Shown here: piece by piece, positions 1 through 64,000 of the stretch
How positions within the stretch are numbered: position 1 is the first letter of the stretch
Layout of the letters: each line of letters opens with the position of its first letter
NCBI RefSeq assembly: GCF_006274605.1
Contig: NZ_CP040846.1
Span: forward strand, 1,743,041 to 1,807,040
Direction of reading: 5' to 3'
DNA: 64,000 nt
Origin: Thermococcus indicus
Lineage (GTDB): Archaea > Methanobacteriota_B > Thermococci > Thermococcales > Thermococcaceae
The notes under the pieces: model-generated
Databases searched by the model: none
Seen by the model: only the letters and a program-made list of their open reading frames with translations
What the model was told of the DNA's origin: nothing
Program-made: the position numbers and the translations under genes

Positions 1-2
1 AG

Positions 3-917
3 GTTGCGAAGGAGTACCCTTTCATCAGAGTAATCCGCGTTGAGGGCGGCGGCAGGGGAAAGAGCTACGTCCTGAACTACGGCTTAAGGCTGGCCAGGGG
101 GGAGGTCATAGCGGTCTACGACGCGGACAACAGACCAGAGCCCGGGGCGCTCAAGGCTCTGGTGGCGATGCTGAGCGATGAGACACCCGCGGTTACCGGA
201 AAGGTCCGGACGATAAACTGGGACAGGAACGTCCTCACGCGGTTCATATGCATGGAGTACCTCTACTTCCAGCTGGCCGGCCAGAGCGGAAAGAGCAGGC
301 TCTACAAAACCGCGGTGCTCCCAGGGACCAACTTCGTAATCAGAAAAGACCTGCTCGAAGAGCTCGGCGGCTGGGACGAGGAAGCGCTTGCAGAGGATCT
401 GGAGCTGTCATTCAGGATAATTGCCCTTAGAAAGAGGATAGCCTACAACCCACTCGCCGTCACCTGGGAGCAGGAGCCCGAGAGCTGGCGCGTGTGGTTT
501 AGGCAGAGAACCAGGTGGGCGGCCGGGAACGTCTACACCGTGAGGGAGCACATAAAGAGGTTCCACGAGATTCCAGGCTGGGGCCTGCGCTTTGACCTGC
601 TTCTCACTCTGATGGTGTACTATCTCCTGGCGATAGCGGTCATAGTGGCTGACGTGGCTTTTGTGCTCCTGGTTCTGACTTCGAGCGGTACCACCTGGTT
701 CACCAGCTTCGTTCTGAGCTTCGTTTACGTATCATTCCTGCTGGAGATATTCGCCGGCCTCTACGACGGAAAGATAAGGAGCGTTGGCTGCTGGCTCCTC
801 GCGCCGCTCATGTACTACACCTACTCCCAGATATGGATATTCATTTCGCTAGCCGGCCTGTGGGAGGCTGGAAAAGCCAAGAAGGTATGGTACAAGACCC
901 CGCGGACGGCGGTTTAG
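3..917 (+). CDS. Family 2 glycosyltransferase, membrane-anchored (5' end outside window)
   Basis: The frame is open from base 3 to the stop at 917, so the N-terminus lies upstream of the window. The visible part has a DAD metal-binding motif near base 120, an AEDLELSFR acceptor-site motif and a QRTRW motif, the QxxRW signature of processive GT2 enzymes (cellulose/hyaluronan synthase type). Three hydrophobic segments follow in the last 110 residues, so the protein probably sits in the membrane and polymerises or transfers sugar from a nucleotide-sugar at the inner face. The substrate cannot be told. The stop overlaps the convergent sfsA stop by 4 bases. Confidence 0.88.
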   Translation, partial: VAKEYPFIRVIRVEGGGRGKSYVLNYGLRLARGEVIAVYDADNRPEPGALKALVAMLSDETPAVTGKVRTINWDRNVLTRFICMEYLYFQLAGQSGKSRLYKTAVLPGTNFVIRKDLLEELGGWDEEALAEDLELSFRIIALRKRIAYNPLAVTWEQEPESWRVWFRQRTRWAAGNVYTVREHIKRFHEIPGWGLRFDLLLTLMVYYLLAIAVIVADVAFVLLVLTSSGTTWFTSFVLSFVYVSFLLEIFAGLYDGKIRSVGCWLLAPLMYYTYSQIWIFISLAGLWEAGKAKKVWYKTPRTAV

Positions 918-1621
918 AGCTCTATCCCCAGACTCGGCCTCTCAAGAACGACCCTCCCATCGGGCAGGAGAGAGATGCTGAGCGCGTGGATTTCAACGCC
1001 GGCTTTTTGTGCCTCCCTAAGGAGCCTCGCTATCTCCGGATCCCCTTTCTCGTACGGCCTGAACTTCTCAACGGCAGGCATCGCGCCGATGAAGAAAATC
1101 ATAGCCCTATTCCCGGCTTTCGCAAGTTCGATCAGCTCCTCAATGTGCTTCTGTCCCCTCAAGCTCGGGCAGTCCGGATACATCGCGTACTCGCCCTTCC
1201 TTCCCCCGCGCAGGACGGCGCTCTTCATCTCGGCGTAGACCTCGCCCTCCGGGCACTCAAAGAGGTAATCGAGGCGCGACTTGCCGACGCGGATTTCCTT
1301 CCGCTTTATCCTGCAGTCCTTCAGCCAGGGGACCATATCGAGCTCGACTGCCCTCTCAAAGGCCCTGGCCTGGGTTCGGGTGTCTATCACCGCCCCCCTT
1401 CCGTCCAGGTCCTCAAAGGCGACCAGAACGAAGTCCGTCTTTCCGCCGGTCTTGGGCGTGCAGAAGGCCTTCCTACCCGGAACCATGAACTCCTCCAAGC
1501 GACCTGTGTTGGTCACTAAGGCCCTTCTCTCCTCACCGCCAACCTCAACCAGCGCCACGAAGCGGTTGAGCCTTTTGAGGAAGGTACACGGGATGACCTT
1601 GAGCTTGAACAGGACGTGCAT
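914..1621 (-). CDS. sfsA: SfsA family protein (sugar fermentation stimulation protein homologue)
   Basis: A 235-residue protein with the features of the SfsA family: an N-terminal OB-like part (RLNRFVALV, NTGRLEEF) and a C-terminal nuclease-like fold with a conserved DYLFE...EMKS segment resembling a PD-(D/E)xK active site. Its length is normal for the family. In E. coli SfsA was linked to maltose metabolism and DNA binding; the archaeal role is not established and the nuclease idea is an inference from the fold. It is transcribed divergently from the broken ATPase gene at 1719 and converges with the glycosyltransferase. Confidence 0.85.
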   Translation of the reverse strand: MHVLFKLKVIPCTFLKRLNRFVALVEVGGEERRALVTNTGRLEEFMVPGRKAFCTPKTGGKTDFVLVAFEDLDGRGAVIDTRTQARAFERAVELDMVPWLKDCRIKRKEIRVGKSRLDYLFECPEGEVYAEMKSAVLRGGRKGEYAMYPDCPSLRGQKHIEELIELAKAGNRAMIFFIGAMPAVEKFRPYEKGDPEIARLLREAQKAGVEIHALSISLLPDGRVVLERPSLGIEL

Positions 1622-1718
1622 GGTCTAATCTCAGGGGAGGTGGATATAAGTTTTTGGAACATCCAAACCCTCGGAAACTTTATATCCAGTTACAGGATAA
1701 TCCAGTTGGTGGTTACAA

Positions 1719-3075
1719 ATGTGGTTCTACGACAGGGAGCGCGAGATGGAATCCCCCAGGAAGGCGCTCGAACTGTCCCGCTCCCGGCTCGTGGTTGTGA
1801 CTATAACCGGACGCCGGCGAGTTGGAAAGACGAGGGCTGGTCAGGGAGTTTTTCAAAAGGGAGGGCGTTGATTATCTCGACTTCTTCATTCCAGTCAAAA
1901 GCGAAAAGCTCATCCTTGAGGACTTCTCTAGGGAGCTCAGGGCAAAGTTGAGGTATTCTCCGCGGTTTGAGACCTTCTCCGAGATGTTTGAATACCTGGA
2001 AGTGGCCGACGTCGAGGCAGTTTTCTTTGACGAGTTTCAGAACGTTCTCCGGGTAAATCCAGCCATAGCCTTCGACCTCCAGCGCTTCATAGACAGAAAC
2101 CGGGATAAGCCGCTCCTCATAATTCTATCGGGTTCATACCTTGGAATGATGAGGAAACTGTTGACCTCCAGGAAAGCCCCCCTCTACGGCAGGAGCACTC
2201 TCTTCATAGAACTGCAACCCCTGCGTCCAAGATGGGTTTTCGAGATGCTCAAAGATCTTGGAATCACAGAGCCCGTCCAGCAGGTTGAGTTCTATGGTAT
2301 TTTCGGCGGAATCCCAAAGTACTACGAACTCTTGGAGGTGTTCGAAGCCGGCAATCCTCCGGACCTCATTGTTGATGCGGTTCGGTACTCCACCCTACTT
2401 ACGGCCGAAGGAGAAGGCCTTCTCATAGACGAGTTCGGTAAGGCGTACAGGACTTATTTCTCCATCCTCGATGCGATAGCCTCCGGAAAGAACAGGCTCG
2501 TTGAGATTGCTAACGCCGTGGGGATGAAGCCGGGCAGCATAACGAAGTACCTTGAGGCCCTGGAAGACTACTATGGAATAATAACCCGTGAAAGGCCCCT
2601 CCTCGGCGGCAGACGTTCGAGGTACGTAATCAGCGATTACTTCCTGAACTTCTGGTTTAGTTTGATAGAACCGAACCGCAGGCAGGTTGAGGCAGGGGAC
2701 TTTAATGCCTTCAGAAGAAACCTCGAAGGGAAGTTCCCGGAGTTCTTTGGGAGGGTCTTTGAGAGGGTCGTTCTCGACCTCCTGCACGACCTGAACGGGG
2801 AGCTAATTACCTTTGATAGTATCGGCCCTCATTGGGGGAGAAACTACGAGATAGACCTCGTTGCCATCAACAGGGAAGAGAACATCGCCACGTTCATAGA
2901 GACGAAATGGAAAACCAACGTCGATGGCCCGAGGGAGATCGGCAGGCTCATCGCCAAGGCCCAAAACGCCCCGTGGAGAGGGGAAAAGCGCTACCTTCTC
3001 ATAGCAAGGGGCTTTCGCCGGGAGTGTGCCGACTGCATTACCATTGATGGAGTTCTGGAGCACCTAAAACCTTAA
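1719..3075 (+). pseudogene. Archaeal P-loop ATPase with DUF234-type C-terminus, broken by a one-base frameshift
   Basis: Reading from ATG 1719 gives an N-terminus with YDREREM and the Walker A motif GRRRVGKTR. The frame then fails at the GGG run at 1834-1836: one extra G shifts translation out of frame. From there the +1 frame runs open to 3075 with a Walker B (VFFDEFQN), a winged-helix part and a C-terminal EIDLVAINREEN...ETKW segment like the DUF234 nuclease-like domain. Removing one G gives a continuous protein of about 451 residues, the normal family length. A TATA-like sequence (about 1677-1684) and GGTGG ribosome site (1707-1711) precede the ATG. It may be a pseudogene, a sequencing error, or a truncated protein restarting at ATG 1822 without its P-loop. 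Confidence 0.82.
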
Positions 3076-3110
3076 ATATCCCAGACATGACCATTTAGAT
3101 GGAAATCTAA

Positions 3111-4175
<1,065 letters not shown>

Positions 4176-4274
4176 ACCCCTCCTATTTTCCCTATTGTTT
4201 CGGCCCTTTCCCATCGCCAAATTTAAAAACCCGTTCGAGTACATTCTGGGGACGAATGCACAAGGGTGCGCCCC

Positions 4275-4973
4275 ATGGAATCAAGGACGGCAGAGGCGCC
4301 CTTCTCGGCAGGGTGGGAAGCGCTTGTGGGGGTAGCTTCAAGGCCGGAAAGGGTTTTCTCGACGTTTCCGTACGAGGCGGAGGTAACCCAGAGGGGGGAG
4401 AAGGTTTTCGCCAGGTTTGCCATCAGGAAGTTTCTGCTCAGGTTCGAGTTTGAGGGGGTCCTCGAGTTCACATTTAACGAACCCCACGTCACCTACGTCG
4501 TTAAAGGACCCAGGGGACTTCTGATACTCTCCTTCGCCGCAGAAGGGGGGCTCATCGCGAAGGCCTCCGCCGACATCCCCGGTGAGAGAATGCTGGGCAA
4601 GAAGCTGGCCCATCTCGCCGAAGGAGCGGGGCTCAGTTTGGCGAAGATGGCCGAGAGCCACGGCATCATAGCGGCGAGGGCCTTCGGCTCACCGAGGGAC
4701 TTTATAATCAGGAACTTCGAGCCATCCCTCCTGGCCCACGCGATAAGGTACGTCCGGTTCAATATCGGAAGCTCCTCGTTCACCCTCAGGGGCGAGAACG
4801 GAGGGGAGTGGTTCACGGTCACGGTGGAGAACGACATTGTGAGAAGGGTCGAGTACGGGTCGGATTCCGGAAGTTCGATCATCGAGGTGGAGAAGGGGAT
4901 TCTAAACGTGGGGGCGGAGGATTTTGAGGGAATAGATGCGAGGGGAGAGTACGTCATCAGGATCAGGGAGTAG
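4275..4973 (+). CDS. Unrecognised conserved-looking protein, 232 residues
   Basis: I do not recognise the family. The protein is rich in beta-type alternation (for example RFEFEGVLEFTF, YVVKGPRGLLILSF) with an amphipathic middle (GKKLAHLAEGAG) and no signal peptide or membrane segment, so it is probably a soluble intracellular protein. ATG 4275 follows a GGGTG element; GTG 4266 in the same frame is possible. A TATA-like TTTAAAAA lies at about 4221-4228. The codon use matches the neighbours. Its 3' end overlaps the convergent membrane gene by 11 bases. Confidence 0.7.
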   Translation: MESRTAEAPFSAGWEALVGVASRPERVFSTFPYEAEVTQRGEKVFARFAIRKFLLRFEFEGVLEFTFNEPHVTYVVKGPRGLLILSFAAEGGLIAKASADIPGERMLGKKLAHLAEGAGLSLAKMAESHGIIAARAFGSPRDFIIRNFEPSLLAHAIRYVRFNIGSSSFTLRGENGGEWFTVTVENDIVRRVEYGSDSGSSIIEVEKGILNVGAEDFEGIDARGEYVIRIRE

Positions 4974-5295
4974 TCCCTTCGCTTTCTTCCGTCTCCGAGG
5001 TCCTTTCGGAGGGCTCCTCTGGGGAATTCGAGCTTCTGGAGACCACGGGGATCGCAGACTCACTGGCGGCTTCCTCCCTCTTAGCGAGCTCTTTCTCGAA
5101 CCTGTTCCACTCGTACCAGAAGAACAGAATCCCAAGGATCACTCCGAGGAGGATGAACGGGAATCTGGAGGGTAGCGGGAGACCACGGTGCCACCGGTAG
5201 AGCAGGTAGTTCTGATAGAGGAACAGGTACCCCAGCCACGTCACCACGAGGGCCTCAACCGCGTATTCGATGAACCTGCCCGTCTTCTCGTCCAT
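4963..5295 (-). CDS. Small membrane protein with charged C-terminal tail
   Basis: A 110-residue protein with two hydrophobic segments near residues 10-30 and 45-65, followed by a long tail rich in Glu, Ser and Lys. The ATG at 5295 is chosen because AGGTGAC sits 5 bases upstream on this strand; the frame continues farther upstream without a better start. It is divergent from the XPD-like helicase, with only 49 bases between the start codons, so the two promoters must overlap. The function is unknown. Confidence 0.68.
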   Translation of the reverse strand: MDEKTGRFIEYAVEALVVTWLGYLFLYQNYLLYRWHRGLPLPSRFPFILLGVILGILFFWYEWNRFEKELAKREEAASESAIPVVSRSSNSPEEPSERTSETEESEGTTP

Positions 5296-5344
5296 TACTG
5301 TCACCTGGGGAAAAGTTAAAAGCGAGCCGTTAAAACTCTTTCCC

Positions 5345-7252
5345 ATGACCGACTACTTTCCATACGAAAACCTGCGACCGAACCAGCGCGATTTCATAGA
5401 ACTGGTCTCAAAGGCAGTTGAAAACGGAGAGAACGTCATCATCGAGGCACCCACGGGATTCGGAAAGACCGTGAGCGTCCTGGCGGGAGTACTCCCCCAC
5501 GCCAAGGAAATGGGCTACAAGGTGCTCTACCTGGCCAGAACCCACAGGCAGATGGACAGGGTCATAGAGGAGCTAAAGGCGATAAGGGGGAAGAGCCCCG
5601 TTTCCGGCGTTGAGCTCAGGAGCAGGAAGGACCTCTGCCTGCACACGTACCTCACCCAGTTCACGAGCGACGCCTACACCGCCATGGTCGTCTGCAAGAA
5701 CCTCAAAAAGCTCGGGAAGTGCGAGTTCTACGAGAACGAAAAGAAGAAAAAAGCGGAGTTCGACGAGCTGGTGCGCTTCTTCCTCGGGGAGCCGAGTCAC
5801 CCCGCGGAGATACTCGACTACTCGCAGACCCTGGAGCTGTGCCCCTACGATTTAACCAAGAGGATAGCGGAGAAGGCGGACGTGATAGTCGCCAGCTACC
5901 TCTATCTCCTCAGCCCCACCATACGGGAGAACTTCATAAGCTCGCTCGACGTCGATTACTCTGACCTCATAGTGGTCTTCGACGAGGCCCACAACCTTCC
6001 GGATCAGGCGATTTCAGCACTCAGCGATAAAATAAGCATAAACACGATTAACAGGGCAATAAAAGAGGCCGATGAGTACAACGAGCACGAGATAGCAAAC
6101 TTCCTGAGCATCCTGGGCAGGGGGCTGGAGATACTGTTCCAGGAAAAACTGGCGAACAGGGACGTCCAGGAGACCGCCATCCAGCCAGAGCTGGTGTTCT
6201 CTCACGTTGTCGAGGTTCTTGGATTGGACACGAGGTGGCTCGTCAAGACACTCAACGACATGGTGGCGGTCGGGGATTCGATAAGGGAGGACAGGATAGA
6301 GAAGGGCAAACCCCCCCGCTCCTACATCGGGCGCGTCGGCGAGTTCCTTCTCCTGTGGCTCTCCCTCATCGGAAGGGAGGACTACCTGTTCCTCATGAGC
6401 AGGGACAGGGGGCTGAGCCTCGAGCTCGTTGCCCTTGATCCATCCAAGGCCCTGGGCTTCATAAAGGATGTCCAGAGCGCGATATTCATGTCCGGAACGC
6501 TCACCCCGCTTGAGGCCTTCCGCGATGTCATGGGCGTGGAAAACGCCCGCCTGAAGAAGTTCCCGAGGATGGTAAAGCGCGAGAACGCCCAGGTTCTGGT
6601 GGCCAAAGACGTCTCGACGAGGGGCGATGAGCGCTCGCTCCAGGTTTACAGGAAGATGGTGGACTACATAGTGGAAGCGGCGAAGATAATCCCAAAGAAC
6701 GTCGGGGTTTTCGCGGCATCCTACGAGGTTCTCCAGGGTCTTCTATCGGCGAACCTCCAGGTCAGGCTGGAGGAGACGGGAAAAGCAGTCTTCATCGAGA
6801 AGCAGGGTGTCTCTTCGGCTGAGAACGACCTCATGGTCGCCCAGTTCAAGGCCCACGCGAGGGGCAACGGGGCGGTACTGCTCGGCGTGATGGGTGGCAG
6901 GAACAGCGAGGGGCAGGACTACAGCGGGGACGAAATGAACGGCGTGGTGCTCGTCGGAATCCCTTACGCGAGGCCAACGCCGAGGGTTCAGGCCAGGATA
7001 AGGTACTTCGAACGCAAGTTCCCGGAGAAGGGCAGGTACTACGGCTACTACCTGCCGGCCCACAGAAAGCTCGTCCAGGCTGCGGGAAGGGTGCACCGCT
7101 CGGCCGAGGAGAAGGGTTCGATAGTGGTCCTCGACTACCGTCTGCTCTGGAGAGGGATAAAGAAAGACCTGCCGGACTGGATGGTGGAAACGGTGAGACC
7201 CGTTGATCTGGGAAGAATGCGGCTCTACCTCAAGAGGTTCTGGGCTACCTAA
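5345..7252 (+). CDS. XPD/Rad3-type Fe-S DNA helicase
   Basis: A 635-residue superfamily 2 helicase. Walker A APTGFGKT is at about residues 35-42. The four Fe-S cluster cysteines follow at about 98, 117, 126 and 166. The DEAH box (VFDEAHNLPD) is near 223, SGTLTP is motif III-like, and QAAGRVHRS is motif VI. This order is diagnostic of XPD/Rad3/DinG-type 5'-3' helicases, which act in archaeal DNA repair. ATG 5345 is chosen because it begins right at the conserved YENLRPNQRDFI stretch and lies about 30 bases after an AT-rich promoter (AAAAGTTAAAA, 5311-5321), suggesting a leaderless transcript. It converges with and overlaps the next gene by 8 bases. Confidence 0.94.
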   Translation: MTDYFPYENLRPNQRDFIELVSKAVENGENVIIEAPTGFGKTVSVLAGVLPHAKEMGYKVLYLARTHRQMDRVIEELKAIRGKSPVSGVELRSRKDLCLHTYLTQFTSDAYTAMVVCKNLKKLGKCEFYENEKKKKAEFDELVRFFLGEPSHPAEILDYSQTLELCPYDLTKRIAEKADVIVASYLYLLSPTIRENFISSLDVDYSDLIVVFDEAHNLPDQAISALSDKISINTINRAIKEADEYNEHEIANFLSILGRGLEILFQEKLANRDVQETAIQPELVFSHVVEVLGLDTRWLVKTLNDMVAVGDSIREDRIEKGKPPRSYIGRVGEFLLLWLSLIGREDYLFLMSRDRGLSLELVALDPSKALGFIKDVQSAIFMSGTLTPLEAFRDVMGVENARLKKFPRMVKRENAQVLVAKDVSTRGDERSLQVYRKMVDYIVEAAKIIPKNVGVFAASYEVLQGLLSANLQVRLEETGKAVFIEKQGVSSAENDLMVAQFKAHARGNGAVLLGVMGGRNSEGQDYSGDEMNGVVLVGIPYARPTPRVQARIRYFERKFPEKGRYYGYYLPAHRKLVQAAGRVHRSAEEKGSIVVLDYRLLWRGIKKDLPDWMVETVRPVDLGRMRLYLKRFWAT

Positions 7253-7607
7253 CCGTGAACTCCCTCTCCACCCTAATTTTGGCGCCCTTAACGTACGCAA
7301 ACTTAACGACCTTGTAGCGTCCGGGAGGCAGATCGACGGGGATGCGCTGTTCGATGGTCTCGCCGGGAATTAAAACAACCCTCCGGTTCAAAAAAACTAT
7401 TCCCGGATCCAGCTTCTGCCAGAACCCGATGTACTCATACAGTTCAGCCTCATTGTCGATCTCAACCTTCACAGTGTTCGGGTTGGATATCCAGAGAACC
7501 AGTTCCCCCCTGCGCGGTTTAACCTCGATGTCCAGCTCAACCTCTAAGGGGGTTCCAACGGTTATGACGCCCACACTGTCATTACTGGGGATTTTTATTA
7601 TCTTCAT
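7245..7607 (-). CDS. Unrecognised small beta-rich protein, 120 residues
   Basis: The protein looks like a single beta-sandwich: alternating strands such as LEVELDIEV and ELVLWISNPN, ending in a KIRVEREFTV strand, similar in feel to CARDB-like domains but without a signal peptide. ATG 7607 is chosen because the frame upstream runs into tRNA-Leu. A TATA-like TGTATAAAAAT lies at about 7660-7671 on this strand, giving a leader of roughly 30 bases. No function can be assigned. Confidence 0.68.
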   Translation of the reverse strand: MKIIKIPSNDSVGVITVGTPLEVELDIEVKPRRGELVLWISNPNTVKVEIDNEAELYEYIGFWQKLDPGIVFLNRRVVLIPGETIEQRIPVDLPPGRYKVVKFAYVKGAKIRVEREFTVR

Positions 7608-7763
7608 CGCCACTAAATGATGCGTTTCTAACGATAAATGTTTCGGTACACACAAATTTTTATACACATTCTCGAGGGTTCTTTCCGCAGTACAACCTGC
7701 TGAAACAACCGTGTTAGCGCTTAAATTCCAGATGAAGATTCTCGGAACCAGAAAAGCGCCGTT

Positions 7764-7851
7764 TGGTGCGGGGGCGGGGATTTGAACCCCGGAACCCCTA
7801 CGGGACGGGACCCTCAATCCCGCGCCTTTGACCAGGCTTGGCAACCCCCGC
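7764..7851 (-). tRNA. tRNA-Leu(GAG), CCA encoded
   Basis: Read on the minus strand, a 7-bp acceptor stem (GCGGGGG/CCCCCGC) closes a cloverleaf with anticodon loop TTGAGGG (anticodon GAG), a long type II variable arm and a GGTTCAAATC T-loop region, as expected for tRNA-Leu. The mature body is 7767-7851 and CCA is encoded at 7764-7766. A TATA-like AAATTTATAAAGG lies about 35 bases upstream. Between TATA and tRNA is a nearly perfect hairpin (7866-7880, 6-bp stem) in the 5' leader. Confidence 0.95.
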
Positions 7852-7865
7852 GTCGCCAAATTATA

Positions 7866-7880
7866 AGGCTCGGGGAGCCT
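7866..7880. repeat. Inverted repeat between DUF835 gene and tRNA-Leu
   Basis: AGGCTC, a GGG loop and GAGCCT form a perfect 6-bp stem, with flanking TTATAA on both sides extending the symmetry. It lies downstream of the DUF835 stop codon and upstream of tRNA-Leu on the same strand. It could be the 3' end hairpin of the first transcript or a leader structure of the pre-tRNA. Confidence 0.5.
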
Positions 7881-7895
7881 TTATAAATTTTACGG

Positions 7896-8642
7896 TCACA
7901 TGGGGAGCTTTCTGAACTCCCTCTCAAGCAGGGTTACCATCTTTTCGCCCAGCGTCTCGGGGGAAGCGATTATAACCAGCCCGGCACCTTTGGTCAGCAG
8001 TATATCCTTCAGATGGAGAACAAAGCGCAGAACAGCATCCTCTCCGTTGTGCAGCACAAGATAATCCACACTGTCCAGTATAACAAAGGTGTCCCTGTCA
8101 ACGCTCGTTGTTACCGCATGGAGGAGCGGTGCGAGGGCAGTGGGAGACACGGCATTCGATCCCCCAACGTTGCTGAGCCAGATGTAGGAGGCACCACAGC
8201 GAAGGTACACCTCCGGGAAGCGAGTAACGCCGAGAATTTTCTTGCCCGAGAGGAGGCGTAAAACCGAGTCAACAGACATCGATCTTACGAGGTACGGCCC
8301 GGGCGAGATGGTGGACGTGCCGTCAAAAACAACATGGGGTTTGACGTGCGTCGCAATCGCCCGCCTCGTGGTGATGGAGCAAACCATAACAATCCCCATG
8401 CCGAGGGCAACCAGGACATCATCCAGAATCTTCAGAAACTCCGAGGATACCACATCATTAAGCACATTGACCCCGTAACCCAGCAGAAGTAGCAGGCTTC
8501 CAAGGGTAAGGGCACGAAAAACGCCCTCACCAAGGGTGTCTCTGATAACCCTACGTAAAGCCATGAAGGAGTAAATCGCCCCCATCACCGCAATAAATGC
8601 CACAACCTCTGCCGCAAGTTTCACATGTTCGTAAGTGATCAT
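7896..8642 (-). CDS. DUF835 domain membrane protein
   Basis: A 248-residue protein with three hydrophobic N-terminal segments (about residues 8-28, 42-62, 72-92) followed by a soluble domain with the DUF835 pattern: YLV...VLRLL, ILGVTRFPE, YIWLSNVGG and FVILDSVDYLVLHNG. DUF835 resembles a KaiC-like fold without a Walker A motif and occurs at the end of archaeal sensory proteins; here it is tethered to the membrane. A TATA-like GGATATAAACC lies at about 8666-8676 on this strand. The function is unknown. Confidence 0.8.
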   Translation of the reverse strand: MITYEHVKLAAEVVAFIAVMGAIYSFMALRRVIRDTLGEGVFRALTLGSLLLLLGYGVNVLNDVVSSEFLKILDDVLVALGMGIVMVCSITTRRAIATHVKPHVVFDGTSTISPGPYLVRSMSVDSVLRLLSGKKILGVTRFPEVYLRCGASYIWLSNVGGSNAVSPTALAPLLHAVTTSVDRDTFVILDSVDYLVLHNGEDAVLRFVLHLKDILLTKGAGLVIIASPETLGEKMVTLLEREFRKLPM

Positions 8643-8756
8643 CGTTTCAACATGATGGGCGGGGTTTATATCCTTTTCGCGAGGGTAAGATGTGGCCTTT
8701 GAAGCTCCACACCGAAAAATTTATAAAGCAACCTCCCGTCTATGACTTCGGGTTAA

Positions 8757-8834
8757 GGGCCGGTAGCTCAGCATGGTTAGAGCGCGGGACTCTTAATCCC
8801 GTGGTCGGGGGTTCGAATCCCCCCCGGCCCGCCA
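8757..8834 (+). tRNA. tRNA-Lys(CTT), CCA encoded
   Basis: The 7-bp acceptor stem GGGCCGG/CCGGCCC encloses a D-arm (TAGCTCAGC), an anticodon loop CTCTTAA with anticodon CTT, and a T-arm with GGTTCGAATCC. The mature body is 8757-8831 with CCA at 8832-8834. A clear TATA box (TTTATAAA, about 8720-8727) lies 30 bases upstream. The deaD gene follows only 69 bases downstream. Confidence 0.96.
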
Positions 8835-8837
8835 GAC

Positions 8838-8903
8838 CGCGTTTCTTCTCGACGCGTTCCGTTTGAGAAGGGATGCGTTTGAGTAACGTAAGGAGTTAGG
8901 AAA
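8838..8903 (+). promoter_or_regulatory. Leader region between tRNA-Lys and deaD
   Basis: This 66-base stretch has no AT-rich TATA box. It holds a possible hairpin (CGCGT at 8838-8842 with ACGCG at 8852-8856) and a direct repeat CGTTTGAG at 8860-8867 and 8876-8883. It ends with an AAGGAG ribosome site near 8890. The helicase mRNA may start at or before the tRNA, or within it. Cold-inducible deaD genes of Thermococcus are known to have regulated 5' leaders; whether this is such an element is inference. Confidence 0.45.
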
Positions 8904-10178
8904 ATGAGTTTTGAAAGATTGGGCTTATCGGAGGCCACGTTAGTGGCGGTTAGAGAGAAGGGTTTTGAGACCCCAACGGACATTCAGAGGGAGGTCATTC
9001 CACGTCTTCTATCGGGCGACGTCGATATAATCGGCCAGTCCCAGACCGGGACGGGAAAGACTGCCGCCTTTGCGCTCCCCATAATCGAGGCGATTGATCC
9101 GAAGATAAAGGCCGTTCAGGCGATAATATTGACCCCCACGAGGGAGCTCGCCCTCCAGGTGGCTGATGAAATCAAGAGCCTCCGCGGGAGGAAGAGGGTT
9201 TACGTTTACGCCGTCTACGGCGGTCAGCCGATAGGGCCGCAGATAAGGGCACTTGAGAGGGGAACCCATGTTGTAGTGGGGACTCCTGGCAGGGTTCTCG
9301 ACCACATAAGGCGCGGAACCCTCGACCTGAGCTCCGTAAAGTTCTTCATCCTCGATGAGGCCGACAGGATGCTCGACATGGGCTTCATAGATGATATAGA
9401 GGCGATTTTCAGGGAGACGCCGAGAAAGAAGCGCGTGCTGATGTTCTCCGCCACGATGCCGCCGGAGATAAAGAGGCTCGCGAGGCGCTACATGGGTGAC
9501 TATGAAGTCATAAGCGTCAGCAGCGACGAGCTCGTCCCGGAGATGGTGGATCAGGAGTACATAGAGGTCGTTCCGGCGAGGAAGCTCACGATGCTCAGGA
9601 AGATACTCGATGACACCGGGGACTTCTACGGCATAGTCTTCTGCGCCACCAAGAGGGAAACCCGGGAGCTGAGTGAGAAGCTCAGGAGGGCCGGCTACAG
9701 CGCCGAGGCACTCAACGGCGACATGAGCCAGGCCGCGCGCGAGAGAACCTTCTGGCGCTTCAAGACCAAAAAAACCAGGGTTCTCGTTGCGACGGACGTC
9801 GCCGCCAGGGGCCTCGACGTGCAGGACATAAACTGCGTCGTGAACTACTCCCTGCCCATGACGGCCGAGGACTACGTCCACAGGATAGGCAGAACCGGCA
9901 GGATGGGCAAGAAAGGAAGGGCGGTGACCTTCATAATGCCCGGCGAGTTCAGGAGGCTCCGCTACATCGCCCAGACCGCGGGCGTTGAGATACGCAAGTC
10001 CGAGCTGAGCGAGGAGATTCCGCGCGAGTACCGCGAGAGATATGAGAGGGAGAGCCAGAGGAACAGCGGTTCAAAGGGCTACCGCAGGAACCCGGGCCAC
10101 TCGAGGAGCTACGGCAGGGACGGAAGAGGCAGAAGGAGAAACTACTCCGACGGCTACTCCCACGATTACCGCTATTGA
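8904..10178 (+). CDS. deaD: DEAD-box RNA helicase
   Basis: A 424-residue ATP-dependent RNA helicase with all core motifs: Walker A SQTGTGKT (residues 46-53), PTRELA, GG, TPGR, DEAD (about 151-154), SAT, and HRIGRTGR in the second RecA domain. The C-terminal 60 residues form a low-complexity tail rich in Arg, Gly, Ser and Tyr, typical of RNA-binding helicase tails. Archaeal DeaD proteins unwind structured RNA and are often cold-induced. The AUG is preceded by AAGGAGTTAGG. The short distance to tRNA-Lys suggests co-transcription or an unusual promoter. Confidence 0.95.
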   Translation: MSFERLGLSEATLVAVREKGFETPTDIQREVIPRLLSGDVDIIGQSQTGTGKTAAFALPIIEAIDPKIKAVQAIILTPTRELALQVADEIKSLRGRKRVYVYAVYGGQPIGPQIRALERGTHVVVGTPGRVLDHIRRGTLDLSSVKFFILDEADRMLDMGFIDDIEAIFRETPRKKRVLMFSATMPPEIKRLARRYMGDYEVISVSSDELVPEMVDQEYIEVVPARKLTMLRKILDDTGDFYGIVFCATKRETRELSEKLRRAGYSAEALNGDMSQAARERTFWRFKTKKTRVLVATDVAARGLDVQDINCVVNYSLPMTAEDYVHRIGRTGRMGKKGRAVTFIMPGEFRRLRYIAQTAGVEIRKSELSEEIPREYRERYERESQRNSGSKGYRRNPGHSRSYGRDGRGRRRNYSDGYSHDYRY

Positions 10179-10275
10179 GTAGCCAGGTAGATGGTGACGA
10201 CCAGGTCGTTGCCCTCTATCTCAACCCATATTCAGACCGCATCGCTCTTCTTAACAGCCTTCCCCCCCAATTTCA
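10172..10275 (-). pseudogene. Possible remnant of a short gene overlapping the deaD end
   Basis: On the minus strand an ATG near 10275 begins a short frame with an in-frame TGA after about 14 codons. The same frame continues beyond the TGA with a convincing beta-strand-like stretch (WVEIEGNDLVVTIYLATQ) to a TAG at 10172-10174. It looks like the residue of a small gene with a point mutation, but at this length it could be chance. Confidence 0.28.
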
Positions 10276-10285
10276 TTCATTGGGG
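10265..10285 (+). terminator. Hairpin after deaD
   Basis: CCCCAAT and ATTGGGG pair perfectly across a 7-base loop. It lies about 90 bases after the deaD stop and before the promoter of the next ATPase gene, so it may mark the 3' end of the deaD transcript. No long T tract follows, so the call is tentative. Confidence 0.4.
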
Positions 10286-10353
10286 AGAGGGGAGTAGAGG
10301 GCAACTAAATCCTTTTAACCATCGGGGTGATAGTATACTATCGGGGTGGTAGT

Positions 10354-11442
10354 TTGTACTTCGATGAAAGACCCAAGGCCAGGAGGGAGGATCTCTATGA
10401 CAGGGAGAGGGAGTTGGAAGATATACTGAACTCCATAAACTCACGGAAGCCCCTCATACTGCTCAAAGGAATACGCAGGCTTGGAAAGACTTCCCTCCTA
10501 AGGGTGGCCCTCAACGAAGCGAAACTCCCTCACGTTATAGTTGACCTCCGGGGAGTGAACCCCAACTCAAGGCGCGACCTCTACCTTCGATTTCAGGCGG
10601 CGCTCAATGAATACCTCCTGAAAAACGCGCCCCTGCTCAAAAGATTGAAGGACAAGATTAGACTTATAGACGGCGTGAGAATTTCCGGTGTTGGAGTCTC
10701 GCTCTCGTGGAAGAACCCCGAAACGTTGTATTCACTGGTCTCTGCCCTTGAGAGCGAGGGGTTCCTAATAGCGTTCGATGAGGTTCAGGAGATTAGAGGG
10801 CCGGCCGGAAAGGGGCTGGCCTCATTAATAGCCCATTTCTACGACTACGGAGAGACGAGCTTCATATTAACTGGAAGTGAGATTGGACTGCTCTATGAAT
10901 TCATAGGTATTGAGGACCCCACCGCCCCCCTCTATGGAAGGGTTTTTCACGAGATAGAGCTTTCACGGTTCTCAAGAGAGCAGAGCATCGATTTTTTGCG
11001 TAAAGGCTTTGAACAGGCAGGGATAGAAGCCCCCAGTGAAATTCTGGAAGATGCAGTTAATAGGCTTGACGGCATAGTTGGGTGGCTCGTTAAGTTTGGG
11101 ACGATCTCTCTCAGAGAGGGGCTGAGCAAAAAAACGGTAGATATAGTTCTTGAAGAGGCTTCAAAGATGGCTTTGGGAGAGCTTGATCGCTTCCTTGAGA
11201 AGAGACCCCTCGCAAGAAAGCGATATTTGACGGTTCTCCATGCGATAGCCCGGGGGAGAAACACCTGGAGCGAGCTAAAAAGGGAGCTTGAAAAAGCGGA
11301 AAAGCGTGAGATAACGGATGCAACCCTTGCAAGACTCCTCGACGCCCTCCTAAAGGCCTCGTTTATAGAGAAAAGGGTTAACGGCAGGAACATCACCTAC
11401 CACATAGCCGACCCCGTGTTAGAGTTCGCGTTGAAGGGATGA
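10354..11442 (+). CDS. Archaeal P-loop ATPase (PF01637-like)
   Basis: A STAND/MoxR-unlike archaeal ATPase of about 362 residues: N-terminal RREDLYDRERELEDI signature, Walker A GIRRLGKTS (about residues 39-47), Walker B LIAFDEVQE, a TGSEIGLLY sensor segment and a C-terminal winged-helix region ending in YHIADPVLEF. TTG 10354 is chosen because family members usually begin just before this FDERPK segment, GGGGTGGT lies 5 bases upstream, and a TATA-like CCTTTTAACC (10311-10320) is at the right distance. An in-frame GTG at 10327 is the alternative. These ATPases are abundant in Thermococcales; their role is unsettled. Confidence 0.82.
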   Translation: MYFDERPKARREDLYDRERELEDILNSINSRKPLILLKGIRRLGKTSLLRVALNEAKLPHVIVDLRGVNPNSRRDLYLRFQAALNEYLLKNAPLLKRLKDKIRLIDGVRISGVGVSLSWKNPETLYSLVSALESEGFLIAFDEVQEIRGPAGKGLASLIAHFYDYGETSFILTGSEIGLLYEFIGIEDPTAPLYGRVFHEIELSRFSREQSIDFLRKGFEQAGIEAPSEILEDAVNRLDGIVGWLVKFGTISLREGLSKKTVDIVLEEASKMALGELDRFLEKRPLARKRYLTVLHAIARGRNTWSELKRELEKAEKREITDATLARLLDALLKASFIEKRVNGRNITYHIADPVLEFALKG

Positions 11443-11680
11443 AAGCTTTTAACTCTGCGGGACTCTATCGGTACACGGGACGTTAGCTCCCCAGCGACCT
11501 TTGCTTTTACAAAGTTTAACCAAAATAATTCTCAAAAAAGCATCTGAACCCCCATCAGCACTTGTGAAGATTCGTGGCTTCTTTGTAAAGGCCTCTTGAG
11601 AGGCTGATTTTCATTGGGAGTTCGCGTTGAATTATGGAGCTCTTCTCAAACTTGCAATTCTGGGTAGGGTTTTCTCCTCG

Positions 11681-11697
11681 GACGCCCTTCGGGCGTC
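11681..11697. repeat. Composite hairpin, copy 1
   Basis: GACGCCC, TTC loop and GGGCGTC form a perfect 7-bp stem. Imperfect outer arms (TAGGGTT before, AACCCCT after) flank it at about 8-12 bases. Confidence 0.7.
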
Positions 11698-11962
11698 TAT
11701 TTAGAGCAACCCCTCACAAAGAGAACACTCCAAGAAGGTTCCACAAAAAGGGAAAACGGTGAGTAAGGAAAATCAATGTCACAATGGCATTCTAAAAAGA
11801 GAGCTACGAACTTTGATGAAACTTTCGCTCGGCAAACAAGCTTTTGGGAAAAGCTTGACCAAAAAAGTTCCCTTGTCGTTTAAAAATGGATAAAATCAGG
11901 TATGCACTCTTAAAAATTACACTTAAAGCGTTGGTTTAATGTCAAAAATCAGCCCTTTAAAA

Positions 11963-12013
11963 GGTTTCACTTTTGTTCTGGCGTTCTCCGAACGCCTTGT
12001 GGTGAGTGAAACC
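11963..12013. repeat. Composite hairpin, copy 2 (double-armed)
   Basis: A central stem GGCGTTC-TCC-GAACGCC (11980-11996) is flanked by exactly 8 bases on each side and then by a second pair of perfect 9-bp arms, GGTTTCACT (11963-11971) and AGTGAAACC (12005-12013). The symmetry is striking and could form a cruciform or a branched RNA. Confidence 0.72.
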
Positions 12014-12238
12014 CTGTAAGCTTGCAGTTGAAAGGTAAACCACTTGAAAAACAAGCATTTTCAAAATCGCATGCAGTCTTTCCGCCAGCGCTTGCGAAGG
12101 AAGCTTTTGGGAAAAGCCTCACCAAAAGTTTGTAGCTCATCGTTAAAGGCGTCATTACAATCCAGTTTTCCAAATTAAGGACTTTTCTGAGCGAGAACAA
12201 ATTGCAAAGAGCCCCTTAGAGGGGGTTTGCTTTCCTCT

Positions 12239-12255
12239 GACGCCCTACGGGCGTC
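12239..12255. repeat. Composite hairpin, copy 3
   Basis: GACGCCC, TAC loop and GGGCGTC form a perfect 7-bp stem nearly identical to copy 1, followed by TTTTT. Outer GGTTTGC and GCTAAACC arms are approximately complementary, as in copy 2. Confidence 0.7.
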
Positions 12256-12400
12256 TTTTTAAGGCTAAACCAAACCAAAAGATGCAATCTCGTGCGTTCT
12301 CAACATTCAAACACACATTAAAGAGAAACCACTCAAGGACTTGGCTTCGAGAAGGAGCTACAAACCTTGATCAAACTTCGCGAAGGCGAAGTTTGTTTTC

Positions 12401-12477
12401 TGGTGGGCCCGCGGGGATTCGAACCCCGGACCTCCACCTTGTAAGGGTGGCGTCATAACCATCTAGACCACGGGCCC
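12401..12477 (-). tRNA. tRNA-Val(TAC), CCA encoded
   Basis: On the minus strand the acceptor stem GGGCCCG/CGGGCCC encloses an anticodon stem-loop CCACC-CTTACAA-GGTGG with anticodon TAC, and a GGTTCGAATCC T-arm. The body is 12404-12477 and CCA is encoded at 12401-12403. A TATA-like AATTTTATAACG lies about 30 bases upstream, over the end of tgtA. Confidence 0.95.
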
Positions 12478-12515
12478 GCCCGAAATAGGAGAAGGGAGGG
12501 ACGTTATAAAATTTT

Positions 12516-14258
12516 CTACTTCTCGACGCCCCTGCGAACCTTCACGGCTAAACCACTCTGGAAGACCTTTAGCTCCTCGCCGTTGAGGAGGGTCTGTCCG
12601 GTCGCGAGAAGCTCATCGCGCTCGTTCACCACCAGAACCTCATCGTAGGGCCTTATCTCCGGATCGGCGTCCACCACAAACTTGGCGAAAACGTTTTTTC
12701 CGCGCTTCGCGAACGGCTCCGCATCTGAATTGACCACTACCCTCATCCTCGGGAACGGCAGAATCTCGTGAAGCCTCTTTGCACCTTCGATGCCAAGTGT
12801 TAAGAGGCCGTCCTCAGCCCTGAAGGTCGCGAGGTGTTTACCTCTGGCCTTTATCTGCCTTGGCATTCCTGTCTTCCGGGAAAGCTCGACGAAGGCATCT
12901 TTGAAAGCCTCGCCGGCACCTTCGCCGAACTGGTACTCAGCTATGGCCATAATGTAGCTCCTCGCCTCTCCCCCGGCGGGCTTGGTTATGGTGAAGTCCT
13001 CCTCGCCCTCGCTCTGGGCGAATGGATAGCTCAGGCTGAGGTACTTCGGAATCTCGCCGAATATAGGGTGTTCTATTACCTCAGAGAACTTAGTCTTAAC
13101 GCGCTCTGCCCTCTCATTAGCCCTCACCGCAGTCGGCCAGCGCAGTGCCTCCTCGCTCACCTTGAGGAATGCACTCGCTTTCGTCACCGGCTCGTTCTTT
13201 TCGAGGTAGTCCCTGTACTCCAGCAGTCTCTTGTAGGCGGCGAACATCTTCGGGTGGGAGCGAGCCCTCTCATCGACGAGCTCCCAGAGGGTTCCCTCCT
13301 TTATCGCCTGCTTGACTCTGTTCAGCTCCTCACGGATTACCCAGAGGTTGTGAAGAGCCAAGAGCCTCGTCCTCTCTTCCTTCGGCATCTCGCGGAGTTC
13401 CTGGGGAGTGTAGCGGGAGCACACGGGGCAGGAGCAGGGGAAGTATTCAAGCTCCTCAAGCCTCTTCGTCCCCTCTGGCGTCAGGTAGCGGTCGTCCTTC
13501 GCGTAGAGGGCATAGCTCGCCGAGTCGAAGAGGTCGATTCCCATCGCGACCGCTAAAGCAAAAATCATCGGGTGTCCTGCTCCGAAGAGGTGGACGGGCC
13601 TGTCGGGCCTGAGGCCGAGCTTTGAAGCTATCACAACGTCCACCAAATCGCGGTAGCGATAGCTCTCCATGAGTGGAACGACGGCTCCGACCGGGTGAAT
13701 CTCGAAGTTCATCTCGCTGAGTTTCTTGGCAGCGTAGGTTCTCAGGTCGGGATAGGTTGAACCCTGCACGGCTGCGTTCATGGCAATGTTCTTGACTTCC
13801 TCAGCTTCCTTTGCCCTTTCGAGGGTTATCCTGAGGTCTTCCTCGGCCTTCTCCCTTGGCGCGTCTGGTGGAGTGGGAATGTCGAGGAAGGTGCCTATAT
13901 CTACGCCTATCCTCTCCTGGAACTCGATTATCTCCCTGTTCGTGACGTCCACGCCACCGTAGCGCATGAGCTGGAAGGAGCCAGAGTCAACCTCGATTAT
14001 GCCGTCGTAATCGAGGAGCCTGTGGATTCCAAGCTCAAGGGCTTTCTCTCTGAGTTCGGGCGTCTTGTAGATGATGTACGAGTTGGTGATCACCATTCCA
14101 AAGCCCATCTCCTTTAGCTCCCTGGGTGTCACTATCAGCTGCTTCGGATTGATGACGGGCATTATGGCGGGTGTTTCTATCGTCTTGCCATTAACGGTCA
14201 GCTTTCCTATCCTCCCGGCGGCGTCTCTCGCCTTGACCTCAAACTTGAACTCGACCAT
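12516..14258 (-). CDS. tgtA: tRNA-guanine (15) transglycosylase, archaeosine pathway
   Basis: A 580-residue enzyme that exchanges guanine-15 in the D-loop of tRNA for preQ0, the first step of archaeosine formation. The TIM-barrel catalytic domain shows VDSGSFQLM (catalytic Asp near residue 95), NAAVQGS and HLFGAGHP. A zinc site follows (CSCPVC near 275-280). The C-terminal third carries the linker and a PUA RNA-binding domain (FVVDADPEIRPYDEV). Length is typical of archaeal TgtA. The start ATG at 14258 has a TATA-like CTTTTAAAC about 35 bases upstream, right beside the left end of the IS607 element. Confidence 0.96.
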   Translation of the reverse strand: MVEFKFEVKARDAAGRIGKLTVNGKTIETPAIMPVINPKQLIVTPRELKEMGFGMVITNSYIIYKTPELREKALELGIHRLLDYDGIIEVDSGSFQLMRYGGVDVTNREIIEFQERIGVDIGTFLDIPTPPDAPREKAEEDLRITLERAKEAEEVKNIAMNAAVQGSTYPDLRTYAAKKLSEMNFEIHPVGAVVPLMESYRYRDLVDVVIASKLGLRPDRPVHLFGAGHPMIFALAVAMGIDLFDSASYALYAKDDRYLTPEGTKRLEELEYFPCSCPVCSRYTPQELREMPKEERTRLLALHNLWVIREELNRVKQAIKEGTLWELVDERARSHPKMFAAYKRLLEYRDYLEKNEPVTKASAFLKVSEEALRWPTAVRANERAERVKTKFSEVIEHPIFGEIPKYLSLSYPFAQSEGEEDFTITKPAGGEARSYIMAIAEYQFGEGAGEAFKDAFVELSRKTGMPRQIKARGKHLATFRAEDGLLTLGIEGAKRLHEILPFPRMRVVVNSDAEPFAKRGKNVFAKFVVDADPEIRPYDEVLVVNERDELLATGQTLLNGEELKVFQSGLAVKVRRGVEK

Positions 14259-14360
14259 CTCTCAACACCGCTAGGCCCTTCGGTGGGGGGTTTAAAAGCC
14301 TTCGCTAACTGTTCTTTTTGAGCGAAAGTTTTAAAAGTTTTTGTGATTAAATGTGAGCAT

Positions 14361-14990
14361 ATGGTGGTGAAAGAGAAACTCTACACGCTCAAACAGGCGA
14401 GCGAGATACTCGGAGTCCACCCGAAAACAATCCAAAAATGGGACAGGGAAGGAAAAATCAAAGTCGTCCGAACCCCCGGCGGGCGGAGAAGAATACCAGA
14501 GAGCGAAATAAAACGCCTTCTTGGCATAAAACCCCAAGAAGGCCTGATAATCGGTTACGCGAGAGTCTCCAGCCGCACGCAAAAGGGCGACTTAGAACAA
14601 CAAATCAATGCAATAAAAGAATACGCAAGAGAAAAAGGCTGGCAAGTCCAAATCCTTAAGGACATCGGCTCCGGATTGAACGAGAACAGGAAAAACTACC
14701 ACAAACTCCTTGAATTAGCCGCAAAAGGAGAAGTCTCAAAAGTCATCATCACTTACCCCGACAGGCTCACCCGTTTCGGGTTTAGAACACTACAATTCTT
14801 CTTCCATCAACACGGGGCAGAAATAATAACAATCCACGAGAAGGACAAAACACCAAAAGAAGAACTCATCGAGGACTTAATAACCATAATCAGCCACTTT
14901 GCGGGTAAACTCTACGGAATGCGTTCCAACAAGTACAAAAAACTCAAAGAAGGTGCTAAAAAACTCATCAAGGAGGTCGAGAGTGAGTGA
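14361..14990 (+). CDS. tnpA: IS607 TnpA, serine recombinase with MerR-type HTH
   Basis: About 209 residues. The N-terminus has a MerR-like helix-turn-helix ([20 protein letters not shown]) and the [13 protein letters not shown] wing. The serine recombinase domain follows with IGYARVSS carrying the nucleophile near residue 70, and [11 protein letters not shown] and [10 protein letters not shown] motifs. It catalyses element excision and insertion through a serine-linked intermediate. ATG 14361 is preferred; an in-frame GTG at 14343 is also possible. The stop overlaps the tnpB start (GTGA). Confidence 0.92.
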
Positions 14991-16237
14991 AAATCGTCCT
15001 CACCTACAAGATGAATCACAATTGGAGCGTTGAGGACTTACTCACAGAGTATCAGAAACTCCTTCAGCGTGCGATTGACGAGATTTGGGAGAACACGACT
15101 TGGAAAGAAAAGAAGGCAAAACACCGCTACCCCATCGGAAACGGAAAATACAAGTATTATGAAACAACCAGACTATTCCCTTATTTTCCAAAATCCAACG
15201 AGTTCAAGAGAGAATTGAGGAATAAACTCCTCAAGGACTGGCCTTTTGCGAAACACTACGTTGATTCTACCATAAAGACTGCCTACTCAATCCTTGAGAG
15301 CTGGAGGCAGAACTACCTGAAGGGGAGGAGGAAGAGAAAGAAACCAGTCGTGAAGAGGAAGTTCGTTCGGGTCAAGACAACGTTGATGAAGGTTGAAGGT
15401 TCAAAAATCAGGATAACCGTCAAACCGAGAAAGAAATACCTTGAACTCGACTATTCTAACGAGTGGTTCTACGAAAGGATTAAAGACTGGAAGGTTGGTG
15501 AGCTGATAATCAGGGAGAAAGACGTTTACCTCACCTTCTCAAAGGAAGTAGAGTTTTCGAGAAGGATTAAAATCGGAGTTGATAGTAACTTAATGAGCCT
15601 CGATGTTTATCACCCTGAAAAAGGCTGGATTAAGGTTGATTTGAGCGAGTTGCACGGGATTGCAGAAACTTATGATAGAATTATTGATAGGCTCAAGAGT
15701 ATCCAGAAGAAGGCTCCTAAGAGGATTTCGAGACTCCTTCAGAAATATTATGCCCGCAGGAGGAACAGGATTGAGGATTACCTGAACAAGCTGGTCGTTC
15801 AATTATCAAGGGAGTTTCCCGATACGGTTTTCGTTTTCGAAGATTTAAACAAGTTTAAAATGCTGGAGAACGGTTCGAGGGATTTTAATCGCAAACTTTC
15901 CCGCTCGACTTGGGGTAAAATTGTCCAAAAACTCTCTTACCGTGTTCCAATCGAGTTTGTTAATCCCGCTGGCACTTCCTCCACCTGCCCGAAATGTGGG
16001 AGTAAGTTGGAGTCCCGAAACGGGCAGGTGGAGTGCCCCAACTGTGGGTTTAAATCAGATGGGCAGTTTGTTGGAGCGTTCAATATTTTCGTGCGGGGAC
16101 TTGGGGCCGCCCTGAGAGGGGGTGAGGCCCGTGATTTACTCCCCTATGAACCCGGAGGGGAGTTGAGGCTGGTGAACCCCAAGTCCGTCGTGAGGGTGGA
16201 CTTGAGCGGGAGGACGTTCACTCACGTTCCTTCCTAA
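14987..16237 (+). CDS. tnpB: TnpB, RNA-guided nuclease of IS607 element (copy 1)
   Basis: A 416-residue TnpB with RuvC catalytic residues in the expected places: D199 (GVDS), E285 (FEDL) and D358 ([10 protein letters not shown]). A zinc finger has cysteines at 334, 337, 350 and 353. TnpB proteins are programmable nucleases guided by an omega-RNA from the element's right end and help it persist. GTG start overlaps the tnpA stop. The third acidic motif reads SDGQ here against ADRQ in copy 2; the Asp is kept, so activity is plausible. Confidence 0.92.
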
Positions 16238-16259
16238 AAACTCACGACGGACAGACCCC
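16183..16259 (+). ncRNA. Putative omega-RNA scaffold at IS607 right end
   Basis: GTCCGTCGTGAG (16183-16194, inside the tnpB 3' end) is perfectly complementary to CTCACGACGGAC (16241-16252, after the stop), 46 bases apart. In copy 2 the pairing is kept with one wobble change. TnpB guide RNAs usually overlap the tnpB 3' end and run to the right end, with the guide taken from flanking DNA. The call is inferred from position and conserved pairing. Confidence 0.5.
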
Positions 16260-17173
16260 TAAGCCAGAATGGAGATGAGAACATAAGATACCGCACCCGC
16301 GAAAACAGGCGCGATTACCCAGCCCTTAACGATTCCCACGAGGAGTTTGAGGTTCACGTGCTCGCCCTTGTAGAGGCCCAGACCGCTTATGGCGCCGACT
16401 ATGGCCTGACCCGAGCTGACGGGCAGGCCTATCAGGTTGGCCGAGCTGACGGCCAGAGATGCCCCAAACTGGCTTGAAAAGGCCGAGGTCGGCCCGAGGG
16501 GTGAGATGTCCCTTCCAACCGTCATCATCACGCCGTAGCTGAAGGTCAGCGCTCCAAGGGTTAGGGTGAGCGCCAAAAGGAGCTTAAATGGTCCATTCAC
16601 TCCGAGCCCTTCCATCAGCCCGGCGACGTTGGAGAGCTCGTTGGCGCCGAGGTTGAAGGCTGAAAAGGCCGCGGCAGTGAATACGAGCCACTTCTGGGCA
16701 AGCTCGAGGTTCCGCAGGCCTTTGATCCTCTTTAGAATCGGCTTATAGAGCCTGTAGATTGCCACCGCAAAGAGCGCGGCGACGATCGGTGAGAGAACCC
16801 ACGCCGATGCTATCCTGCCGACAGTCCACCAATCAACCGGCAGTCCGAGGGCGAGGGAAGCCCCGACAAGGCCACCTATTATGGACTGGGTCGTTGAGAT
16901 TGGCCTTCCCCACAGGCTCGCGATTGTTACGGCCGAGGCTGCGCTGAAGAGAACGAGACCAACCTCGCCCGCTGACATGCCCCTGGCCAGCCCGGAGACC
17001 GTTCCGGAAACTCCGGAGCCGCCGAGAAAAACGCCTAAGGTGGTGAATATCCCTATGAGGAGCACGGCTCTCTTGAAGCCTATAACCCCTGACCCAACGG
17101 CTGTCCCAACGGCCTTTGCGCTGTCGTTCGCGCCTATCGCCCAGGCCATGAAGAGCGCCGTTATCATCGTCAT
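16259..17173 (-). CDS. PiT-family inorganic phosphate permease
   Basis: About 304 residues, mostly membrane helices. Both PiT signature repeats are visible: GANDSAKAVGTAVGSG near the N-terminus and GANELSNVAG in the second half, with RPISTTQS and GLPVSSGQAIVGA repeats between helices. It should import phosphate with sodium or protons. The start is uncertain among clustered in-frame codons at 17176, 17173 and 17167. The TAG stop includes one base of the IS607 end, so the native C-terminus may have been altered by the insertion. It is at the short end of the family's length range. Confidence 0.9.
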   Translation of the reverse strand: MTMITALFMAWAIGANDSAKAVGTAVGSGVIGFKRAVLLIGIFTTLGVFLGGSGVSGTVSGLARGMSAGEVGLVLFSAASAVTIASLWGRPISTTQSIIGGLVGASLALGLPVDWWTVGRIASAWVLSPIVAALFAVAIYRLYKPILKRIKGLRNLELAQKWLVFTAAAFSAFNLGANELSNVAGLMEGLGVNGPFKLLLALTLTLGALTFSYGVMMTVGRDISPLGPTSAFSSQFGASLAVSSANLIGLPVSSGQAIVGAISGLGLYKGEHVNLKLLVGIVKGWVIAPVFAGAVSYVLISILA

Positions 17174-17259
17174 CACTATATTCTATTTGTTGCCCCATAA
17201 TCTATATAGTCTATGTAGTTCAGGAATGAGGGCTTAAAAGGGTTTCGCCGGGCAAAGTC

Positions 17260-18309
17260 TCATATCCTTCGGAGGAGGACGGAGAGATAGCCGTATATGT
17301 GGAGGACGAGATAGAATGCCGCCCAGAACCAGACTATAACCGGAAATAGGAGTGCGTTTATCAGCCTTCCGCCCTCGAAGAGAGTCGGTAAGAGCATCGT
17401 GAAGGTCTCGAAGAACCACCAGAGGGCGAAGAACTCAAACTGCCCTGTGAGGAGGAGAAGCGGCGGAACGATCACATCGAAAAACGCCACGACGTCCGAA
17501 AGGAGCAGAAACGTCAGGTCCTTCGTGAAACCTCCCCCGAGATTCTTCAGGTCGCCGAGAAACCAGCGCCTCCTCTGGCGCCAGAGAACGGCGAGGCTCT
17601 TTGGCATCTCCGTCCAGACCCTCGCGCGTGGGGCGTAGACGACCTTTCCAAGCGCCTTGACGGCCCTTGTGGTGGCGTAGTCCTCGACGATGTCCTCAAC
17701 GAAGCCGCCGATCCCCTCAAGGGCCTCTCTGCGGAAGGCAGCTATCGGGCCGGGGGCGAGGCTCAGGTCGTCCAGCTCCTTCGCCCTGCGGAACATCGCT
17801 ATCCTGAGGTGCTCCGCATCTTGAGCAATCTCAAGGAAAGAGCCCCCAGCGACGCGAACCTGTCCGCCAACGCCGAGGACTTCATCCGAATAGAAGCGCC
17901 TCACCAGCTCCTTAACCGCATCGGGTTCGAGTCTGCTATCGGCGTCGGTCGTTATTATAATCTCTCCGGAAGCCTTCGAGAGGCCGAAGTTCAAGGCTCT
18001 GGCCTTTCCACCGTGCTCCATCCTGTAAACCTTCAGCCGGGCGCTCTTGACCGAGGAAGCTACCTCAAAGGTGTTGTCCCCGCTCCCGTCGTCGATCACT
18101 ATAACTTCAAAGTCAGGGTAATCCTGAGAGAGGGCGGACTCTATGGCCCTGAGAACCCTCTCCCCTTCGTTGTAGGCGGGGATGAGTATCGACACCGCGG
18201 GAAGCCATCGTCCGGTTTGGTACTCTCTGAAGATGTGCAGTATGTAATTAACGAAGAAGTACCCATCCCAGAGCAGGAGAACGGCAAGGCATGGAAGGAG
18301 CGGGTCCAT
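17260..18309 (-). CDS. Processive-type family 2 glycosyltransferase, membrane
   Basis: A 349-residue GT2 enzyme: one N-terminal membrane helix, then VSILIPAYNEGERV, a VIVIDDGSGDNT motif, the TTDADSRLE metal site, a VEDYATTRA acceptor motif and QRRRWFLG (QxxRW), followed by three C-terminal membrane helices. This plan matches cellulose/hyaluronan synthase-like enzymes that polymerise or add sugars at the membrane. It stands alone between the permease and the KaiC-like gene. The substrate is unknown. Confidence 0.9.
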   Translation of the reverse strand: MDPLLPCLAVLLLWDGYFFVNYILHIFREYQTGRWLPAVSILIPAYNEGERVLRAIESALSQDYPDFEVIVIDDGSGDNTFEVASSVKSARLKVYRMEHGGKARALNFGLSKASGEIIITTDADSRLEPDAVKELVRRFYSDEVLGVGGQVRVAGGSFLEIAQDAEHLRIAMFRRAKELDDLSLAPGPIAAFRREALEGIGGFVEDIVEDYATTRAVKALGKVVYAPRARVWTEMPKSLAVLWRQRRRWFLGDLKNLGGGFTKDLTFLLLSDVVAFFDVIVPPLLLLTGQFEFFALWWFFETFTMLLPTLFEGGRLINALLFPVIVWFWAAFYLVLHIYGYLSVLLRRI

Positions 18310-18397
18310 GGCGGATGAATCGAGCGGAGACTTTTAACTTTTGCCACTCCACGTATGACCGACAGTCCACCTCCAGTTCCATAACGGCGAGGGGATA

Positions 18398-19099
18398 TCA
18401 GGGCAATGGCAGTACGTGATCAGGGTAAACAACAATCCCGCTGTCGGTTATCTTATACGGCCGGATGGTACCGTCGAAGGAACTACCCCGGAACTTTGTT
18501 ATCCTGATGCCCCTGGCAAGCTTCCCCTGCAGCTCAAACATCCTGAGTTCGATAACCCCGCTAACCAGGTACTCCTCAACATCCGTTCTCTGAAGTTCGG
18601 AGGTTAGTATCACCGTGGTCTTTAACCTCCCCACCGCTTTGACAAAAGTAAGAAACGACCTCCGGTACTCGATATCGTCCTTCGTGGCCACCTTGAGCAT
18701 GGTTATCGGGTCGATAACAACCCTGTGATAGTATCTCTGTTTGAACTGCTCCTTTATGGCGGCCAGCATCTTGTCCATGCTCTCCGCAAAGGACTCAAAG
18801 AAGTTCTCCATGAGAACGTACCTCTCCGCGGTCGGGGTGGCGTCTATCATCGTAAAGTGCAGGTCACTGAGGTTGAAGCCAAAGTTCATCATGTCCGCCT
18901 TAAGGTTCTCCGCCGGTTCCTCCAGTGTTACGTACAGCACGTTTTCACCGTTATGCACTCCCGCCATTGCAAAGTGCATCGCCAGGGTAGTCTTACCCGT
19001 ACCCGGCGCTCCCTTAACAAGATACGTCCTACCGGAGACAAGGCCCCCGTTCAGCATGAAGTCCAGCCCGGGGATTCCAGTAGAAACCCGCTCCCCCAT
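18398..19099 (-). CDS. KaiC/RadA-like single-domain ATPase
   Basis: A 233-residue RecA-superfamily ATPase starting with the family signature (STGIPGLDFMLNGGL), then Walker A GAPGTGKTT at about residues 31-39, VLYVTLEEPAENL with the catalytic Glu pair, a Walker B-like RVVIDPITML, and a C-terminal TKFRGSSFD typical of KaiC-like proteins. Thermococcales carry many such RAD55/KaiC-type proteins of unsettled signalling role. It is not linked to other kai genes here. Confidence 0.88.
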   Translation of the reverse strand: MGERVSTGIPGLDFMLNGGLVSGRTYLVKGAPGTGKTTLAMHFAMAGVHNGENVLYVTLEEPAENLKADMMNFGFNLSDLHFTMIDATPTAERYVLMENFFESFAESMDKMLAAIKEQFKQRYYHRVVIDPITMLKVATKDDIEYRRSFLTFVKAVGRLKTTVILTSELQRTDVEEYLVSGVIELRMFELQGKLARGIRITKFRGSSFDGTIRPYKITDSGIVVYPDHVLPLP

Positions 19100-19184
19100 G
19101 GTTCACTTCCCCTAGATTATTCTGTGATGGCTGGTGTATAAGAATCTTTCGAGACCGTTCGAAGGTCCGGCCCGACCTCCTCCC

Positions 19185-19217
19185 CGCCCTGAAGGGCGAG
19201 GGTTCCAGCGAGGAACC
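19185..19217 (-). repeat. Right-end hairpins of the IS605-type element
   Basis: The end hairpin CGCCC-TGAA-GGGCG (19185-19198) is followed at once by a second stem GGTTCC-AGCGA-GGAACC (19201-19217). Read on the tnpB strand, these lie just after the tnpB stop, where the omega-RNA scaffold of IS605-type elements is expected, so the guide would be taken from bases just below 19185. Confidence 0.55.
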
Positions 19218-19219
19218 CC

Positions 19220-20524
19220 CTACCCAACTGGCAGGGAGGTTTGGGGGGCTTCATTAAAGCCCAATTCAAAGTGGGCCTTCAGCCCCTCGGGGAGGGTCTT
19301 CCCCCCGTTACCCCTCCTCTGAGCATAAAGACCGCTCAGATTCGGGGTTATGGTTTTCATCACCTTCTTTAAAATGTTAAAGGCACCAACCAAGTCAGCA
19401 TTGAAGATAAGCCCCGTTGCGGGACACTTAAATAATCCACGAACAAACCTCGCCCCCTGGTGGGGCTTCCCGCAAACGGGACAAGTTTTAGAAGTGAAAG
19501 CTTCATTAACAACCAAAACTCGAATACCATATTCTTCCGCAACTTCCGTCAGGCGTTTGATAACTGTACTAAACCGCCAGATGTGGGAGAGGATGAAGTT
19601 TTGCTTACTGCCCTTCTTGGAGTTTCTTGCAATGCCTTTCGGATAACCAACAACTATTCTGGAAACGCCCAAATCGTAGAGCTTCTTAACTGTTTGCCTT
19701 ACGGCAGTATTAATGTAATGCTTCGCCTGAAGCTTAACCTTCTCATGCATTCTCCTAAGTTTTCTACTCTTTTTAGCTCCACTCTTATTGAGTTTTGACT
19801 GATAATCGGCAATTTTTCTTCTCCAGTAAAAGTCAATGCTCTTTAACGGCCTCCCATTGACCAGAAAACTCTCCCCATTCTCAACATAAACGGCCATTAA
19901 GTTATTCACTCCCAAGTCAATTCCCGCTGAAAGGCTTCCCTGGAGAGTTCTCGGAAGCTTAACCCATTCCGCACCCTCAAGTTTTTCCTCTACCGTGAGG
20001 CTTAAGTGAGCATACCACTTCCTCTTAACGGAGTCGTAAGTGATTTCTAACCGCCCTTGCTTCCCCTTCAAGTGTATTCTGCCCTTAAACTGAATTTCCA
20101 GACGTTTAAATTTTCCAAGGCCTTTTAGAATTAACTTGTTGCCTTCAATCTTATACTGGTCGTTTCTGAGGACGATCAAGGGTCTCCTCTTTTCATCTTC
20201 TTTGAGGTAGTTTGGTGGTTTTGGTTTAAGCCAAGAGGGGAGTTCTCCGTTCTGCTTCTTCCGAAGGAGTGAGAAGAAACTCCGCCAGGCTTCCGCGTTC
20301 TTCCTCGCTATTTGTTGAAGGGTTGCTGAGCCTATTTCTCTCTTAAACTCCTTATAAACGGTCTTCTCGGTTGAATTAAAGTCCACGATTTTGCCCTCGA
20401 AGAATTGCTGTCTCCTCAGGTAGTTTACCCTGTTCCAGGCTTTAGCTCCAGCGTCGGCTAACTGGTGGAGGATTTTCGTCTGTTCTTTGCTTGGTTGGAG
20501 TTTTACCGTTACCGTTCTCTTCAT
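19220..20524 (-). CDS. tnpB: TnpB (OrfB) of IS200/IS605 type
   Basis: A 434-residue TnpB with the OrfB N-terminal domain, the first RuvC Asp in AGIDLGVNNL (D203), a zinc-finger CPVC near 348-351, and the last Asp in NADLVGAFNI. At the usual place of the second catalytic acid the sequence reads VVGYPKG, with no Glu. The Glu in VVNEAFTSKTCP may substitute, as in other GYPKG-type members. The second half of the zinc finger reads KCPATG, also lacking one Cys. Activity is therefore uncertain. Confidence 0.9.
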   Translation of the reverse strand: MKRTVTVKLQPSKEQTKILHQLADAGAKAWNRVNYLRRQQFFEGKIVDFNSTEKTVYKEFKREIGSATLQQIARKNAEAWRSFFSLLRKKQNGELPSWLKPKPPNYLKEDEKRRPLIVLRNDQYKIEGNKLILKGLGKFKRLEIQFKGRIHLKGKQGRLEITYDSVKRKWYAHLSLTVEEKLEGAEWVKLPRTLQGSLSAGIDLGVNNLMAVYVENGESFLVNGRPLKSIDFYWRRKIADYQSKLNKSGAKKSRKLRRMHEKVKLQAKHYINTAVRQTVKKLYDLGVSRIVVGYPKGIARNSKKGSKQNFILSHIWRFSTVIKRLTEVAEEYGIRVLVVNEAFTSKTCPVCGKPHQGARFVRGLFKCPATGLIFNADLVGAFNILKKVMKTITPNLSGLYAQRRGNGGKTLPEGLKAHFELGFNEAPQTSLPVG

Positions 20525-20683
20525 CCTGAGGTATTGTATGAATTTTAGGCTTTAAAAAAGTATCGCTTTCCTGCTCGAAGGCTGGTTGGGTTGTTTATTG
20601 CATCCCCGCTCTGAAGGGCGAAGCTTTCAGAAAAAAGAGTAACCTTAAAGTACCATTGAGGATACAAAATAATCGTGGTCATT

Positions 20684-20971
20684 ATGGCGGGGGAGAAAGA
20701 ATTCCTGCTTGTGCTGAAGGAGGGGAGTCTCAAAATAGTGGACTGCGAAACCAGAGAAACGGTATACAGCTTCACAATCGATGAGCTAGCGGAGATGATC
20801 GAGTTCCGCTACGCAACCCCGTGGAACAAGAGCAAGGACATTCTGGAAAAGTTAACGTACGTTCTGAAGGACATTGAAGATGCATACAGGTCCTCCAGAG
20901 CAGTATCTCCCAATAAAGAGGACATCATGAGGGAGGTAAAACTGAGGATGCACGGGACGCGGGAGGATTAA
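20684..20971 (+). CDS. Unrecognised small protein, 95 residues
   Basis: The N-terminal half forms beta strands (FLLVLKEGSLKIVD, ETVYSF) and the C-terminal half is helical and charged (ILEKLTYVLKDIEDAY). ATG 20684 follows GTGGTC; an in-frame GTG at 20675 is less likely. No signal peptide or membrane segment is seen. It lies between the IS605-type element and the epimerase. No function can be assigned. Confidence 0.6.
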   Translation: MAGEKEFLLVLKEGSLKIVDCETRETVYSFTIDELAEMIEFRYATPWNKSKDILEKLTYVLKDIEDAYRSSRAVSPNKEDIMREVKLRMHGTRED

Positions 20972-21024
20972 ACCGGCAGGAGATAAATTTATGAACCGCC
21001 AGGTTATTTTTCACAGGTGAGCAT

Positions 21025-21957
21025 ATGAGGGACAAGCTTGTCGTCATCACAGGAGGGGCAGGATTCATAGGCTCCCACATCGCCTGGGAGCTCGTCAAGG
21101 ACAACGAGGTAATCATAATCGACAACCTCTACACCGGGAAGGAGGAGAACGTTCCACCGGGGGCAAAGCTCGTAAGGGCCGACATAAGGGATTACGAATC
21201 AATAGCCGAGCTGATAAGTCAGGCGGATTACGTTTTTCACGAAGCCGCTCAAGTCAGCGTCGTCGAGAGCATTCGCGATCCGGTTTTCACCGAGGAAGTC
21301 AACGTCATCGGCACGCTCAACATACTGAGAGCCCTCCTGGAAGGTCAGGGAAAGCTGATTTTTGCATCCTCCGCGGCGGTCTACGGGGACAACCCGAACC
21401 TGCCCCTGAGGGAGACCGAGAGGCCGAAACCGCTCTCACCGTACGGCGTAACCAAAGCGACCGCGGAAGAGTATCTTCGGGTCTTCAACGAGCTCTACGG
21501 AGTTCCAACCGTCGCGCTGCGCTACTTCAACGTTTTTGGCCCGAGGCAGAGCGCCAACCAGTACGCGGGAGTTATAAGCATCTTCATCAACCGCGCGCTG
21601 AAGAACGAGCCGCTCGTCATCTTCGGCGACGGCAAGCAGACGAGGGACTTCATCTACGTTAAGGACGTCGTTAGGGCGAACATACTTGCCGCCGAGAGCC
21701 GGAGGAGCAACGGAAGGGTTTTCAACGTCGCTACCGGAAGGCAGACAACAATACTCGAGCTGGCAATGAAGATAATCGAGATAACCGGGGCGACAAGCTC
21801 AATACTCTTCGACAAGCCCAGACCAGGGGACATAAGGCACAGCCTCGCGGATATAAGCGAGATCAAGAGCCTTGGCTTCGAGCCGGAGTTTTCGCTGGAG
21901 GAAGGGCTGAAGAAAACGGTGGAGTGGTACTCTAGGGACCACCCCGCGGGGGAGTGA
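21025..21957 (+). CDS. NAD-dependent nucleotide-sugar epimerase (GalE-like)
   Basis: A 310-residue extended short-chain dehydrogenase. The Rossmann motif GGAGFIG is at residues 10-16, the catalytic YxxxK is Y140/K144 (SPYGVTKATAEEY), and the SSAAVYG and RYFNVFGPRQ segments are typical of UDP-glucose 4-epimerase-like enzymes. It likely interconverts UDP-sugars for surface glycans. GTGAGCAT precedes the start codon. The 3' end overlaps the convergent DUF2341 gene by 26 bases. Confidence 0.92.
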   Translation: MRDKLVVITGGAGFIGSHIAWELVKDNEVIIIDNLYTGKEENVPPGAKLVRADIRDYESIAELISQADYVFHEAAQVSVVESIRDPVFTEEVNVIGTLNILRALLEGQGKLIFASSAAVYGDNPNLPLRETERPKPLSPYGVTKATAEEYLRVFNELYGVPTVALRYFNVFGPRQSANQYAGVISIFINRALKNEPLVIFGDGKQTRDFIYVKDVVRANILAAESRRSNGRVFNVATGRQTTILELAMKIIEITGATSSILFDKPRPGDIRHSLADISEIKSLGFEPEFSLEEGLKKTVEWYSRDHPAGE

Positions 21958-23614
21958 TCAACTCCCGGATTCTTTTTTCAAGCAGATTTTGCCCGTATCT
22001 TTCAATCAAGGGGGATGTTAAATTGAGCCCCACCAGGTTCCATTTGTCGGAATATGGAGTTATGAGAAGGGTTTTCTGTGAAATCTGCTGGGAAGGCGAT
22101 TCAGGGGGGATCGTGGGAAGAGAGGCAATGCTAATAGATTTCGAGCTTGAGAGGGTTATGGAAGACGTCGTCTGGGGAGGTTGGGGGTTAAAGGTAAGGT
22201 GATAGTAGAAATTCCCCAGATCCCATGCGGGCTCTGGATTAACGTACTTCCTGACGAAGAGATAATCGATCAACAGGGGGCCTCCGCTGTACTGGCCGAG
22301 TCCAACCGAGCCGTATTGGCCAGGAGGGACGTTGTAGTAGGCCATTGAATTCCCGTTCTGATAAATGGCAATGGCATCGCCGAGGGAAATCATATCAACG
22401 AAACTCCACCGCCCCACAGTGTACCGTGAACCGGAAATTCCGTAGTTCCAGGACACACTGTTTTTATCCAGCTGGAGGGAGTTAACATTGAACTGAGTCT
22501 CTCCATTCAGGGGAATCTGCGTGAACCAGTAAGCAGTACCAATTCCCTCACCGTATCCTTCTCCAGACGGCAGTATCCAAGGAAGGAAAAAAGAACCAAG
22601 GGAAACCGGAATGTCCCCGAATATAGATGAAATGACGTCATAGGGATTCGTCATATCATCCGGCCCCAGGGAGACTACAGCTCCGACATGGTATGGTGCA
22701 GGGAATCGACGCTTCGTCCAAATCCACTGCCCCGGATAGAGTGACAGAACGCCGTTCGAAGGAGGAGAAACACCCCCCCGCGAATTCCAGTTGGAGAGGT
22801 CGTTAAAGTCATCGTAAAGCAGGAAAACTTTGTCCGGATCGTTGTGATCAGCACACGGGTTTCCTGAGCCACCGTAGTTGATGTATATCTCCGTCTGGGA
22901 ATTAGCGGGAATGTTGGTAACATTCAGCCAGAACCACGCTGAGGAACCCTGCGAATCAGCCCCCTGGCTCTCCATCCAGTAATACAAACAATCTCCCGAG
23001 GCGTTTGTGAAATAGACGGTGTCCCAGTTGAAGTTGGGATCCGAAATCCCAAGCCCGACTGGGATCGTATACCAATTCAGCGGAGCATTGCTTCCAGTTA
23101 TAATCATGGCCTGAGAATATTTTTCGTCATAGGTACCCAATCCGACCTTTTGAAGAGCCACAAGGATTGGTTTACCCGCATCGGAGGCATAATCCTTTGA
23201 GAGCACCACCACCCTGGTTTTTGACACATCAACCCACGAAGCGGGCACCTGTGATACGCTGACGTTAAATGCAGTTCCCCCGGGAAGACCTCCCTGAGGC
23301 ACAACAAGCGTACCATCGGAAATACGCTGGCCGGAGGAATTATACAGCACAACCGTAACTTCGGAGCCCTCTGGCAGATCCCCACCAAGAATCAACTCCA
23401 CATGTACCACATCACCAAGCGGGGTATACGGATTGTATCTCCCGTCAGTGGTCCAGAGGGCGTACCTTCCCTCACGAACAGGGCTCACGAGGTAGTTTGA
23501 GCCAGCCCCAATCTCCTGAGCGCTGATGTTAATCCCAGGCACGGCTAATCCAAACGTTCCGAGAATTATGATTAAAACCAGCGCAGTTGAAGCCGTTCTG
23601 ATCCTTGTTAGCAT
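21932..23614 (-). CDS. Secreted DUF2341-domain surface protein
   Basis: A 560-residue exported protein: an N-terminal signal segment (TALVLIIILGTFGLAVPG), then a beta-rich region and a DUF2341 domain visible as WYTIPVGLG...DTVYFTNASGDCLYYWME and FWLNVTNIPANSQTEIYINYG, then a lectin/LamG-like part (YDDFNDLSNWNSRGG...YVNPEPAWDLG). The tail is Ser/Thr/Pro-rich. DUF2341 occurs in archaeal surface and type IV pilin-like proteins. It is a single-gene unit. The ligand is unknown. Confidence 0.82.
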   Translation of the reverse strand: MLTRIRTASTALVLIIILGTFGLAVPGINISAQEIGAGSNYLVSPVREGRYALWTTDGRYNPYTPLGDVVHVELILGGDLPEGSEVTVVLYNSSGQRISDGTLVVPQGGLPGGTAFNVSVSQVPASWVDVSKTRVVVLSKDYASDAGKPILVALQKVGLGTYDEKYSQAMIITGSNAPLNWYTIPVGLGISDPNFNWDTVYFTNASGDCLYYWMESQGADSQGSSAWFWLNVTNIPANSQTEIYINYGGSGNPCADHNDPDKVFLLYDDFNDLSNWNSRGGVSPPSNGVLSLYPGQWIWTKRRFPAPYHVGAVVSLGPDDMTNPYDVISSIFGDIPVSLGSFFLPWILPSGEGYGEGIGTAYWFTQIPLNGETQFNVNSLQLDKNSVSWNYGISGSRYTVGRWSFVDMISLGDAIAIYQNGNSMAYYNVPPGQYGSVGLGQYSGGPLLIDYLFVRKYVNPEPAWDLGNFYYHLTFNPQPPQTTSSITLSSSKSISIASLPTIPPESPSQQISQKTLLITPYSDKWNLVGLNLTSPLIERYGQNLLEKRIRELITPPRGGP

Positions 23615-23702
23615 CTTAAAAACAGCTATGGACGGAAAAGTTTAAAATATTATCCCCCGGGTTTCGGTTTCCACCCTGAAAAGGAGGAAGAAAGAATCTC
23701 AA

Positions 23703-24143
23703 TCACTTCCTTACGCTGAAGCCCATGGCCTGCCTCTGCTGAAGCTCCTGTGCCTTCTGGGCGAGCTCCCCCAGCTGTCCCTCCAGCTTTCTGAGAGCCT
23801 CCTGAGTCTTGGCTATCGCCTCGTCGTACTCCTTTATCCGCGCGTCCAGATACGCTATCGCGTCGTCGAGGTTCTTCTCGATTGCGTAGCCGGCGCCGAC
23901 GCTGACTATCGCGTTCTCCTTGTCGTCTATGTGAGCCTTCAGGAAGGAGCCGGCCCCGATCGGCACCAGTATCTCAGGTTTCTCCTCCTCAACCTTCTTG
24001 AGTTCCTCCAGCGTCTCCTTGACCGCCTGGAACTCGTTCCTCCCGAGGGTGAGCAGTTCGAGGTTCTGAGCTAAGAGCTGCGCCTGGGCCTGAAGGAGCT
24101 GGTACTCGTAAGCGAGTTTCTCCATCTCGTTCATCTCGGCCAT
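23703..24143 (-). CDS. pfdA: Prefoldin alpha subunit
   Basis: A 146-residue protein with two long amphipathic coiled-coil helices at its ends joined by a short beta-hairpin core ([26 protein letters not shown]), the classic alpha-prefoldin plan. With beta subunits it forms the hexameric chaperone that passes unfolded proteins to the thermosome. A TATA-like CCTTAAAAGCC lies at 24174-24184 on this strand, upstream of a GGTGGTGTGAA ribosome site. Confidence 0.94.
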
Positions 24144-24189
24144 TTCACACCACCGGGGAGACTACGCGGGGAGGCTTTTAAGGTTTAGG

Positions 24190-24246
24190 TCAGGTTAACC
24201 TCTTCCCGAAGAGCAGGAACCATTCGATGGCCCTAATGTGGAACAT
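24190..24246 (-). pseudogene. Possible C-terminal gene remnant
   Basis: On the minus strand a short frame, MFHIRAIEWFLLFGKRLT followed by TGA, reads like the C-terminus of a helical or membrane protein. Upstream continuation is weak, and no full gene exists between prefoldin and the HAD gene. It may be a decayed end fragment or chance. Confidence 0.25.
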
Positions 24247-24413
24247 GGTGGTGATACCCTGTAGTTCGGCCCCCCATAGAAATCGCCGACAACCAAAAAT
24301 TTTCAGCTATCCCGCAGTTCAAACGGCAAATTTTGGAAAACTTCCCAACAGAACCTGTAATTCTGCCGGGCAAGGGTTTTAACGTCCGTCCCCAATTCCC
24401 TCCGGTGGTTGTG

Positions 24414-25124
24414 ATGCTCAGGGCAGTCTTCTTCGATTTCGTGGGCACGTTCATAACGAAGGAGGGCGAAAACGTTACCCATCAGAACATCGTGAGGGAG
24501 GTTCTCAGAAGGGCCGGGAGGGAAGACCTCGACTATGTGGGGCTATGGGAGGAGTACGAGGCCGAAAGCTCCGCCATGTTCAAGGAGCTCGCAGGCAAGC
24601 CCTACGTCAAAATCCGGGACGTTGATATCGAGGCCATGAGAAGAGTGGCCGGGCGCTACGGTTTCACCGTCCCCGGCGACTTCTGGGAGATAAGCATCGC
24701 CATGCACGAGCGCCATGGCCAGCTCTTCCCCGATGCCGTTGAGACGATTGAGGCCCTCAAAGAGCTCGGCCTCCACGTTGGAATAATAACCGACTCGGAC
24801 AACGACTACATCGAGGCCCACCTGAAGGCACTCGGCATCTACGACCTGTTCGACTCGGTAACCACCAGTGAGGATGCCGGCTTCTACAAGCCCCACGAGA
24901 GACCCTTCAGGCTCGCCCTCGAGAGGGCCGGCGTTGAAGCGGGCGAGGCCCTCTACGTCGGCGACAACCCGGCCAAAGACTGTACTGGGGCGAAAAACGT
25001 TGGAATGCCAAGCGTTCTCCTTGACCCGAATGGAACAAAGAGAGAACTGTGGGGAAACTGCGACTTCGTGGTATCGGAGCTTAGGGAAGTCGTCGAAATC
25101 GTGAGGGGACTGATGGAAAAATGA
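24414..25124 (+). CDS. HAD-superfamily hydrolase
   Basis: A 236-residue phosphatase-like enzyme. Motif I is FFDFVGTFIT, in which the second Asp of the usual DxDGT is replaced by Val; motif II is ITDSDND; motif III/IV is KPHERPFRLAL and VGDNPAKDC. The cap is helical (subfamily I). The missing second Asp suggests an unusual or reduced phosphatase activity. ATG 24414 is set by GGTGGT at 24404-24409 and a TATA-like GGTTTTAAC at about 24375. Confidence 0.85.
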   Translation: MLRAVFFDFVGTFITKEGENVTHQNIVREVLRRAGREDLDYVGLWEEYEAESSAMFKELAGKPYVKIRDVDIEAMRRVAGRYGFTVPGDFWEISIAMHERHGQLFPDAVETIEALKELGLHVGIITDSDNDYIEAHLKALGIYDLFDSVTTSEDAGFYKPHERPFRLALERAGVEAGEALYVGDNPAKDCTGAKNVGMPSVLLDPNGTKRELWGNCDFVVSELREVVEIVRGLMEK

Positions 25125-25224
25125 GTTCTGAATGGTAAAAAAAGAGTAACGGGGGTCGGCAACGGCAGGGTTCTTCATCGCCTTGGCGGCTCGCCTAGCG
25201 AAATTCTCGTCATTCCCCTCCTCT

Positions 25225-25791
25225 TCATTCCTTGAGCCTCTGGTAGGCCGCGTAAAGCCTCTGGAGAACGGTTATCCAGGCCAGGACTGCAACTGCGTAA
25301 AGGCCGTACTCAACGTGGCCGAAGAGCGCAGTGATGATTATTATAAGCAATCTCTCGGCCCTTTCGGCTATCCCAACGGCCAGCCTTCCGGAGCCGGCCA
25401 GCTCGGCCCTGCAGCGCTCGTAGCTAACCAGGTAGCTCCCCATGAAGGCGATAAAAGCCACACGCCAGTCGGCGAGGTTTCCAAGGGCTATTCCAAAGAG
25501 CACAGCGCCGTCGCTTATCCTGTCGAAGGTGGAATCGAGGAAGGCCCCAAACCTGCTCGTCTTCCCGGTTAATCTCGCGAGCGTTCCGTCGAGTGCATCT
25601 ACCAGCGAGCCGAGGAGCAGAACGAGGGCCGCTATGACCTGCTCGCCGCGGTAGAAGAAGTACGCGCCGGCGAGGCTTATCAGCAGGCCGAGGACGGTTA
25701 TCGTGTTCGGCGTAACGCCGGCCCTCGCGAGGGGCCTGACGATGGCCTCAAGGTAACCCCTAACGTTTTCGCGGTAGTTATTGAGCACCAT
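25225..25791 (-). CDS. CDP-alcohol phosphatidyltransferase, probably archaetidylinositol phosphate synthase
   Basis: A 188-residue membrane enzyme with the CDP-OH-P motif D-x2-DG-x2-AR-x8-G-x3-D-x3-D: D65 and D68 (DALDGTLAR), then GAFLDSTFD with D86 and D90. The N-terminus (LNNYRENVRGYLEAIVRPLARAGVTPNT, abbreviated here) matches what I recall of archaetidylinositol phosphate synthases, which join CDP-archaeol and inositol phosphate. ATG 25791 follows GAGGG; a TTG at 25797 is possible. It is only 9 bases after aTrm56, in the same operon. Confidence 0.85.
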   Translation of the reverse strand: MVLNNYRENVRGYLEAIVRPLARAGVTPNTITVLGLLISLAGAYFFYRGEQVIAALVLLLGSLVDALDGTLARLTGKTSRFGAFLDSTFDRISDGAVLFGIALGNLADWRVAFIAFMGSYLVSYERCRAELAGSGRLAVGIAERAERLLIIIITALFGHVEYGLYAVAVLAWITVLQRLYAAYQRLKE

Positions 25792-25800
25792 CCGCAACCC

Positions 25801-26337
25801 TCACTCAAGCTCGATTATCTTTTTGCCCCTCTCCTGCGGGATTATCTTGAGCTTTGCGTTCTCAAAGCTTTTCCTCAGGCCCTGCCCTTCAAGGAGTCTG
25901 TCCAGGAAGACTGCCAGAGCGGCAACCTCGCTGTGAGGCTGGTTTCCGACGCCGACGTTGTAGTCCGCCATCTCGTAGACCTCCCTGGGCACCTTCTCGG
26001 CGCCGACGACGACGAGAACGTCCCTGCCTCCCTTCAGCTCCCCCTGTATTTGGGCCATCGCGTCGTCGATGTGGATTCCATACATCGTGAGGTGGACTAT
26101 CACCCCACCATTCTCCTTCCATTCCCTCAGGATTCTCTTCCAGCTGGGGTCGAAGGCTATCTCAAAGGGTCCCCCCCAGCGCCTCACGACGTCCTCGACG
26201 CTGTCCCTCACGTGCTCGTCCACTTCGGCCGCGATGATGATTCTATCTGCCCCGAAGGCCCTCGCCGTCAGGGCCACGTGGGTCGTTATCCTCTTATCCC
26301 TCTCGGGTCTGTGTCCAAGGCGAAGGACGGTTATCAT
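25801..26337 (-). CDS. tRNA (cytidine(56)-2'-O)-methyltransferase
   Basis: A 178-residue SPOUT-class enzyme matching archaeal aTrm56: [26 protein letters not shown] at the N-terminus, VHLTMYG in the middle and the knotted SAM site [41 protein letters not shown] near the C-terminus (quoted in parts). It methylates C56 of the tRNA T-loop. It overlaps the upstream lipoprotein gene by 4 bases, and the CDP-alcohol transferase follows. Confidence 0.93.
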
Positions 26338-27941
26338 CCCACATCACCCGCGAATATTTTCCAGTAGCGCGTGAAATCGTCGCTCCACTCCATGTCCCTG
26401 TAAAACTCGTACATGGCTTTTATGCTTTGCTCCATCTTGCCCACACTGTATTTCTCCACCACCAGGTTCAATTCATCGTCGCTGGGGGCAGACGAGAGGA
26501 TGAAGAGCGCGTAAAGCCTCTCATTTTCGTTGAGGTTGTTGACCAGCATCATCAGCTTCGAGCGCAGCTCCGGCTTCAACCTTCCGCTCACGACGCTTAT
26601 GAGTCTGTCTTCGATGTTCGCGATGAAGTCCCCAGTAACGTCAACATGCTCATGACCGCTGAGCTCCGTCGGGCTCTGTGCCACCATCCTGTAGCCGTTC
26701 TCGGTTATTATCTGATACAGTCTGGGGAAGTACGGACTGGCCAGGTACTCCTCCAGGGAGCCTATGAGGCCGTGCTCTATGTCCACAATGTACCAGCCGT
26801 CCGCGGTGTAGAACTCCGTCACGGGCCTCCGGGTGCAGTCCGTCCCGTTGTAGAGAGTTACGATCCTCGCGGGGATGTCTATGGAGCGCAGCATTGCAGT
26901 CATGAGTATCTGGCCCTCCGCGTAGCTCAGCCTGTCTTGGAGAAGTATCTTATCCGGCTCAAGGGTGGAGGTCGTGTCTCCGAAGGAGTAAGTGCGCATT
27001 ATCCAGTCATAGATGGCCTTCGCAGCACCTGGCTCGGAGCTGGCGTTTCCAATTATCCCAAGGGTGAGGTTCCTGAGCTCCCCCCTGTTGAAGGAGGGGG
27101 TTGAGTTGTAGCGCTCGGACCAGTAGCCGTCAACGAGGTATCCGTCGGTGATCCAGTGGTACTTGAGTTCATATGCGTCCTTAAGTGTTCCGCTGTCCGC
27201 GTTCCATGGCCTCCATGTTACCTCCAGGGGTACGCTTTCGATGACGCTCTTCTCGGAGCCGCCTATTCTGTACCGGAGCATCGCCGAGATGTACCCTTTC
27301 CTGTATGCGTACGGGGCCTTCACAGTGTACCGGAGGACTATCTTACCGTTCTCGCTGATGCTCTCCGGAAGCGCATCTGCACTGAGCACCTTCATTCCAT
27401 CGAGGAGGTCAAGCCGGATGTCCACCAGGTCGATCGGAGCCTCCAGCTTGTTCTTCACCGTGACCGTTATCGTGGAGGTCTCACCGCCACGGAGGGTCTC
27501 TGGCCCGCTTATCCCTAGTCCGATTTCGTCCGAGGGCGTGGCTCCCGTGGAAACGAACACCCTGAACTGGCCGTAGAAGCCGGTCCAGCTCCGCTTAAGC
27601 TCATCGGTCAGTTCGAGGGATAGCTTGAGGTTGTAGTGGCCGGGTATGGTCGGGGCCTTGAGTATCCAGACCAGCTGGACGGACTGGCCCACGGGCAGAA
27701 CGTCGGGGAACTTCGGTTCCTGGAGTATCTGGAAGTCCTCGTCGCCCAGGACGAGAGTCGCCCCGGTCAGGCCCACCTTCCCGGTGTTGTTAACGAACAC
27801 GATGACGTGGAGCGTTCCATCGGGCGCGACGACCGTTCTGTCAACCGAGAACCTAACCTCCGCCGGCGGCTTGAAGAGGCATCCCGAGGCCACCACTATG
27901 AGAATGAGGAGAGGAATCAGGATGGCTTTTCTCATTTTCAT
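26334..27941 (-). CDS. Transglutaminase-like lipoprotein
   Basis: A 535-residue surface protein. A lipobox-like VVASGC ends the signal peptide near residue 21, suggesting membrane anchoring. Two CARDB/Ig-like repeats follow (about 30-130 and 140-240: [32 protein letters not shown]). Then comes a transglutaminase-like cysteine-protease fold with [36 protein letters not shown] and [10 protein letters not shown]. The usual catalytic Cys position (before xxQ...) reads YAEGQ, so the Cys appears lost and the domain may bind rather than cleave. First gene of an operon with aTrm56. Confidence 0.8.
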
Positions 27942-27983
27942 CTTCCAAACCCTTTAAAGCCCCCAACCGTTAATAAGTTTTAG

Positions 27984-28772
<789 letters not shown>

Positions 28773-29339
28773 ATGGTCAAGCGCGGCCTATTCGTCGGCC
28801 GGTTCCAGCCGGTTCACAACGGCCATATAAAGGCGCTCGAATTCGTTTTTTCACAGGTTGATGAGGTGATACTGGGCATCGGAAGCGCCCAGGCGAGCCA
28901 TACGCTGAAGAACCCCTTCACGACGAGCGAAAGGATGGAGATGCTGATCAGGGCGCTGAACGAGACGCACCTGGCGGACAAACGCTACTACCTGATTCCG
29001 CTCCCGGACATAAACTTCAACGCCATCTGGGCGACCTATGTAGTGAGCATGGTGCCGAGGTTCGACGTCGTCTTCACTGGCAACTCTCTGGTTGCCCAGC
29101 TCTTCCGCGAGAAGGGCTACGAGGTCATCGTCCAGCCGATGTTCAGGAAGGACATCCTCTCTGCGACCGAGATCAGGAAACGCATGGTTGAAGGACAGCC
29201 CTGGGAGGAGCTCGTGCCCAAGAGCGTGGCCGAGTTCATCAGGGAGATAAAGGGCTGCGAAAGGATAAAGATGCTCGCGACGAACCTCGAAAAGAACGAG
29301 AAGGAGTTGCAGGCGCCGATAAGAATTCCGGAGTTCTAA
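28773..29339 (+). CDS. nadM: Nicotinamide-nucleotide adenylyltransferase
   Basis: A 188-residue NMN adenylyltransferase of archaeal type, joining NMN and ATP to give NAD. The nucleotidyltransferase signature GRFQPVHNGH is at residues 9-18, and the second motif LSATEIRKRM is near 128-137. Length and motifs match the family. It starts directly after the SAM hydrolase stop. Confidence 0.95.
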   Translation: MVKRGLFVGRFQPVHNGHIKALEFVFSQVDEVILGIGSAQASHTLKNPFTTSERMEMLIRALNETHLADKRYYLIPLPDINFNAIWATYVVSMVPRFDVVFTGNSLVAQLFREKGYEVIVQPMFRKDILSATEIRKRMVEGQPWEELVPKSVAEFIREIKGCERIKMLATNLEKNEKELQAPIRIPEF

Positions 29340-29461
29340 CCCCCTTTAGCACTGTCCTTTACTCCCTTATCACTAATCGAGTTAGCTTTTTAACTGTTCT
29401 TAGGTAGAAACATAACGGGTAAATATGAAAGTCACGACATGTTTTTCGGCCGGTGAAGGAG

Positions 29462-30130
29462 ATGTCCATAATATTCACCCAACTCCACGAGGAAATTAAG
29501 TATACAGCAAAGCAGATTGGGCTCAACCTGATTTCCATCCCATGGCTCATGGCGGTTATCTACCTCTTCACCAGCTGGACTCCCCTTTCGAGCGCCGCCA
29601 TTGTCGGAACCTCCAGCTTCTCCATCGCCGTTATAGCCGCTCTATTCTTTGGAGGTTCTATAGTCCGGGAAAAGTTCCTTGGAATCCACGAGATGCTCCT
29701 CAGCCTTCCGCTCGACCCGGTCAGGCTCATGCTCACGAGAACCCTCGCGAGCTTCGTTATTGGAATAACCGGAATTGCACTGGGGAGTGCCGTGGGATGG
29801 TTCATCACACTCCACGTGAGCACTCCAATACCCCTAACAACTGTGCTCTTCGGGATTCTAATCTCGGCTCCAGCGCTCTTCAGCTTCACTTTTTTGGTGA
29901 TTTTAATAACGCTCCTCTTTCAGTCAAGGTACCTCGACATAGCGAAGTTCATCATTTTCTTCACGGCATATTTTGCACCCGCGTACATTCCCAAGTACTT
30001 CGGAGTTGGCCTCTCGTTGGAGACCGCACTGGTGTTATCGCTCCTGCTGTCTATAGGGGCACTCGCGGTCTCGTTTTCGATTATCCGTCCCTTAGGGGAG
30101 AAGCTTGCCGAGAGGATAGTGTTAGTGTGA
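29462..30130 (+). CDS. ABC-2 type permease subunit 1 of the RiPP locus
   Basis: About 222 residues with six predicted membrane helices after a short cytosolic N-terminus (HEEIKYTAKQIG). It is clearly paralogous to the permease at 33210: both share EVKYTAKELG-like starts, a central SPALFSFTFL/ISCIPLLFAF helix, a YFGVGL loop and an ERI(V/I)LV end. ATG 29462 lies 6 bases after GGTGA; a GTG at 29453 is in frame. With its partner and the ATPase at 33910 it likely forms a heteromeric exporter or immunity pump. GC content is ordinary, unlike the peptide and rSAM genes. Confidence 0.82.
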   Translation: MSIIFTQLHEEIKYTAKQIGLNLISIPWLMAVIYLFTSWTPLSSAAIVGTSSFSIAVIAALFFGGSIVREKFLGIHEMLLSLPLDPVRLMLTRTLASFVIGITGIALGSAVGWFITLHVSTPIPLTTVLFGILISAPALFSFTFLVILITLLFQSRYLDIAKFIIFFTAYFAPAYIPKYFGVGLSLETALVLSLLLSIGALAVSFSIIRPLGEKLAERIVLV

Positions 30131-30247
30131 GGTAGCGACGCCTTTGATATCCAGTGGGGCTGCATAAGTCCAAAACAATGAAAACTACCTAAAGTTGTAA
30201 AGTTTTACGTTTTTGGCATTTCTAAAATAGAGTTCTTGAAGAATTAC

Positions 30248-30256
30248 TTTTTTTTT
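30248..30256 (+). terminator. Oligo-T terminator after permease 1
   Basis: A run of nine T residues follows the permease gene by about 120 bases, just after a small palindrome TTCTTGAAGAA (30233-30243). Archaeal RNA polymerase ends transcripts at oligo-T tracts, so the peptide operon downstream is probably transcribed on its own. Confidence 0.5.
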
Positions 30257-30299
30257 AAAAATTTAATAACTCCATGTTGCTAACCCTTAGTTTAGGAAA

Positions 30300-30311
30300 G
30301 AATTAAATACT
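30300..30311 (+). promoter_or_regulatory. Putative promoter of the peptide-rSAM operon
   Basis: AGAATTAAATAC gives a purine-rich BRE-like part followed by TTAAATAC as TATA box, about 25-30 bases ahead of the GTG at 30332. This would place the transcript start almost at the ribosome site GGTGATC (30332-30337 region). Confidence 0.5.
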
Positions 30312-30331
30312 CAAAATACCATTAGATATCG

Positions 30332-30484
30332 GTGATCCCTGTGGGATGGCTGTGCTACGCGATATGTGGAACAATTTGTGTTGGGGGTTGTACAGCAGCT
30401 TGCGGTGTTACTTCAGGGGCAGCACTGGCCGTAGCTTCCCAAGGATTAATGGCAGGAGGAACTGCAGCAGCATTTGGGCGTTGA
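30332..30484 (+). CDS. Putative sactipeptide-type RiPP precursor, C-x3-C repeat
   Basis: A 50-residue peptide with cysteines at 8, 12, 16, 20 and 24, a strict every-fourth-residue register, followed by a hydrophobic tail rich in Gly, Ala, Ser and Thr with almost no charge. The GW at residues 5-6, the C-x3-C spacing and the tail recall the beta peptide of thuricin CD, a sactipeptide whose cysteine sulphurs are linked to alpha carbons. An in-frame TAG at 30323 prevents a longer N-terminus, so the leader is at most 4 residues (start GTG 30332), or 1 if GTG 30341 is used; the near absence of a leader is unusual. The radical-SAM gene starts 13 bases later. Too short for many gene finders. Confidence 0.75.
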   Translation: MIPVGWLCYAICGTICVGGCTAACGVTSGAALAVASQGLMAGGTAAAFGR

Positions 30485-30497
30485 AAGGTGAGAAGCA

Positions 30498-32009
30498 GTG
30501 TCTCAGTTCATTCGTTCTTTTACTTTTTTCCGAACGAATTCTGGTAACGAATATCTATTCGATGATATAACCGGAGTGGTACTTCAAATTCCGGCGGAGA
30601 TTAGCTCACGAATTAAACATATACTCTTCGATAGTACAACACCTGCTGAGGCCTTAATAAAGGTTTACAAAGAAGCACCTGAGGAAAATAATTATGCTAG
30701 AATTTACAAAATTTTAGAAACTCTGATCTCTAATTTTGGAGCATTTTACAGGCTTCCTATGAAGATCAGTACCTCTGAAATAGAAGAGGGTATTTTGCAG
30801 TATATGATCCTAAGAGACGGGCTTTATGAGCTACTTCTGGAAGTTACTGATAACTGCAATTTCAGATGTCGGTATTGCGTATTCGGGGGTAATTATAAAG
30901 ATTTCAGGACCCATGGATATTCGTTCATGACACTGGAAACTGCAATAAAAGCCATTGACCTGTACTTTGAGTACCTAACGGAGGGAGCGTTATTGAATCC
31001 AATGAGAGAGCCAACTATAGCTTTCTATGGAGGAGAACCTCTTCTTAACTTTAAACTTATTGAAAAGTGTGTTGAATATGTGAATCAGACTTATTCTGAT
31101 GAATTTGCCCCTCGATACACAATTACAACTAATGCTTCCTTGATAACTAAAAAAATAGCAGAATTCCTTGTCAAAAATGATTTTGATGTGTTTATAAGCT
31201 TGGATGGACCTCAAGAGGAACATAATCGGAATAGAGTCTTGGCTAACGGCAGAGGTACTTTTGACCTAGTGATAAGGGGCATATCTAACCTTAAGAATGC
31301 CCAGAGAAAACACGACGGCTCTAACAAGGAGTATTTCGCCCTAATCACATATGATCCAAAGTCAAATTTATATGATATCACGAAGTTTTTTGGTGAGGAA
31401 TCACCAATAAAGCCAATATTTGCAAATCCCGTACGTTCTATGGGTACTACGTATTATTTGCCATTTACTGAAGAAGACTACATGAATCACGAGAAGATGT
31501 TACGGGAACTCTTTAAGAAATTCCTCAATGATTCTCGGAACGGTCACAAGTCAGCCTTTTCTGAAATTTTATTTGGTGGTCCTGGATCTTTAATGTTCTA
31601 TCGGAACATGTTAAGCCGTAAGAATCCAACGGCAATATTCACCTCAACTTGTATTCCAGGGTTTAAATGGTATGTAACCACCGGTGGGAAGATTCAGGTA
31701 TGTGAAAGGGCACCCTATAGCACCATAATCAGAGACGTCAATAAAGGTCTGGATTTCTCTGCAATAAAAACACTAATTCAGAGGTACTTCAAGTTGATAG
31801 TGGATAAATGCAATTACTGTGGCCTAGCCCACAGTTGCGCAAGATGCTTTGCATACATGGATTCAGAGGACTGTACTCTCTTTAAACGCTGGGTGATTGA
31901 CGGATTAAAAACAGCATTTACAATATATGAAAATAATCCCGAGTATTTTGAAAAAAGATTGTCAGTGCTAAAAGAAAAAGGTGGAATCTATGCCGTGGAA
32001 ATTCTTTAA
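30498..32009 (+). CDS. Radical SAM/SPASM peptide maturase, canonical
   Basis: A 503-residue enzyme. The N-terminal 100 residues resemble a PqqD-like peptide-recognition domain (SGNEYLFDDITGVVLQIPAE). The radical SAM cluster motif CNFRCRYC is at residues 120-127, and AFYGGEPLL follows near 175-183. The C-terminal SPASM region has C-x12-G-x4-C (GGKIQVC) and then C-x2-C-x5-C-x2-C with a later Cys (CNYCGLAHSCARC). SPASM enzymes such as AlbA and TrnC/TrnD form thioether links in sactipeptides. GTG 30498 follows AGGTGAG. The gene is clearly AT-rich relative to its surroundings, hinting at transfer. Confidence 0.9.
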   Translation: MSQFIRSFTFFRTNSGNEYLFDDITGVVLQIPAEISSRIKHILFDSTTPAEALIKVYKEAPEENNYARIYKILETLISNFGAFYRLPMKISTSEIEEGILQYMILRDGLYELLLEVTDNCNFRCRYCVFGGNYKDFRTHGYSFMTLETAIKAIDLYFEYLTEGALLNPMREPTIAFYGGEPLLNFKLIEKCVEYVNQTYSDEFAPRYTITTNASLITKKIAEFLVKNDFDVFISLDGPQEEHNRNRVLANGRGTFDLVIRGISNLKNAQRKHDGSNKEYFALITYDPKSNLYDITKFFGEESPIKPIFANPVRSMGTTYYLPFTEEDYMNHEKMLRELFKKFLNDSRNGHKSAFSEILFGGPGSLMFYRNMLSRKNPTAIFTSTCIPGFKWYVTTGGKIQVCERAPYSTIIRDVNKGLDFSAIKTLIQRYFKLIVDKCNYCGLAHSCARCFAYMDSEDCTLFKRWVIDGLKTAFTIYENNPEYFEKRLSVLKEKGGIYAVEIL

Positions 32010-33213
32010 GCTATACCCCTGGGTATATTACTGTAAGGGAACAAATGGAGCAACACTCTACGACTGGTTGAACGGGAAAATACTGAGTCTAAACAATGAG
32101 CAGGCAAAAGTGCTGGAAAAACTAATAAATGGGGTCTTTGAGGAGGATATTCTCAAGCAGGATAATATACTGGCCAAGTTGAGGGACTTTGGGTTTGTTT
32201 CTTCGGATAATATTTACATTGACAATCTCACCTTAGGTTCAAAACTTCAAAAAGTGATGCAATTTATAAATACTTTCCATGTACAGAGACTTGATTTAGT
32301 ACTTAACACGCCATGCGACAGATATGAGTCATGTCCCATAAGAAATTCTATGGTTGTATCTCATGCATGTGAATCCTGCTTAGGATGTGCAAAAAAGGAT
32401 ATGCCAGACAGAAATATTAACCCTAAAAAACTGGCAGAGCTGTTAAATGTGTTTAGGCCTCAGGTGGTGACTCTAAGCGGGGGAGAACTGTTTAGTGATG
32501 TTCCTTTAGTCAATAATGTGTTATCTCTGCTTTTAGAGTCTAAATATCCCGATATAGCCGTTTTAATAATGCCTTTGCATTCCATTGTGAAATTCAGAAG
32601 TGAAGTTGCTAAACACACGAGTATGTTTTTAGAACGGGGCAAAAAGCTTGCACTGACTGTTGTACTTACCAAGCATGAGTTCGAAGGCATCCCGAAAATC
32701 TTAGGAATGATGAAAGAACTCAATATTACTCTGACATTTGTGGCGTATATGAATCTTGATAAACCCCCTGCAGAGATACCAGAATTGAACAGCTTACAAA
32801 AAACTGTCACAATAGTATCCGCTTTCTATTCTCTCAGCGGGCGGAACGTTCTTGAGAATCTTGAGAAATTTTTAAACATGCAATACGTGAATCCCTACAT
32901 AGTTAACTCTCCAGCAATTGAGAACTTAATAAATGCCATCGAGTATGGCTATGCCAGTTGTTTATATGGAAATCTCATGATAGACCTTCCTAATGGGATT
33001 ATAACTCCATGTAAAGGATATTGCCTCCTGAATTATATCCAGAAAGAATTAAACCGAAAAGCACTTCAGAAGGTTATGTTGTTATGGGAAGACCCATGCC
33101 GAGATTGTTCCCTAAAAGGAGCGTGCACTATATGCCGTTCGATAGTTGAATCCATTAATATCACTCCCCACTCATGTCCAATATGGGAAAAGCCTTGGAG
33201 GTTTAAGAAATGA
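31990..33213 (+). CDS. Radical SAM/SPASM-like protein with non-canonical cluster motif
   Basis: A 407-residue protein. The start resembles a PqqD-like domain (GATLYDWLNGKILSLNNEQA). Where the radical SAM CX3CX2C is expected, cysteines occur at 109 and 115 (CDRYESC) and at 127, 130 and 133 (CESCLGC, a CX2CX2C). A GGE motif (TLSGGELFSD) follows near 164. The C-terminal SPASM pattern is complete (C...G-x4-C, C-x2-C-x5-C-x2-C, later Cys). It may be a divergent maturase or a partner that lost SAM chemistry. ATG 31990 follows AAAGGTGG, overlaps the first maturase by 20 bases, and the stop overlaps the next start (ATGA), so the genes are translationally coupled. Confidence 0.85.
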   Translation: MPWKFFKLYPWVYYCKGTNGATLYDWLNGKILSLNNEQAKVLEKLINGVFEEDILKQDNILAKLRDFGFVSSDNIYIDNLTLGSKLQKVMQFINTFHVQRLDLVLNTPCDRYESCPIRNSMVVSHACESCLGCAKKDMPDRNINPKKLAELLNVFRPQVVTLSGGELFSDVPLVNNVLSLLLESKYPDIAVLIMPLHSIVKFRSEVAKHTSMFLERGKKLALTVVLTKHEFEGIPKILGMMKELNITLTFVAYMNLDKPPAEIPELNSLQKTVTIVSAFYSLSGRNVLENLEKFLNMQYVNPYIVNSPAIENLINAIEYGYASCLYGNLMIDLPNGIITPCKGYCLLNYIQKELNRKALQKVMLLWEDPCRDCSLKGACTICRSIVESINITPHSCPIWEKPWRFKK

Positions 33214-33890
33214 CTCACAAGATGATCAAATCTCCTTTAATGGAGGAAGTTAAATACACTGCGAAAGAGCTGGGAACCCTTGGAGTGAGCGCCCTGGCGA
33301 ACGTAGCTATAATCTACACGGTAATCCCCATTCTCAGCCCCGGTCTTGAGAATGGACTAACCCTTGGAATGCTGGCAGTAGCGTTCTCCCTCATGGTCAG
33401 TATCATCGTAACCTCCCCCGTATCATGGGCCAAGACGATAGGAACACTGGAGATGCAGCTCTCAGGCCCCTTCTCTCCTCGGGGAATCCTTCTCCTAAAG
33501 GCTGTGGTCGCTTCCATCTATGGACTCCTCCCTATCGGGGGAGGCCTTGCAATTGGAAGCATAGTCAGAACGTTTATTGGAGCGAAAACCACCCCGTCCT
33601 TGCTATTCTTTACCATGATCTCCTGCATTCCCCTGCTCTTTGCCTTCAGTCTGCTGTTCACACTGTTGTGTGCCCTCGTGGAGCAGAAACACCTCGATTT
33701 TCTGAAAGTTGCTGTGTTCATGGTAGCCTACCTCCTTCCCCTGTACCTTGCGAGATACTTTGGAGTCGGCCTTTATCTCTCAAGCGCCCTGTTCATCGCT
33801 CTTCTCATCCTGTCGCTTGTGCTGGCAGTTTACTTTGCAGTACTCAAGTACTATGGAGAAAGGCTCTCGGAAGCCATAATCTTGGTGTAA
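33210..33890 (+). CDS. ABC-2 type permease subunit 2 of the RiPP locus
   Basis: A 226-residue protein with six predicted membrane helices, paralogous to the permease at 29462. The ATG overlaps the stop of the second maturase by 4 bases, binding it to the peptide operon. Base composition returns to that of normal Thermococcus genes from here on. It probably pairs with permease 1 and the downstream ATPase to export the modified peptide or protect the producer. Confidence 0.84.
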   Translation: MTHKMIKSPLMEEVKYTAKELGTLGVSALANVAIIYTVIPILSPGLENGLTLGMLAVAFSLMVSIIVTSPVSWAKTIGTLEMQLSGPFSPRGILLLKAVVASIYGLLPIGGGLAIGSIVRTFIGAKTTPSLLFFTMISCIPLLFAFSLLFTLLCALVEQKHLDFLKVAVFMVAYLLPLYLARYFGVGLYLSSALFIALLILSLVLAVYFAVLKYYGERLSEAIILV

Positions 33891-33909
33891 AATATGGTGA
33901 GGTGATTCC

Positions 33910-34806
33910 ATGATAGTGCTCGAAAACGTGAGGAAGACCATTAGAGGAAAGGAAGTCCTCCGCGGGATAAGCCTGACTGTGAAGCCCGGCGAAATCCACG
34001 CCTACCTCGGCCACAATGGAGCCGGCAAAACAACAACCTTCCGCCTGATTCTCGGCATCCTCGTCCCGGACTCCGGCAGGGTAGAAGTCCTCGGCGTCAA
34101 TCCCCTCAAGAACCCGGAGGTGAGGGCCAAAATCGGCTACCTGCCCGAGTACGACCTCCTCTACCCAAACCTCACGGTTCTTAACAACCTCAGGCGCTAC
34201 GCCCTGCTGAAGGGAGTTTACGATGAGAAGGAGCTTAAGGACCTCATTGAGTTCTTCGAGCTTGAAGGGTACGCTAAAAAGAAGGTCTCAGCCCTCTCAA
34301 GCGGGACCCGGAGGAGGGTTGCGATGGCGAGGGCCTTCCTTGGGAGTCCAGAGGTTCTAATCCTCGACGAGCCCACGAGGGGCCTCGACCCCGAATGGAG
34401 GCTTAAATTCAAGCGGTTTTTGGGGGAATACGCGCGGGAAAACAACGCCTCAGTTATTTTCTCGACGCACATACTGAGCGATGTCGATGAGGTGTGCGAA
34501 AACGTCACTGTAATCATGGAGGGCAGAATACTCTTCTCGGGAAGCCTTGGGGAGTTCAAAGAACTCGCCCCAAGCGGCGAGACTGTCCTCGTGAAGGTGG
34601 CAGAAGTGAAGGGGGCCCTTCGGGTGCTTAGGGAAAACGGTTACTCACCCGAGCTGAGGGGTGAGTACATAGTGCTGGAGGACGCCGAGTCTCCGGAAAT
34701 CAACGCCCTCCTCGTGGGGGCCGGCCTGAAGGTTGAGGAGGTTAAGAGAAAGGAACCGAGCCTTGAGGAGGTTTACACCATGCTCCACGGGAGGTTGGCA
34801 CAATGA
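33910..34806 (+). CDS. ABC transporter ATPase of the RiPP locus
   Basis: A 298-residue ATP-binding subunit: Walker A GHNGAGKTT (about residues 35-43), Q-loop region YLPEYDLLYPNL, signature ALSSGTRRRV (a variant of LSGGQ), Walker B VLILDEPTRGLDP and switch FSTHILSD. The extra C-terminal 80 residues match ABC-2 drug/peptide exporter ATPases (CcmA/NatA type). The ribosome site GAGGTGATTCC lies just before the ATG, 19 bases after permease 2. It would energise the two permeases. Confidence 0.93.
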   Translation: MIVLENVRKTIRGKEVLRGISLTVKPGEIHAYLGHNGAGKTTTFRLILGILVPDSGRVEVLGVNPLKNPEVRAKIGYLPEYDLLYPNLTVLNNLRRYALLKGVYDEKELKDLIEFFELEGYAKKKVSALSSGTRRRVAMARAFLGSPEVLILDEPTRGLDPEWRLKFKRFLGEYARENNASVIFSTHILSDVDEVCENVTVIMEGRILFSGSLGEFKELAPSGETVLVKVAEVKGALRVLRENGYSPELRGEYIVLEDAESPEINALLVGAGLKVEEVKRKEPSLEEVYTMLHGRLAQ

Positions 34807-34971
34807 AGCCCCGGGAAGTGGCACTCTGGAAGTTCCTTAAACCTTGTCTTCCCGGATAATGAGTTCATCAGTCTCTTCCTCCGGGCCATGCGGGTGGTCA
34901 GAACAGAAAACGCCGAGGCGTTAATAAGGCACGTCCTTAATAAGATGGGCAGGTTCAGCATAGCCGGGTGA
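34803..34971 (+). pseudogene. Internally deleted remnant of a gene coupled to the ABC ATPase
   Basis: ATG 34803 overlaps the ATPase stop (ATGA) and starts a plausible protein N-terminus (MKPREVALWKFLK) that hits a stop after 18 codons. In the next frame, without delay, a convincing C-terminus (DNEFISLFLRAMRVVRT...LNKMGRFSIAG) ends at TGA 34969-34971. The middle of the gene is missing, so an original translationally coupled gene, probably a third transporter component, has been lost by deletion. Confidence 0.6.
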
Positions 34972-35004
34972 AAGTTGAGGACGGGGGTTTAATTTTCTCC
35001 CCAA

Positions 35005-35242
35005 TTAGTCCAGAATTTCGTAGCTTTTGACTGCTGAGCTCTTCTCAAGCTCCTCAAGCCGTGACGTTATTTCAATGTATATTATCGTACACTTTTAGAA
35101 ATCGCTCCTTTGGTTTTGGCAGTAGTAGTCCGTTTCCGTGGGGATTCTTTCTAAGCAGATATATCGTATGATCCGCTGTTGTCACCTCCATGGTAAATGT
35201 CAAGAAACGGCACCATTCTTCTCCACCCTCTTCTGTGATGGC
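35005..35242 (-). pseudogene. Decayed small gene, frameshifted
   Basis: On the minus strand a frame open from 35242 encodes a credible sequence (EEWCRFLTFTMEVTTADHT, then YLLRKNPHGNGLLLPKPKE) and stops at 35072. The neighbouring frame then gives IEITSRLEELEKSSAVKSYEILD and a stop at 35005. A single indel near the AAAA run around 35090-35096 would join the two. No family recognised. Confidence 0.45.
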
Positions 35243-35300
35243 TTAATTACACAGTCTGGGACTTAAATGGCTTTCCTGCTTGGAGGAAGGTTTAAATAAC

Positions 35301-35314
35301 ATAATCGCGATTAT
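35301..35314. promoter_or_regulatory. Palindromic operator at the ATPase promoter
   Basis: ATAATCGCGATTAT is a perfect 14-bp palindrome. It sits between a TATA-like TTTAAATAAC (35291-35300) and the ATG at 35321, right at the expected transcription start, an ideal place for a dimeric repressor. Confidence 0.55.
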
Positions 35315-35320
35315 ATAACC

Positions 35321-36697
35321 ATGATTACGCATAGGTTCATTGACAGGGAGGAGGAGCTGAAAGCCCTGAGGAACGCCTTTGAAAGGGGAGCACTCATCGT
35401 CGTCTACGGCAGGAGGAGGGTCGGGAAGACGAGGCTCCTCGTGGAGGCGTCAAAGGACTTCAAGACCCTCTATCACCTCTGCAAGGAGGAAGAGGTCGGT
35501 GAAACCCTGAAAACGCTCAACGCAAAGCTCCTCTCCCTCACGGGTGACGTTTCCCTCCTAAAACATCCAATTCGCTCCTTCGAGGAGTTCTTTGAGAGGG
35601 TTCCCGATGATGCGGTGGTCATCTTTGATGAGTTCCAGATTCTTGCCAAAAACCATCCAAGAATCCTCGGGGTGATTCAGGAGCACCTCGACTTCAGGAG
35701 AAGCGGGAGCATCGTCCTCTGCGGCTCAAGCATCTCGATGATGGAGGAGCTTGTTTCCTACGGGAGCCCAATCTACGGGCGAAGAACGCTCTCGCTGAAG
35801 GTCAAACCGCTGAAGTTCCGGCACATCGGCGGGTTCTTTCCAGGTTACAGCCTTGAAGACCTCGTCAAGGTCTACGGCATGGTCGATGGAATCCCCGAGT
35901 ACCTGCTTCGCCTTGACCCGTCCCTTTCCCCTGAGGAGAACGCACGCGAGGAGTTCTTCGGCAGGGGCTTCCTCTATGATGAGGCCGAGTACCTGCTCCG
36001 CTACGAGTTGAGGGATTTGAGCACCTACAACACAATCCTTGAGGCGATAAGCTACGGGCACCGCTCCTTTGGTGAGCTAAGGAACTCCACCGGAATCGAC
36101 GGTTCAAAGCTCACCAGATACCTTAGCATACTCATCAACCTCGGTATCGTCGGTAGGGAAGCGCCGGTGACGGAGAAGCCGAAGAAGCGGACGAGGAACT
36201 CCCGCTACTTCATAGCGGACAACTACTTTGCCTTCTACTACACCTTCGTCTACCCCTTCAAAGAGAGCATAGAGCTCGGCCTTCCGGAGGATGCAGTTGA
36301 AAACTTCGAGAGGAACTTCAACCGCTACCTTGGCTCCGTCTTTGAGGGGATAGCAAGGGAGTTTCTGATTGAGCTCAACAAAGCTCAAAAATTGCCTTTC
36401 CGCTTCACGAAAATTGGAAGATGGTGGAGGAAAGGAGAGGAGATTGACCTGGTGGCGTTGAATGAAAGGGAGAGAAAGGCCCTGTTCGTGGAAGTCAAGT
36501 GGAAAGACCTCAGCGGGCGGGAAGCGCGGGGGATTTTGAGGGACTTGGAGAGAAAGGCCGAGCTCGTGGGACTCGATGAATGGGAGAATTTTTACGGGCT
36601 GGTGGCCAAGGATGTTAGGGGGAAAGAAACCCTCAACAGCGAGCGTTTTTCGGTCTGGGATTTGAAGGACTTTGAGGGCCATTCAATCAAAAGTTGA
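35321..36697 (+). CDS. Archaeal P-loop ATPase with DUF234 nuclease-like C-terminus
   Basis: A 458-residue protein of the same kind as the broken gene at 1719. It has an FIDREEELKAL start, Walker A GRRRVGKTR (residues 31-39), Walker B VVIFDEFQIL, a GSSISMMEEL segment, a winged-helix region (SFGELRNSTGIDGSKLTRYL) and a C-terminal EEIDLVALNERERKALFVEVKW motif of PD-(D/E)xK type. The class is abundant in Thermococcales; roles in genome defence or toxin-antitoxin behaviour have been suggested but are not established. The promoter carries a 14-bp palindrome. Confidence 0.87.
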   Translation: MITHRFIDREEELKALRNAFERGALIVVYGRRRVGKTRLLVEASKDFKTLYHLCKEEEVGETLKTLNAKLLSLTGDVSLLKHPIRSFEEFFERVPDDAVVIFDEFQILAKNHPRILGVIQEHLDFRRSGSIVLCGSSISMMEELVSYGSPIYGRRTLSLKVKPLKFRHIGGFFPGYSLEDLVKVYGMVDGIPEYLLRLDPSLSPEENAREEFFGRGFLYDEAEYLLRYELRDLSTYNTILEAISYGHRSFGELRNSTGIDGSKLTRYLSILINLGIVGREAPVTEKPKKRTRNSRYFIADNYFAFYYTFVYPFKESIELGLPEDAVENFERNFNRYLGSVFEGIAREFLIELNKAQKLPFRFTKIGRWWRKGEEIDLVALNERERKALFVEVKWKDLSGREARGILRDLERKAELVGLDEWENFYGLVAKDVRGKETLNSERFSVWDLKDFEGHSIKS

Positions 36698-36699
36698 AA

Positions 36700-37872
36700 C
36701 TACGGTGAGATTATCCCTTTTTTCGCCAATCCCCAGAACATCACTCCAGACACCAAAAACAGGGCTAAGCTAACCGCATACGGTAGCGTCGCGTGGACGC
36801 TCGCCAGAGCGCCGACAACAAAGGGCGTGAAGAGGTCGAGGAGCTTCCGGTAACTCGATATAGCCGCGTGGAACTCACTAGCCTTCTCTTTCGGAATCAG
36901 TTTGAACATCCAGGAGCGGTAGAAGGGGAACCAGAGGGTGTTCCCGAAGTCGCCGAGGGCATACACCACCAGCGCCAGCCAGAAGGGCGGTGAGAGGGCC
37001 ATTACCAGCGCGTAGACCGCATTGATGAACATCCCTATCCCAATGACCTGGAAGCCTCTCCCCTTTGGAACCCTCTCGCTGGCATAGGTTCCTATTATCG
37101 AGGCTAGACTGCTCGCACAGGCTATCAGCGTCACCTCAAAGACCGTTTTGTGGAGCACGAAGACGACGTAGTTGATGAGCACCAGCTCCGGGGCGAGCGC
37201 CCAGGCGAGCGTTAGTAAGGCCTCGAAGGCGAGGAGAACCTTGAATTCCCCCACCTTAAACGTGAAGCCCTCTGGCGTTACCCTCTCCTCTTTGCCAACC
37301 GAAGGCAGGAAAAACCAGATGTACGCTACTGTAACGGCTGAGAATAGGCCGAAGAAGATGAAGGCCCAGCGGTAGCTCTCCGGGCCTGGATAAACGTAGC
37401 CGAAGATGTAGCCGAGAATCGGGAAGGTTATTAGGCGGGCCATCTCCGGCAAACGGAGGTGCCAGGCGAATATCTCCTCATACTTGTCCTCAGGATAGAT
37501 TATCTGCTCGTATGCACGGTAGAGGGGGTAGAGCACGGTTGAAAGCTTTTCCACAGTCCTTCCGACGAAGAGGATAACTGGGGCAATTGCTCCTTTCGCG
37601 AGGCCATACAGAACGTAGGCGATGCCGTCTAAGACGTCTATCGCGATGAGGCCCTTCTTGATGTCCCAGCGGTTGAAGAGCCGGCCGAAGAGGTAAGTGA
37701 GAGGGATAGCGACGATGTTGACCGCCGTAAAGAACGCTCCGACCTCAAGGACGGAGTAACCGGTCTCCATGAGGTAGAGCGGGAAGAGTATCCAGACTAT
37801 CAGGCCGGGAGCGATGAGTGTGTGGTAGAGCATGTACGCTTTGGCTTCCCTCGGAATCTCGCTCCAGCGCAT
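36700..37872 (-). CDS. MFS transporter
   Basis: A 390-residue carrier with about 12 hydrophobic segments and the major-facilitator features: a first-half loop (LFGRLFNRWDIKKGLIAID), a large central cytosolic loop (SVGKEERVTPEGFTFKVGEFK) and a symmetrical second half (ASERVPKGRGFQVIG). The substrate is unknown. It converges on the ATPase with 2 bases between stop codons. Confidence 0.88.
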   Translation of the reverse strand: MRWSEIPREAKAYMLYHTLIAPGLIVWILFPLYLMETGYSVLEVGAFFTAVNIVAIPLTYLFGRLFNRWDIKKGLIAIDVLDGIAYVLYGLAKGAIAPVILFVGRTVEKLSTVLYPLYRAYEQIIYPEDKYEEIFAWHLRLPEMARLITFPILGYIFGYVYPGPESYRWAFIFFGLFSAVTVAYIWFFLPSVGKEERVTPEGFTFKVGEFKVLLAFEALLTLAWALAPELVLINYVVFVLHKTVFEVTLIACASSLASIIGTYASERVPKGRGFQVIGIGMFINAVYALVMALSPPFWLALVVYALGDFGNTLWFPFYRSWMFKLIPKEKASEFHAAISSYRKLLDLFTPFVVGALASVHATLPYAVSLALFLVSGVMFWGLAKKGIISP

Positions 37873-37940
37873 CTGAAGCCCCGTTCATATTTTTCGGAGG
37901 TCTTTTAAGGTTTAACGCTGATTCTTGAATGAGTGATTCC

Positions 37941-38642
37941 ATGCTCAGGGGCATCGGCTACCTCCTCTCCATAACGCTCGTGCTCTACGCCCTTTCCTCG
38001 CTCTCTAAAGGGCAGGGATTTTTTGCAACGTCAGTTGGGCGGCTCTTTGGGCTTCTTGTGGCCATTCTGCTGGCATATTTCATCTCCCGAATTTTCTATG
38101 GCCTTCCCTTGGACTGGGGAGCTGACGGGAAGAGCCTATCCCACGCCGTGGCACTCATGTTCCCCCTGTACGCGTTCTCCTTTGTGGCCGTGCTCTACTT
38201 CGGCGCGGAGAGATTCATGGACATGGCCAGGCCGGGTTTTGTGGACGAATGGAGCCTCTCACTGATTCCCTATTCCCTCGCCTTCTGGATTCTGAGCGGG
38301 ATTCTGACGGCGTTCTCCTACGATGCGGTGCCCTACGAACTCTTCGGTGAACGTGGGAGAACCGCTGGAATAGCCGGCGCCACAGTCGTCTTTGCCCTCA
38401 ACTACAACCAGCCCCTGCTTACGGGCTTCTGGAGGCCGGAGGACATAGTCTTCTTTGGGGCGGCCTTTGCCTACTCCTATTCGGTCAACGGGAAGGCGTC
38501 TTCCCTCGTCATTGCCTATCTCATCTCCGAGCTCCCTCTGTGGTGGTGTCTCCTCTATCCGCTCGGGGGGACAGTCTTCGTCGGCTACATGACGGCGCGG
38601 TTTCTTCTCTCTGCCTGCTTCCTTTTCAGGCATTTGGCGTAA
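37941..38642 (+). CDS. Unrecognised multi-pass membrane protein
   Basis: About 233 residues with six to seven hydrophobic segments and few charged residues. No family motif is recognised. ATG 37941 is preferred because GAGTGATT sits just upstream; an ATG at 37929 is in the same frame. A TATA-like CTTTTAAGG lies near 37901. It is divergent from the MFS gene and its 3' end overlaps the convergent acetyltransferase by 58 bases. Confidence 0.72.
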   Translation: MLRGIGYLLSITLVLYALSSLSKGQGFFATSVGRLFGLLVAILLAYFISRIFYGLPLDWGADGKSLSHAVALMFPLYAFSFVAVLYFGAERFMDMARPGFVDEWSLSLIPYSLAFWILSGILTAFSYDAVPYELFGERGRTAGIAGATVVFALNYNQPLLTGFWRPEDIVFFGAAFAYSYSVNGKASSLVIAYLISELPLWWCLLYPLGGTVFVGYMTARFLLSACFLFRHLA

Positions 38643-39076
38643 ATCAGCGCCGGCTCGCCCCATTGGGGATAGGGGTCGATCAGGGCTATCCTCACAAATC
38701 CATTCCACTCGTAGAAGCGCCTTGTCTCGTCGTAGGGTTTGTAGGTTAAATCGCCCGAGCTCTTGACGACGAGGAGCTCGAAGCCCCTCTCCCTCGCCCA
38801 TCCCTCAACGAAGCGGAGCATTTCCGTCCCGATTCCTTTTCCTCGGTGCTCCCTCCCCACGGCCATCCAGAGGATTTCAAGGGCTTTTCCGTTGAGCGGT
38901 TTGATGGTAATGAAGCCGAAAACCTCTTCCCCTTCAATGGCGATGAAGGTCGTCTCTCCCATCAAATCCCGCTCCATTGCTCTGAGGCCGGCCTCGTTGA
39001 ACCACTCTGGGAGCTCGCGGGCTATTTGAAGGCATTTTTCTATATCGTCCTCCCCTACAGCCGTGACGATGTTCAA
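38585..39076 (-). CDS. GNAT family N-acetyltransferase
   Basis: About 163 residues with the acetyl-CoA binding motif VGREHRGKGIGTEML near the middle and a C-terminal FYEWNGFVRIALIDPY. TTG 39076 is favoured by GGTGAG a few bases upstream; GTG 39085 and TTG 39088 are in frame. It is divergent from the glycosidase gene, sharing one TATA-like element between them. The substrate is unknown. Confidence 0.85.
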   Translation of the reverse strand: MNIVTAVGEDDIEKCLQIARELPEWFNEAGLRAMERDLMGETTFIAIEGEEVFGFITIKPLNGKALEILWMAVGREHRGKGIGTEMLRFVEGWARERGFELLVVKSSGDLTYKPYDETRRFYEWNGFVRIALIDPYPQWGEPALIYAKCLKRKQAERRNRAVM

Positions 39077-39103
39077 TGCACTCACCAATTTGATTCCTCA
39101 AGA

Positions 39104-39113
39104 AGCTTTAAAT
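39104..39113. promoter_or_regulatory. Shared TATA element of a divergent pair
   Basis: GCTTTAAATG reads as a TATA box in both directions: about 30 bases ahead of the acetyltransferase start at 39076 and about 35 bases ahead of the glycosidase start at 39145-39148. A single bidirectional promoter core is plausible. Confidence 0.4.
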
Positions 39114-39144
39114 GGAGTTTCCCCAAGTTTAGTGGGCGGTCGGC

Positions 39145-40251
39145 GTGTTGAAAAAACTAATTCCACTCACGGCTTTTTTAGTGGTCCTTCTGCTTATCCT
39201 CGGACTGCTGTTCATCAACCAAACACCCAACCTTCCGCCCTGCGAGGACAATACCACGTACGCCCTTGCCCCTGGCGCTAACGGCTCTCTCGGCGTCCTG
39301 ATAGTCTACATGGACCCGGGTATAAGCCACGGGCGGGCGGAGGCGGTTTTCGACGCGGCGAAGAAAGCGGGTGCAAAGTGGGTGAGGATAGGCTTTATCT
39401 GGGCGCTGGCGGAGCCCTTGCCAGGCGAATACAACTTCACAGAGTTCGACTGGATAATCAACGCCGCCCTGGAGAGGAACCTCTCCGTGCTTCCCGTTGT
39501 GATGTTCACGCCGAGGTGGGCCTCGGGACGGCCAAACGCGAAGGACTACTACCTCTATCCACCGGCCAGGGGCGAATATCTCCGGGATTTCGCAAAGGCC
39601 ATTGCCACGCACTACAGGGGAAGAATAACCCACTGGGAGCTCTGGAACGAGCCGGACATGCGGGGCTTCCTCAGAGACCTCGACGGGGACGGCTCGACCG
39701 CCGACGAGTACGCGGAGATGTTGGCTTACTTCCACAGCGGCATAAAGGCCGGAGACCCAAATGCAGGGGTCGTTCTCGGTGGACTTGCCAATTCAAAGGT
39801 CGAACCCTCCTGCGAGAAGGACTACCTCAGAAAGCTCCTGAGCGACCCGGACTTTCCGGCCGGGAAGAACTTCGATGTCATGAACATCCACACGAACTTC
39901 CGGAGTCCGCGGGAGATTATCGAGGAAATCCGGGAGACCCGGGCGACTCTGGAGGAGTTCGGCCTCGAAAAGCCCCTCTGGATAACGGAGGCGAGCTACA
40001 CGCCCGTTAGGAAGTTCCAGACTCTGCCGTGCTATTTAGGAGATGAGGGATTTGACCGCTACGTCCACGATGCACTCGTGGTGGAGCTGAACGAGGGTGC
40101 CGAGGTGGTCTTCTGGGCGGCCCTCCACGACTACGGGAGCGACCGGCCGGAGAGCGACCCCTACAAGCATTCCGGACTCTACACCTACGACCTGAAGCCC
40201 AAGAGGGCGGCGGAAGTATTTAAAGGGTTAAGCAAGGAGCTCGGAAATTAA
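39145..40251 (+). CDS. Secreted or membrane-anchored clan GH-A glycoside hydrolase
   Basis: A 368-residue protein with an N-terminal hydrophobic anchor (residues 6-25) and a TIM-barrel glycosidase domain. WELWNEPD carries the acid/base Glu (E169) and PLWITEAS the nucleophile Glu (E282), as in GH5/GH39/GH53-like retaining enzymes; RIGFIWALAEPLPGEYNF is a typical first-strand motif. It probably cleaves a beta-linked polysaccharide outside the cell. The start is GTG 39145 or TTG 39148, after GGGCGGT. Confidence 0.85.
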   Translation: MLKKLIPLTAFLVVLLLILGLLFINQTPNLPPCEDNTTYALAPGANGSLGVLIVYMDPGISHGRAEAVFDAAKKAGAKWVRIGFIWALAEPLPGEYNFTEFDWIINAALERNLSVLPVVMFTPRWASGRPNAKDYYLYPPARGEYLRDFAKAIATHYRGRITHWELWNEPDMRGFLRDLDGDGSTADEYAEMLAYFHSGIKAGDPNAGVVLGGLANSKVEPSCEKDYLRKLLSDPDFPAGKNFDVMNIHTNFRSPREIIEEIRETRATLEEFGLEKPLWITEASYTPVRKFQTLPCYLGDEGFDRYVHDALVVELNEGAEVVFWAALHDYGSDRPESDPYKHSGLYTYDLKPKRAAEVFKGLSKELGN

Positions 40252-40880
40252 CGCCGCTCCAGCCACTTTTCCAGAGCATTATTGGCAAGCCTTAGGAGCT
40301 CTCCTTTCGTTCCTCCCTTTTTGTAAAACTCCTCCAACAGCTCCATGAAACGCTTTTCCTCCTCTGTGAACTTCTCGCCCTTCCAGCGGAAGATTCTGAA
40401 CCTCTCACCGAGCAACTCTACCGTGTGGAATCCGCTATCCCTGGGCGTCGGCTCTAAATCCTTCACGAGCTCGATGGTGTTTATTGTGTCGTAGCCGAGC
40501 CTCTTCCAGAAGGCTATCGCATTCCTGTCCTGGGGTAGGACAAAAAGGTAGAGCGCCGAGTCCCACTTCAGCACCTCTTCCTCTGTCTTTTTCACGAGTC
40601 CTCTGCCTATTCCTCTCCCTCTGAACTCTGGCCTCACGTATATTTCCTCCACCCAGAAGGACCCTTCCCTGCTCGAAACCCTGATGAAGCCTATTGCCTT
40701 TCCTTCATCGAAGGCGAGGAATATTAAATCGCCCCTTTTGAAGTAGTGCACCGCCTCGGCCCTGTATTCTGCCTCTGCATAGGGGCTCCAGCCCTGCTTA
40801 GCCCTCAGCTCCTTGAAGAACTCAATGTACAGCTCCTGGAAGTCCCGAAGGTGTTCCTCATCGAGACGGAGTATCTCCAT
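40248..40880 (-). CDS. GNAT family N-acetyltransferase
   Basis: About 210 residues. The acetyl-CoA motif EEIYVRPEFRGRGIGRGLV is near residue 80, followed by LFVLPQDRNAIAFWKRLGY. The C-terminal 60 residues form an extra charged helical part. ATG 40880 follows GAGAGGTGA; the GTG at 40889 is inside that ribosome site. It overlaps the upstream acetyltransferase by 23 bases, so they form an operon. The substrate is unknown. Confidence 0.85.
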   Translation of the reverse strand: MEILRLDEEHLRDFQELYIEFFKELRAKQGWSPYAEAEYRAEAVHYFKRGDLIFLAFDEGKAIGFIRVSSREGSFWVEEIYVRPEFRGRGIGRGLVKKTEEEVLKWDSALYLFVLPQDRNAIAFWKRLGYDTINTIELVKDLEPTPRDSGFHTVELLGERFRIFRWKGEKFTEEEKRFMELLEEFYKKGGTKGELLRLANNALEKWLERR

Positions 40881-41706
40881 TATCTTCACCTCTCAGGGCT
40901 ATCTTCTTCCTGAAAACCAGGACGTTAGGCTCCTCGGTCTCGTCCCAGAGGTGGAGGCCGAGCCTCCTCAGTCCCGGCAGGAGCGGTTTAACCCCGCTCG
41001 GAAGCATCAGGTCGAACTCTTTCTGGTTCCTCTCATTGGCCACCCATGCCATCGCCGGGAGCATCGCTTTAAGCGTGGCTAAGCCAACGTCAAGGGGAGT
41101 GAAGGTCGTCCCCTTCTTTGAGACGAGGAAGCGGAAGCCGTTGAAGTCGTAGAGCTCCGCGTTTCTCTTAATCCACTTTAGGGCCCCCTCGCTTCTCCTC
41201 ACGAAGCGCCAGCCGACTGGGATGATCCCGAGGGTTAGGTCCTCCAAAGTGGGCTCGACTCTCTCCGGCTCTTCTAGCCCAAGATCCTCTGTTTTAGCCC
41301 CGAGGACGAAGAACTTGGCCTTAACCTGAAAGCCCGTCTTTTCAGCCATCGAGATGCTCTCACGGTTGAGGAAGTAGGTCGCGAACTCCAAAGCTTCAAT
41401 TCTTCCCCCTTGGGCGAGCCTTTCGCCGAGTTCGAGCATAAAGTTGTGGAGCTTTCTCCCATACCCCCTGCCCCTGTGATCCGGGTGAACCCTCAAACCC
41501 TCAAGCCAGCCGACCTTTCCAGGCAGGAGGGTTAGCTTTGCCGTCCCGATGACCCTTCCGTCCAGCTCAAGCACGTAGAAGTAGCCGTCTCTAAGCCATT
41601 CGTCAAAGACTCTCGCCAGGTAGTCATCCCCACTCCAGGTCAGCCTTGCAATCTCCTCGATGAAGGGCTTATCCTCGGGCCTTGCCTCGCGTATGAGCGG
41701 TTCCAT
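40858..41706 (-). CDS. GNAT family N-acetyltransferase, long form
   Basis: A 282-residue protein with an N-terminal GNAT domain (VGWLEGLRVHPDHRGRGYGRKL near residue 65-85, NRESISMAEKTGF) and a C-terminal 140-residue extension of mixed alpha/beta, as in some two-domain archaeal GNATs. GGTGATAAC precedes the ATG. First gene of the two-gene operon. Confidence 0.85.
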   Translation of the reverse strand: MEPLIREARPEDKPFIEEIARLTWSGDDYLARVFDEWLRDGYFYVLELDGRVIGTAKLTLLPGKVGWLEGLRVHPDHRGRGYGRKLHNFMLELGERLAQGGRIEALEFATYFLNRESISMAEKTGFQVKAKFFVLGAKTEDLGLEEPERVEPTLEDLTLGIIPVGWRFVRRSEGALKWIKRNAELYDFNGFRFLVSKKGTTFTPLDVGLATLKAMLPAMAWVANERNQKEFDLMLPSGVKPLLPGLRRLGLHLWDETEEPNVLVFRKKIALRGEDNGDTPSR

Positions 41707-41771
41707 GTTATCACCAATGATGGTTGGGGAAACCTTTTAAGGCCCTTTCCCAATTACGCTCGGTGGTGTTA

Positions 41772-42275
41772 ATGAGGCGCATCGCGTCGCTCATCCTCGC
41801 CGTGCTCTTGGTCATTGCTGCCGCCCTCAGTTACTCGTACCACCGGCAGGAAAGAGGACTCAAGACCGCCGTGAATGGGCTGTTTGAGGTTTCAAACACC
41901 GCCCTCTTCTGCCTTGAGGACATGGACGCCCTCGGAATCATGCTCGAGAGCAACGTGAGCAATGACGTCCTCCGGGAGAGGCTGAGCAGGTACGATTACT
42001 GCTCTATGATGCTGGAAAAGGCGTCTTTCTCACTCTACTCCATAAATAGGGAGAGGAGGTACTGGAAGCTCCATGTGGCGGCCAGTAACATGGAGGTCTA
42101 CTTCCACACGGCCATGAACAGTCAGAATCCCCGGGAGAAACTACCCGAGAATGTGGAGCTTATCACGGAGATATCCCGGGAAATAAACGCGATACTCCAG
42201 AACGGGGGAGTGGAAGGGCTGAGTGATGCCCAAGCGGAAAAGCTCTTCAATCTGACCCAATCCCTCTCAGGTTAA
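41772..42275 (+). CDS. Unrecognised membrane-anchored protein, 167 residues
   Basis: An N-terminal hydrophobic segment (residues 4-22) is followed by a helical extracytoplasmic domain. ATG 41772 follows CGGTGGTG. A TATA-like CCTTTTAAGG (41734-41743) lies between it and the divergent acetyltransferase. No family is recognised. Confidence 0.68.
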   Translation: MRRIASLILAVLLVIAAALSYSYHRQERGLKTAVNGLFEVSNTALFCLEDMDALGIMLESNVSNDVLRERLSRYDYCSMMLEKASFSLYSINRERRYWKLHVAASNMEVYFHTAMNSQNPREKLPENVELITEISREINAILQNGGVEGLSDAQAEKLFNLTQSLSG

Positions 42276-42346
42276 ATCTTCCTAGTTCACGAGGTGTTCC
42301 ATGGATTTCACTGAAATCTGTAATTGACTTTACTGATACCGCTACC

Positions 42347-42793
42347 CTACAGACCTCGGACTCTCTTAAGCGCTTGGTACAGAGTCTTTCCCAACAGGAA
42401 TGAAACAACAGGCATAATGTATGCTCCAACTATCAGTACCAGACTGTTATCACTGTAGCCAGAATGATTGGAGAGTGAACTAATGACAAATGCAAACACT
42501 AATGTTATCAACGGGATGACCAGTGCCAGTATCCCGAATTCTTTAAGAGATACTTTTGTTTTCCATAGAAATATTAGCGTAAACACTAAAAGTAGCAGTG
42601 TGGGATAGACGAGCTCATAACTTCCCCTGACCAGGTACCTTCCTGAAATCGGATCGTACTGCACTGAGATTAAGGGAATAGCATCCATGGCGTGAGGATA
42701 GTACTGGGCGAGCTTATCTATTCCCAGTATTGTAATTGACCACAGAGGGGATGCAAAGAGCAAAAAGAGGACAATTTTCCAGTAACCCTTCAT
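42347..42793 (-). CDS. Unrecognised four-helix membrane protein
   Basis: A 148-residue protein with four hydrophobic segments (about 5-22, 60-78, 84-104, 112-132). It lies 12 bases after the exported protein at 42806 on the same strand, so they are co-transcribed. Codon use is AT-richer than the surrounding genes. No family is recognised. Confidence 0.68.
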   Translation of the reverse strand: MKGYWKIVLFLLFASPLWSITILGIDKLAQYYPHAMDAIPLISVQYDPISGRYLVRGSYELVYPTLLLLVFTLIFLWKTKVSLKEFGILALVIPLITLVFAFVISSLSNHSGYSDNSLVLIVGAYIMPVVSFLLGKTLYQALKRVRGL

Positions 42794-42805
42794 GGCTGTT
42801 CACCA

Positions 42806-43678
42806 TTATCTCAAGGACGTTTTCTTAATTTTTGTTGCATACCCATCATTGTACGGATTGGAGATGTAGTTGTAGAGGTAGTAGTAGTCTGGAGTTATGA
42901 CCCATGGTGAGGAATAGTATGACCAGACCTTTTCTTCAGCTTGCTCAAAGGAGATGACGTCATGATCTCTGTCTTCATAATGGGCAGAGCCAATAACTTT
43001 TCCGTTATATATCACCCATAGCCTTATGTGGTATCTCGGCCCGAGTGTTCTAGTGGTGGCCATGTCGTCTCCTTCTTCCCATCCACTGCCTCCATATTGA
43101 GGTGGATCATAGATGTATTGACTGGATGCTACCACCCAATCATACCATCCTGCATTGCCAAGTACTTCCTTAACCTCACTCTTTGTCCCACCCTCCCAGA
43201 CTATGTTCACAGGATCTGCTTTTTCATAGTAAATATGACAGATAAGATACCCACATGACTCTAATTTCTTCCAAGTCCACCTTGGTAGATATGGATACGA
43301 CTTCCACCATTGGAATGGATCGTCGCTTGTGGTTATGACTGTTGTTTTATAGTAGATCCTTTTTATAGTTTTACCTATACCCAGAGAGTGTGCCTCTAGT
43401 GGATAGAGTTTTGCCAGAGTTTTCATGTCTATCTTAACCTTTTCAACCCTTGAAAGTTTGTTGACTCCAAATTTGGCTTTTAGCTTATCTCCAGTATATT
43501 CAATTCGCTTGACAAGCTCCCCGTTTTTGTATGTGAGCTCTTCAACAACAAGTACTCTGACGGTATGTTCTTTTGCCCATTCTTCCCAGGAATCCTCGGA
43601 TTTGCCTGCCGCCACAGAGCTAATGAAGCTTAAAACCACTACGCCCAGCAGCAAGATGCTTACTAATTTCCAACGCAT
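42806..43678 (-). CDS. Unrecognised exported protein rich in Tyr and Trp
   Basis: A 290-residue protein with a signal peptide (KLVSILLLGVVVLSFISSVAA, cleavage near residue 24). The mature part is rich in Tyr and Trp (WWKSYPYLPRWTWKK, YYYLYNYISNPYNDGY). Two Cys (CGYLIC) might form a disulphide. ATG 43678 follows GGGGTGAT. The gene is AT-rich, like its downstream partner, suggesting recent arrival. The region upstream to 43930 is very AT-rich and empty. No function can be assigned. Confidence 0.68.
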   Translation of the reverse strand: MRWKLVSILLLGVVVLSFISSVAAGKSEDSWEEWAKEHTVRVLVVEELTYKNGELVKRIEYTGDKLKAKFGVNKLSRVEKVKIDMKTLAKLYPLEAHSLGIGKTIKRIYYKTTVITTSDDPFQWWKSYPYLPRWTWKKLESCGYLICHIYYEKADPVNIVWEGGTKSEVKEVLGNAGWYDWVVASSQYIYDPPQYGGSGWEEGDDMATTRTLGPRYHIRLWVIYNGKVIGSAHYEDRDHDVISFEQAEEKVWSYYSSPWVITPDYYYLYNYISNPYNDGYATKIKKTSLR

Positions 43679-43930
43679 TAGTATCACCCCAGTAGCTTTT
43701 CACATTATTATAGACAGTTCTGGATTATTTAAGTTTTCCTCTAATTAACGTAAAATAAATTTAAAAAATAAGTAAGCTGTAAAACGCTTCATTATCTGAA
43801 ATGGGAAGATATTAAGACAGAAAAACTCCAGAAAGTTACCAAAAACTGAAATTTATTGTGAACTCTGGGATTATACTCAAGAAATATGATAGCAGGTGCT
43901 CCTTGAAGCGTCATGTGGTATCATAGAGTT

Positions 43931-45092
43931 TTATACGCTGGGCCCTTTAAGGATATATCGAAGTGAAAACGTTGCCAAGAACGCCAGCACTGTGGTTATA
44001 CTCGTGGCTAAGAAAACTTTCAATCCTCCTTCAATCAGCCACGCAAAGACCAGCTGCGAGAGAGGAATCACCAGCGTTGCGAGAGCATCAAAAACTCCCC
44101 TCGCAGTTCCAAGGCTCTTTAGAGGGATGAACTTCTGCATCAGGCTGTCGAAGGAGACGTTGAGGAGCTCCCCACCAAAGCCGAGCAGAAAGACCGCAGG
44201 GAACAGCGCTATCACCGCCGGAACGCCGACGATGAGAAGTGCAAGGCTCTGGATGAGCATTCCGAGGATCAGCGGCCTCTTTATTCTACCCAGCCTTTTG
44301 GTGGCCAGGTAGGTCAGACCAGCCGCCGCAATCAGACTTCCAGCTGTCGTGAGAGACTGGAGAAGGCCGTACAGAACCCTGCCCTTTGCTAGCTCCCTCA
44401 GCGAGGCGAAGACGAATATCCTGAAGGAACCTATAGCGAAGTTGAAGAGCAGCACCGAGGCGAGTATTCCAACTACGAGCCTTTTGCTGATCTGCAACCG
44501 CTTCTCTTCTCCCCGTTCAGCGGTTCCTTCGCGCTTCACCTCGATGTTCAGGTAGGGGAGGAGCGTGAGCGCGCCGATTAGAAGGAGAACCGCGTCGAGG
44601 AACATTGCCCCGATTCCGAAGCGATACGCTAAGAATCCGGCCAGTGGAAACGCCACCAGGGAGACCCCCGTTCCCCACAGTCGCCAGCGCCGCGTTCAGC
44701 CCCTGAAGCTCAGACTCGTCAAGGGTCATCGAGGCTACCAACGAGAAACCGTAGTAGCGGTGGAGGATGTCGAGGGCTGAAATACCCGAGACTATTAGGT
44801 AGAAAGCCCAGACGTTCGAGGAGAGCGGCACTATGAGAACCGCCAGCAGGGCTTGAAGGATGAGCGCCAGAAAGGCCAGCCTCACCTTTTTGGCCGTTCT
44901 ATCGAGAGTTCTTCCGAGGATTGGAGGGAGAATAACCCACGGCAGGTGAGTGAAGAGCGCAAAACCGCCGATGCTCACCAGCGAGCCGGTTGTGTCCAGC
45001 AGGCTCCAGGGTAGGGCGACGCTTTCCACTGCATCCCCGATGATTCTGAGAGATGATGTGAGCATGTGCAGGCGGTAGAGGGTTTGCCTCAT
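43931..45092 (-). pseudogene. MFS transporter broken by a one-base frameshift
   Basis: The N-terminal half (from ATG 45092) shows MFS helices 1-5 and runs into a wrong frame after LNAALATVGN. The C-terminal half lies in the adjacent frame from about 44670 to 43931 with helices 6-12. Deleting one base from the C run at 44673-44676 (G run on the coding strand) restores ATVGTGVSLVAFPLAG and a continuous protein of about 386 residues. It may be a pseudogene or a sequencing error. Confidence 0.82.
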
Positions 45093-45153
45093 GAAAACGG
45101 GTCAGAGGGAGAATTTAAAAGAATTGTGAAATAGAATTCATACGGGATTCAAA

Positions 45154-45756
45154 ATGGAGAAGTGAGACTTTGACGGCTGGACTGAAAGCTACGATGAGGA
45201 CGTAAGGAAGGAGGACTGGATACACAGGGACTACTGGAAGGTTCTCAGGCTCGTTACCGAACGAGCCAGAGGTATTGTCGTGGACATTGGTTGCGGCACG
45301 GGCAACATACTGCGCTTCCTTGACTCAGAAAGCTACATCGGTGTCGAGCCTTCAGGGGGTATGCGTGAGAAGTTCAGGGAGAAGCACGGCTTTGAACCGC
45401 TTGACGGCCACTTCTTGGCACTTCCCCTGCCTGATGGAGTAGCTGACACTGTAATAACGACCTACGCCTTTCACCACGTGCCAGATAAACAAAAGGAGGA
45501 CGCAATAAAGGAGATGCTCCGCGTTCTTAAGCCCGGCGGGAGAATCGTCATCGCCGACGTGATGTTTGAGTCAGAGGAGGAAAAGATGAGAATCGGGGAG
45601 GAGGACGATCTAAAGGAGGAGATAGAGGACGAGTACTTTGCGACACTTGAACACCTGCAGAAAATTTGTGGAAAGCTTGGGCTGGAGTGCTGGTTCGAGA
45701 GGATAAACAGATACGTCTGGATTGCCGAACTGCTCACCCCTGACCGGAAAGGCTAA
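45154..45756 (+). pseudogene. SAM-dependent methyltransferase with a stop at codon 4
   Basis: From ATG 45154 the frame reads M-E-K-stop-D-F-D-G-W and then stays open to 45756. It covers WIHRDYWKVLRLV, motif I VVDIGCGTGNILRFL, AYHFHHVPDK-like post-motifs and LRVLKPGGRIVIAD. The TGA at 45163-45165 stands where TGG (Trp) would be expected. The only later start, GTG 45280, falls inside motif I and would remove needed helices. It is likely a fresh nonsense mutation in a class I methyltransferase, or an error. Confidence 0.75.
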
Positions 45757-45781
45757 AGGATTGACCACCCTATGGAGGATC

Positions 45782-46222
45782 ATGCCCGATGAAGACCTTG
45801 CCAGGGAAGTTCAGGAGCTCAGGAAGGCACTTGAGGAGCTCAGGGAGAGCTTCGCCGTCGTTTCCCAGATGGCGCAGGCCTACCTTCGGCTCATCAACAT
45901 ATACGCCCAGTACGGTGGGCTCAGAATAGACCTAGTTGTCCCGGAGGTCAGGAGCGACCCGATAGCGCGTGAAATCGTCCGGATTCTCTTCGACCTGAAG
46001 AGGGCCAACGTGAGTCAGATAGCGCGGGAGCTGAAGGGAAGGCGCGGAAAGGCCTCACGGAACACCGTCAGGGCGAAGCTTAGGGAATTGGTTGAGCTCG
46101 GCATCGTCATCGAGGTTCCTGGTGAGAGGGGGAAGGTCTACGCTCTCTCCCGCGAGGTGGTCAAAAAGTGGCTCGAAATGATCGGAATGCCGATTAGGCT
46201 TGACCACACTAATGATTATTGA
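45782..46222 (+). CDS. Winged-helix DNA-binding protein
   Basis: A 146-residue protein with an N-terminal coiled coil (AREVQELRKALEELRESF) and a winged helix-turn-helix (REIVRILFDLKRANVSQIARELKGR...VRAKLRELVELGIVIEV, in parts). It is probably a transcription regulator of the MarR/ArsR-like kind. ATG 45782 follows GGAGGATC. The DUF1641 gene starts 11 bases after its stop, so it likely controls or accompanies that gene. Confidence 0.8.
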   Translation: MPDEDLAREVQELRKALEELRESFAVVSQMAQAYLRLINIYAQYGGLRIDLVVPEVRSDPIAREIVRILFDLKRANVSQIARELKGRRGKASRNTVRAKLRELVELGIVIEVPGERGKVYALSREVVKKWLEMIGMPIRLDHTNDY

Positions 46223-46232
46223 GGTGGTTGAT

Positions 46233-46715
46233 ATGGTGGATGAGAAGATGGGAGTCCCGAAGAAGCTGGAGGAGCTCCTCGACGAGCTGGTCGAGGGGAT
46301 AAGGAACGCAAAGACCGAGGAAGAGGTCGAGCTCCTCAAAAAGAAGGCCGAGATCGTGGAAGATCTCATCGAGACCTACGAGGGCGACAAGGACCTCGAA
46401 AAGATACCGGCCATCATGGACAAGGTTGGAGACATGATCGAGGACATCCTCCAACCGCTCAAGGAGCTCCTTAACGAGCTCTACAGCCCGGAGAGAGTCC
46501 AGGCTATGGGCAGGAGCGTGGCGGAGTTCTACAAGAACCTGGCCGAGGCAGGGATGGACAAGGAAGCTGCCCTTGAGCTGACGAAGGAGTACATGGACGC
46601 GATAAATCCCGGCAAGAAACTGATGGAGATGTTCGGTGGGTTTATGAAGATGGGCAACCACGGGGGCTGGATGGACTTCCACGGACCCAGAAAACCGGAA
46701 AATGGGGAGGAGTGA
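46233..46715 (+). CDS. DUF1641-like helical protein
   Basis: A 160-residue, highly charged, all-helical protein. The stretch MGRSVAEFYKNLAEAGMDKEAALELTKEYM resembles DUF1641, a family found near formate dehydrogenase and redox genes in other organisms. ATG 46233 follows GAGGTGGTTGAT. It is in an operon with the winged-helix gene and the small protein at 46712. The function is unknown. Confidence 0.75.
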   Translation: MVDEKMGVPKKLEELLDELVEGIRNAKTEEEVELLKKKAEIVEDLIETYEGDKDLEKIPAIMDKVGDMIEDILQPLKELLNELYSPERVQAMGRSVAEFYKNLAEAGMDKEAALELTKEYMDAINPGKKLMEMFGGFMKMGNHGGWMDFHGPRKPENGEE

Positions 46716-46927
46716 GCTTGGGGCTCTTTCGCTTTTTTCTTCGACTGCCCATGATAGCGTTCAGGATGGCTGGTCTGGTCAGGATAACGAACCGGGCGAA
46801 GCGCCATTTTAGGTGGGCACTTCTCCGTGAAGGTCTTCCGGGCGAGGTCGTGGAGGAGCTGGTTGGAGAGCTTGACCCGTCCGCGCCGCTCAGGGAGACG
46901 CTTTTAAGACCTTCTGGGAGACAATAG
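46712..46927 (+). CDS. Small basic protein, third gene of the DUF1641 operon
   Basis: A 71-residue protein, basic in the middle (RITNRAKRHFRWALLREGLPG). The GTG start overlaps the previous stop; a TTG at 46718 is possible and has GGAGGAG at better spacing. The GEVVEELVGELDP helix reads like a conserved fold. Translational coupling suggests a partner role. Confidence 0.62.
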   Translation: MSLGLFRFFLRLPMIAFRMAGLVRITNRAKRHFRWALLREGLPGEVVEELVGELDPSAPLRETLLRPSGRQ

Positions 46928-47149
46928 TCTATTTATCGCCAAATCCTCCTTTCAAGTTGTTTTGGTGTGTTGTTTGTAGTTCCTTGTGAACCGTTCGTAG
47001 ATCAGCTCGTCGAGGTATTGCCCGTTACTCCATACGTGCTCTCTCAACCTGCCGGCAAGAGTGAAGCCGTTCTTCTCAAGAATTCGGATTGATAGCGCGT
47101 TGTCCTCGTGCACCTTGGCCCAGACCTTGCGGAGGTTGAGGTGAACAAA

Positions 47150-47228
47150 GGGGTCTGTCCGTCGTGAGTTTTTAGGGAGGAACGTGAGCGAACGTCCTCC
47201 CGTTTAAGTCCACCCCCACGACGGACTT
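47150..47228 (-). ncRNA. Putative omega-RNA scaffold at IS607 right end, copy 2
   Basis: The same paired segments as in copy 1 are present: CTCACGACGGAC after the tnpB stop and GTCCGTCGTGGG inside the tnpB end. The one changed base keeps pairing as G-U. The guide would come from the acetyltransferase sequence below 47150. Confidence 0.48.
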
Positions 47229-48422
47229 GGGGTTCATCAGCCTCAACTCCCCTCCGGGTTCATCGGGGAGTAAATCATCGGCCTCACCCCCGCTCAGGGC
47301 GACCCCAAGTCCCCGCACGAAAACGTTGAACGCTCCAACAAACTGCCTATCGGCCTTAAACCCGCAGTTGGGACACTCCACCAGCCCGTTTCGGGACTCT
47401 AACCTACTCCCACACACCGGGCAGGTGGAAGAAGTGCCAGCAGGATTAACAAACTCAACCGGAGCACGATAAGAGAGTTTTTGAACAATCTTACCCCAAG
47501 TCGAGCGGGAAAGTTTTCGATTAAACTTCCTCGAACCATTCTCCAACATTTTAAACTTGCTCAAATCCTCGAAGATGAAAACTACGTCTGGAAACTCCCT
47601 TGAGAGCTGAACGGCGAGTTTGTTAAGATAATCCTCAATCCTGTTCCTCCTGCGTGCATAATACTTCTTCAAGAGTCTTCCAATCCTCTTTGGAGCCTTC
47701 CTCTGGACACTCTTGAGTTTGTCAATAACCCCGTCGTAAGTTTCTGCAATTCTGTGCAGTTCGCTCAAATCCACCTTAATCCAGCCCTTCTCCGGATGAT
47801 AAACGTCGAGACTCATAAGATTGCTGTCAATCCCGATTTTAACCCGCCTGTCGAACTCAACTTCCTTCGAGAAGGTGAGGTAAACGTCTTTCTCCCTGAT
47901 TATCAGCTCGCCAACCTTCCAGTCTTTAATCCTTTCGTAGAACCACTCGTTGGAATAGTCGAGTTCAAGGTATTTCTTTCTCGGTTTAACGGTTATCCTG
48001 ATTTTTGAACCTTCAACCTTCATCAACGTGATTTTAACTCGAACGAACTTTCTCTTCACGACTGGTTTCTTTCTCTTCCTCCGTCCTTTCAGGTAGTTTT
48101 GCCTCCAGCTCTCAAGGATTGAGTAGGTGGTTTTTATCACCGAGTCAACGTAGTGTTTGGCAAAAATCCAGTCCTTGAGGAGTTTATTTCTCAACTCCCT
48201 TTTGAACTCGTTGGATTTTGGAAAATAAGGGATTAATCGAGTGGTTTCATAATACTTGTATTTTCCGTTTCCGATGGGGTAGCGGTGTTTTGCCTTCTTC
48301 TCCTTCCAAGTCGTGTTCTCCCAAATTTCATCAATTGCTCGCTGGAGGAGTTTTTGATACTCCGTGAGGAGGTCTTCAACACTCCAGTTGTGATTCATCT
48401 TGTAGGTGAGGACGATTTTCAC
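47172..48422 (-). CDS. tnpB: TnpB, RNA-guided nuclease of IS607 element (copy 2)
   Basis: 416 residues, aligned without gaps to copy 1. Catalytic D199 (GIDS), E285 (FEDLSKF) and D358 ([10 protein letters not shown]) and the four zinc-finger cysteines are intact. GTG start overlaps the tnpA stop. It retains the common ADRQ form of the third motif. Confidence 0.92.
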
Positions 48423-49048
48423 TCACTCTCGACCTCCTTGATGAGTTTTTTAGCACCTTCTTTGAGTTTTTTGTATTTGTGGGAACGAGCTCCGTAAAGT
48501 TTACCCGCAAAGTGGCTGATTATGGTTATCAAGTCCTCGATGAGTTCTTCTTTTGGGGTTTTGTCCTTCTCGTTGAGGGCGATTATTTCTGCCCCGTGTT
48601 GCTGGAAGAAGAATTCGAGAGTTTTGAATCCAAAACGGGTGAGTCTGTCGGGGTAAGTGATGATGACTTTTGAGACTTCTCCTTTGGCGACTAATTCGAG
48701 GAGTTTGCGGTAGTTCTTCCTGTTTTCGTTCAGGCCAGAGCCGATGTCCTTGAGGATTTGTATTTGCCAGCCTCTTTCTCCTGCGTATTCTTTTATCGTC
48801 TTGATTTGTAGTTCTAAATCGTCTTTTTGCGTGTGGCTGGAGACCCTTGCGTAGCCGATTATCAGGCCTTCTTCGGGTTTTATTCCGAGAAGGCGTTTGA
48901 TTTCGCTCTCTGGTATTCTCCTCCGTCCACCGGGGGTTCTGATGACTTTGATTTTTCCTTCCCTGTCCCATTTTTGGATTGTTTTCGGGTGGACTCCGAG
49001 TATTTCGCTCGCCTGTTTGAGCGTGTAGAGTTTCTCTTTCACTACCAT
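48419..49048 (-). CDS. tnpA: IS607 TnpA, serine recombinase (copy 2)
   Basis: About 209 residues with the MerR-type helix-turn-helix, GYARVSS nucleophile motif and [10 protein letters not shown], closely similar to copy 1. An in-frame start at 49066 is also possible. Both proteins of this copy look functional. Confidence 0.9.
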
Positions 49049-49474
49049 ACACTCACGTTTAATCACTAAAACTTTTAAACATTTCGCTCAAAAAGAACAG
49101 TTGGCTAAGGCATATTCGCAGAGGAGTCTTACAATTTCGGTTCCATAGCCCTTTCCCCGTTCTTCCGGCGAGAGATAGTAGAGTATCTCCCCCCACCTTG
49201 CTTGCCAGTTAATCCAGTTGAATCCGGCTATGCCAACGAGCTTTCCGCTCTCGTTTTCTATCACCGCGAAAGTTGGAGTTTTCTCCTTGTTCTTCTTCAG
49301 CTCCTCGTAGAACTCCTCCTCTTCCTCCGGCAGGGTGAAGTGGGCCGAGCTGAAGAGGTGCCGAACGGTGCTCCTCCCGTTGAACCACTCCCAGCTTTTG
49401 GGGAGGTCTTCCTTGAGGAGTATTGCCAGCGAAACCTTCTCTCCCGTCAGGATTATCGGGCGCATGAAACCACC

Positions 49475-50131
49475 TCACAGAGCCATGCTGACCAGCCAGA
49501 TGAAAATCGGAACTTTAAGGCTTCCAGTTTTTTGGGTAGTAGTATAGATCAAGAACGCAAAGACAGTCATGTACACCGCAAGGAGAAGCGCTTCGATGGC
49601 GGGCATAACTACGATGTTGAGGGCGTGGGCAGAACCCCAGAGGACGGTGGGCAAGAGAACGGCTAACCTTTGGTTGCCCAGCCTCAACGCCCCAACGTAG
49701 AGCAGGTTTACCGCGAGGATTTCAAGCGTGTAGTAAACGTACTCCGAAGCCAGCGAGGCGAGGGCAAGCCATGTGCTCTGGGAAATCCTGAGGTGGTAGT
49801 GAAACTCCCGGAGAATCTGAGGCGAGTAGCTTTCCAGGTAGATCACCTCAACCAAGAGAACCGCAAAGACAACGAGCAGTGAAAGTCTCAGCTCCCTTGT
49901 ACCAAAGCTCCCCTCAGTCAGGTCTCTAAAACTTAGACCGAGCCACCTGAGAAGGGCAATCACGGCCAAGAGCCTCAGGCAGTTTATCGTCCACACCTTT
50001 GAGAGGTACACCAATGAGCTCTGGGAAATCCAGGAACCGGTTATCGATTTAAAAACCCACACCACCCCAAGCTCAAGGCCCCATACGACGAAGACGAACC
50101 ACATAAGAGCGAAGGTGAGGAGCTTCTTCAA
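49475..50131 (-). CDS. Multi-pass membrane protein, possibly CPBP-like
   Basis: A 218-residue protein with about six hydrophobic segments. SEYVYYTLEILAVNLLYVG followed by LLPTVLWGSAHALN recalls the arrangement of CPBP/CAAX-type intramembrane proteases (EExxxR then H), but the Glu-Glu and Arg are not conserved, so activity is doubtful. The TTG start overlaps the gene upstream, so they are co-transcribed. Confidence 0.65.
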   Translation of the reverse strand: MKKLLTFALMWFVFVVWGLELGVVWVFKSITGSWISQSSLVYLSKVWTINCLRLLAVIALLRWLGLSFRDLTEGSFGTRELRLSLLVVFAVLLVEVIYLESYSPQILREFHYHLRISQSTWLALASLASEYVYYTLEILAVNLLYVGALRLGNQRLAVLLPTVLWGSAHALNIVVMPAIEALLLAVYMTVFAFLIYTTTQKTGSLKVPIFIWLVSMAL

Positions 50132-50132
50132 C

Positions 50133-50522
50133 TCAACCCCTCCCCGCCCTGAGCTTCAGCTTTATCAGTTGGGTTTCGTTCAGCTCGTTTTTAATCACGA
50201 GGTAGAGCCTCTCGTCGTAGGTTCTGAAGTCAAAGGAAACGTTGGCAACATGCCGCCACGAATAGACAGCCTCAAAGTCCAGACCGCTCTTGAACCTCTC
50301 CAAGTTTTCTTTGTCGAGAACGTATAGCGAGAAGTTCTTTCCCTCGGCGTGGCCAACTACATGGGTGTTTTTTGGTAGCGATTGGATTTCATACTGGCCC
50401 TTGAGGTAGAGCCTGTTCTCGTTGATGTACTGGTATCCGAGGGCGTCCATGATGAGGGGCCCGGCAATCCCGATGAGAACGAGGGCCAGACCAACAATCC
50501 CAGCAACCACGACCCTCCTCAT
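50133..50522 (-). CDS. Membrane-anchored small protein
   Basis: A 129-residue protein with one N-terminal hydrophobic segment (residues 4-26) and an extracytoplasmic beta-rich domain. CGGTGGTTCC precedes the ATG, and a TATA-like GCTTTAAAAC lies near 50551-50560 on this strand. First gene of a two-gene operon with the membrane protein at 49475. The function is unknown. Confidence 0.65.
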   Translation of the reverse strand: MRRVVVAGIVGLALVLIGIAGPLIMDALGYQYINENRLYLKGQYEIQSLPKNTHVVGHAEGKNFSLYVLDKENLERFKSGLDFEAVYSWRHVANVSFDFRTYDERLYLVIKNELNETQLIKLKLRAGRG

Positions 50523-50789
50523 GGAACCACCGATGTTACTATGGAAGAGGGTTTTAAAGCTTTACCTGTGAAGTTTAATTCAGTAGTGTCTATGAGGCAA
50601 AATCCGCATCGCCTGCCTCTACACGAGGAGCCTTCTCGTAGTTATGGCCATCCATTGGCTCGGGAACATGGTTCCGTAGCTCTAATAAAGTACGAGCGGG
50701 CTAGAAAAGTCATTCTGGCAGGAGTGGTCCTTTCCCCCTATCTCCACTGATCTTTTGGGGAGAAACCGTAAAGATGGTCCGCTATCTGA
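50523..50789. other. Gene-free stretch, probably decayed coding DNA
   Basis: No complete gene is seen. Short open pieces on the plus strand near 50590-50750 are broken by stops in every frame. Base composition is coding-like, suggesting an old remnant linked to the fragment at 50790. Confidence 0.45.
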
Positions 50790-50909
50790 GGGAATTTACT
50801 CGCCTTTGGGCTTTTCTGGGGTGCCCTCATCGGAGTTACGGTGCTCACGGTTGTTTATGCGAGAATTAAACTTCTCAAAAAACTTAAAAAGATACTTGCT
50901 CCGATATAA
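50790..50909 (+). pseudogene. 3' remnant of a membrane protein gene
   Basis: After a stop at 50787-50789 the frame encodes a convincing transmembrane helix and basic tail (LLAFGLFWGALIGVTVLTVV, then RIKLLKKLKKIL) ending at TAA 50907-50909. There is no start, and the upstream frame is shifted, so it looks like the end of a lost gene. Confidence 0.45.
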
Positions 50910-50924
50910 AAAGGTGTTATTCCG

Positions 50925-51803
50925 ATGGATAAGCTGGCAGAAAAGCTCCAGTATCTTGGACTTTTGGGGTTCTTTGGTTTCTTGTATCGGCCCCTCATGC
51001 TGCTCTTCCTGTTCTTCCTGGTTCCATGGGTCGCGACACTTTTAAACATCCTCCGGGATGGTGATAGAAAAAGGGAGCACTGGATCGAGCTTCAGATTTT
51101 GCTGATTTCTCTCCTTAACCCGTTCATTTTCCGTCAGACGTTTCTCCATTCCATCGGTCAGCTCTTGGCCATGAGGAAGAGTCACCCATCACCCGGTGAA
51201 TACGTGCAGAAAACTGAACTCTACCTGCCCTTTGAGGGTTTCTGGACGGCAGAAAACGGCGGAATAACAAAGGAAGAGTCCCATTCGTGGGAAATAATCA
51301 ACCAGCGCTACGCCTACGACTTCCTCGTGAAGGACGAAAACGGAAAGACGCACCGAGGAAGCGGAGAAAACCTCGAAGACTACTACGCCTATGGGAAACC
51401 AGTATTGGCTCCTGCCGATGGTGTAGTCACAGAGGTTCGGGATGGCGTACCAGATAACCCACCCAGGAAGGTACTCTGGACAATAAGGGACTTCCGCGGT
51501 AATTTTGTCCTGATAAAGCACGATGAGGGAGAATACAGCTTTTTAGCGCACCTGAAGAAAGGCAGTGTTTGGGTGAAGCCTGGGCAGAGAGTAAAGAAGG
51601 GTGATGTGATTGGCCTCTGCGGTAACTCCGGATTCTCAACCGAGCCGCACCTCCACTTCCACGTTCAGGACAGCCCAAACTTCTTCTCCGGCGTTGGTCT
51701 GCCAGTGAAGTTCAGCAGGTTTTACAGGAAGGATAACTCAGGGGTTGTCTTCATCGAGAGGGATTACATCAGAAGGGGCTGGGTCGTCGCCCCTGCGGAG
51801 TGA
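50925..51803 (+). CDS. M23 (LytM-like) peptidase domain protein, membrane-anchored
   Basis: A 292-residue protein with two N-terminal membrane segments (about 8-45 and 60-75) and a C-terminal M23 domain: RYAYDF (metal ligand region), GKPVLAPADGVVTEV, NFVLIKHDEGEYSFLAHL and PHLHFHVQD with the zinc-binding HxH. M23 enzymes cut glycyl bonds in bacterial walls; archaea have no murein, so the substrate is likely a protein. AAGGTG precedes the ATG. The 3' end overlaps the convergent gene by 66 bases. Confidence 0.88.
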   Translation: MDKLAEKLQYLGLLGFFGFLYRPLMLLFLFFLVPWVATLLNILRDGDRKREHWIELQILLISLLNPFIFRQTFLHSIGQLLAMRKSHPSPGEYVQKTELYLPFEGFWTAENGGITKEESHSWEIINQRYAYDFLVKDENGKTHRGSGENLEDYYAYGKPVLAPADGVVTEVRDGVPDNPPRKVLWTIRDFRGNFVLIKHDEGEYSFLAHLKKGSVWVKPGQRVKKGDVIGLCGNSGFSTEPHLHFHVQDSPNFFSGVGLPVKFSRFYRKDNSGVVFIERDYIRRGWVVAPAE

Positions 51804-52709
51804 ACACGTTACCATATCTTTCCCCCTCACCCCGACCGCGAGGTTCTCTCCTAGAGCCTCAACCCAGCCGTTCTCCCAGAGCTCCCTTACCTTCGGCTCC
51901 CCTCCCCCGGAAATCTCAACCACAACGGCCTTTCCTTCAAGCTCGCCCCCAACGAGAAGCTTATCGCCAATTGGTAGCAGTGAGGTTGCCGCTCCCTCGC
52001 CGGGAACTACGTCGGCGTTACCAACGCGAACCCAGAAGTTCTCTCCCCGATAGCCGGCTAAGACGAGCTTTCCGTTCCAGCGGCAGGCGATGAATGCTAC
52101 TCCCTCCGCGAGGGTTTCCTCGCCGAGCGGCTCACCCTCTAGTGTGAACTCGAAGGCCTTAACTTTCCAGCCGCCCTCTTTGACGCTCCCGATGAGGAGA
52201 AGGGAATCCTCAGACCGGAGCAGGGCGGTAAAAACGGCATCTTCCCAGCTCCCAAAGTCATTCAGCCAGAGGAGTTCGCCGTCAAGCGAGAGTTTTCCGA
52301 GGAAAAAGCCTTTGTCCCCGGGCCTCCCCGTTTCACCGGCGATGAAAACCCCACCTTTGGCCGGAAGAATCGAATAGACTGCTTCGTTGTTTCTGGCGTT
52401 GAGCTTCCTCTCCCAGAGGACGTTCAGGCTTTCATCGAGCCTCGCCACGTAGGCCTTCCAGCCCTCACCGCCGTCCGGCGCGGCCTTTCCTTCGACAGCC
52501 CCGCCAATGAGGTAGCCGTCGTTTAGTTCTGCTACGCTATGTCCTTCCCAGTCGTTTTCTCCGACCAAAAATCGGGTCTCGGTTATTTCCTCTCCGTTAA
52601 TCCTCGCGAGCATTGTCCTGTAGTTCCTCCCGTCGTGGACGCTTCCAACGATGAGGTCTTTAGCTATAGCAACTGGAACGGTCTCGAGGCCGAAGGAGTA
52701 GGTTCTCAT
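51738..52709 (-). CDS. Beta-propeller-like protein
   Basis: A 323-residue protein built of repeats with the pattern GGYLIGGxxEG / GVFIAGETG / SLLLIGSVKEGGW / KLVLAGYRGENFW / LLVGGELEGKA, spaced 40-45 residues, as expected for a six- to seven-bladed propeller. No signal peptide is seen. ATG 52709 follows GGGGATCC. The ligand is unknown. Confidence 0.75.
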   Translation of the reverse strand: MRTYSFGLETVPVAIAKDLIVGSVHDGRNYRTMLARINGEEITETRFLVGENDWEGHSVAELNDGYLIGGAVEGKAAPDGGEGWKAYVARLDESLNVLWERKLNARNNEAVYSILPAKGGVFIAGETGRPGDKGFFLGKLSLDGELLWLNDFGSWEDAVFTALLRSEDSLLLIGSVKEGGWKVKAFEFTLEGEPLGEETLAEGVAFIACRWNGKLVLAGYRGENFWVRVGNADVVPGEGAATSLLPIGDKLLVGGELEGKAVVVEISGGGEPKVRELWENGWVEALGENLAVGVRGKDMVTCSLRRGDDPAPSDVIPLDEDNP

Positions 52710-52820
52710 GGGATCCCCTCCAAGGAATTTTTGACTCAACTCCAGGTTACTCCCGAAACCAAATTTACAATGTCGAATTGTTTTTAAGGCTTATCTATGA
52801 TTAAGAATTCAGGTGATAAC

Positions 52821-54155
52821 ATGGACGCCGAAAGGGCCTTGGAGCTTGCACTCTCCCTCGGTGCGGAGTACGCGGAGGTGAGGGAAGAGAGGGTTCTGAA
52901 GACGAGGATAACCGCCTCCGAAGATGTAAACGTCTCCACCCGCTCCGCCGGTGGCTTCGGCGTGAGGGTTCTCGCGAACGGTTCCTGGGGCTTCGTCTCA
53001 GTGAACTCAGAAAAGGATCTCGAGTGGGCGGTTAGGAACGCCGTAAAGCTCGCCGGAATTCGGCGCGGGGGAGTTAAGCTGGCCGAGGTTAGACCGGTTC
53101 GCGACACCGTAAGGAGTGGGATAAAGAGAAGGCCCTCCAATGTTCCTCCTGAGGAGAAAGTTGAGGTTGTGAAGGATTTGTATTCTTTAGTTCCCGATGA
53201 GGCCGTTTCTCGAAAGGTCGTCAAATACTCCGACTTCTCCGGCTTTAAAAGGCTCACCACGAGCGAAGGAACGGAAATCGAGTGGGAGCTTGAGGGGATT
53301 TCCCTTGAGGCCGATTTAACAGCTTTCTCAAACGGGCGGAGCGCGTGGCTCTTCAGCCTGACTGGTTCTATTGAGAGGGGCTTTGAGGCCGTTGACGAGA
53401 TGCGGGAAAGGGTTCTCGGAGAACTCAAAGGGCAGTTAAAGTGCTTCCTTCACGGGAAGAGGCCGAAGCTGGCCGATGCCCCCGTCCTCCTCTCACCGCG
53501 CTTTGCAGGGATGATTGCCCACGAGGCCTTAGGACACCTCGCCGAGGCGGACCAGTTGCCAAACACGCCCCTAGCCGGGAAGCTCGGTGAGAGGATTGCG
53601 CCAGAGTTTGTCAGCTTAAGTGACGGGAACGTTGAGAACGGCCACGGAAACGATAGATACGACGACGAAGGCGTTCCGGTTAGGAAGGTCAAAATTCTAA
53701 AGAACGGGGTTTTCAGCGAGCCCCTCGTGGACAGGGAAAGGGCCGTTCTACTCGGCATTGAACCAAACGGGCACGCGAGGGCCGAGAGCTACGCCTTCGA
53801 GCCGATGGTGAGGATGAGGAACACCTACTTCGAGCCAGGTGACTGGACTTTCGAGGAACTGCTCGAGGAGGTCAAGAACGGCTACTACCTTGTAAGTCCC
53901 GGCCCCGGACAGACCGGGCTCGATTCGTCCTTTACTGCTGGCATCCTTGAGGGTTACACAATTAAAGACGGCGAAATAGCTGAACCGATTTTCGGTGCGA
54001 CAGCGAGCGGAAGGGCTCTTGATGCACTCCCTGGGATTAGGGGGCTTGGGAAGGAGCTCGACTTCGAGAACTCCCACTGCGGAAAGGGCCAGGTGGTGAG
54101 GGTGAGCATGGGCGGGCCGCACGTCCTCTTCGAAAGGGGAATAAGGGTGGTGTGA
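52821..54155 (+). CDS. tldD: TldD metallopeptidase subunit
   Basis: A 444-residue protein with the TldD signature HEALGH (H234, E235, H239), the HExxxH zinc motif, and a C-terminal GATASGRALDALPGIRG region. With TldE it forms a heterodimeric protease that degrades unfolded peptides; bacterial TldD/E also matures the RiPP microcin B17. ATG 52821 follows AGGTGAT. The tldE gene starts directly after the stop. Confidence 0.94.
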   Translation: MDAERALELALSLGAEYAEVREERVLKTRITASEDVNVSTRSAGGFGVRVLANGSWGFVSVNSEKDLEWAVRNAVKLAGIRRGGVKLAEVRPVRDTVRSGIKRRPSNVPPEEKVEVVKDLYSLVPDEAVSRKVVKYSDFSGFKRLTTSEGTEIEWELEGISLEADLTAFSNGRSAWLFSLTGSIERGFEAVDEMRERVLGELKGQLKCFLHGKRPKLADAPVLLSPRFAGMIAHEALGHLAEADQLPNTPLAGKLGERIAPEFVSLSDGNVENGHGNDRYDDEGVPVRKVKILKNGVFSEPLVDRERAVLLGIEPNGHARAESYAFEPMVRMRNTYFEPGDWTFEELLEEVKNGYYLVSPGPGQTGLDSSFTAGILEGYTIKDGEIAEPIFGATASGRALDALPGIRGLGKELDFENSHCGKGQVVRVSMGGPHVLFERGIRVV

Positions 54156-55361
54156 ATGGAGAGGGAAGTCTACAGGCTGAGGGAAATGAGAACGGGCGTT
54201 TCCCTTGAAGGCCACATTAAGCCCTTCGCTCGAGTTAGGGAGCTCACCGCGGTTAGACTTATCGAGGGCGGGAGGATGGCCTCTGCACTTGTAGAGGGCA
54301 GCGATGAGGGTGAAGCTTTAAAGCTTGCCCGCGAAACCCTCCGATTCGCTAAAGAGGAGGACTACCACCTCCCCACAGGATGCAAAGCCCGCTGGGAGAG
54401 GACGTTTGAGGCAGACGTCAAAGACCTCGCAGAGGAGCTCTCCTCGCTGGCCGAGGAGCTTGGGAAGCGGGGCCTTCCGCTCTCCGGGACGATAGAGTTC
54501 GTAACACGGCACTTGGCAATAGAGAGCACGAACGGGGCAGACGTTGAAGGCTCTTACTCCTTCATGAAGGTCGAGCTTGAAATAGGTGGTAGAGTTCCCT
54601 TCTCAATCATGGCCGGCTCCTTTAGGAAAGCCGAGCTTAAAGAACTCCTTGAGCCCTATCTGAACCTCGTGGAGGGTTTAAGGGGGGTTAAGCCGCCAGA
54701 AGGGGAGGTCGAGGCAATTTTTGCTCCCACACCCCTCATGGAGCTCCTATTTGGTCCAGTTCTCTGGAAGTTCCGCGGGAGCACTGCACTAAAATCACCA
54801 GGAATGGAGGCGAGGGAGGGGGAAACCACCGCATCTTCCCTCGTTACCCTCTTTGACGACCCCCTCGACGGAAACTCGCTCCGGTACGTTAAGGCCGATG
54901 ACGAGGGTGTTGAGACGAGAAGGAACGTTTTAATCGAGAAAGGAACCGTGAAGGGCCTGCTCTGGGACAGCTACACCGCCTGGAAAGCTGGAAGGGAGAG
55001 CACGGGCAACGGAATAAGGCTCGGCGAGAGGATTTTCGACGCTTTTCACAACTTAACGCTTGCCCCAGGGCGAAAAGACCTTGATGCGCTGATAGGGGAA
55101 GTCGAGAGAGGCTTTATTGCACTCGGCCTGAGGGGAGCTAATGCTCTCGACCGGGCAACTGGAAACTTTTCCGTCGTCGTGACGCCTGCCCTCATAATCG
55201 AACGCGGCGAGATTACCGGCTTTTCTCGCTTTGAACTCAGCGGAAACGTGTGGGAGTTGCTCAAGAACACCACGGGAGTTGGGAGTGAGCTCACGAGAAT
55301 CTGGCCTGGGGAGGAGGTCTCGTTCTCGCTCCCCTTCCTGAGGGCGGAGGTGGTTCTTTGA
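54156..55361 (+). CDS. tldE: TldE/PmbA subunit
   Basis: A 401-residue paralogue of TldD without the HExxxH motif. Typical segments are LAIESTNGADVEGSYSFMKV and IEKGTVKGLLWDSYTAWKAGRESTGNG. It partners TldD. It starts at the next base after the tldD stop, an operon arrangement. The following membrane gene overlaps its stop. Confidence 0.93.
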   Translation: MEREVYRLREMRTGVSLEGHIKPFARVRELTAVRLIEGGRMASALVEGSDEGEALKLARETLRFAKEEDYHLPTGCKARWERTFEADVKDLAEELSSLAEELGKRGLPLSGTIEFVTRHLAIESTNGADVEGSYSFMKVELEIGGRVPFSIMAGSFRKAELKELLEPYLNLVEGLRGVKPPEGEVEAIFAPTPLMELLFGPVLWKFRGSTALKSPGMEAREGETTASSLVTLFDDPLDGNSLRYVKADDEGVETRRNVLIEKGTVKGLLWDSYTAWKAGRESTGNGIRLGERIFDAFHNLTLAPGRKDLDALIGEVERGFIALGLRGANALDRATGNFSVVVTPALIIERGEITGFSRFELSGNVWELLKNTTGVGSELTRIWPGEEVSFSLPFLRAEVVL

Positions 55362-55663
55362 GGGATTCGCTGGCCCTCTTCACGGCTCTCTTCCTCATCG
55401 TTCTCTTCTTCCTGCCTGCCTACTACATAGGGCCGCTCTACTTCCTCCTCGTCGCAGTTTATCTCCTCTCGCTCTACGCGGTGGAAAGGCTCTGCCCAGG
55501 CAGAAGCGTTGTAAAAATTGTTGAGGTGACGTTTTTTCTCACCGTGATGTTCATCATGGCGTGGAAAGCAGGACGTCCACGCTGGGAGGTGCTTGCTCTC
55601 GGGGCCATTCTGCTCGCCCTTGAGGCCGCAAAGAACTTTGCCTCGCAGAGAAGTTCTAGATAG
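55358..55663 (+). CDS. Small membrane protein after tldE
   Basis: A 101-residue protein with three hydrophobic segments (5-25, 28-42, 48-66 and a weaker one near 78-92). The TTG start overlaps the tldE stop, so it is translationally coupled to the peptidase operon. No family is recognised. Confidence 0.65.
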   Translation: MRDSLALFTALFLIVLFFLPAYYIGPLYFLLVAVYLLSLYAVERLCPGRSVVKIVEVTFFLTVMFIMAWKAGRPRWEVLALGAILLALEAAKNFASQRSSR

Positions 55664-55895
55664 TCCTAAAAGGCATTAACAGCACTGCCCTGGAGCACTT
55701 TAGGGAGCTTGGCGGGAGCGAGGAGGAGCTCAAATGGATCGTTGCCACGAGGCTTGCCTGGTCTGACCTTTATCTGGACGGGGTTAGACTGAGGCTCAAG
55801 CTAATCGAAGAAGTCTCCGAGAGAGCCCTCGGCAGGGCCATTCCCATGGAAAAGAGGCGGACGCGTTCATCATGGTGATGGAGGCTGAAGAATGA
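55663..55895 (+). pseudogene. Remnant of a gene coupled to the nitrilase-like gene
   Basis: A frame open from 55663 encodes a credible helical sequence (EHFRELGGSEEELKW, ARLAWSDLYLDG-like, LIEEVSERALGRAIPMEK) without a start and ends at 55878. A shifted frame gives EADAFIMVMEAEE with a stop at 55893-55895 that overlaps the next ATG (ATGA). It looks like the last 75 residues of a lost gene with one indel near 55850. Confidence 0.5.
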
Positions 55896-56557
55896 GGGTC
55901 GCTTTGGTTCCAATGCGCGTTGAAGTTGGGAACTTCGAGGCGAACTGGAGAGAATTCGAGCGGAGGTTCAGCGAGGCATTAACGCACAAACCCGACTTCG
56001 TCCTCTTCCCGGAATACTGCCTGACCGGCTTTGCCGAATGGGACTTCAGCGGAGCGGCGCTTTACGGTGATATAGTGGAAAGGGTGAGCGGGCTTGCCAG
56101 GGAGGCTGGTGTTTACGTAGTATTTGGACTTTTAGAGCCCTACAAAAACTGTGTCTACAACTCGGCTCTGCTAATCGGCCGGAACGGTGAGGTTCTGCTG
56201 AAGCACCGCAAGTTCCAGGAACCGATGAAGTTCTGCACCGGCAACACGGTGAGGACTGCAAGGACTGAGTTCGGAAAAGTAACCATAATCATCTGCGGCG
56301 ACCTCTACAACAAGAGGATAGCGAAGTGGGTTCGGAGAAAGAAGCCGGACTTCTTATTTGTCCCGATGGAGTACTCGCCGGACTACGGCGAACTCAGGGG
56401 GGAAGACGTTGAGACGATGGCCGAACGGGTAAAGTTGCTCGGCGCCAGAACCTTCATCGTAAACAGCTACCCGCCGGGCGGAGCTTGGGTCTTCGACTCC
56501 GATGGAAGGCTCTTGGCGTCCTCCAGGGAGGATAAGATTCTGGTTGTTGAGGTCTAA
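55892..56557 (+). CDS. Carbon-nitrogen hydrolase (nitrilase superfamily)
   Basis: A 221-residue amidase-like enzyme with the catalytic triad in order: E41 (FPEYC), K107 (HRKFQE) and C135 (IICGD). It would hydrolyse a small amide or nitrile; the short length and KFCTGNT segment do not identify the substrate. The original upstream coupled gene is decayed. Confidence 0.88.
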   Translation: MRVALVPMRVEVGNFEANWREFERRFSEALTHKPDFVLFPEYCLTGFAEWDFSGAALYGDIVERVSGLAREAGVYVVFGLLEPYKNCVYNSALLIGRNGEVLLKHRKFQEPMKFCTGNTVRTARTEFGKVTIIICGDLYNKRIAKWVRRKKPDFLFVPMEYSPDYGELRGEDVETMAERVKLLGARTFIVNSYPPGGAWVFDSDGRLLASSREDKILVVEV

Positions 56558-56604
56558 TCCGAAACCCTTAAGCCCGGCCCTTCCAAAGATTATCGGGTGG
56601 TTTC

Positions 56605-56934
56605 ATGGAGCTCTACGACGTTTCCGAATTCTGGAAGTTTGACCTCCGGGTCGGCCTTGTTAGGAAGGCCGAGAAGCTGAGGCGCACTAAAAAGCTGATA
56701 AAGCTCGACGTTGACTTCGGAACCGAACGGAGGACAGTAATAACGGGTATAGCCGACCAGTATTCTCCGAAGGAGCTCGAAGGAAGGAAATTCATCTTCG
56801 TTCTCAACCTGAAGCCGAAGGAGTTTTCGGGCGTTAAGAGCGAGGGCATGCTCATAGTTGCGGAGACCGAGGATGGGAGGGTTTACCTCCTGCCCGTTCC
56901 GGAGGAGATTCCAGAGGGGGCGAAGGTGTGGTGA
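56605..56934 (+). CDS. tRNA-binding domain protein (MetRS beta/CsaA-like)
   Basis: A 109-residue OB-fold EMAP/CsaA-type domain: FWKFDLRVGLVRKAEKLRRTKKL, VDFGTERRTVITGIA, LNLKPKEFSGVKSEGMLI. In Thermococcales the MetRS C-terminal tRNA-binding domain is a separate gene, which this probably is. GGGTGGTTTC precedes the ATG. The phosphatase starts right after its stop. Confidence 0.88.
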   Translation: MELYDVSEFWKFDLRVGLVRKAEKLRRTKKLIKLDVDFGTERRTVITGIADQYSPKELEGRKFIFVLNLKPKEFSGVKSEGMLIVAETEDGRVYLLPVPEEIPEGAKVW

Positions 56935-57387
56935 ATGTGGCGCCCGGCCAAATTCGTTGACGATAACGTTGCCTTCTCGCGGATGCCGACAAGGGGTGAA
57001 ATAGACGAAGTTGCCAAAACCTTCGATGCGGTGGTGGTTCTCGTCGAGGAGTTTGAGCTCCCCTACAGCCTAAGTGAATGGCAGAACCGGGGCGTTGAGG
57101 TTCTCCACAGCCCAGTTCGGGATTTCTCGGCCCCGTCTCTGAATCGGCTCCTCGAAATCCTCCGCTGGGTTGAGGAGAAAGTTGCGAAGGGCAAAAAGGT
57201 CCTGATCCACTGTATGGGCGGCCTGGGGCGGAGCGGAACGGTGGCAGTTGCCTGGGTGATGTACTCTAAGGGGCTCCCCCTGAGGGATGCCCTGAGAAGG
57301 GTTCGCATGTTAAGGCCCGGTGCGGTTGAAGTGGAGGAGCAGATGGGGGTTTTAAAAGAGCTGGAAAGGTTCCTCAGAAGCCGTTGA
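56935..57387 (+). CDS. Dual-specificity protein phosphatase
   Basis: A 150-residue cysteine phosphatase with P-loop HCMGGLGRSG (C93, R99) and a general-acid candidate Asp in PVRDF near residue 63. It removes phosphate from Tyr or Ser/Thr. It is coupled to the tRNA-binding domain gene, and its 3' end overlaps the convergent nitroreductase by 14 bases. Confidence 0.9.
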   Translation: MWRPAKFVDDNVAFSRMPTRGEIDEVAKTFDAVVVLVEEFELPYSLSEWQNRGVEVLHSPVRDFSAPSLNRLLEILRWVEEKVAKGKKVLIHCMGGLGRSGTVAVAWVMYSKGLPLRDALRRVRMLRPGAVEVEEQMGVLKELERFLRSR

Positions 57388-57937
57388 AACTCACCACCTC
57401 TTCGAGCTTTCTCCTCTCATACTTCGGCTTCGGGTCTGCTGGATAGCCAACGGGCAGAATCGTCTGGAGTTTGTAGCTTGGGGGAGCGTTGAGGAGTTCT
57501 TCGATTGGTTTGGGGTTAGGAGGGGTGTATGTGACGGTTCCGAGGCCGAGCTCTTCGAGCGCAAGGAGAAGGTATCCAACCGCTATCCACGTTGACTGGA
57601 GCCAGTAGGGGGCTTTGGTGTGGCCGAAGACGAGTATCAGATAGGGCGCCTCGCTCAGGAAGGGCTTCTCCGGCTTAAAGCCCTTGGCGTTCAGCCACGC
57701 CATCAGGTCGCCCTTCGTCCTTGAGTAGAACTTCTCCTCTTCCTCCTCGCAGAGCTCCCTTATCTTCCCCTTCAGCCAGTCGTCGTCTATGATTACAAAC
57801 TTCCAAGGCTGGGCGTTCATACCGCTCGGAGCTTCCTTTGCCGCCTTGATGGCCTTCATCAAATCTTCCTTTGGAGGCTTATCCGGGAGAAACTGTCTGA
57901 CGGTCTTCCTCCTCTTCGCCAGCTCAAGAACGCGCAT
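57374..57937 (-). CDS. Nitroreductase family FMN oxidoreductase
   Basis: A 187-residue enzyme with the family pattern RRKTVRQFLPDKP at the N-terminus (FMN-binding Arg), EAPSGMNAQPWKFVI, and the C-terminal ALEELGLGTVTYTPP...ILPVGYPADPKP. It should use NAD(P)H to reduce nitro or quinone-like compounds. Single-gene unit. Confidence 0.9.
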   Translation of the reverse strand: MRVLELAKRRKTVRQFLPDKPPKEDLMKAIKAAKEAPSGMNAQPWKFVIIDDDWLKGKIRELCEEEEEKFYSRTKGDLMAWLNAKGFKPEKPFLSEAPYLILVFGHTKAPYWLQSTWIAVGYLLLALEELGLGTVTYTPPNPKPIEELLNAPPSYKLQTILPVGYPADPKPKYERRKLEEVVSFNGF

Positions 57938-57978
57938 GGCATCACCGGTTTCTTTTGGTTGAAAACGGATAAAAACGT

Positions 57979-58728
57979 TTAGACGTAGAACACCATGCCG
58001 TCGTAGGCTACCAGGACCTTATTTTTCCACTTCTTCCTCACGTACTCGGTCAGCTTGAGGAAGGGAAGGTTCTTGTGGGAGATGTGGCTGAGAACGGTTC
58101 TCTCGGCGAGCCTAAGCCCCATCTCGGCCGCCTCGTCAACGTTGTTGTGGTAAGGGTCGTCCGTTCCCGGTGGATAGGTCGCGTCAACTATCGCCAGCCT
58201 GAGGGGTGAGTTCCTCCTCAGGAAGTCCTCCGTTGATTCCGGCAGACCCTTGGTGTCGTAGATGAGTGCCACCCTCTTGCCGTCCTCCTCTATGAGGTAT
58301 CCGAGGGTCTCAACCTGATGGTTGAGCTTGAAGGCAGTGATTTTGAGCGTGTCAAGTTCAACGGTGTCTCCTGGCTTTATCGTTTTTGGTTGAAGGTTCT
58401 TGGGCTCGCGGAGGATCAGAGCATCGGCGTGTCCCTCCGGCGCGTAGAGCGGCGTTTCCATCGCCATCCAGCGGAGCTTGTAGAGGCCGTAGATGTGGTC
58501 GTGGTGCCAGTGGGTGAGGAAAATCGCCTCAAGCGGGACGTTCAGAAAGTCCCTTATGTCTGTTCCGACGTCGAAGAGAACGGCTTTTTTGTTTTCGGTA
58601 ATTACCGCGAGGGTTGAAGGTTTTCTCTGGGCGAAGCCGAACTTCCTGGCCTCGCTACACGTCGAGCAGGTGCAGAGGTGCGCCGGGATTCCCTCGCTCC
58701 CGCCGGTGCCGATGAAGTAGACGAGCAT
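57979..58728 (-). CDS. MBL-fold metallo-hydrolase, PhnP-like
   Basis: A 249-residue metallo-beta-lactamase fold protein with THWHHDH as metal ligands, FDVGTD, LNHQVETLGY and a structural zinc CTCSTC near residue 20, as in PhnP-type phosphodiesterases. ATG 58728 follows GCGGTGGTTCTT; a TATA-like CTTTTATAAAG near 58772-58782 overlaps the end of the MNT gene. Substrate unknown, perhaps cyclic nucleotides. Confidence 0.88.
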   Translation of the reverse strand: MLVYFIGTGGSEGIPAHLCTCSTCSEARKFGFAQRKPSTLAVITENKKAVLFDVGTDIRDFLNVPLEAIFLTHWHHDHIYGLYKLRWMAMETPLYAPEGHADALILREPKNLQPKTIKPGDTVELDTLKITAFKLNHQVETLGYLIEEDGKRVALIYDTKGLPESTEDFLRRNSPLRLAIVDATYPPGTDDPYHNNVDEAAEMGLRLAERTVLSHISHKNLPFLKLTEYVRKKWKNKVLVAYDGMVFYV

Positions 58729-58772
58729 AAGAACCACCGCAATATTTTATGAGGACAAAATAGCGGCCGACT

Positions 58773-59150
58773 TTATAAAAGTTCCTCGACTTTAACAGGT
58801 TTCACCTTCAGAACCTCAACGTACCGCTTAAAGCCGGCCTCATCAACGATGTGGAACTCGAAGGGATGATAATCCGGCAGGCCCGCAAGTTCTTCGATTT
58901 TGACTTCAACCTTGGCTCGTTCACGGAGGCTTTTTGGGACCTCTTTCACCTTTATCAGCAAATCGACGTCGCTTCCGGCGGTGAACTTTCCGGTTAGAAC
59001 GCTCCCGAAGACGTAGAGCTCGCACTCGCCAAGAACATTCTCGCAGGCCCGCTTTATGGCGGGGAGGTACCTACGGTAATTTTTAATCATGAGGTAGCGC
59101 TTTCTTCCCCTCCTGATGAGTTCACTCCTCACTTCTTCTCTCGAACGCAT
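58773..59150 (-). CDS. MNT-type nucleotidyltransferase (antitoxin-like)
   Basis: A 125-residue minimal nucleotidyltransferase with GSVLTGKFTAGSDVDLLI (GS...DxD: G49/S50, D61, D63). It overlaps the HEPN gene by 29 bases. HEPN/MNT pairs are a widespread type of toxin-antitoxin or AMPylation system in which MNT adds AMP to the HEPN RNase. ATG 59150 is chosen within the overlap. Confidence 0.85.
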   Translation of the reverse strand: MRSREEVRSELIRRGRKRYLMIKNYRRYLPAIKRACENVLGECELYVFGSVLTGKFTAGSDVDLLIKVKEVPKSLRERAKVEVKIEELAGLPDYHPFEFHIVDEAGFKRYVEVLKVKPVKVEELL

Positions 59151-59538
59151 CCACGAGCCCCTCCACGAAGTCCCTAACCTTCTGGGCAAAGCCCATCAAA
59201 TCCTCGGCATCCTCCAGGTAGTACCTTCTCGGCTCGTAGCGGGCTTTTATGTACGCATCTTCCAGTTCTCTGAGAAGTCCTCTGTTTTGCCTCACAAACT
59301 CGGCCACCTTGTCCTCTGAGCCCAGTGCATCGCCCACTCCCCTGAGCAGTTCCCTTATCGAGTGTGTCCTGAGCCTCACGCCGGAGTACTTTATTATTAC
59401 CGCCTTGAGGTAGAGCTGAAGGGCCTGCTCGGTCAGGAAAACGGCTGTGTCGTACTTCTCACGCTCGAACGCCTCGTTTGCCAGTTCAAGGTAATCCTCC
59501 GAGCGCCTCAGGAGGGTCTCAACTTCCTCGTAGTGCAT
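59122..59538 (-). CDS. HEPN domain protein (toxin-like)
   Basis: A 138-residue all-helical HEPN domain: LRRSEDYLELANEAFEREKYDTAVFLTEQALQLYLKAV (in parts) and the RLRTHS segment (R55/R57, H59), close to the R-x4-6-H RNase motif. It probably is the partner of the MNT protein. CCGGTGGTGGA precedes the ATG. RNase activity is likely but not certain, because the spacing is shorter than usual. Confidence 0.84.
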   Translation of the reverse strand: MHYEEVETLLRRSEDYLELANEAFEREKYDTAVFLTEQALQLYLKAVIIKYSGVRLRTHSIRELLRGVGDALGSEDKVAEFVRQNRGLLRELEDAYIKARYEPRRYYLEDAEDLMGFAQKVRDFVEGLVDAFERRSEE

Positions 59539-59583
59539 TCCACCACCGGAACTACTTTAACGGCCTCCCCTTAATACCTTTCG

Positions 59584-60051
59584 ATGGGGATGAGGTTCAT
59601 CGCCGACATGATGCTCGGAAGGCTGGCGCGCTGGCTGAGGCTGTACGGGTACGACACACTCTACGGCGTTGAGGACGACGATGAGATACTCAGGGTCGCC
59701 CTGGCTGAGAACCGGGTTCTCCTGACCAGGGACTCTGGATTGACTGATAGGGCTAAAAAGCTCGGCGCGGAGGTAATCCTGCTGAGCTCGAACTCCCTTG
59801 AGGGTCAGATTGAGGAGCTTAAGAAGCACGGCCTTGAGTTCAGGGAGCTTTTCCCCGCCAGCGCGCGCTGTCCGAAGTGCAACGGACCGATAAGGCCGGT
59901 CGGAAAGGAAGAGGTTAAAGGAAAAGTTCCGGAGAGCGTTTACGAGCGCTATGACGAGTTCTACGTCTGCGAGAACTGCGGCCAAATCTACTGGCCAGGA
60001 AGGCAGTGGAAGGAGATGCTGAGGATAGACGAAAAGCTGAGAAGGGTTTAA
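59584..60051 (+). CDS. Mut7-C RNAse domain protein (PIN-like)
   Basis: A 155-residue protein with a PIN-like acidic pattern (FIADMMLGRLARWLRLYG, DDEILRVA, LLTRDSGL) followed by a zinc ribbon (CPKC and CENC). This is the Mut7-C family, thought to be an RNase. ATG 59584 may be leaderless; ATG 59590 is an alternative. The MptE gene starts 32 bases later. Confidence 0.88.
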   Translation: MGMRFIADMMLGRLARWLRLYGYDTLYGVEDDDEILRVALAENRVLLTRDSGLTDRAKKLGAEVILLSSNSLEGQIEELKKHGLEFRELFPASARCPKCNGPIRPVGKEEVKGKVPESVYERYDEFYVCENCGQIYWPGRQWKEMLRIDEKLRRV

Positions 60052-60083
60052 AAGGTATTCATCCATCATTGGCTGGTGTTGGA

Positions 60084-60785
60084 ATGGAGTGGGAGGAGTG
60101 GAAGCCGTTCTATCTGAGGATCGTTCGTGAGATGGGCTACTCCGTTGAAGAAGACCGCAGGGCAGCGGAGCTGTTGAGGGCACTGCTGCTTGAGGGGGAC
60201 GAGTACATCTTGAGGGACGAACTGGCCGCAGTCGTGGAAAAGAGGGCCTACGTCTTTGGCTGCGGGCCCAGCCTGGAAACTGCTCTTCGGAGGTTTGATT
60301 TCTCCGACGGGACGCTGATAGCGGCCGACGGGGCAACTTCTGCACTCCTGGAGAGGGATATGGTACCGGACATCATAGTCTCCGACCTCGACGGCAGGAT
60401 TCCCGACCTGAAGCTGGCGAACGACCGGGGGGCGTTCATGGCAGTCCACGCCCACGGAGACAACGTGGACAAACTAAGCGCCTACGTGCCGCTTTTCTCA
60501 AGGGTTCTGGGGACGACCCAGACTGAACCACTGGACATCGTCTACAACTTCGGCGGCTTTACCGACGGTGACAGGGCCGCTTTTCTGGCCGAGGAGCTGG
60601 GCGCGAGGGAGATAGTTCTGGTCGGCTTCGACTTCGGCGAGACCGTGGGGAGGTGGAGCAAGCCTGGCTTGAGGGAACACGCCCCGATATGGGAGAGCAA
60701 GAGGAAGAAGTTAGAGTTCGCGAAGGAACTGCTGGAATGGCTGGGGAAGAATGGGAGGGCGAGGATCAATTATCTGACCCTCTGA
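60084..60785 (+). CDS. mptE: 6-hydroxymethyl-7,8-dihydropterin pyrophosphokinase, MptE type
   Basis: A 233-residue protein of the DUF115/MptE family: YVFGCGPSLE, LIAADGATSALLER, DIIVSDLDGRI, MAVHAHGDN and GFTDGDRAAFLAEELGAREIVLVGFDFG. Archaeal MptE transfers pyrophosphate to the pterin in tetrahydromethanopterin synthesis; in Thermococcales it serves folate-like pterins. ATG 60084 follows GGTGTTGG. It lies in tandem with the Mut7-C gene. Confidence 0.88.
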   Translation: MEWEEWKPFYLRIVREMGYSVEEDRRAAELLRALLLEGDEYILRDELAAVVEKRAYVFGCGPSLETALRRFDFSDGTLIAADGATSALLERDMVPDIIVSDLDGRIPDLKLANDRGAFMAVHAHGDNVDKLSAYVPLFSRVLGTTQTEPLDIVYNFGGFTDGDRAAFLAEELGAREIVLVGFDFGETVGRWSKPGLREHAPIWESKRKKLEFAKELLEWLGKNGRARINYLTL

Positions 60786-60799
60786 AATGGTGTGCCCTG

Positions 60800-62107
60800 T
60801 TAGAACCCGGCTACAAAGGCCTTCCAGGGGTAAAACGCCACCCTCTCGCTTATCTCGTATCTCTCGCCCAGTACGATTCCCCTCTCTGCCCCCAGGCGTT
60901 CCATGCTCCTCTCTACCTGGTTTTTCCGAACCTTGCCGAGACCGACCTCGACGACAACCCGCTCCCTGTTTAGCTCAAGGACGAAGTCCGCTCCGCCCCT
61001 GCCTGGCTCGTAGCACAGCCTGCCGTTTCTCGATTTTGAAAGGAGGAACAGGTAGAACGCCACGACGTCTTCGAGCAGAGAAGCGAAGACCTCCTTTCTG
61101 TTGAGATTGAAGCCTGAACCGAAGAGCAGGGCCGACTTGATCGGAACTGCGAGGAATTTGATCTTGGGACTTTTTCTCACAGCTTTCGCGGGAGGACCGC
61201 AGGCCGGAATCCTCTGCACGAGGCCGGCCTTCTCCAAAGCATCGACCAGCTTCATAACGGTCCCCTTGGCCAGGCCGAGGGTTTTTGAGAGCCTCTCGTA
61301 GCTGAAGCGCTCGCCCTTGGGGGCCGCGAGAAGGTGGAGCAGGTCAAAGGCCCGGTCGAGGGTCTCGGCGTCGAACTCGTGAACCTCCCGAAGGTCGCGG
61401 TAGACAACGCGGTCTAGCATCGCCGTCAATCGTTCGTAAACTTCCCATTCTTCCATTTCAAGGGCGAGCGGCATCGCGCCGGCCCTGACGTAGGTCTCGA
61501 CGTCCACCATTATGGGGGGCATTGAGATTTCGTCCCCCCTCATGATTCTCCCCGTGAGTTCCGGCAGTTCCAGACCCGTCCTGAGGTGATGATACTCCCT
61601 GAAGGTCATCGGAAATAGTTCCCTGTGAAGGGCCCTCCTCGCGAGATCAGGGCTTTCCCTGAGCTTTATCGCTGAAGAGCCCGTTGCTATTATGAAGAAC
61701 CTCCGCTCGTCGTGCAGGAGCTTGATCTTCAGGTCCCAATCCCTCTCGTACTGAACCTCGTCGAGGAGGAGTATCGCCTTCTCGGGCCTTACCAGCCGCT
61801 TGTACGCATCAATCACCTCCAGAAGCTCCATGCCGAGGGCCCTCAGCCGGTCAAGGGAGAGGTAGAGAACTCCGTTGGGACCGACCTCTCTCATGGCTTC
61901 AAAGTACAGCTGGGCGAGCAGGGTTGTTTTTCCAACCCCTCTGATTCCAAGCAGAAGAATTGTGTCGGGGTTTCCACCTTCCAGGTACGTCCTAACCTTT
62001 GAGTACAGCCAGCTGTGGAGGTGCCTCCGGTGGGGCTTGTTATATGGAGCGAGAAGAGAGGGGGTGTTCGTTAAGTGCTCCACAGTTAGGTCATCTGGTT
62101 GGACCAT
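60800..62107 (-). CDS. Archaeal AAA-type ATPase with DUF4143-like C-terminus
   Basis: A 435-residue ATPase: Walker A GIRGVGKTT (about residues 54-62), Walker B AILLLDEVQYE, a sensor TGSSAIKL, a winged-helix (SYERLSKTLGLAKGTVMKLV) and a C-terminal nuclease-like GGADFVLELNRERVVVEVG. It belongs to the broad ATPase/DUF4143 class. ATG 62107 follows AGGTGGTGTT; the promoter holds an inverted repeat. It is the fourth ATPase of this general type in the window, though of a different subfamily. Confidence 0.86.
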   Translation of the reverse strand: MVQPDDLTVEHLTNTPSLLAPYNKPHRRHLHSWLYSKVRTYLEGGNPDTILLLGIRGVGKTTLLAQLYFEAMREVGPNGVLYLSLDRLRALGMELLEVIDAYKRLVRPEKAILLLDEVQYERDWDLKIKLLHDERRFFIIATGSSAIKLRESPDLARRALHRELFPMTFREYHHLRTGLELPELTGRIMRGDEISMPPIMVDVETYVRAGAMPLALEMEEWEVYERLTAMLDRVVYRDLREVHEFDAETLDRAFDLLHLLAAPKGERFSYERLSKTLGLAKGTVMKLVDALEKAGLVQRIPACGPPAKAVRKSPKIKFLAVPIKSALLFGSGFNLNRKEVFASLLEDVVAFYLFLLSKSRNGRLCYEPGRGGADFVLELNRERVVVEVGLGKVRKNQVERSMERLGAERGIVLGERYEISERVAFYPWKAFVAGF

Positions 62108-62119
62108 AACACCACCTAT

Positions 62120-62140
62120 TTGGTCATTATATTGAACCAA
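62120..62140. promoter_or_regulatory. Inverted repeat in the ATPase promoter
   Basis: TTGGT (62120-62124) and ACCAA (62136-62140) face each other across 11 AT-rich bases, between the TATA-like CTTTATAAG (about 62141-62150) and the start at 62107. A dimeric regulator could bind here. Confidence 0.4.
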
Positions 62141-62200
62141 CTTATAAAGGTTTGTTTCCCGAGGGGTGATTATTGAGTTTAAAAGGTGAAGAAAGGTTGG

Positions 62201-63028
62201 TTAGACCAGGTCCCTGAGCTTCTTGACCTTTCCGGCTTTTATCTCAACGTAGCCGGCCCTCTTGAGGAAGCGGAGGACCTCCTCGACGGCCTTTGGGGAG
62301 TAGTTGATGACGAGGGTTCCCTTCTCCGTGGGTATCGAGATGGGCGAGGCCCTAACGAAACCCTTGACCAGGTCCTCCTCGGGAACCTTCTCGCTACCGA
62401 GGGACTTGAGTATCTCCCCCGAGAGAATTGAGCGGCCTATCAGCGCGAAGTAAACCCTCAGGAGGTAATCCTCCGGGAAGTAGCGAGAGGCTATCTTTCC
62501 GAGGGTGTTTATCTTGGCTATGTCCAGCTCGAGTATCTCGAACTCGTACTCCATTGTGAGGTCCGTGAACGCGAACTGCTTGGCTATCCTCTCGGCGCTC
62601 TCCGGGCTGTGGACGAGGTTGAAGGGGAACTTGAACTCGAAGCGGAGTTTGGTTACGTCGACGCCTTCCCTAAGCTTGATGATGCCGTCGCTGTAGTCTA
62701 TCGCCCCGTTCCTCGTGAGCTGATCGAGAAGCTCGGCAACCCACGGACCCTCTTGGAGGAGGGTCTCAAACCTCTCGCCGACCTTGATGTGCTCCAGTAT
62801 GTGGTTTAGGCTCTCTTTGAACGAAACAAAGCCCTCCCTGAGGGCCTCCCTGTCGGCGCCCTCGATGACGTCTATCTGCGCGCTTATCTCCTCAAGCGTT
62901 CCCTCGAGCAGGTATCCAACGAACGCCTCATAGCCAAGTCTCTCGTGAAGCTCGAACTTGATACCTTCCCTTCTCAGGTCTTCCAAAAACGATTTCTTTA
63001 CGGATTCACTCTTCGTGACGAACCTCAT
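62201..63028 (-). CDS. Unrecognised protein with C-terminal winged-helix-like part
   Basis: A 275-residue soluble, helical, acidic protein. The C-terminal third (VEEVLRFLKRAGYVEIKAGKVKKLRDL) resembles a winged helix. The rest has no motif I recognise. It is divergent from the LSm gene with 62 bases between starts; the sequence TATCACC before it on this strand reads GGTGATA, a good ribosome site. Confidence 0.7.
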   Translation of the reverse strand: MRFVTKSESVKKSFLEDLRREGIKFELHERLGYEAFVGYLLEGTLEEISAQIDVIEGADREALREGFVSFKESLNHILEHIKVGERFETLLQEGPWVAELLDQLTRNGAIDYSDGIIKLREGVDVTKLRFEFKFPFNLVHSPESAERIAKQFAFTDLTMEYEFEILELDIAKINTLGKIASRYFPEDYLLRVYFALIGRSILSGEILKSLGSEKVPEEDLVKGFVRASPISIPTEKGTLVINYSPKAVEEVLRFLKRAGYVEIKAGKVKKLRDLV

Positions 63029-63090
63029 TCTATCACCGAACCGGAAACGGTTAAAAGCCTTATAGGTTTTTGGTTTCTGGAGGTGAGCGC

Positions 63091-63306
63091 ATGGGCGAGA
63101 AGCAGTACCTGCTCGACAAGACCCTTGAGACCTGGAAGGGGAAGAGGGTTGCGATAGCGGTTAGCAACGAACACTCCTTCACCGGAATCCTGGAGGACTT
63201 CGATGAGGAGGTCATACTCCTGAGGGACGTGGTGGACATAGCCGGGAACAAGGCAAAAGAACTCATCGTGAAGATAGACGACCTCAACTGGATAATGCTC
63301 CTGTGA
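63091..63306 (+). CDS. LSm/Sm-like RNA-binding protein
   Basis: A 71-residue protein with the Sm1 pattern (KRVAIAVSNEHSFTGILEDFDEEVILLRD) and an Sm2-like end (ELIVKIDDLNWIML). Archaeal Sm proteins form heptameric rings on U-rich RNA. ATG 63091 follows GGAGGTGAGC; the frame extends upstream without a better start. MobB follows 9 bases later. Confidence 0.85.
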   Translation: MGEKQYLLDKTLETWKGKRVAIAVSNEHSFTGILEDFDEEVILLRDVVDIAGNKAKELIVKIDDLNWIMLL

Positions 63307-63315
63307 GGGATTTGA

Positions 63316-64000
63316 ATGAGGGGGGTAGCTTTCGTTGGCTTCAAGAAGAGCGGAAAAACGACGACGGTTGAGGCCGTTGCGAGAGTTCTAAAGGAGCGCG
63401 GTTACCGCGTTGCCATAGCGAAGAGCATGCACGCCGACTTCGACAGGGAAGGGAGCGATACGTGGCGCTTCTCAAAGGTCGCCGATGCAGTCCTTGTCAG
63501 GGCGAACGATACCGATGCCCTCCTCTTCAACGCCAAGGATATAAACGCGCTGTTCTCTATGGTTTCAGCCGATTTCCTCCTGCTCGAGGGGTTTAAGTCT
63601 ATCCAGCACGTTCCCAAGGTGATATGCGCGAGGAACGAGGAAGAGGTTAGGGAGCTCAACGACGGCCTTGCCATAGCGGTGAGCGGTGTTATAGCCTCAA
63701 GCGGAGTGGAGGAGATAGACGGCCTTCCGGCCATAGACGCAACCAAGGAGCCGGAGAGGCTCGCGGATTTGGTGGAGAAGAGGGCATTCATGCTCCCCAA
63801 CATAGACTGCGGCCTCTGCGGCTTTGAGTGCGCCGAGATGGCGAGGATGATAGTGAGGGGCGAGAAGACGACCAGGGACTGCGTGGTTCTGAGCTCGAAG
63901 CCCAAGGTCACGGTCAAGATAGACGGCCAGGTTCTGCCCATGAAAGACTGGGTGCAGGAGCTGGTGGAGAAGACGATAAAGGGCATGCTCTCGGCGATGA
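63316..64000 (+). CDS. mobB: MobB-like molybdopterin-guanine dinucleotide protein (3' end outside window)
   Basis: The frame runs from ATG 63316 past the window end, 228 codons seen. GFKKSGKTTTVEAV is a Walker A motif, and FLLLEGFKS is the MobB GTP-binding signature. A four-cysteine cluster follows (CGLCGFEC at about residue 165-172 and a later DC), resembling an iron-sulphur motif of the Fdx-like ACS/FwdG kind that is added in archaeal MobB-like proteins. It is coupled to the LSm gene. Confidence 0.87.
   Translation, partial: MRGVAFVGFKKSGKTTTVEAVARVLKERGYRVAIAKSMHADFDREGSDTWRFSKVADAVLVRANDTDALLFNAKDINALFSMVSADFLLLEGFKSIQHVPKVICARNEEEVRELNDGLAIAVSGVIASSGVEEIDGLPAIDATKEPERLADLVEKRAFMLPNIDCGLCGFECAEMARMIVRGEKTTRDCVVLSSKPKVTVKIDGQVLPMKDWVQELVEKTIKGMLSAM

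What the first reader, a model, noticed from the sequence alone, without database searches (positions are those of the whole stretch)
29462..34806. A complete sactipeptide-like RiPP locus in a hyperthermophilic archaeon
In order: ABC-2 permease, a 50-residue Cys-patterned peptide, a radical SAM/SPASM maturase, a second SPASM protein, a paralogous ABC-2 permease and an ABC ATPase. From the maturase on, the genes are coupled or overlapping. This is the gene content of thuricin CD and related sactipeptide operons (peptide, two rSAM enzymes, transporter). It suggests an antimicrobial or signalling peptide stable at high temperature. Whether related archaeal loci have been described cannot be checked here.
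Basis: partly seen in the sequence, partly recalled or inferred. Interest (0 to 1): 0.95.

Follow-up and report, generated by a model that had tools for sequence, protein, structure and literature searches.

The report
Leaderless thuricin-like peptide locus in archaeon
A heat-loving archaeon carries a complete five-gene cassette that most likely makes a small cross-linked (thioether) peptide like the bacterial antibiotics thuricin CD and Z, but the peptide gene has no leader and one of the two maturation enzymes has lost its catalytic motif.

Summary
A tight five-gene operon (30341-34806) encodes a Cys-patterned peptide, a radical SAM/SPASM maturase (A), a SPASM partner (B), an ABC-2 permease and an ATPase. 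The paralogous ABC-2 gene at 29462 lies outside it. The peptide is 47 aa (GTG 30341), and its homologues begin MGWLCYA at the same point. Intact peptide+A+B occurs in 3 of 94 Thermococcales genomes, at two chromosomal sites; footprints occur in at least three others. Peptide dN/dS between two relatives is 0.01. The nearest relative of A and of B outside archaea found here is one pair of neighbouring genes beside huazacin-family peptides on a Ruminococcus albus plasmid. A groups with that maturase among Firmicutes enzymes (99/97), not with other Thermococcales radical SAM proteins; A+B have 38% GC in a 53% window. Donor cysteines at mature positions 4, 8, 12, 16 (plus 20) match thuricin Z. Two features are unusual: the precursor is leaderless, and B has lost the CX3CX2C motif. 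In thuricin CD the partner TrnD's radical SAM chemistry is experimentally dispensable, so B looks like a naturally dead partner. Sactionine chemistry, export or immunity, and antimicrobial activity are inferred, not shown.

The parts
29462..30130 (+). ABC2a: ABC-2 type permease (222 aa), paralogue of ABC2b (32% id). Outside the operon but in the same island
   Evidence: Pfam ABC2_membrane_3 below cut-off (23.9 vs 31.6 bits); homologues in 22 of 94 Thermococcales
30275..30335 (+). Conserved promoter-like block (GTTTANRAAANNNNTAAATA) and SD (GGTGAYYCC) directly upstream of the peptide
   Evidence: Shared by the four loci with the peptide; consensus resemblance to BRE/TATA is inference
30341..30484 (+). 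Precursor peptide, 47 aa, leaderless, five Cys at period 4 (precursor 5, 9, 13, 17, 21; mature 4, 8, 12, 16, 20)
30498..32009 (+). Maturase A: radical SAM (CNFRCRYC) with seven-Cys SPASM C385-x11-G-x4-C402-x35-C438-x2-C441-x5-C447-x2-C450-x8-C459
   Evidence: PF04055 E 3.8e-15; TIGR04068 222 bits, below its cut-off of 500; 30% id over 94% to Ruminococcus albus maturase; tree
31990..33213 (+). Partner B: SPASM protein with seven SPASM-type Cys and a retained GGE, but CX3CX2C replaced by CX5CP(I/V)R; additional invariant CX2CX2C
   Evidence: dN/dS 0.18, so not a pseudogene
33210..33890 (+). ABC2b: ABC-2 type permease (226 aa), overlaps B by 4 nt
33910..34806 (+). ABC transporter ATPase (298 aa, DrrA/GldA/lantibiotic-protection-like)
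   Evidence: PF00005 E 6.7e-32; TIGR03740 lantibiotic protection ATPase among hits, below cut-off

Best explanation
The operon 30341-34806 makes a ribosomal peptide cross-linked by radical SAM chemistry, of the nested-hairpin sactipeptide type (thuricin Z/thuricin CD). Steps: (1) the 47-aa precursor is translated without a leader, and loss of the initiator Met before Gly gives a 46-residue chain with Cys 4, 8, 12, 16 and 20 [gene shown; Met removal inferred]. (2) Maturase A, helped by partner B in a TrnC-TrnD-like complex, links the Cys sulfurs to residues in the Ala/Gly/Ser/Thr-rich C-terminal half; the predicted rungs are 4-46, 8-42, 12-38, 16-34 and 20-30, up to -10 Da [inferred]. B is a scaffold that has lost canonical radical SAM chemistry [motif loss shown, role inferred]. 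(3) No protease is needed or encoded in the cassette. (4) The ABC-2 permease(s) and ATPase export the peptide and/or protect the producer [inferred]. (5) The product most likely acts against closely related archaea [inferred]. The cassette is patchily distributed, apparently horizontally acquired and repeatedly deleted.
For: Gene order peptide-A-B-permease-ATPase in three genomes at two unrelated sites. Ruminococcus albus plasmid pRUMAL03 has huazacin-family peptide x2 - rSAM - 413-aa partner (4-nt overlap) - ABC ATPase - permease. A vs that rSAM: 30% over 94%, E 2e-75. Against 1284 ORFs including more than 20 other rSAM proteins, the A profile's next best hit is R. albus (243 bits vs 98 for the best other archaeal rSAM), and the B profile's next best is the R. 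albus partner (E 7e-7 vs 0.09) (hhalign E 1e-6). A is sister to it within Firmicutes maturases, 99/97. A's SPASM pattern equals TrnC's (Cx11Gx4C..Cx2Cx5Cx2C..C). Thuricin Z donors are at 4, 8, 12, 16 and these at 4, 8, 12, 16, 20. TrnC/TrnD form a complex and TrnD's rSAM Cys are dispensable. Strong purifying selection on the peptide. G001 carries a deletion that fuses a peptide remnant to the last part of B while ABC2 and ATPase stay open. 38% GC for A+B against 53%.
Against: No chemistry, expression or activity data. The peptide matches no NCBIfam RiPP family above cut-off, whereas the R. albus peptide does. All described sactipeptides that I know of have leaders, and how A/B would recognise a leaderless substrate is unknown. 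The partner link rests on one bacterial homologue and about 185 aligned columns. The ABC-2 permease also occurs without any peptide, so its tie to this product is weak; R. albus permease similarity is marginal. The B structure model is low confidence (pLDDT 42).
Confidence: 0.7

Rival explanations
1. Same RiPP logic but another linkage: a ranthipeptide (S-C beta/gamma) or other radical SAM cross-link rather than sactionine.
For: A also matches PapB (ranthipeptide) and SCIFF models; linkage carbon cannot be read from sequence.
Against: RumMC sactipeptide (171 bits) and CcpM (222) models score higher than PapB (137); A groups with the huazacin-type maturase; Cys register equals thuricin Z; the C-terminal half is Ala/Gly/Ser/Thr-rich without the CX3D/E style acceptors of PapB-type ranthipeptides (that style is from my own knowledge).
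Confidence: 0.18
2. The product is a signalling peptide or intracellular cofactor precursor, not an antagonist of competitors.
For: No activity data; archaeal cell surfaces differ from bacterial targets.
Against: Patchy distribution (3 of 94), repeated decay, location in a site with interchangeable RiPP-type cargo, and linkage to ABC-2/ATPase genes.
Confidence: 0.2
3. B is a genuine but non-canonical radical SAM enzyme, using C108/C114 with one of C126/C129/C132 for a [4Fe-4S] cluster, and does its own chemistry.
For: Five Cys in the motif region and the GGE are invariant in all three B proteins; dN/dS 0.18.
Against: The aligned third Cys of the R. albus partner's CDNNCFFC is Arg; TrnD's own rSAM Cys are dispensable in thuricin CD.
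Confidence: 0.25
4. The ABC-2/ATPase genes are an older, unrelated transporter at this site and the RiPP cassette merely inserted beside them.
For: ABC2+ATPase occur at the same NMNAT-MFS site in about ten Thermococcus genomes without this peptide; the ABC2 tree follows site more than cassette.
Against: At the second site (G070, G037) the cassette also carries ABC2+ATPase; 4-nt overlap of B and ABC2b; R. albus has ABC genes in the same place.
Confidence: 0.25

Closest known systems
Thuricin Z / huazacin locus (thzA x2, thzC, thzD, thzE-G), Bacillus thuringiensis; huazacin-family locus of Ruminococcus albus pRUMAL03
   Same: Peptide(s), two rSAM/SPASM-type proteins, ABC transporter genes; mature donor Cys at 4, 8, 12, 16 (PMC8172795); same peptide-A-B-ABC order in R. 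albus
   Different: Archaeal; a fifth Cys; no leader; single peptide gene; B has lost CX3CX2C; NF037972 does not match the peptide
Thuricin CD locus (trnA, trnB, trnC, trnD, trnF, trnG)
   Same: TrnC-type seven-Cys SPASM in A; a second partner protein; TrnD rSAM chemistry dispensable (PMC12093266)
   Different: Two precursors with leaders in thuricin CD; TrnD keeps the rSAM motif and has a three-Cys TWITCH, whereas B has lost the rSAM motif and has seven SPASM-type Cys
CcpM (TIGR04068), RumMC (NF035951), TIGR04148 maturases
   Same: Best named HMMs for A (222, 171, 185 bits)
   Different: All far below the curated cut-offs (500, 720, 300)
Predicted archaeal sactipeptide/ranthipeptide BGCs (antiSMASH survey, PMC12144867)
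   Same: Archaeal rSAM RiPP loci counted there
   Different: No Thermococcus locus is mentioned in that text and no product of this type was characterised

Membership tests
Sactipeptide | Genetically encoded Cys-rich core with donors in the N-terminal half | tested here: met
Sactipeptide | Cognate rSAM/SPASM maturase with CX3CX2C and auxiliary-cluster Cys | tested here: met
Sactipeptide | S-to-C-alpha thioether links | not testable with these tools
   Needs mass spectrometry or NMR of the product
Sactipeptide | N-terminal leader recognised by the maturase and removed (general rule, PMC8172795) | tested here: not met
   In-frame stop or at most 5 residues upstream of MGWLCYA in all four genomes
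Thuricin CD/Z two-maturase type | Two adjacent rSAM-family proteins plus ABC genes | tested here: met
Thuricin CD/Z two-maturase type | Second protein carries a CX3CX2C rSAM motif | tested here: not met
   CX5CP(I/V)R in all three B proteins
Huazacin family peptide (NF037972) | HMM score above 35 bits | tested here: not met
   No match; R. albus peptide scores 50.1
CcpM TIGR04068 / RumMC NF035951 / PapB NF047865 (assigning A) | Score above curated cut-off | tested here: not met
   222/500, 171/720, 137/340 bits

The most novel reading that the evidence does not exclude
A leaderless sactipeptide system in hyperthermophilic archaea: the gene encodes the mature hairpin directly, cross-linked by one active maturase with a naturally inactivated, TrnD-like partner as scaffold. 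It sits in an exchangeable RiPP hotspot of Thermococcus, where different rSAM-peptide cassettes replace each other next to a shared ABC-2 transporter.
Probability: 0.5. Interest if true: 0.85.

Novelty: new variant of a known kind. Interest (0 to 1): 0.75.

Why it matters
Sactipeptides are known from bacteria, mostly Firmicutes. No characterised archaeal example turned up in the papers searched, and substrate recognition is thought to depend on a leader. A leaderless version would force a different recognition model, and a partner without its radical SAM motif would be natural confirmation that the second enzyme of thuricin CD-type pairs is a scaffold. Enzymes and peptide from a hyperthermophile may be stable enough for structural work on the A-B-peptide complex. 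The locus also gives Thermococcales, whose means of antagonism are poorly known, a concrete and testable candidate weapon.

Tried and rejected
Genome-contig scans with A and with the B alignment found no relatives; B had no hit in plasmids and none below E 0.09 in Pfam/NCBIfam. The idea that B is a GG-Bacteroidales pseudo-rSAM (TIGR04150) was dropped because that model did not appear at E<=1. The peptide has no PDB or plasmid match. Viral contigs gave only generic rSAM matches of about 30%. No Rfam element in 28000-36000. A peptide-specific immunity role for the ABC genes was considered: G001 keeps them intact after losing the core, but G021 and G022 carry a frameshifted permease after the B remnant, so the evidence is mixed. 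A 2019 mBio paper on archaeal antimicrobial peptides is not held, so prior mention there cannot be excluded.

Full report
What is there. The window lies at C1:1743041-1807040 of a 2.23-Mb genome. It is a Thermococcales-type archaeon: a flanking protein aligns nearly end to end with Pyrococcus horikoshii PH0463 (E 4e-133). Between an NMN adenylyltransferase (NMNAT) gene (28773-29339) and an MFS gene (36700-37872) lie an ABC-2 permease (29462-30130) and a tight operon: peptide 30341-30484, maturase A 30498-32009, partner B 31990-33213, ABC-2 permease 33210-33890, ATPase 33910-34806. A and B have 38-39% GC in a 53% GC window and form its lowest-GC kilobases.

The peptide is real. Homologous frames in three other Thermococcus-group genomes start with ATG exactly where the window has GTG 30341, after a conserved SD and a promoter-like block. 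All four begin MGWLCYA and carry Cys at precursor 5, 9, 13, 17, 21. In-frame stops leave room for at most five residues upstream, so there is no leader. Between G070 and G037 there are 18 synonymous and 1 non-synonymous changes (dN/dS 0.01). The five-Cys period-4 pattern occurs nowhere else in 790 kb of six-frame DNA.

Distribution. Intact A and B occur only in the window genome, G070 and G037 of 94 Thermococcales. G070 and G037 have the cassette at a different site, beside a copper-type ATPase gene, with one permease. Three genomes keep only the C-terminal end of B in front of the ABC genes (G021, G022, G001), and G093 has a fainter trace. In G001 a degraded peptide runs directly into the last part of B, followed by open ABC2 and ATPase frames: a deletion footprint. 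ABC2a homologues occur in 22 genomes.

What it is related to. In Thermococcales, A's nearest other radical SAM proteins are distant (98 bits or less). The Ruminococcus albus plasmid protein scores 243 bits, is 30% identical over 94% and groups with A at 99/97 within Firmicutes maturases (long branches meet there, so the exact sister is provisional). Next to it lies a 413-aa protein overlapping by 4 nt, which is also B's best outside match (E 7e-7 against 0.09 for the next; hhalign E 1e-6), then ABC genes, with two huazacin-family peptides upstream. Two independent genes pointing to the same bacterial locus is strong evidence of shared descent of the A-B pair. The direction (Firmicutes to archaea) is inferred from the tree and GC.

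How it probably works. [quoted passage not shown] TrnC's radical SAM cluster is essential, TrnD's is not (PMC12093266). A has TrnC's seven-Cys SPASM spacing. B has the GGE and seven SPASM-type Cys but its CX3CX2C is CX5CP(I/V)R in all three copies, where the R. albus partner keeps CDNNCFFC. B is under purifying selection (dN/dS 0.18, against 0.086 for A), so it is not decaying. The simplest reading is a naturally catalytically silent partner. Thuricin Z links mature Cys 4, 8, 12, 16 to 38, 34, 30, 26 (PMC8172795). After Met removal the archaeal peptide has Cys 4, 8, 12, 16, 20 in 46 residues. The same 9-residue loop would give rungs 20-30, 16-34, 12-38, 8-42, 4-46. This last step is a prediction.

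Transport and role. The ATPase and ABC-2 permeases resemble DrrA/lantibiotic-protection-type systems, but they also occur without this peptide and next to other RiPP-type genes at the same site, so export and immunity cannot be separated here. Antagonism toward relatives is the most likely role, given patchy presence, apparent horizontal acquisition and repeated loss, but it is untested.

Known or new. Archaeal sactipeptide-class clusters have been predicted in bulk (PMC12144867), and searches of the held literature returned no characterised Thermococcus example. It works like a thuricin-type sactipeptide system; as a member it fails two usual features (leader; rSAM motif in the second enzyme). 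I therefore call it a new variant of a known kind.

Noticed in passing
L118 (G059) about 453-4982; same NMNAT-MFS site: A different RiPP-type cassette at the homologous site: an ORF with two repeats of roughly YxPPTIxRxxxRxGPICAPEAHW(K/R)S, then rSAM, 97-aa PqqD-like, second rSAM, MFS, ABC2, ATPase.
   Followed up: partly
L111 (G018) 8587-13450; same site: A 488-aa rSAM protein with a small upstream ORF (MEPEVNESTYVVGVLEKVAKVGACGHYNEDAGTFLQLPQIHIEKS), MFS, two ABC2 and ATPase: another possible RiPP cassette. The site looks like an exchange hotspot.
   Followed up: partly
L042 (G021) 5575-11491; same site: A truncated MGWLCYA peptide (33 aa) with an 87-aa Cys-free peptide, a frameshifted unrelated rSAM, PqqD-like protein, extra ABC genes and only the B tail: a mosaic or decaying locus.
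   Followed up: partly
L040/L041 cassettes: Between G070 and G037, peptide and A differ strongly at synonymous sites (dS 0.87, 0.68) but B hardly (dS 0.05): recombination inside the cassette between A and B.
   Followed up: partly
window 34803-34980: Remnant of a 251-aa nucleotidyltransferase-like gene that is intact in G022 (L044 5650-6405).
   Followed up: no
G000:C1:38714-39292 (L031): A second RiPP-type rSAM/SPASM protein (484 aa, PapB/nif11-maturase-like, 282 bits, just below the PapB cut-off of 340) in the same genome, shared by several Thermococcales; its substrate was not sought.
   Followed up: no
window 42251-43500: Another low-GC stretch (40-43% against 53%), possibly foreign DNA.
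   Followed up: no

What the first reader, a model, noticed from the sequence alone, without database searches (positions are those of the whole stretch)
30332..30484. Precursor peptide with five cysteines at exact four-residue spacing and almost no leader
Cysteines at 8, 12, 16, 20 and 24 give a perfect C-x3-C ladder, longer than the three-Cys ladder I recall in thuricin CD. An uncharged Gly/Ala/Ser/Thr tail could offer alpha-carbon acceptors. An in-frame stop at 30323 limits the leader to 4 residues, while both maturases have PqqD-like recognition domains that normally bind a leader. Recognition might use the C-terminal tail, or the start may lie elsewhere.
Basis: partly seen in the sequence, partly recalled or inferred. 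Interest (0 to 1): 0.9.

Follow-up and report, generated by a model that had tools for sequence, protein, structure and literature searches.

The report
Leader-free archaeal thioether-peptide gene cluster
A heat-loving archaeon (Thermococcus-like) carries a real, conserved gene for a tiny peptide with five evenly spaced cysteines and almost no leader, next to a pair of enzymes like those that build the antibiotics thuricin CD and thuricin Z, except that the second enzyme has lost the standard iron-sulfur motif; this gives a natural test of how such enzymes handle a peptide without a leader.

Summary
The five-cysteine ladder is real and coding. Two related genomes carry the same gene; between them the ladder frame shows 19 synonymous and 1 non-synonymous codon changes, the rival ATG-30346 frame 3 and 17. 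The start is most likely GTG 30341, not 30332: it lies 5 nt behind the Shine-Dalgarno GGTGA and is ATG in three relatives. The peptide is then 47 aa, with four residues before Cys5.

The operon (permease, precursor, rSAM1, rSAM2, permease, ATPase) resembles the two-radical-SAM sactipeptide clusters of thuricin CD and thuricin Z. rSAM1 is TrnC-like. rSAM2 is TrnD-like, keeps TrnD's Cx2Cx5C motif, but lacks CX3CX2C in all three archaea; a Coriobacteriales relative lost it independently. Leaders of 4-5 residues recur in several lineages of this enzyme-pair clade.

In thuricin CD the RREs dock the two enzymes together and TrnD's radical-SAM cluster is dispensable (PMC12093266). That explains an RRE without a leader; C-terminal recognition is not needed.

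I read it as a leader-free sactipeptide with up to five links, made by a TrnC-like catalyst plus a pseudo-TrnD: a new variant of a known kind. The chemistry is inferred, not shown.

The parts
29453..30130 (+). permease A (ABC-2 type), orthologous to the cluster permease of G025/G058/G009
   Evidence: Pfam ABC2_membrane_3, below gathering score; 76% to the G009 permease
30290..30309 (+). conserved BRE/TATA-like promoter element (GTTTAGGAAAGAATTAAATA)
   Evidence: aligned and conserved in four genomes; promoter role inferred
30331..30338 (+). Shine-Dalgarno GGTGATCC
   Evidence: conserved GGTGA in four genomes; spacing statistics
30341..30484 (+). precursor peptide gene, 47 aa, five-Cys CX3 ladder (Cys 5, 9, 13, 17, 21), start GTG 30341
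   Evidence: orthologues and codon substitution pattern
30498..32009 (+). rSAM1: TrnC-like RRE/radical SAM/SPASM enzyme, predicted sactisynthase
31981..33213 (+). rSAM2: TrnD-like partner lacking CX3CX2C, with Cx2Cx5C auxiliary motif
   Evidence: low-confidence model
33210..33890 (+). permease B (ABC type)
   Evidence: 29-31% identical to permease A and the G058/G025 permeases; same permease pair in G027
33910..34806 (+). ABC ATPase
   Evidence: Pfam ABC_tran; orthologues in G009, G010, G082

Best explanation
A leader-free sactipeptide cluster of the two-radical-SAM (thuricin CD / thuricin Z) type in a Thermococcus-like archaeon. Translation from GTG 30341 gives M-GWLC...; the Met is probably removed because Gly follows, so little or nothing is left to be cut off as a leader. 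rSAM1 (TrnC-like) uses its radical-SAM and SPASM clusters to abstract alpha-hydrogens in the Gly/Ala/Ser/Thr tail and joins the N-terminal Cys sulfurs to those alpha-carbons, giving a nested hairpin with up to five rungs, one more than thuricin Z. rSAM2 is a TrnD-like partner that probably no longer does standard radical-SAM chemistry: it docks on rSAM1 through the RREs and helps hold the peptide. The RREs are kept as a docking interface although the leader is gone. The ABC permeases and ATPase export the product and/or give self-immunity. Shown here: the gene, its frame, conservation, operon, enzyme families and the loss of CX3CX2C. Inferred: the chemistry, docking, Met removal, export or immunity.
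For: Coding frame and conserved ladder. Start site. TrnC-type SPASM spacing C385-x11-G397-x4-C402-x35-C438-x2-C441-x5-C447-x2-C450-x8-C459 against C-x11-G-x4-C-x36-C-x2-C-x5-C-x2-C-x14-C reported for TrnC (PMC12093266). TrnD-type Cx2Cx5C in rSAM2. Enzymes with a TrnD-like partner form one clade, 98/98 support. Same gene set beside a 'huazacin family RiPP peptide' in Ruminococcus albus. Leaders of 4-5 residues behind clear Shine-Dalgarno sites in E. ruminantium (MGVVC), Coriobacteriales (MAINC), Aeribacillus (MATLFC) and a Bacilli genome (MAVLFC). TrnC and TrnD bind through RREs, RRE deletion abolishes crosslinking, and the TrnD radical-SAM mutant still gives full product. ABC genes survive where biosynthetic genes are relics or absent.
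Against: No product, mass or enzyme assay. TrnC and TrnD sequences were not compared directly; the match rests on published motif spacings and on relatives. rSAM2 keeps a GGE motif and five conserved Cys in the loop, so an unusual cluster is possible. The rSAM2 model is poor (pLDDT 48.5), so its RRE is not proven. ThzC and ThzD were each reported to form sactionines alone (PMC8172795), so dependence on the pair is not universal.
Confidence: 0.6

Rival explanations
1. rSAM2 is still a radical-SAM enzyme: an unusual arrangement (C112-x5-C118-x11-C130-x2-C133-x2-C136) binds the catalytic cluster, and both enzymes modify the peptide.
For: All five Cys and the GGE motif are invariant in three species that are 65-66% identical overall; non-standard radical-SAM motifs such as CX5CX2C exist (own knowledge).
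Against: All other paired relatives except one have canonical CX3CX2C plus a separate CxxC, so C133/C136 or C130/C133 correspond to that extra pair; the Coriobacteriales relative lost all three Cys of the motif and keeps the operon; the TrnD radical-SAM site is dispensable.
Confidence: 0.22
2. The maturases recognise the C-terminal half of the peptide, with the RREs binding the tail instead of a leader.
For: No leader, RRE present on rSAM1; tail positions T24, A28, V31, S33, Q34, A38, G39, T41, A42, A44 conserved in three species.
Against: Tail conservation is equally expected for crosslink acceptors; RREs have a shown docking role in TrnC/TrnD; no tail-binding precedent was found here.
Confidence: 0.15
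3. The product is not a sactipeptide: rSAM1 makes another linkage (ranthipeptide-type or other), or the Cys mainly bind metal.
For: rSAM1 best matches CcpM among NCBIfam models, below cut-off, and CteB in structure, whose family includes non-alpha linkages (own knowledge).
Against: No Asp/Glu in the window peptide; Cys ladder at the N-terminus with an uncharged tail matches thuricin CD/Z; clade shared with a cluster whose precursor is annotated huazacin family.
Confidence: 0.15
4. The real product is the overlapping frame from ATG 30346, or the ladder is chance.
For: The frame is open for 74 codons in the window.
Against: 17 of 20 changed codons non-synonymous between G025 and G058 in that frame, 1 of 20 in the ladder frame; Shine-Dalgarno gap of 10 nt.
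Confidence: 0.01

Closest known systems
Thuricin CD (TrnA/TrnB with TrnC/TrnD; PMC12093266)
   Same: Two radical-SAM-type proteins, TrnC-type seven-Cys SPASM and TrnD-type Cx2Cx5C; CX3 Cys ladder at the N-terminus and a small-residue tail
   Different: Five Cys instead of three, one precursor instead of two, no leader, TrnD-like partner without CX3CX2C, archaeal host
Thuricin Z / huazacin (ThzA with ThzC/ThzD; PMC8172795)
   Same: Two radical-SAM genes, four-Cys CX3 ladder (Cys 4, 8, 12, 16), ABC transport genes; the R. albus cluster annotated huazacin family has the same gene set
   Different: One rung fewer, ThzD reported active on its own, two precursor copies
Relatives found here: E. ruminantium L057, Coriobacteriales L099, Aeribacillus L059, TA06 L058, Methanothrix-side archaea L056 and L166-L170
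   Same: Adjacent TrnC-like and TrnD-like genes in one tree clade; several with 4-5-residue leaders
   Different: Canonical CX3CX2C in the TrnD-like partner except L099; candidate precursors of the Methanothrix-side clusters are not ladders
CteB, PapB and CcpM thioether synthases
   Same: RRE plus radical SAM plus SPASM architecture of rSAM1
   Different: rSAM1 scores far below the NCBIfam cut-offs; different precursor type, no partner enzyme

Membership tests
Sactipeptides | Cys sulfur to alpha-carbon thioether links | not testable with these tools
   needs MS/MS
Sactipeptides | radical SAM/SPASM synthase encoded beside a Cys-bearing precursor | tested here: met
Sactipeptides | N-terminal leader recognised by the synthase (general rule, PMC8172795) | tested here: not met
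   four residues before the first Cys from GTG 30341, seven from GTG 30332; in-frame stop at 30323
Thuricin CD/Z two-enzyme type | TrnC-like enzyme with CX3CX2C and seven-Cys SPASM | tested here: met
   two spacings differ (x35, x8 instead of x36, x14)
Thuricin CD/Z two-enzyme type | TrnD-like partner with Cx2Cx5C auxiliary motif | tested here: met
   C373-x2-C376-x5-C382
Thuricin CD/Z two-enzyme type | TrnD-like partner has the radical-SAM motif CX3CX2C | tested here: not met
   absent in three archaeal species; present in all other paired relatives but one
Thuricin CD/Z two-enzyme type | RRE domains on both enzymes that dock them together | tested here: inconclusive
   clear in the rSAM1 model; rSAM2 model too weak; docking not testable here
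Thuricin CD/Z two-enzyme type | nested hairpin built from an N-terminal CX3 Cys ladder | tested here: inconclusive
   ladder present and conserved; ring topology needs MS/MS
Huazacin precursor (NCBIfam) | precursor matches a curated family model | tested here: not met
   no NCBIfam or Pfam match up to E 0.1
Ranthipeptides | acidic acceptor residues between the Cys | tested here: not met
   no Asp or Glu in the window peptide

The most novel reading that the evidence does not exclude
A sactipeptide pathway that needs no leader at all: the RREs have become a docking interface between the catalyst and a pseudo-radical-SAM partner that holds the bare core peptide, and in two separate lineages (Thermococcus-like archaea and a Coriobacteriales bacterium) the partner has lost its radical-SAM site.
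Probability: 0.4. Interest if true: 0.78.

Novelty: new variant of a known kind. Interest (0 to 1): 0.62.

Why it matters
RiPP maturases are generally described as finding their substrate through a leader bound by the RRE. Here a conserved cluster keeps an RRE and lacks the leader, and it offers a natural version of the laboratory TrnD mutant that lost its radical-SAM cluster yet still works. Proteins of hyperthermophiles are often good for structural work, so the two-enzyme complex with a 47-residue substrate would be an accessible target. I found no paper on Thermococcus sactipeptides in the held library, so this would extend two-enzyme sactipeptides to hyperthermophilic archaea; most subscription journals are not in that library.

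Tried and rejected
The ATG-30346 frame was rejected by codon substitution pattern and Shine-Dalgarno spacing. A second precursor, as in thuricin CD, was not found: one match in the own genome, no other convincing ladder in the window. Plasmid tblastn of the precursor gave only chance-level hits (E 3-6). The first genome-contig scan with three close orthologues found nothing; a more diverse alignment worked. The rSAM2 model is too weak to lean on; its Foldseek hits to SuiB, CteB and SkfB are only suggestive. A link between leader loss and CX3CX2C loss was considered: both pseudo-TrnD lineages have four-residue leaders, but E. ruminantium has a four-residue leader with an intact motif, so any link is one-way and the sample is small. 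Acceptor positions guessed from thuricin Z spacing (10, 4, 4, 4, 4 after the last Cys would give 31, 35, 39, 43 and the final residue 47) are speculation and not used as evidence. An earlier count said 48 of 51 for the 3-7 nt spacing; the correct count is 47 of 51.

Full report
Observation. The ORF at 30332-30484 exists as described, with Cys every four residues and an in-frame TAG at 30323. Only one five-Cys CX3 ladder occurs in the window; 60 simulated windows gave none, and four-Cys ladders occur at 0.03 per window.

Is it a gene? A search of 61 genomes of the genus with the first maturase found two orthologous clusters at 80-82% identity, and both carry the same precursor upstream. Between G025 and G058 the precursor differs in 20 codons: 19 synonymous, 1 not, with 19 of 20 base changes at third positions. 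In the overlapping ATG-30346 frame 17 of 20 changed codons alter the protein.

Start. GGTGATCC at 30331-30338 is the Shine-Dalgarno. In 51 Thermococcales ORFs with GGTGA upstream, the gap to the start is 3-7 nt in 47. GTG 30341 has 5 nt, ATG 30346 has 10, and GTG 30332 lies inside the motif. The codon at 30341 is GTG in the window and ATG in G025, G058 and G009, as expected of a start codon. The peptide is then MGWLCYAICGTICVGGCTAACGVTSGAALAVASQGLMAGGTAAAFGR. A BRE/TATA-like element at 30290-30309 is conserved in the four genomes; the transcription start is inferred and a leaderless mRNA read from 30332 is not strictly excluded. Either way the leader is at most seven residues.

Operon. Permease A (29453), precursor, rSAM1 (30498), rSAM2 (31981), permease B (33210), ATPase (33910). 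In G025 and G058 the order is precursor, rSAM1, rSAM2, permease, ATPase.

rSAM1. Radical SAM with CNFRCRYC, a GGE motif and seven SPASM Cys. The best NCBIfam model is CcpM (222 bits, cut-off 500), so it is no named equivalog. The AlphaFold model (pLDDT 78.6) has beta-beta-beta-alpha-alpha-alpha at residues 8-80, which is an RRE, and is closest to CteB in the PDB. Its SPASM spacing closely follows that reported for TrnC (PMC12093266).

rSAM2. No family hit and no PDB sequence hit. Its relatives are the second enzymes of two-enzyme clusters: Ruminococcus albus plasmid pRUMAL03, whose precursor is annotated 'huazacin family', Eubacterium ruminantium, Aeribacillus, TA06, Coriobacteriales and Methanothrix. 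Searches of samples of their classes added further pairs, including several from the Methanothrix-side archaea. All paired TrnD-like proteins keep CX3CX2C except two lineages: the three Thermococcus-like ones (C112-x5-C118-x11-C130-x2-C133-x2-C136) and the Coriobacteriales one (no Cys in that loop before CNSC). All keep the TrnD auxiliary motif Cx2Cx5C. In the tree of first enzymes the paired ones form one clade (98/98), and the Coriobacteriales enzyme groups with TA06 and Eubacterium at starred support, away from Thermococcus, so the two losses look independent.

Leaders across the clade. Residues before the first Cys: 4 in the archaea, E. ruminantium and Coriobacteriales; 5 in Aeribacillus and one Bacilli genome; about 10-12 in TA06 and another Bacilli genome; 18 in R. 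albus. A short leader is thus a recurrent trait of this clade, not a quirk of the window.

Mechanism. Jia et al. 2025 (PMC12093266; [quoted passage not shown] Thuricin Z has four nested links from a CX3 ladder (PMC8172795). Together these make it most likely that the cluster makes a nested sactipeptide with up to five links, with rSAM1 as catalyst and rSAM2 as a docking partner. The RREs are kept for docking, which explains their presence without a leader. The chemistry itself is inferred.

Biological role. In G009, G010 and G082 the biosynthetic genes are relics while permease and ATPase genes remain (the G010 permease next to the relic is split). The permease family occurs in 17 of 61 genomes of the genus, mostly without biosynthetic genes, and in G027 as an ABC set 84-89% identical to that of the G058 cluster. 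Keeping the ABC genes alone is what immunity would look like and fits an antagonistic peptide; it does not prove it.

Verdict. Real, conserved and correctly noticed; the start site and the enzyme roles are refined. It works like the thuricin CD/Z systems but fails two features of that kind (a leader; a radical-SAM motif in the partner), so it is filed as a new variant rather than a plain member.

Noticed in passing
L048 (G009:C1:1410000-1428000), 5575-9927: The precursor's promoter and first 27 or so codons and the last 40 codons of rSAM2 flank an unrelated radical-SAM / PqqD-like / ABC cassette (its radical-SAM gene is split over two frames), as if one RiPP cassette had replaced another inside the operon.
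   Followed up: partly
L050 (G082:C11:250000-268000), 9059-9318: A precursor relic runs into the C-terminal end of rSAM2 after an internal deletion, followed by intact permease and ATPase genes.
   Followed up: partly
L017:963-1175 (+) and L019:2248-2460 (-): Two Cys-rich 71-residue peptides with a similar N-terminus (MEFxIxExGSxExxAGN-like) and a CxCH end lie upstream of other radical-SAM genes in G034 and G047; probably a separate RiPP precursor family.
   Followed up: no
L173 9105-8884 (-): Precursor with seven Cys at CX2 spacing (CVACYACVACIACLACLAC) beside a TrnC/TrnD-like pair in a Bacilli genome.
   Followed up: no
L058 239-709 (+): TA06 bacterium precursor with a five-Cys CX3 ladder (CWVTCTALCEAACLTAC) and a longer leader, beside a TrnC/TrnD-like pair.
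   Followed up: partly
L167 about 4748 (+) and L166 (- strand) small ORFs: Candidate precursors with clustered Cys but no CX3 ladder beside TrnC/TrnD-like pairs in Methanothrix-side archaea; product type unknown.
   Followed up: no
window 27984-28772 (+): (R)-S-adenosylmethionine hydrolase gene (NF053629, above cut-off) about 1.6 kb upstream of the cluster; probably unrelated.
   Followed up: no

What the first reader, a model, noticed from the sequence alone, without database searches (positions are those of the whole stretch)
31990..33213. Second SPASM protein lacks the CX3CX2C radical SAM motif
The C-terminal SPASM cysteine pattern and a GGE motif are intact, but the cluster region has CX5C followed 12 residues later by CX2CX2C. 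It may bind its SAM cluster through an alternative motif, or be a non-catalytic partner that presents the peptide to the first maturase.
Basis: partly seen in the sequence, partly recalled or inferred. Interest (0 to 1): 0.75.

Follow-up and report, generated by a model that had tools for sequence, protein, structure and literature searches.

The report
Degenerate partner of archaeal peptide maturase
In a heat-loving archaeon, a small cysteine-rich peptide is encoded next to two related iron-sulfur proteins, one a normal radical enzyme and the other with a broken-looking copy of the usual enzyme signature; the second is probably a helper that holds the peptide for the first, a division of labour so far shown only in bacteria.

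Summary
The protein at 31990-33213 has no CX3CX2C. It has C109-X5-C115-X11-C127-X2-C130-X2-C133, a GGE and a full seven-cysteine SPASM domain. All 12 of these cysteines are shared with the two other intact homologues among 94 genomes of its family, so it is not a sequence error. The gene is under purifying selection and overlaps the canonical maturase gene by 20 bases. A 47-residue precursor with five cysteines at CX3 spacing lies just upstream.

A bacterial counterpart turned up. Ruminococcus albus 7 plasmid pRUMAL03 has the order huazacin-family peptide, radical SAM, homologue of this protein, ABC transporter. That homologue keeps CX3CX2C but has GGN instead of GGE. [quoted passage not shown]

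Best reading: a TrnD-like partner subunit of a two-protein sactipeptide synthase whose dispensable SAM-cleaving site has degenerated. The first (an alternative cluster motif) is not excluded: the five cysteines are invariant and one subset fits QueE's CX14CX2C. No chemistry was tested. New variant of a known kind.

The parts
30341..30484 (+). precursor peptide, 47 aa from GTG 30341 (50 aa if GTG 30332 is used): CX3CX3CX3CX3C in the N-terminal half, Gly/Ala/Ser/Thr-rich C-terminal half; no leader to speak of
   Evidence: conserved in G070 and G037 with the same five Cys; GGTGAT ribosome-binding-like sequence 4 nt before ATG/GTG in all three; in-frame stop just upstream in the window
30498..32009 (+). 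canonical radical SAM/SPASM maturase (rSAM1), 503 aa, C120X3CX2C127, GGE 178, Cx11Gx4C...Cx2Cx5Cx2C SPASM
   Evidence: PF04055 56.9 bits; best NCBIfam TIGR04068 CcpM 222 bits (below its 500-bit cut-off)
31990..33213 (+). the finding: partner protein (prot2), 407 aa, no CX3CX2C; overlaps rSAM1 by 20 bases
31990..32199 (+). N-terminal domain of prot2 (residues 1-70), predicted beta4-alpha3 like a RiPP recognition element
   Evidence: low-confidence model; best Foldseek match TbiB1 with leader peptide, E 0.07; shared with R. albus partner
32314..32388 (+). five-cysteine loop C109-X5-C115-X11-C127-X2-C130-X2-C133, after the first predicted barrel strand
32479..32487 (+). GGE (residues 164-166), directly after the second predicted barrel strand
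32959..33177 (+). SPASM domain of prot2, seven invariant Cys (324, 341, 370, 373, 379, 382, 396)
33210..33890 (+). ABC-2-like membrane protein, 226 aa, start overlaps prot2 stop
   Evidence: about 29% identical to the permease next to prot2 in G070/G037
33910..34806 (+). ABC transporter ATPase of the operon
   Evidence: 73% identical in G070/G037
29453..30130 (+). second ABC-2-like membrane protein, upstream of the precursor
   Evidence: 57% identical to the permease next to prot2 in G070/G037

Best explanation
prot2 is the second subunit of a two-protein sactipeptide synthase. rSAM1, with an intact SAM cluster, does the radical chemistry: thioether links from the five Cys of the 47-residue precursor to residues of its C-terminal half. 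prot2 plays the role of TrnD. It has a recognition-type N-terminal domain, a radical-SAM-like barrel and a complete SPASM domain. It pairs with rSAM1, helps hold and orient the nearly leaderless peptide, and keeps Fe-S clusters for structure or electron supply, but does not itself cleave SAM productively. Its CX3CX2C degenerated because in this pairing only the first enzyme's SAM chemistry is needed. Shown by sequence: operon order, conservation, motif loss, homology to the R. albus partner. Inferred: complex formation, peptide holding, thioether product, lack of SAM cleavage.
For: All three intact archaeal loci keep precursor, rSAM1, prot2, permease, ATPase in order, with rSAM1 and prot2 overlapping. 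The R. albus plasmid has the same order after two huazacin-family peptides, with ATPase before membrane protein; its partner is the only plasmid hit to prot2 among 72,556 records (E 0.01) and lies next to the best plasmid hit of rSAM1 (E 2e-64). Smith-Waterman z 13.3 and 18.0, 0 of 200 shuffles reach; BLASTP 2e-8 and 4e-10 for single pairs. prot2 lacks SxDG and HxxxR, which rSAM1 and the R. albus radical SAM keep; the R. albus partner lacks them too and has GGN. [quoted passage not shown] prot2 is under purifying selection, dN/dS 0.13-0.18. Best Foldseek matches of the whole model are SuiB and TigE (E 1.7e-5 to 7.3e-5).
Against: The five loop Cys are invariant; a pure scaffold need not keep them (the TIGR04150 and GwsS examples have no such cluster loop), so some metal site is likely retained. 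GGE is kept. TrnD has a three-Cys TWITCH while prot2 has a seven-Cys SPASM, so the match to TrnD is by role, not by anatomy; TrnD's sequence was not in hand. The structure models are poor (mean pLDDT 45.8 and 58.6). Only three intact homologues exist here, two nearly identical. With a precursor lacking a leader, peptide binding by the N-terminal domain has no obvious target. prot2 evolves faster than rSAM1 (dN 0.209 against 0.096).
Confidence: 0.6

Rival explanations
1. prot2 is an active radical SAM enzyme whose [4Fe-4S] cluster is held by a rearranged motif. Either C109-X5-C115-X11-C127 (one-to-one with the R. albus CX3CX2C, the spacers lengthened), or C115-X14-C130-X2-C133, the same spacing as QueE. 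The two proteins would each make part of the crosslinks.
For: C115-X14-C130-X2-C133 is present in all three archaeal sequences and CX14CX2C is the cluster motif of QueE (PMC4389238, passage). MAFFT puts C109/C115/C127 on the R. albus CX3CX2C and C130/C133 on its CMGC. GGE kept. The HxsC profile reaches 8e-4 in the homologues over residues 126-193, laying the CX2CX2C region onto a radical SAM profile.
Against: SxDG and HxxxR are gone. No Pfam radical SAM match. TrnD shows that a partner in such a pair need not be active. The CX14CX2C fit could be chance among five close Cys.
Confidence: 0.22
2. prot2 carries a fully cysteine-ligated [4Fe-4S] cluster in the former SAM site (CX2CX2C plus C109 or C115-Pro116), turned into an electron carrier that feeds rSAM1.
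For: Five invariant Cys in one loop, two SPASM clusters' worth of Cys beside it. The CX2CX2C plus remote Cys-Pro arrangement is recalled from ferredoxins (no call).
Against: No structural confidence in that loop (pLDDT about 30). Redox role is untested; could equally be a structural Zn or Fe-S site.
Confidence: 0.13
3. Sequencing or assembly error, or a decaying gene.
For: A homologue with normal CX3CX2C exists; decayed 3' remnants of prot2 exist in three related genomes.
Against: Same motif in the homologues of G070 and G037; alternative frames closed; dN/dS 0.13-0.18.
Confidence: 0.02

Closest known systems
RUMAL_RS20320 (WP_013483961.1), Ruminococcus albus 7 plasmid pRUMAL03
   Same: Detectable homologue over the N-terminal domain and barrel start; same place in a precursor - radical SAM - partner - ABC transporter operon; five Cys in the same loop; SPASM with Cx2Cx5Cx2C
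   Different: Keeps CX3CX2C plus CMGC; GGN instead of GGE; huazacin-family precursors with a leader-like start and two copies
TrnC/TrnD of thuricin CD (and ThzC/ThzD of thuricin Z)
   Same: Two radical SAM-type proteins for one sactipeptide system; rSAM1 has TrnC's Cx11Gx4C...Cx2Cx5Cx2C SPASM pattern; precursor with CX3-spaced Cys in the N-terminal half (for TrnC)
   Different: TrnD has an intact CxxxCxxC, cleaves SAM in vitro and has a three-Cys TWITCH; prot2 has no CX3CX2C and a full SPASM. Five Cys and no leader in the archaeal precursor
TIGR04150 pseudo-rSAM protein (GG-Bacteroidales system)
   Same: Partner gene directly after a radical SAM peptide maturase and a small TIGR04149 precursor; N-terminal domain weakly similar to prot2 (z 3.9 and 5.5); family proposed to work with the radical SAM protein (PMC10352776, passages)
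   Different: The one example read has no loop cysteines and no GGE; prot2 is not matched by the family model
GwsS, grasp-with-spasm SPASM protein (TIGR04193)
   Same: SPASM protein without CX3CX2C; similar to prot2 (z 7.1 and 5.7) and strongly to the R. albus partner (z 16.7)
   Different: Encoded beside an ATP-grasp enzyme, not a radical SAM enzyme; no loop cysteines
Dph1-Dph2
   Same: Heterodimer of two SAM-cluster proteins in which one subunit's cluster is described as regulatory (PMC11048331, passages)
   Different: Unrelated fold and chemistry (recalled); analogy only

Membership tests
canonical radical SAM enzyme | CX3CX2C motif | tested here: not met
   none in any of the three archaeal sequences
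canonical radical SAM enzyme | match to Pfam PF04055 Radical_SAM | tested here: not met
   no PF04055 match in 3 of 3 members at E<=10; Fer4_12 only at 0.088 at best, in 2 of 3
canonical radical SAM enzyme | partial TIM barrel | tested here: inconclusive
   alternating strands and helices; the 4 Foldseek matches at E<=0.001 are all RiPP radical SAM/SPASM enzymes, VIA Z up to 9.9 (viperin-like), but mean pLDDT is only 45.8 and dehydroquinases score similarly
canonical radical SAM enzyme | SAM cleavage to 5'-deoxyadenosine | not testable with these tools
   needs reconstituted protein
SPASM domain protein | Cx9-15Gx4C - CX2CX5CX2-3C - C | tested here: met
   Cx11Gx4C in the window (Gly is Glu in the two homologues), Cx2Cx5Cx2Cx13C in all three
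TIGR04150 pseudo_rSAM_GG | score over 250 bits | tested here: not met
   no match in the genome; not listed for prot2
TIGR04347 pseudo_SAM_Halo | score over 525 bits | tested here: not met
   8 matches in the genome, none at prot2, none over the cut-off
TIGR04193 GwsS | score over 175 bits and ATP-grasp neighbour | tested here: not met
   not listed for prot2; no ATP-grasp gene among the operon genes searched
TrnD-like partner | encoded directly with a TrnC-like seven-Cys maturase | tested here: met
TrnD-like partner | CxxxCxxC and three-Cys TWITCH as in TrnD | tested here: not met
   against the description
TrnD-like partner | sequence homology to TrnD; complex with its maturase | not tested
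   TrnD sequence not found in the collections reached; complex formation needs experiment
sactipeptide precursor | Cys in the N-terminal half, candidate acceptors in the C-terminal half, next to a radical SAM/SPASM gene | tested here: met
sactipeptide precursor | sulfur-to-alpha-carbon thioethers in the product | not testable with these tools
   needs mass spectrometry
huazacin family NF037972 | score over 35 bits | tested here: not met
   R. albus peptide 50.1 bits; the two archaeal peptides scanned are not listed for it
RiPP recognition element domain in prot2 | beta3-alpha3 winged helix fold | tested here: inconclusive
   beta4-alpha3 in a pLDDT 58.6 model; best Foldseek match TbiB1 E 0.07, none at E<=0.001

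The most novel reading that the evidence does not exclude
An archaeal two-subunit sactipeptide synthase acts on an essentially leaderless five-cysteine peptide. Its partner subunit has traded the usual SAM cluster for a five-cysteine site of new spacing (CX5CX11CX2CX2C), either a non-canonical SAM cluster or a fully cysteine-ligated electron-transfer cluster.
Probability: 0.3. Interest if true: 0.75.

Novelty: new variant of a known kind. Interest (0 to 1): 0.55.

Why it matters
Thuricin CD showed that a second radical SAM protein can be needed while its own SAM chemistry is not. This operon looks like nature's version of that mutant: the partner kept, its signature lost. With the R. albus relative (motif kept, GGE lost), TIGR04150 and GwsS (all lost) it gives a graded series from enzyme to partner that can be assayed. 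It also adds a candidate sactipeptide system in what looks like a hyperthermophilic archaeon with almost no leader peptide, which bears on how such enzymes recognise substrates. The proteins should be heat-stable and suited to structure work.

Tried and rejected
Membership in TIGR04150, TIGR04347 and TIGR04193 was tested and not met. Descent of prot2 from rSAM1 by recent duplication: no detectable similarity beyond SPASM (hhalign probability 3.6 with 31 columns; 13 and 14 of 200 shuffles reach the score). HxsC (TIGR03977) as closest family: E 0.11 for the window protein, 8e-4 at best in the homologues, score 18 against a cut-off of 268, too weak to file.

Wider homologue searches gave nothing more: genome contigs, viral contigs, plasmids with the window protein at E<=0.1, phages (only weak partial hits). 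These scans start from short exact patterns or tblastn and would miss distant relatives. An enlarged profile (A3) matched 106 of 115 genomes; of the rows listed, all but the three intact prot2 genes and the known remnants cover only C-terminal positions (about 220 onward, mostly 307-385), i.e. SPASM parts of other proteins. Profile comparison and solved-structure searches with A1 gave no useful sequence match. A Cys-spacing DNA pattern with a GG fixed in one spacer did not find the known precursors, only three matches that I took as chance and did not follow.

Literature: Thermococcus with sactipeptide and archaea (2 papers), with RiPP and radical SAM (1 paper), with bacteriocin and lanthipeptide (2 papers), archaea with sactipeptide, radical SAM and precursor peptide (13 papers, of which passages of PMC8172795 and PMC12710340 were read): no description of this system seen. 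Grasp-with-spasm: 0 papers. Subscription journals are mostly not held.
Full report
What is there. The window holds, on the + strand, an ABC-2-like permease (29453-30130), a small Cys-rich peptide gene (30341-30484), a canonical radical SAM/SPASM gene (rSAM1, 30498-32009), the finding (prot2, 31990-33213), a second permease (33210-33890) and an ABC ATPase (33910-34806). rSAM1 and prot2 overlap by 20 bases; prot2 and the downstream permease overlap by 4. The pair rSAM1-prot2 has 38-39% GC in a 53% window with mostly 55-58% flanks, so it looks acquired.

The observation. prot2 has no CX3CX2C. It has C109-X5-C115-X11-C127-X2-C130-X2-C133, GGE at 164 and a seven-Cys SPASM. All twelve of these Cys and GGE are invariant in the homologues from G070 and G037 (66 and 65% identity). 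Other forward frames across the motif are closed, and dN/dS is 0.13 (G070 against G037) and 0.18 (window against G070). The motif is therefore a real, maintained feature. G070 and G037 prot2 are nearly identical to each other (12 synonymous and 6 non-synonymous differences), so the independent evidence is two lineages.

Distribution. Of 94 genomes of the family, 9 match at E<=0.001. Three are full length (G000, G070, G037), three are decayed 3' ends of prot2 upstream of a permease (G021, G001, G022), and three are weak partial matches (G005, G004, G073) that I did not count as homologues. In 115 genomes of the phylum the same three plus three appear, with one weak extra (G078). In G001 the peptide gene runs, frame-shifted, straight into the prot2 remnant. 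In G021 and G022 other genes, including another ABC transporter, sit where rSAM1 and prot2 would be. The operon is thus rare and often lost or exchanged.

The precursor. In the window, G070 and G037 a GGTGAT sequence lies four bases before a GTG or ATG that opens a 47-residue peptide beginning Met-Gly-Trp-Leu-Cys, with five Cys at CX3 spacing followed by a Gly/Ala/Ser/Thr-rich half. The earliest start codon that the upstream stop allows in the window adds three residues. So there is practically no leader. The five-Cys pattern is also kept in the remnant of G021. NCBIfam matches are below any cut-off (Clo7bot 0.12, AC3_0185 0.44 and 0.59). Cys in the N-terminal half with acceptors further on is the layout of hairpin sactipeptides such as thuricin CD (described in PMC12093266); the thioethers themselves are not shown here.

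A bacterial counterpart. tblastn of the G070 prot2 against 72,556 plasmids at E<=10 gave a single record, R. albus 7 pRUMAL03, E 0.01. The window prot2 gave none at E<=0.1. The same plasmid holds the best plasmid hit of rSAM1 (E 2e-64, 30% identity over 94%), and the two hits are adjacent genes with two huazacin-family peptides, an ATPase and a hypothetical protein alongside. The pairwise test is clear: Smith-Waterman z 13.3 (window) and 18.0 (G070), none of 200 shuffles reaching the score; for the first 95 residues z 11.9 and 10.6. The R. albus partner has CX3CX2C (119) then CMGC (137-140), GGN in place of GGE, and a SPASM with Cx2Cx5Cx2C. MAFFT pairs its five loop Cys one to one with the archaeal five, with lengthened spacers in prot2. 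BLASTP also pairs C109 with the first Cys and CLGC with CMGC but is less decided on the middle ones. The exact fate of the second and third Cys is therefore not settled. I examined the surroundings of 7 of 40 listed rSAM1 hits (H1-H7; 115 records matched in all): 2 of 7 have a partner SPASM-type gene directly downstream (R. albus; Parabacteroides with TIGR04150), 5 of 7 do not.

SAM-site residues. rSAM1 and the R. albus radical SAM protein have SxDG and the HxxxR after it; prot2, the R. albus partner, the TIGR04150 example and the GwsS example lack them. That the Ser and Arg of this stretch contact the SAM carboxylate is recalled from the anaerobic sulfatase maturase structure, not from a call. 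GGE, which by recall contacts the SAM amino group, is kept in prot2 and lost in the R. albus partner. So each partner has lost part of the SAM site.

Structure. A model of prot2 from three sequences is poor (mean pLDDT 45.8). Its order of strands and helices fits N-domain, barrel, SPASM, with all five Cys in the loop after the first barrel strand and GGE right after the second. Foldseek's four matches at E<=0.001 are SuiB (three entries) and TigE. VIA-align gives Z up to 9.9 with viperin-like enzymes, but dehydroquinases reach 9.0, so the barrel is supported and its identity is less so. The N-domain alone (pLDDT 58.6) finds TbiB1 with its leader peptide first at E 0.07, with entry 5why (sactipeptide thioether-forming enzyme) and SuiB chains further down.

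How it most likely works. [quoted passage not shown] Neither works well alone, and replacing two SAM-cluster Cys abolishes crosslinking in TrnC but not in TrnD (PMC12093266; I read parts 1-4 of 5 of the text). rSAM1 has TrnC's SPASM spacing. prot2 fits the TrnD position with the dispensable motif gone. I therefore favour a partner subunit that shapes the peptide-binding cleft and perhaps passes electrons, with rSAM1 as the only SAM-cleaving centre. Because the peptide has almost no leader, the N-terminal domain may serve the protein-protein contact more than leader binding (inference). Against this, five invariant loop Cys and a kept GGE suggest that a metal site remains. C115-X14-C130-X2-C133 has the spacing of QueE's CX14CX2C (PMC4389238, passage).

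Known or new. Pseudo radical SAM partners are known as a kind: the family IPR026418 is described as co-occurring with radical SAM enzymes and a precursor, function unassigned (PMC10352776, passages); I take it to be TIGR04150 by recall. prot2 belongs to none of the family models tested. It is a new variant: an archaeal partner with a rearranged five-Cys loop and a full SPASM, serving a nearly leaderless five-Cys peptide. My literature searches found no description of it in the open papers held.

Noticed in passing
window 30341-30484: Precursor peptide with five Cys at CX3 spacing and practically no leader (first Cys is residue 5), conserved in G070 and G037; a possible leaderless sactipeptide.
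   Followed up: partly
L012 1560-5930 (G021) and L014 5006-8000 (G022): At the same kind of locus other genomes carry a precursor remnant with a different, frame-broken radical SAM gene, or another ABC transporter, beside the last 40 or so codons of prot2: the maturation cassette seems to be swapped while the transporter stays.
   Followed up: partly
L013 6059-6321 (G001): Deletion remnant: the precursor without a start runs directly into the prot2 3' end, giving a 74-aa ORF with a SPASM Cys pattern.
   Followed up: no
L002 and L003 (G070, G037): Between these two genomes prot2 differs at dS 0.048 but rSAM1 at dS 0.684, which suggests recent recombination with a breakpoint in or near rSAM1.
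   Followed up: no
window 29453-30130 and 33210-33890: Two different ABC-2-like permeases flank the cassette in the window while the G070/G037 loci read here have one, which resembles the upstream one (57%) more than the downstream one (29%).
   Followed up: no
L078 (R. albus pRUMAL03) 7386-8627: 'Hypothetical protein' WP_013483961.1 is a radical SAM/SPASM-type partner with CX3CX2C but GGN, related to GwsS of grasp-with-spasm systems (TIGR04193 56 bits).
   Followed up: yes
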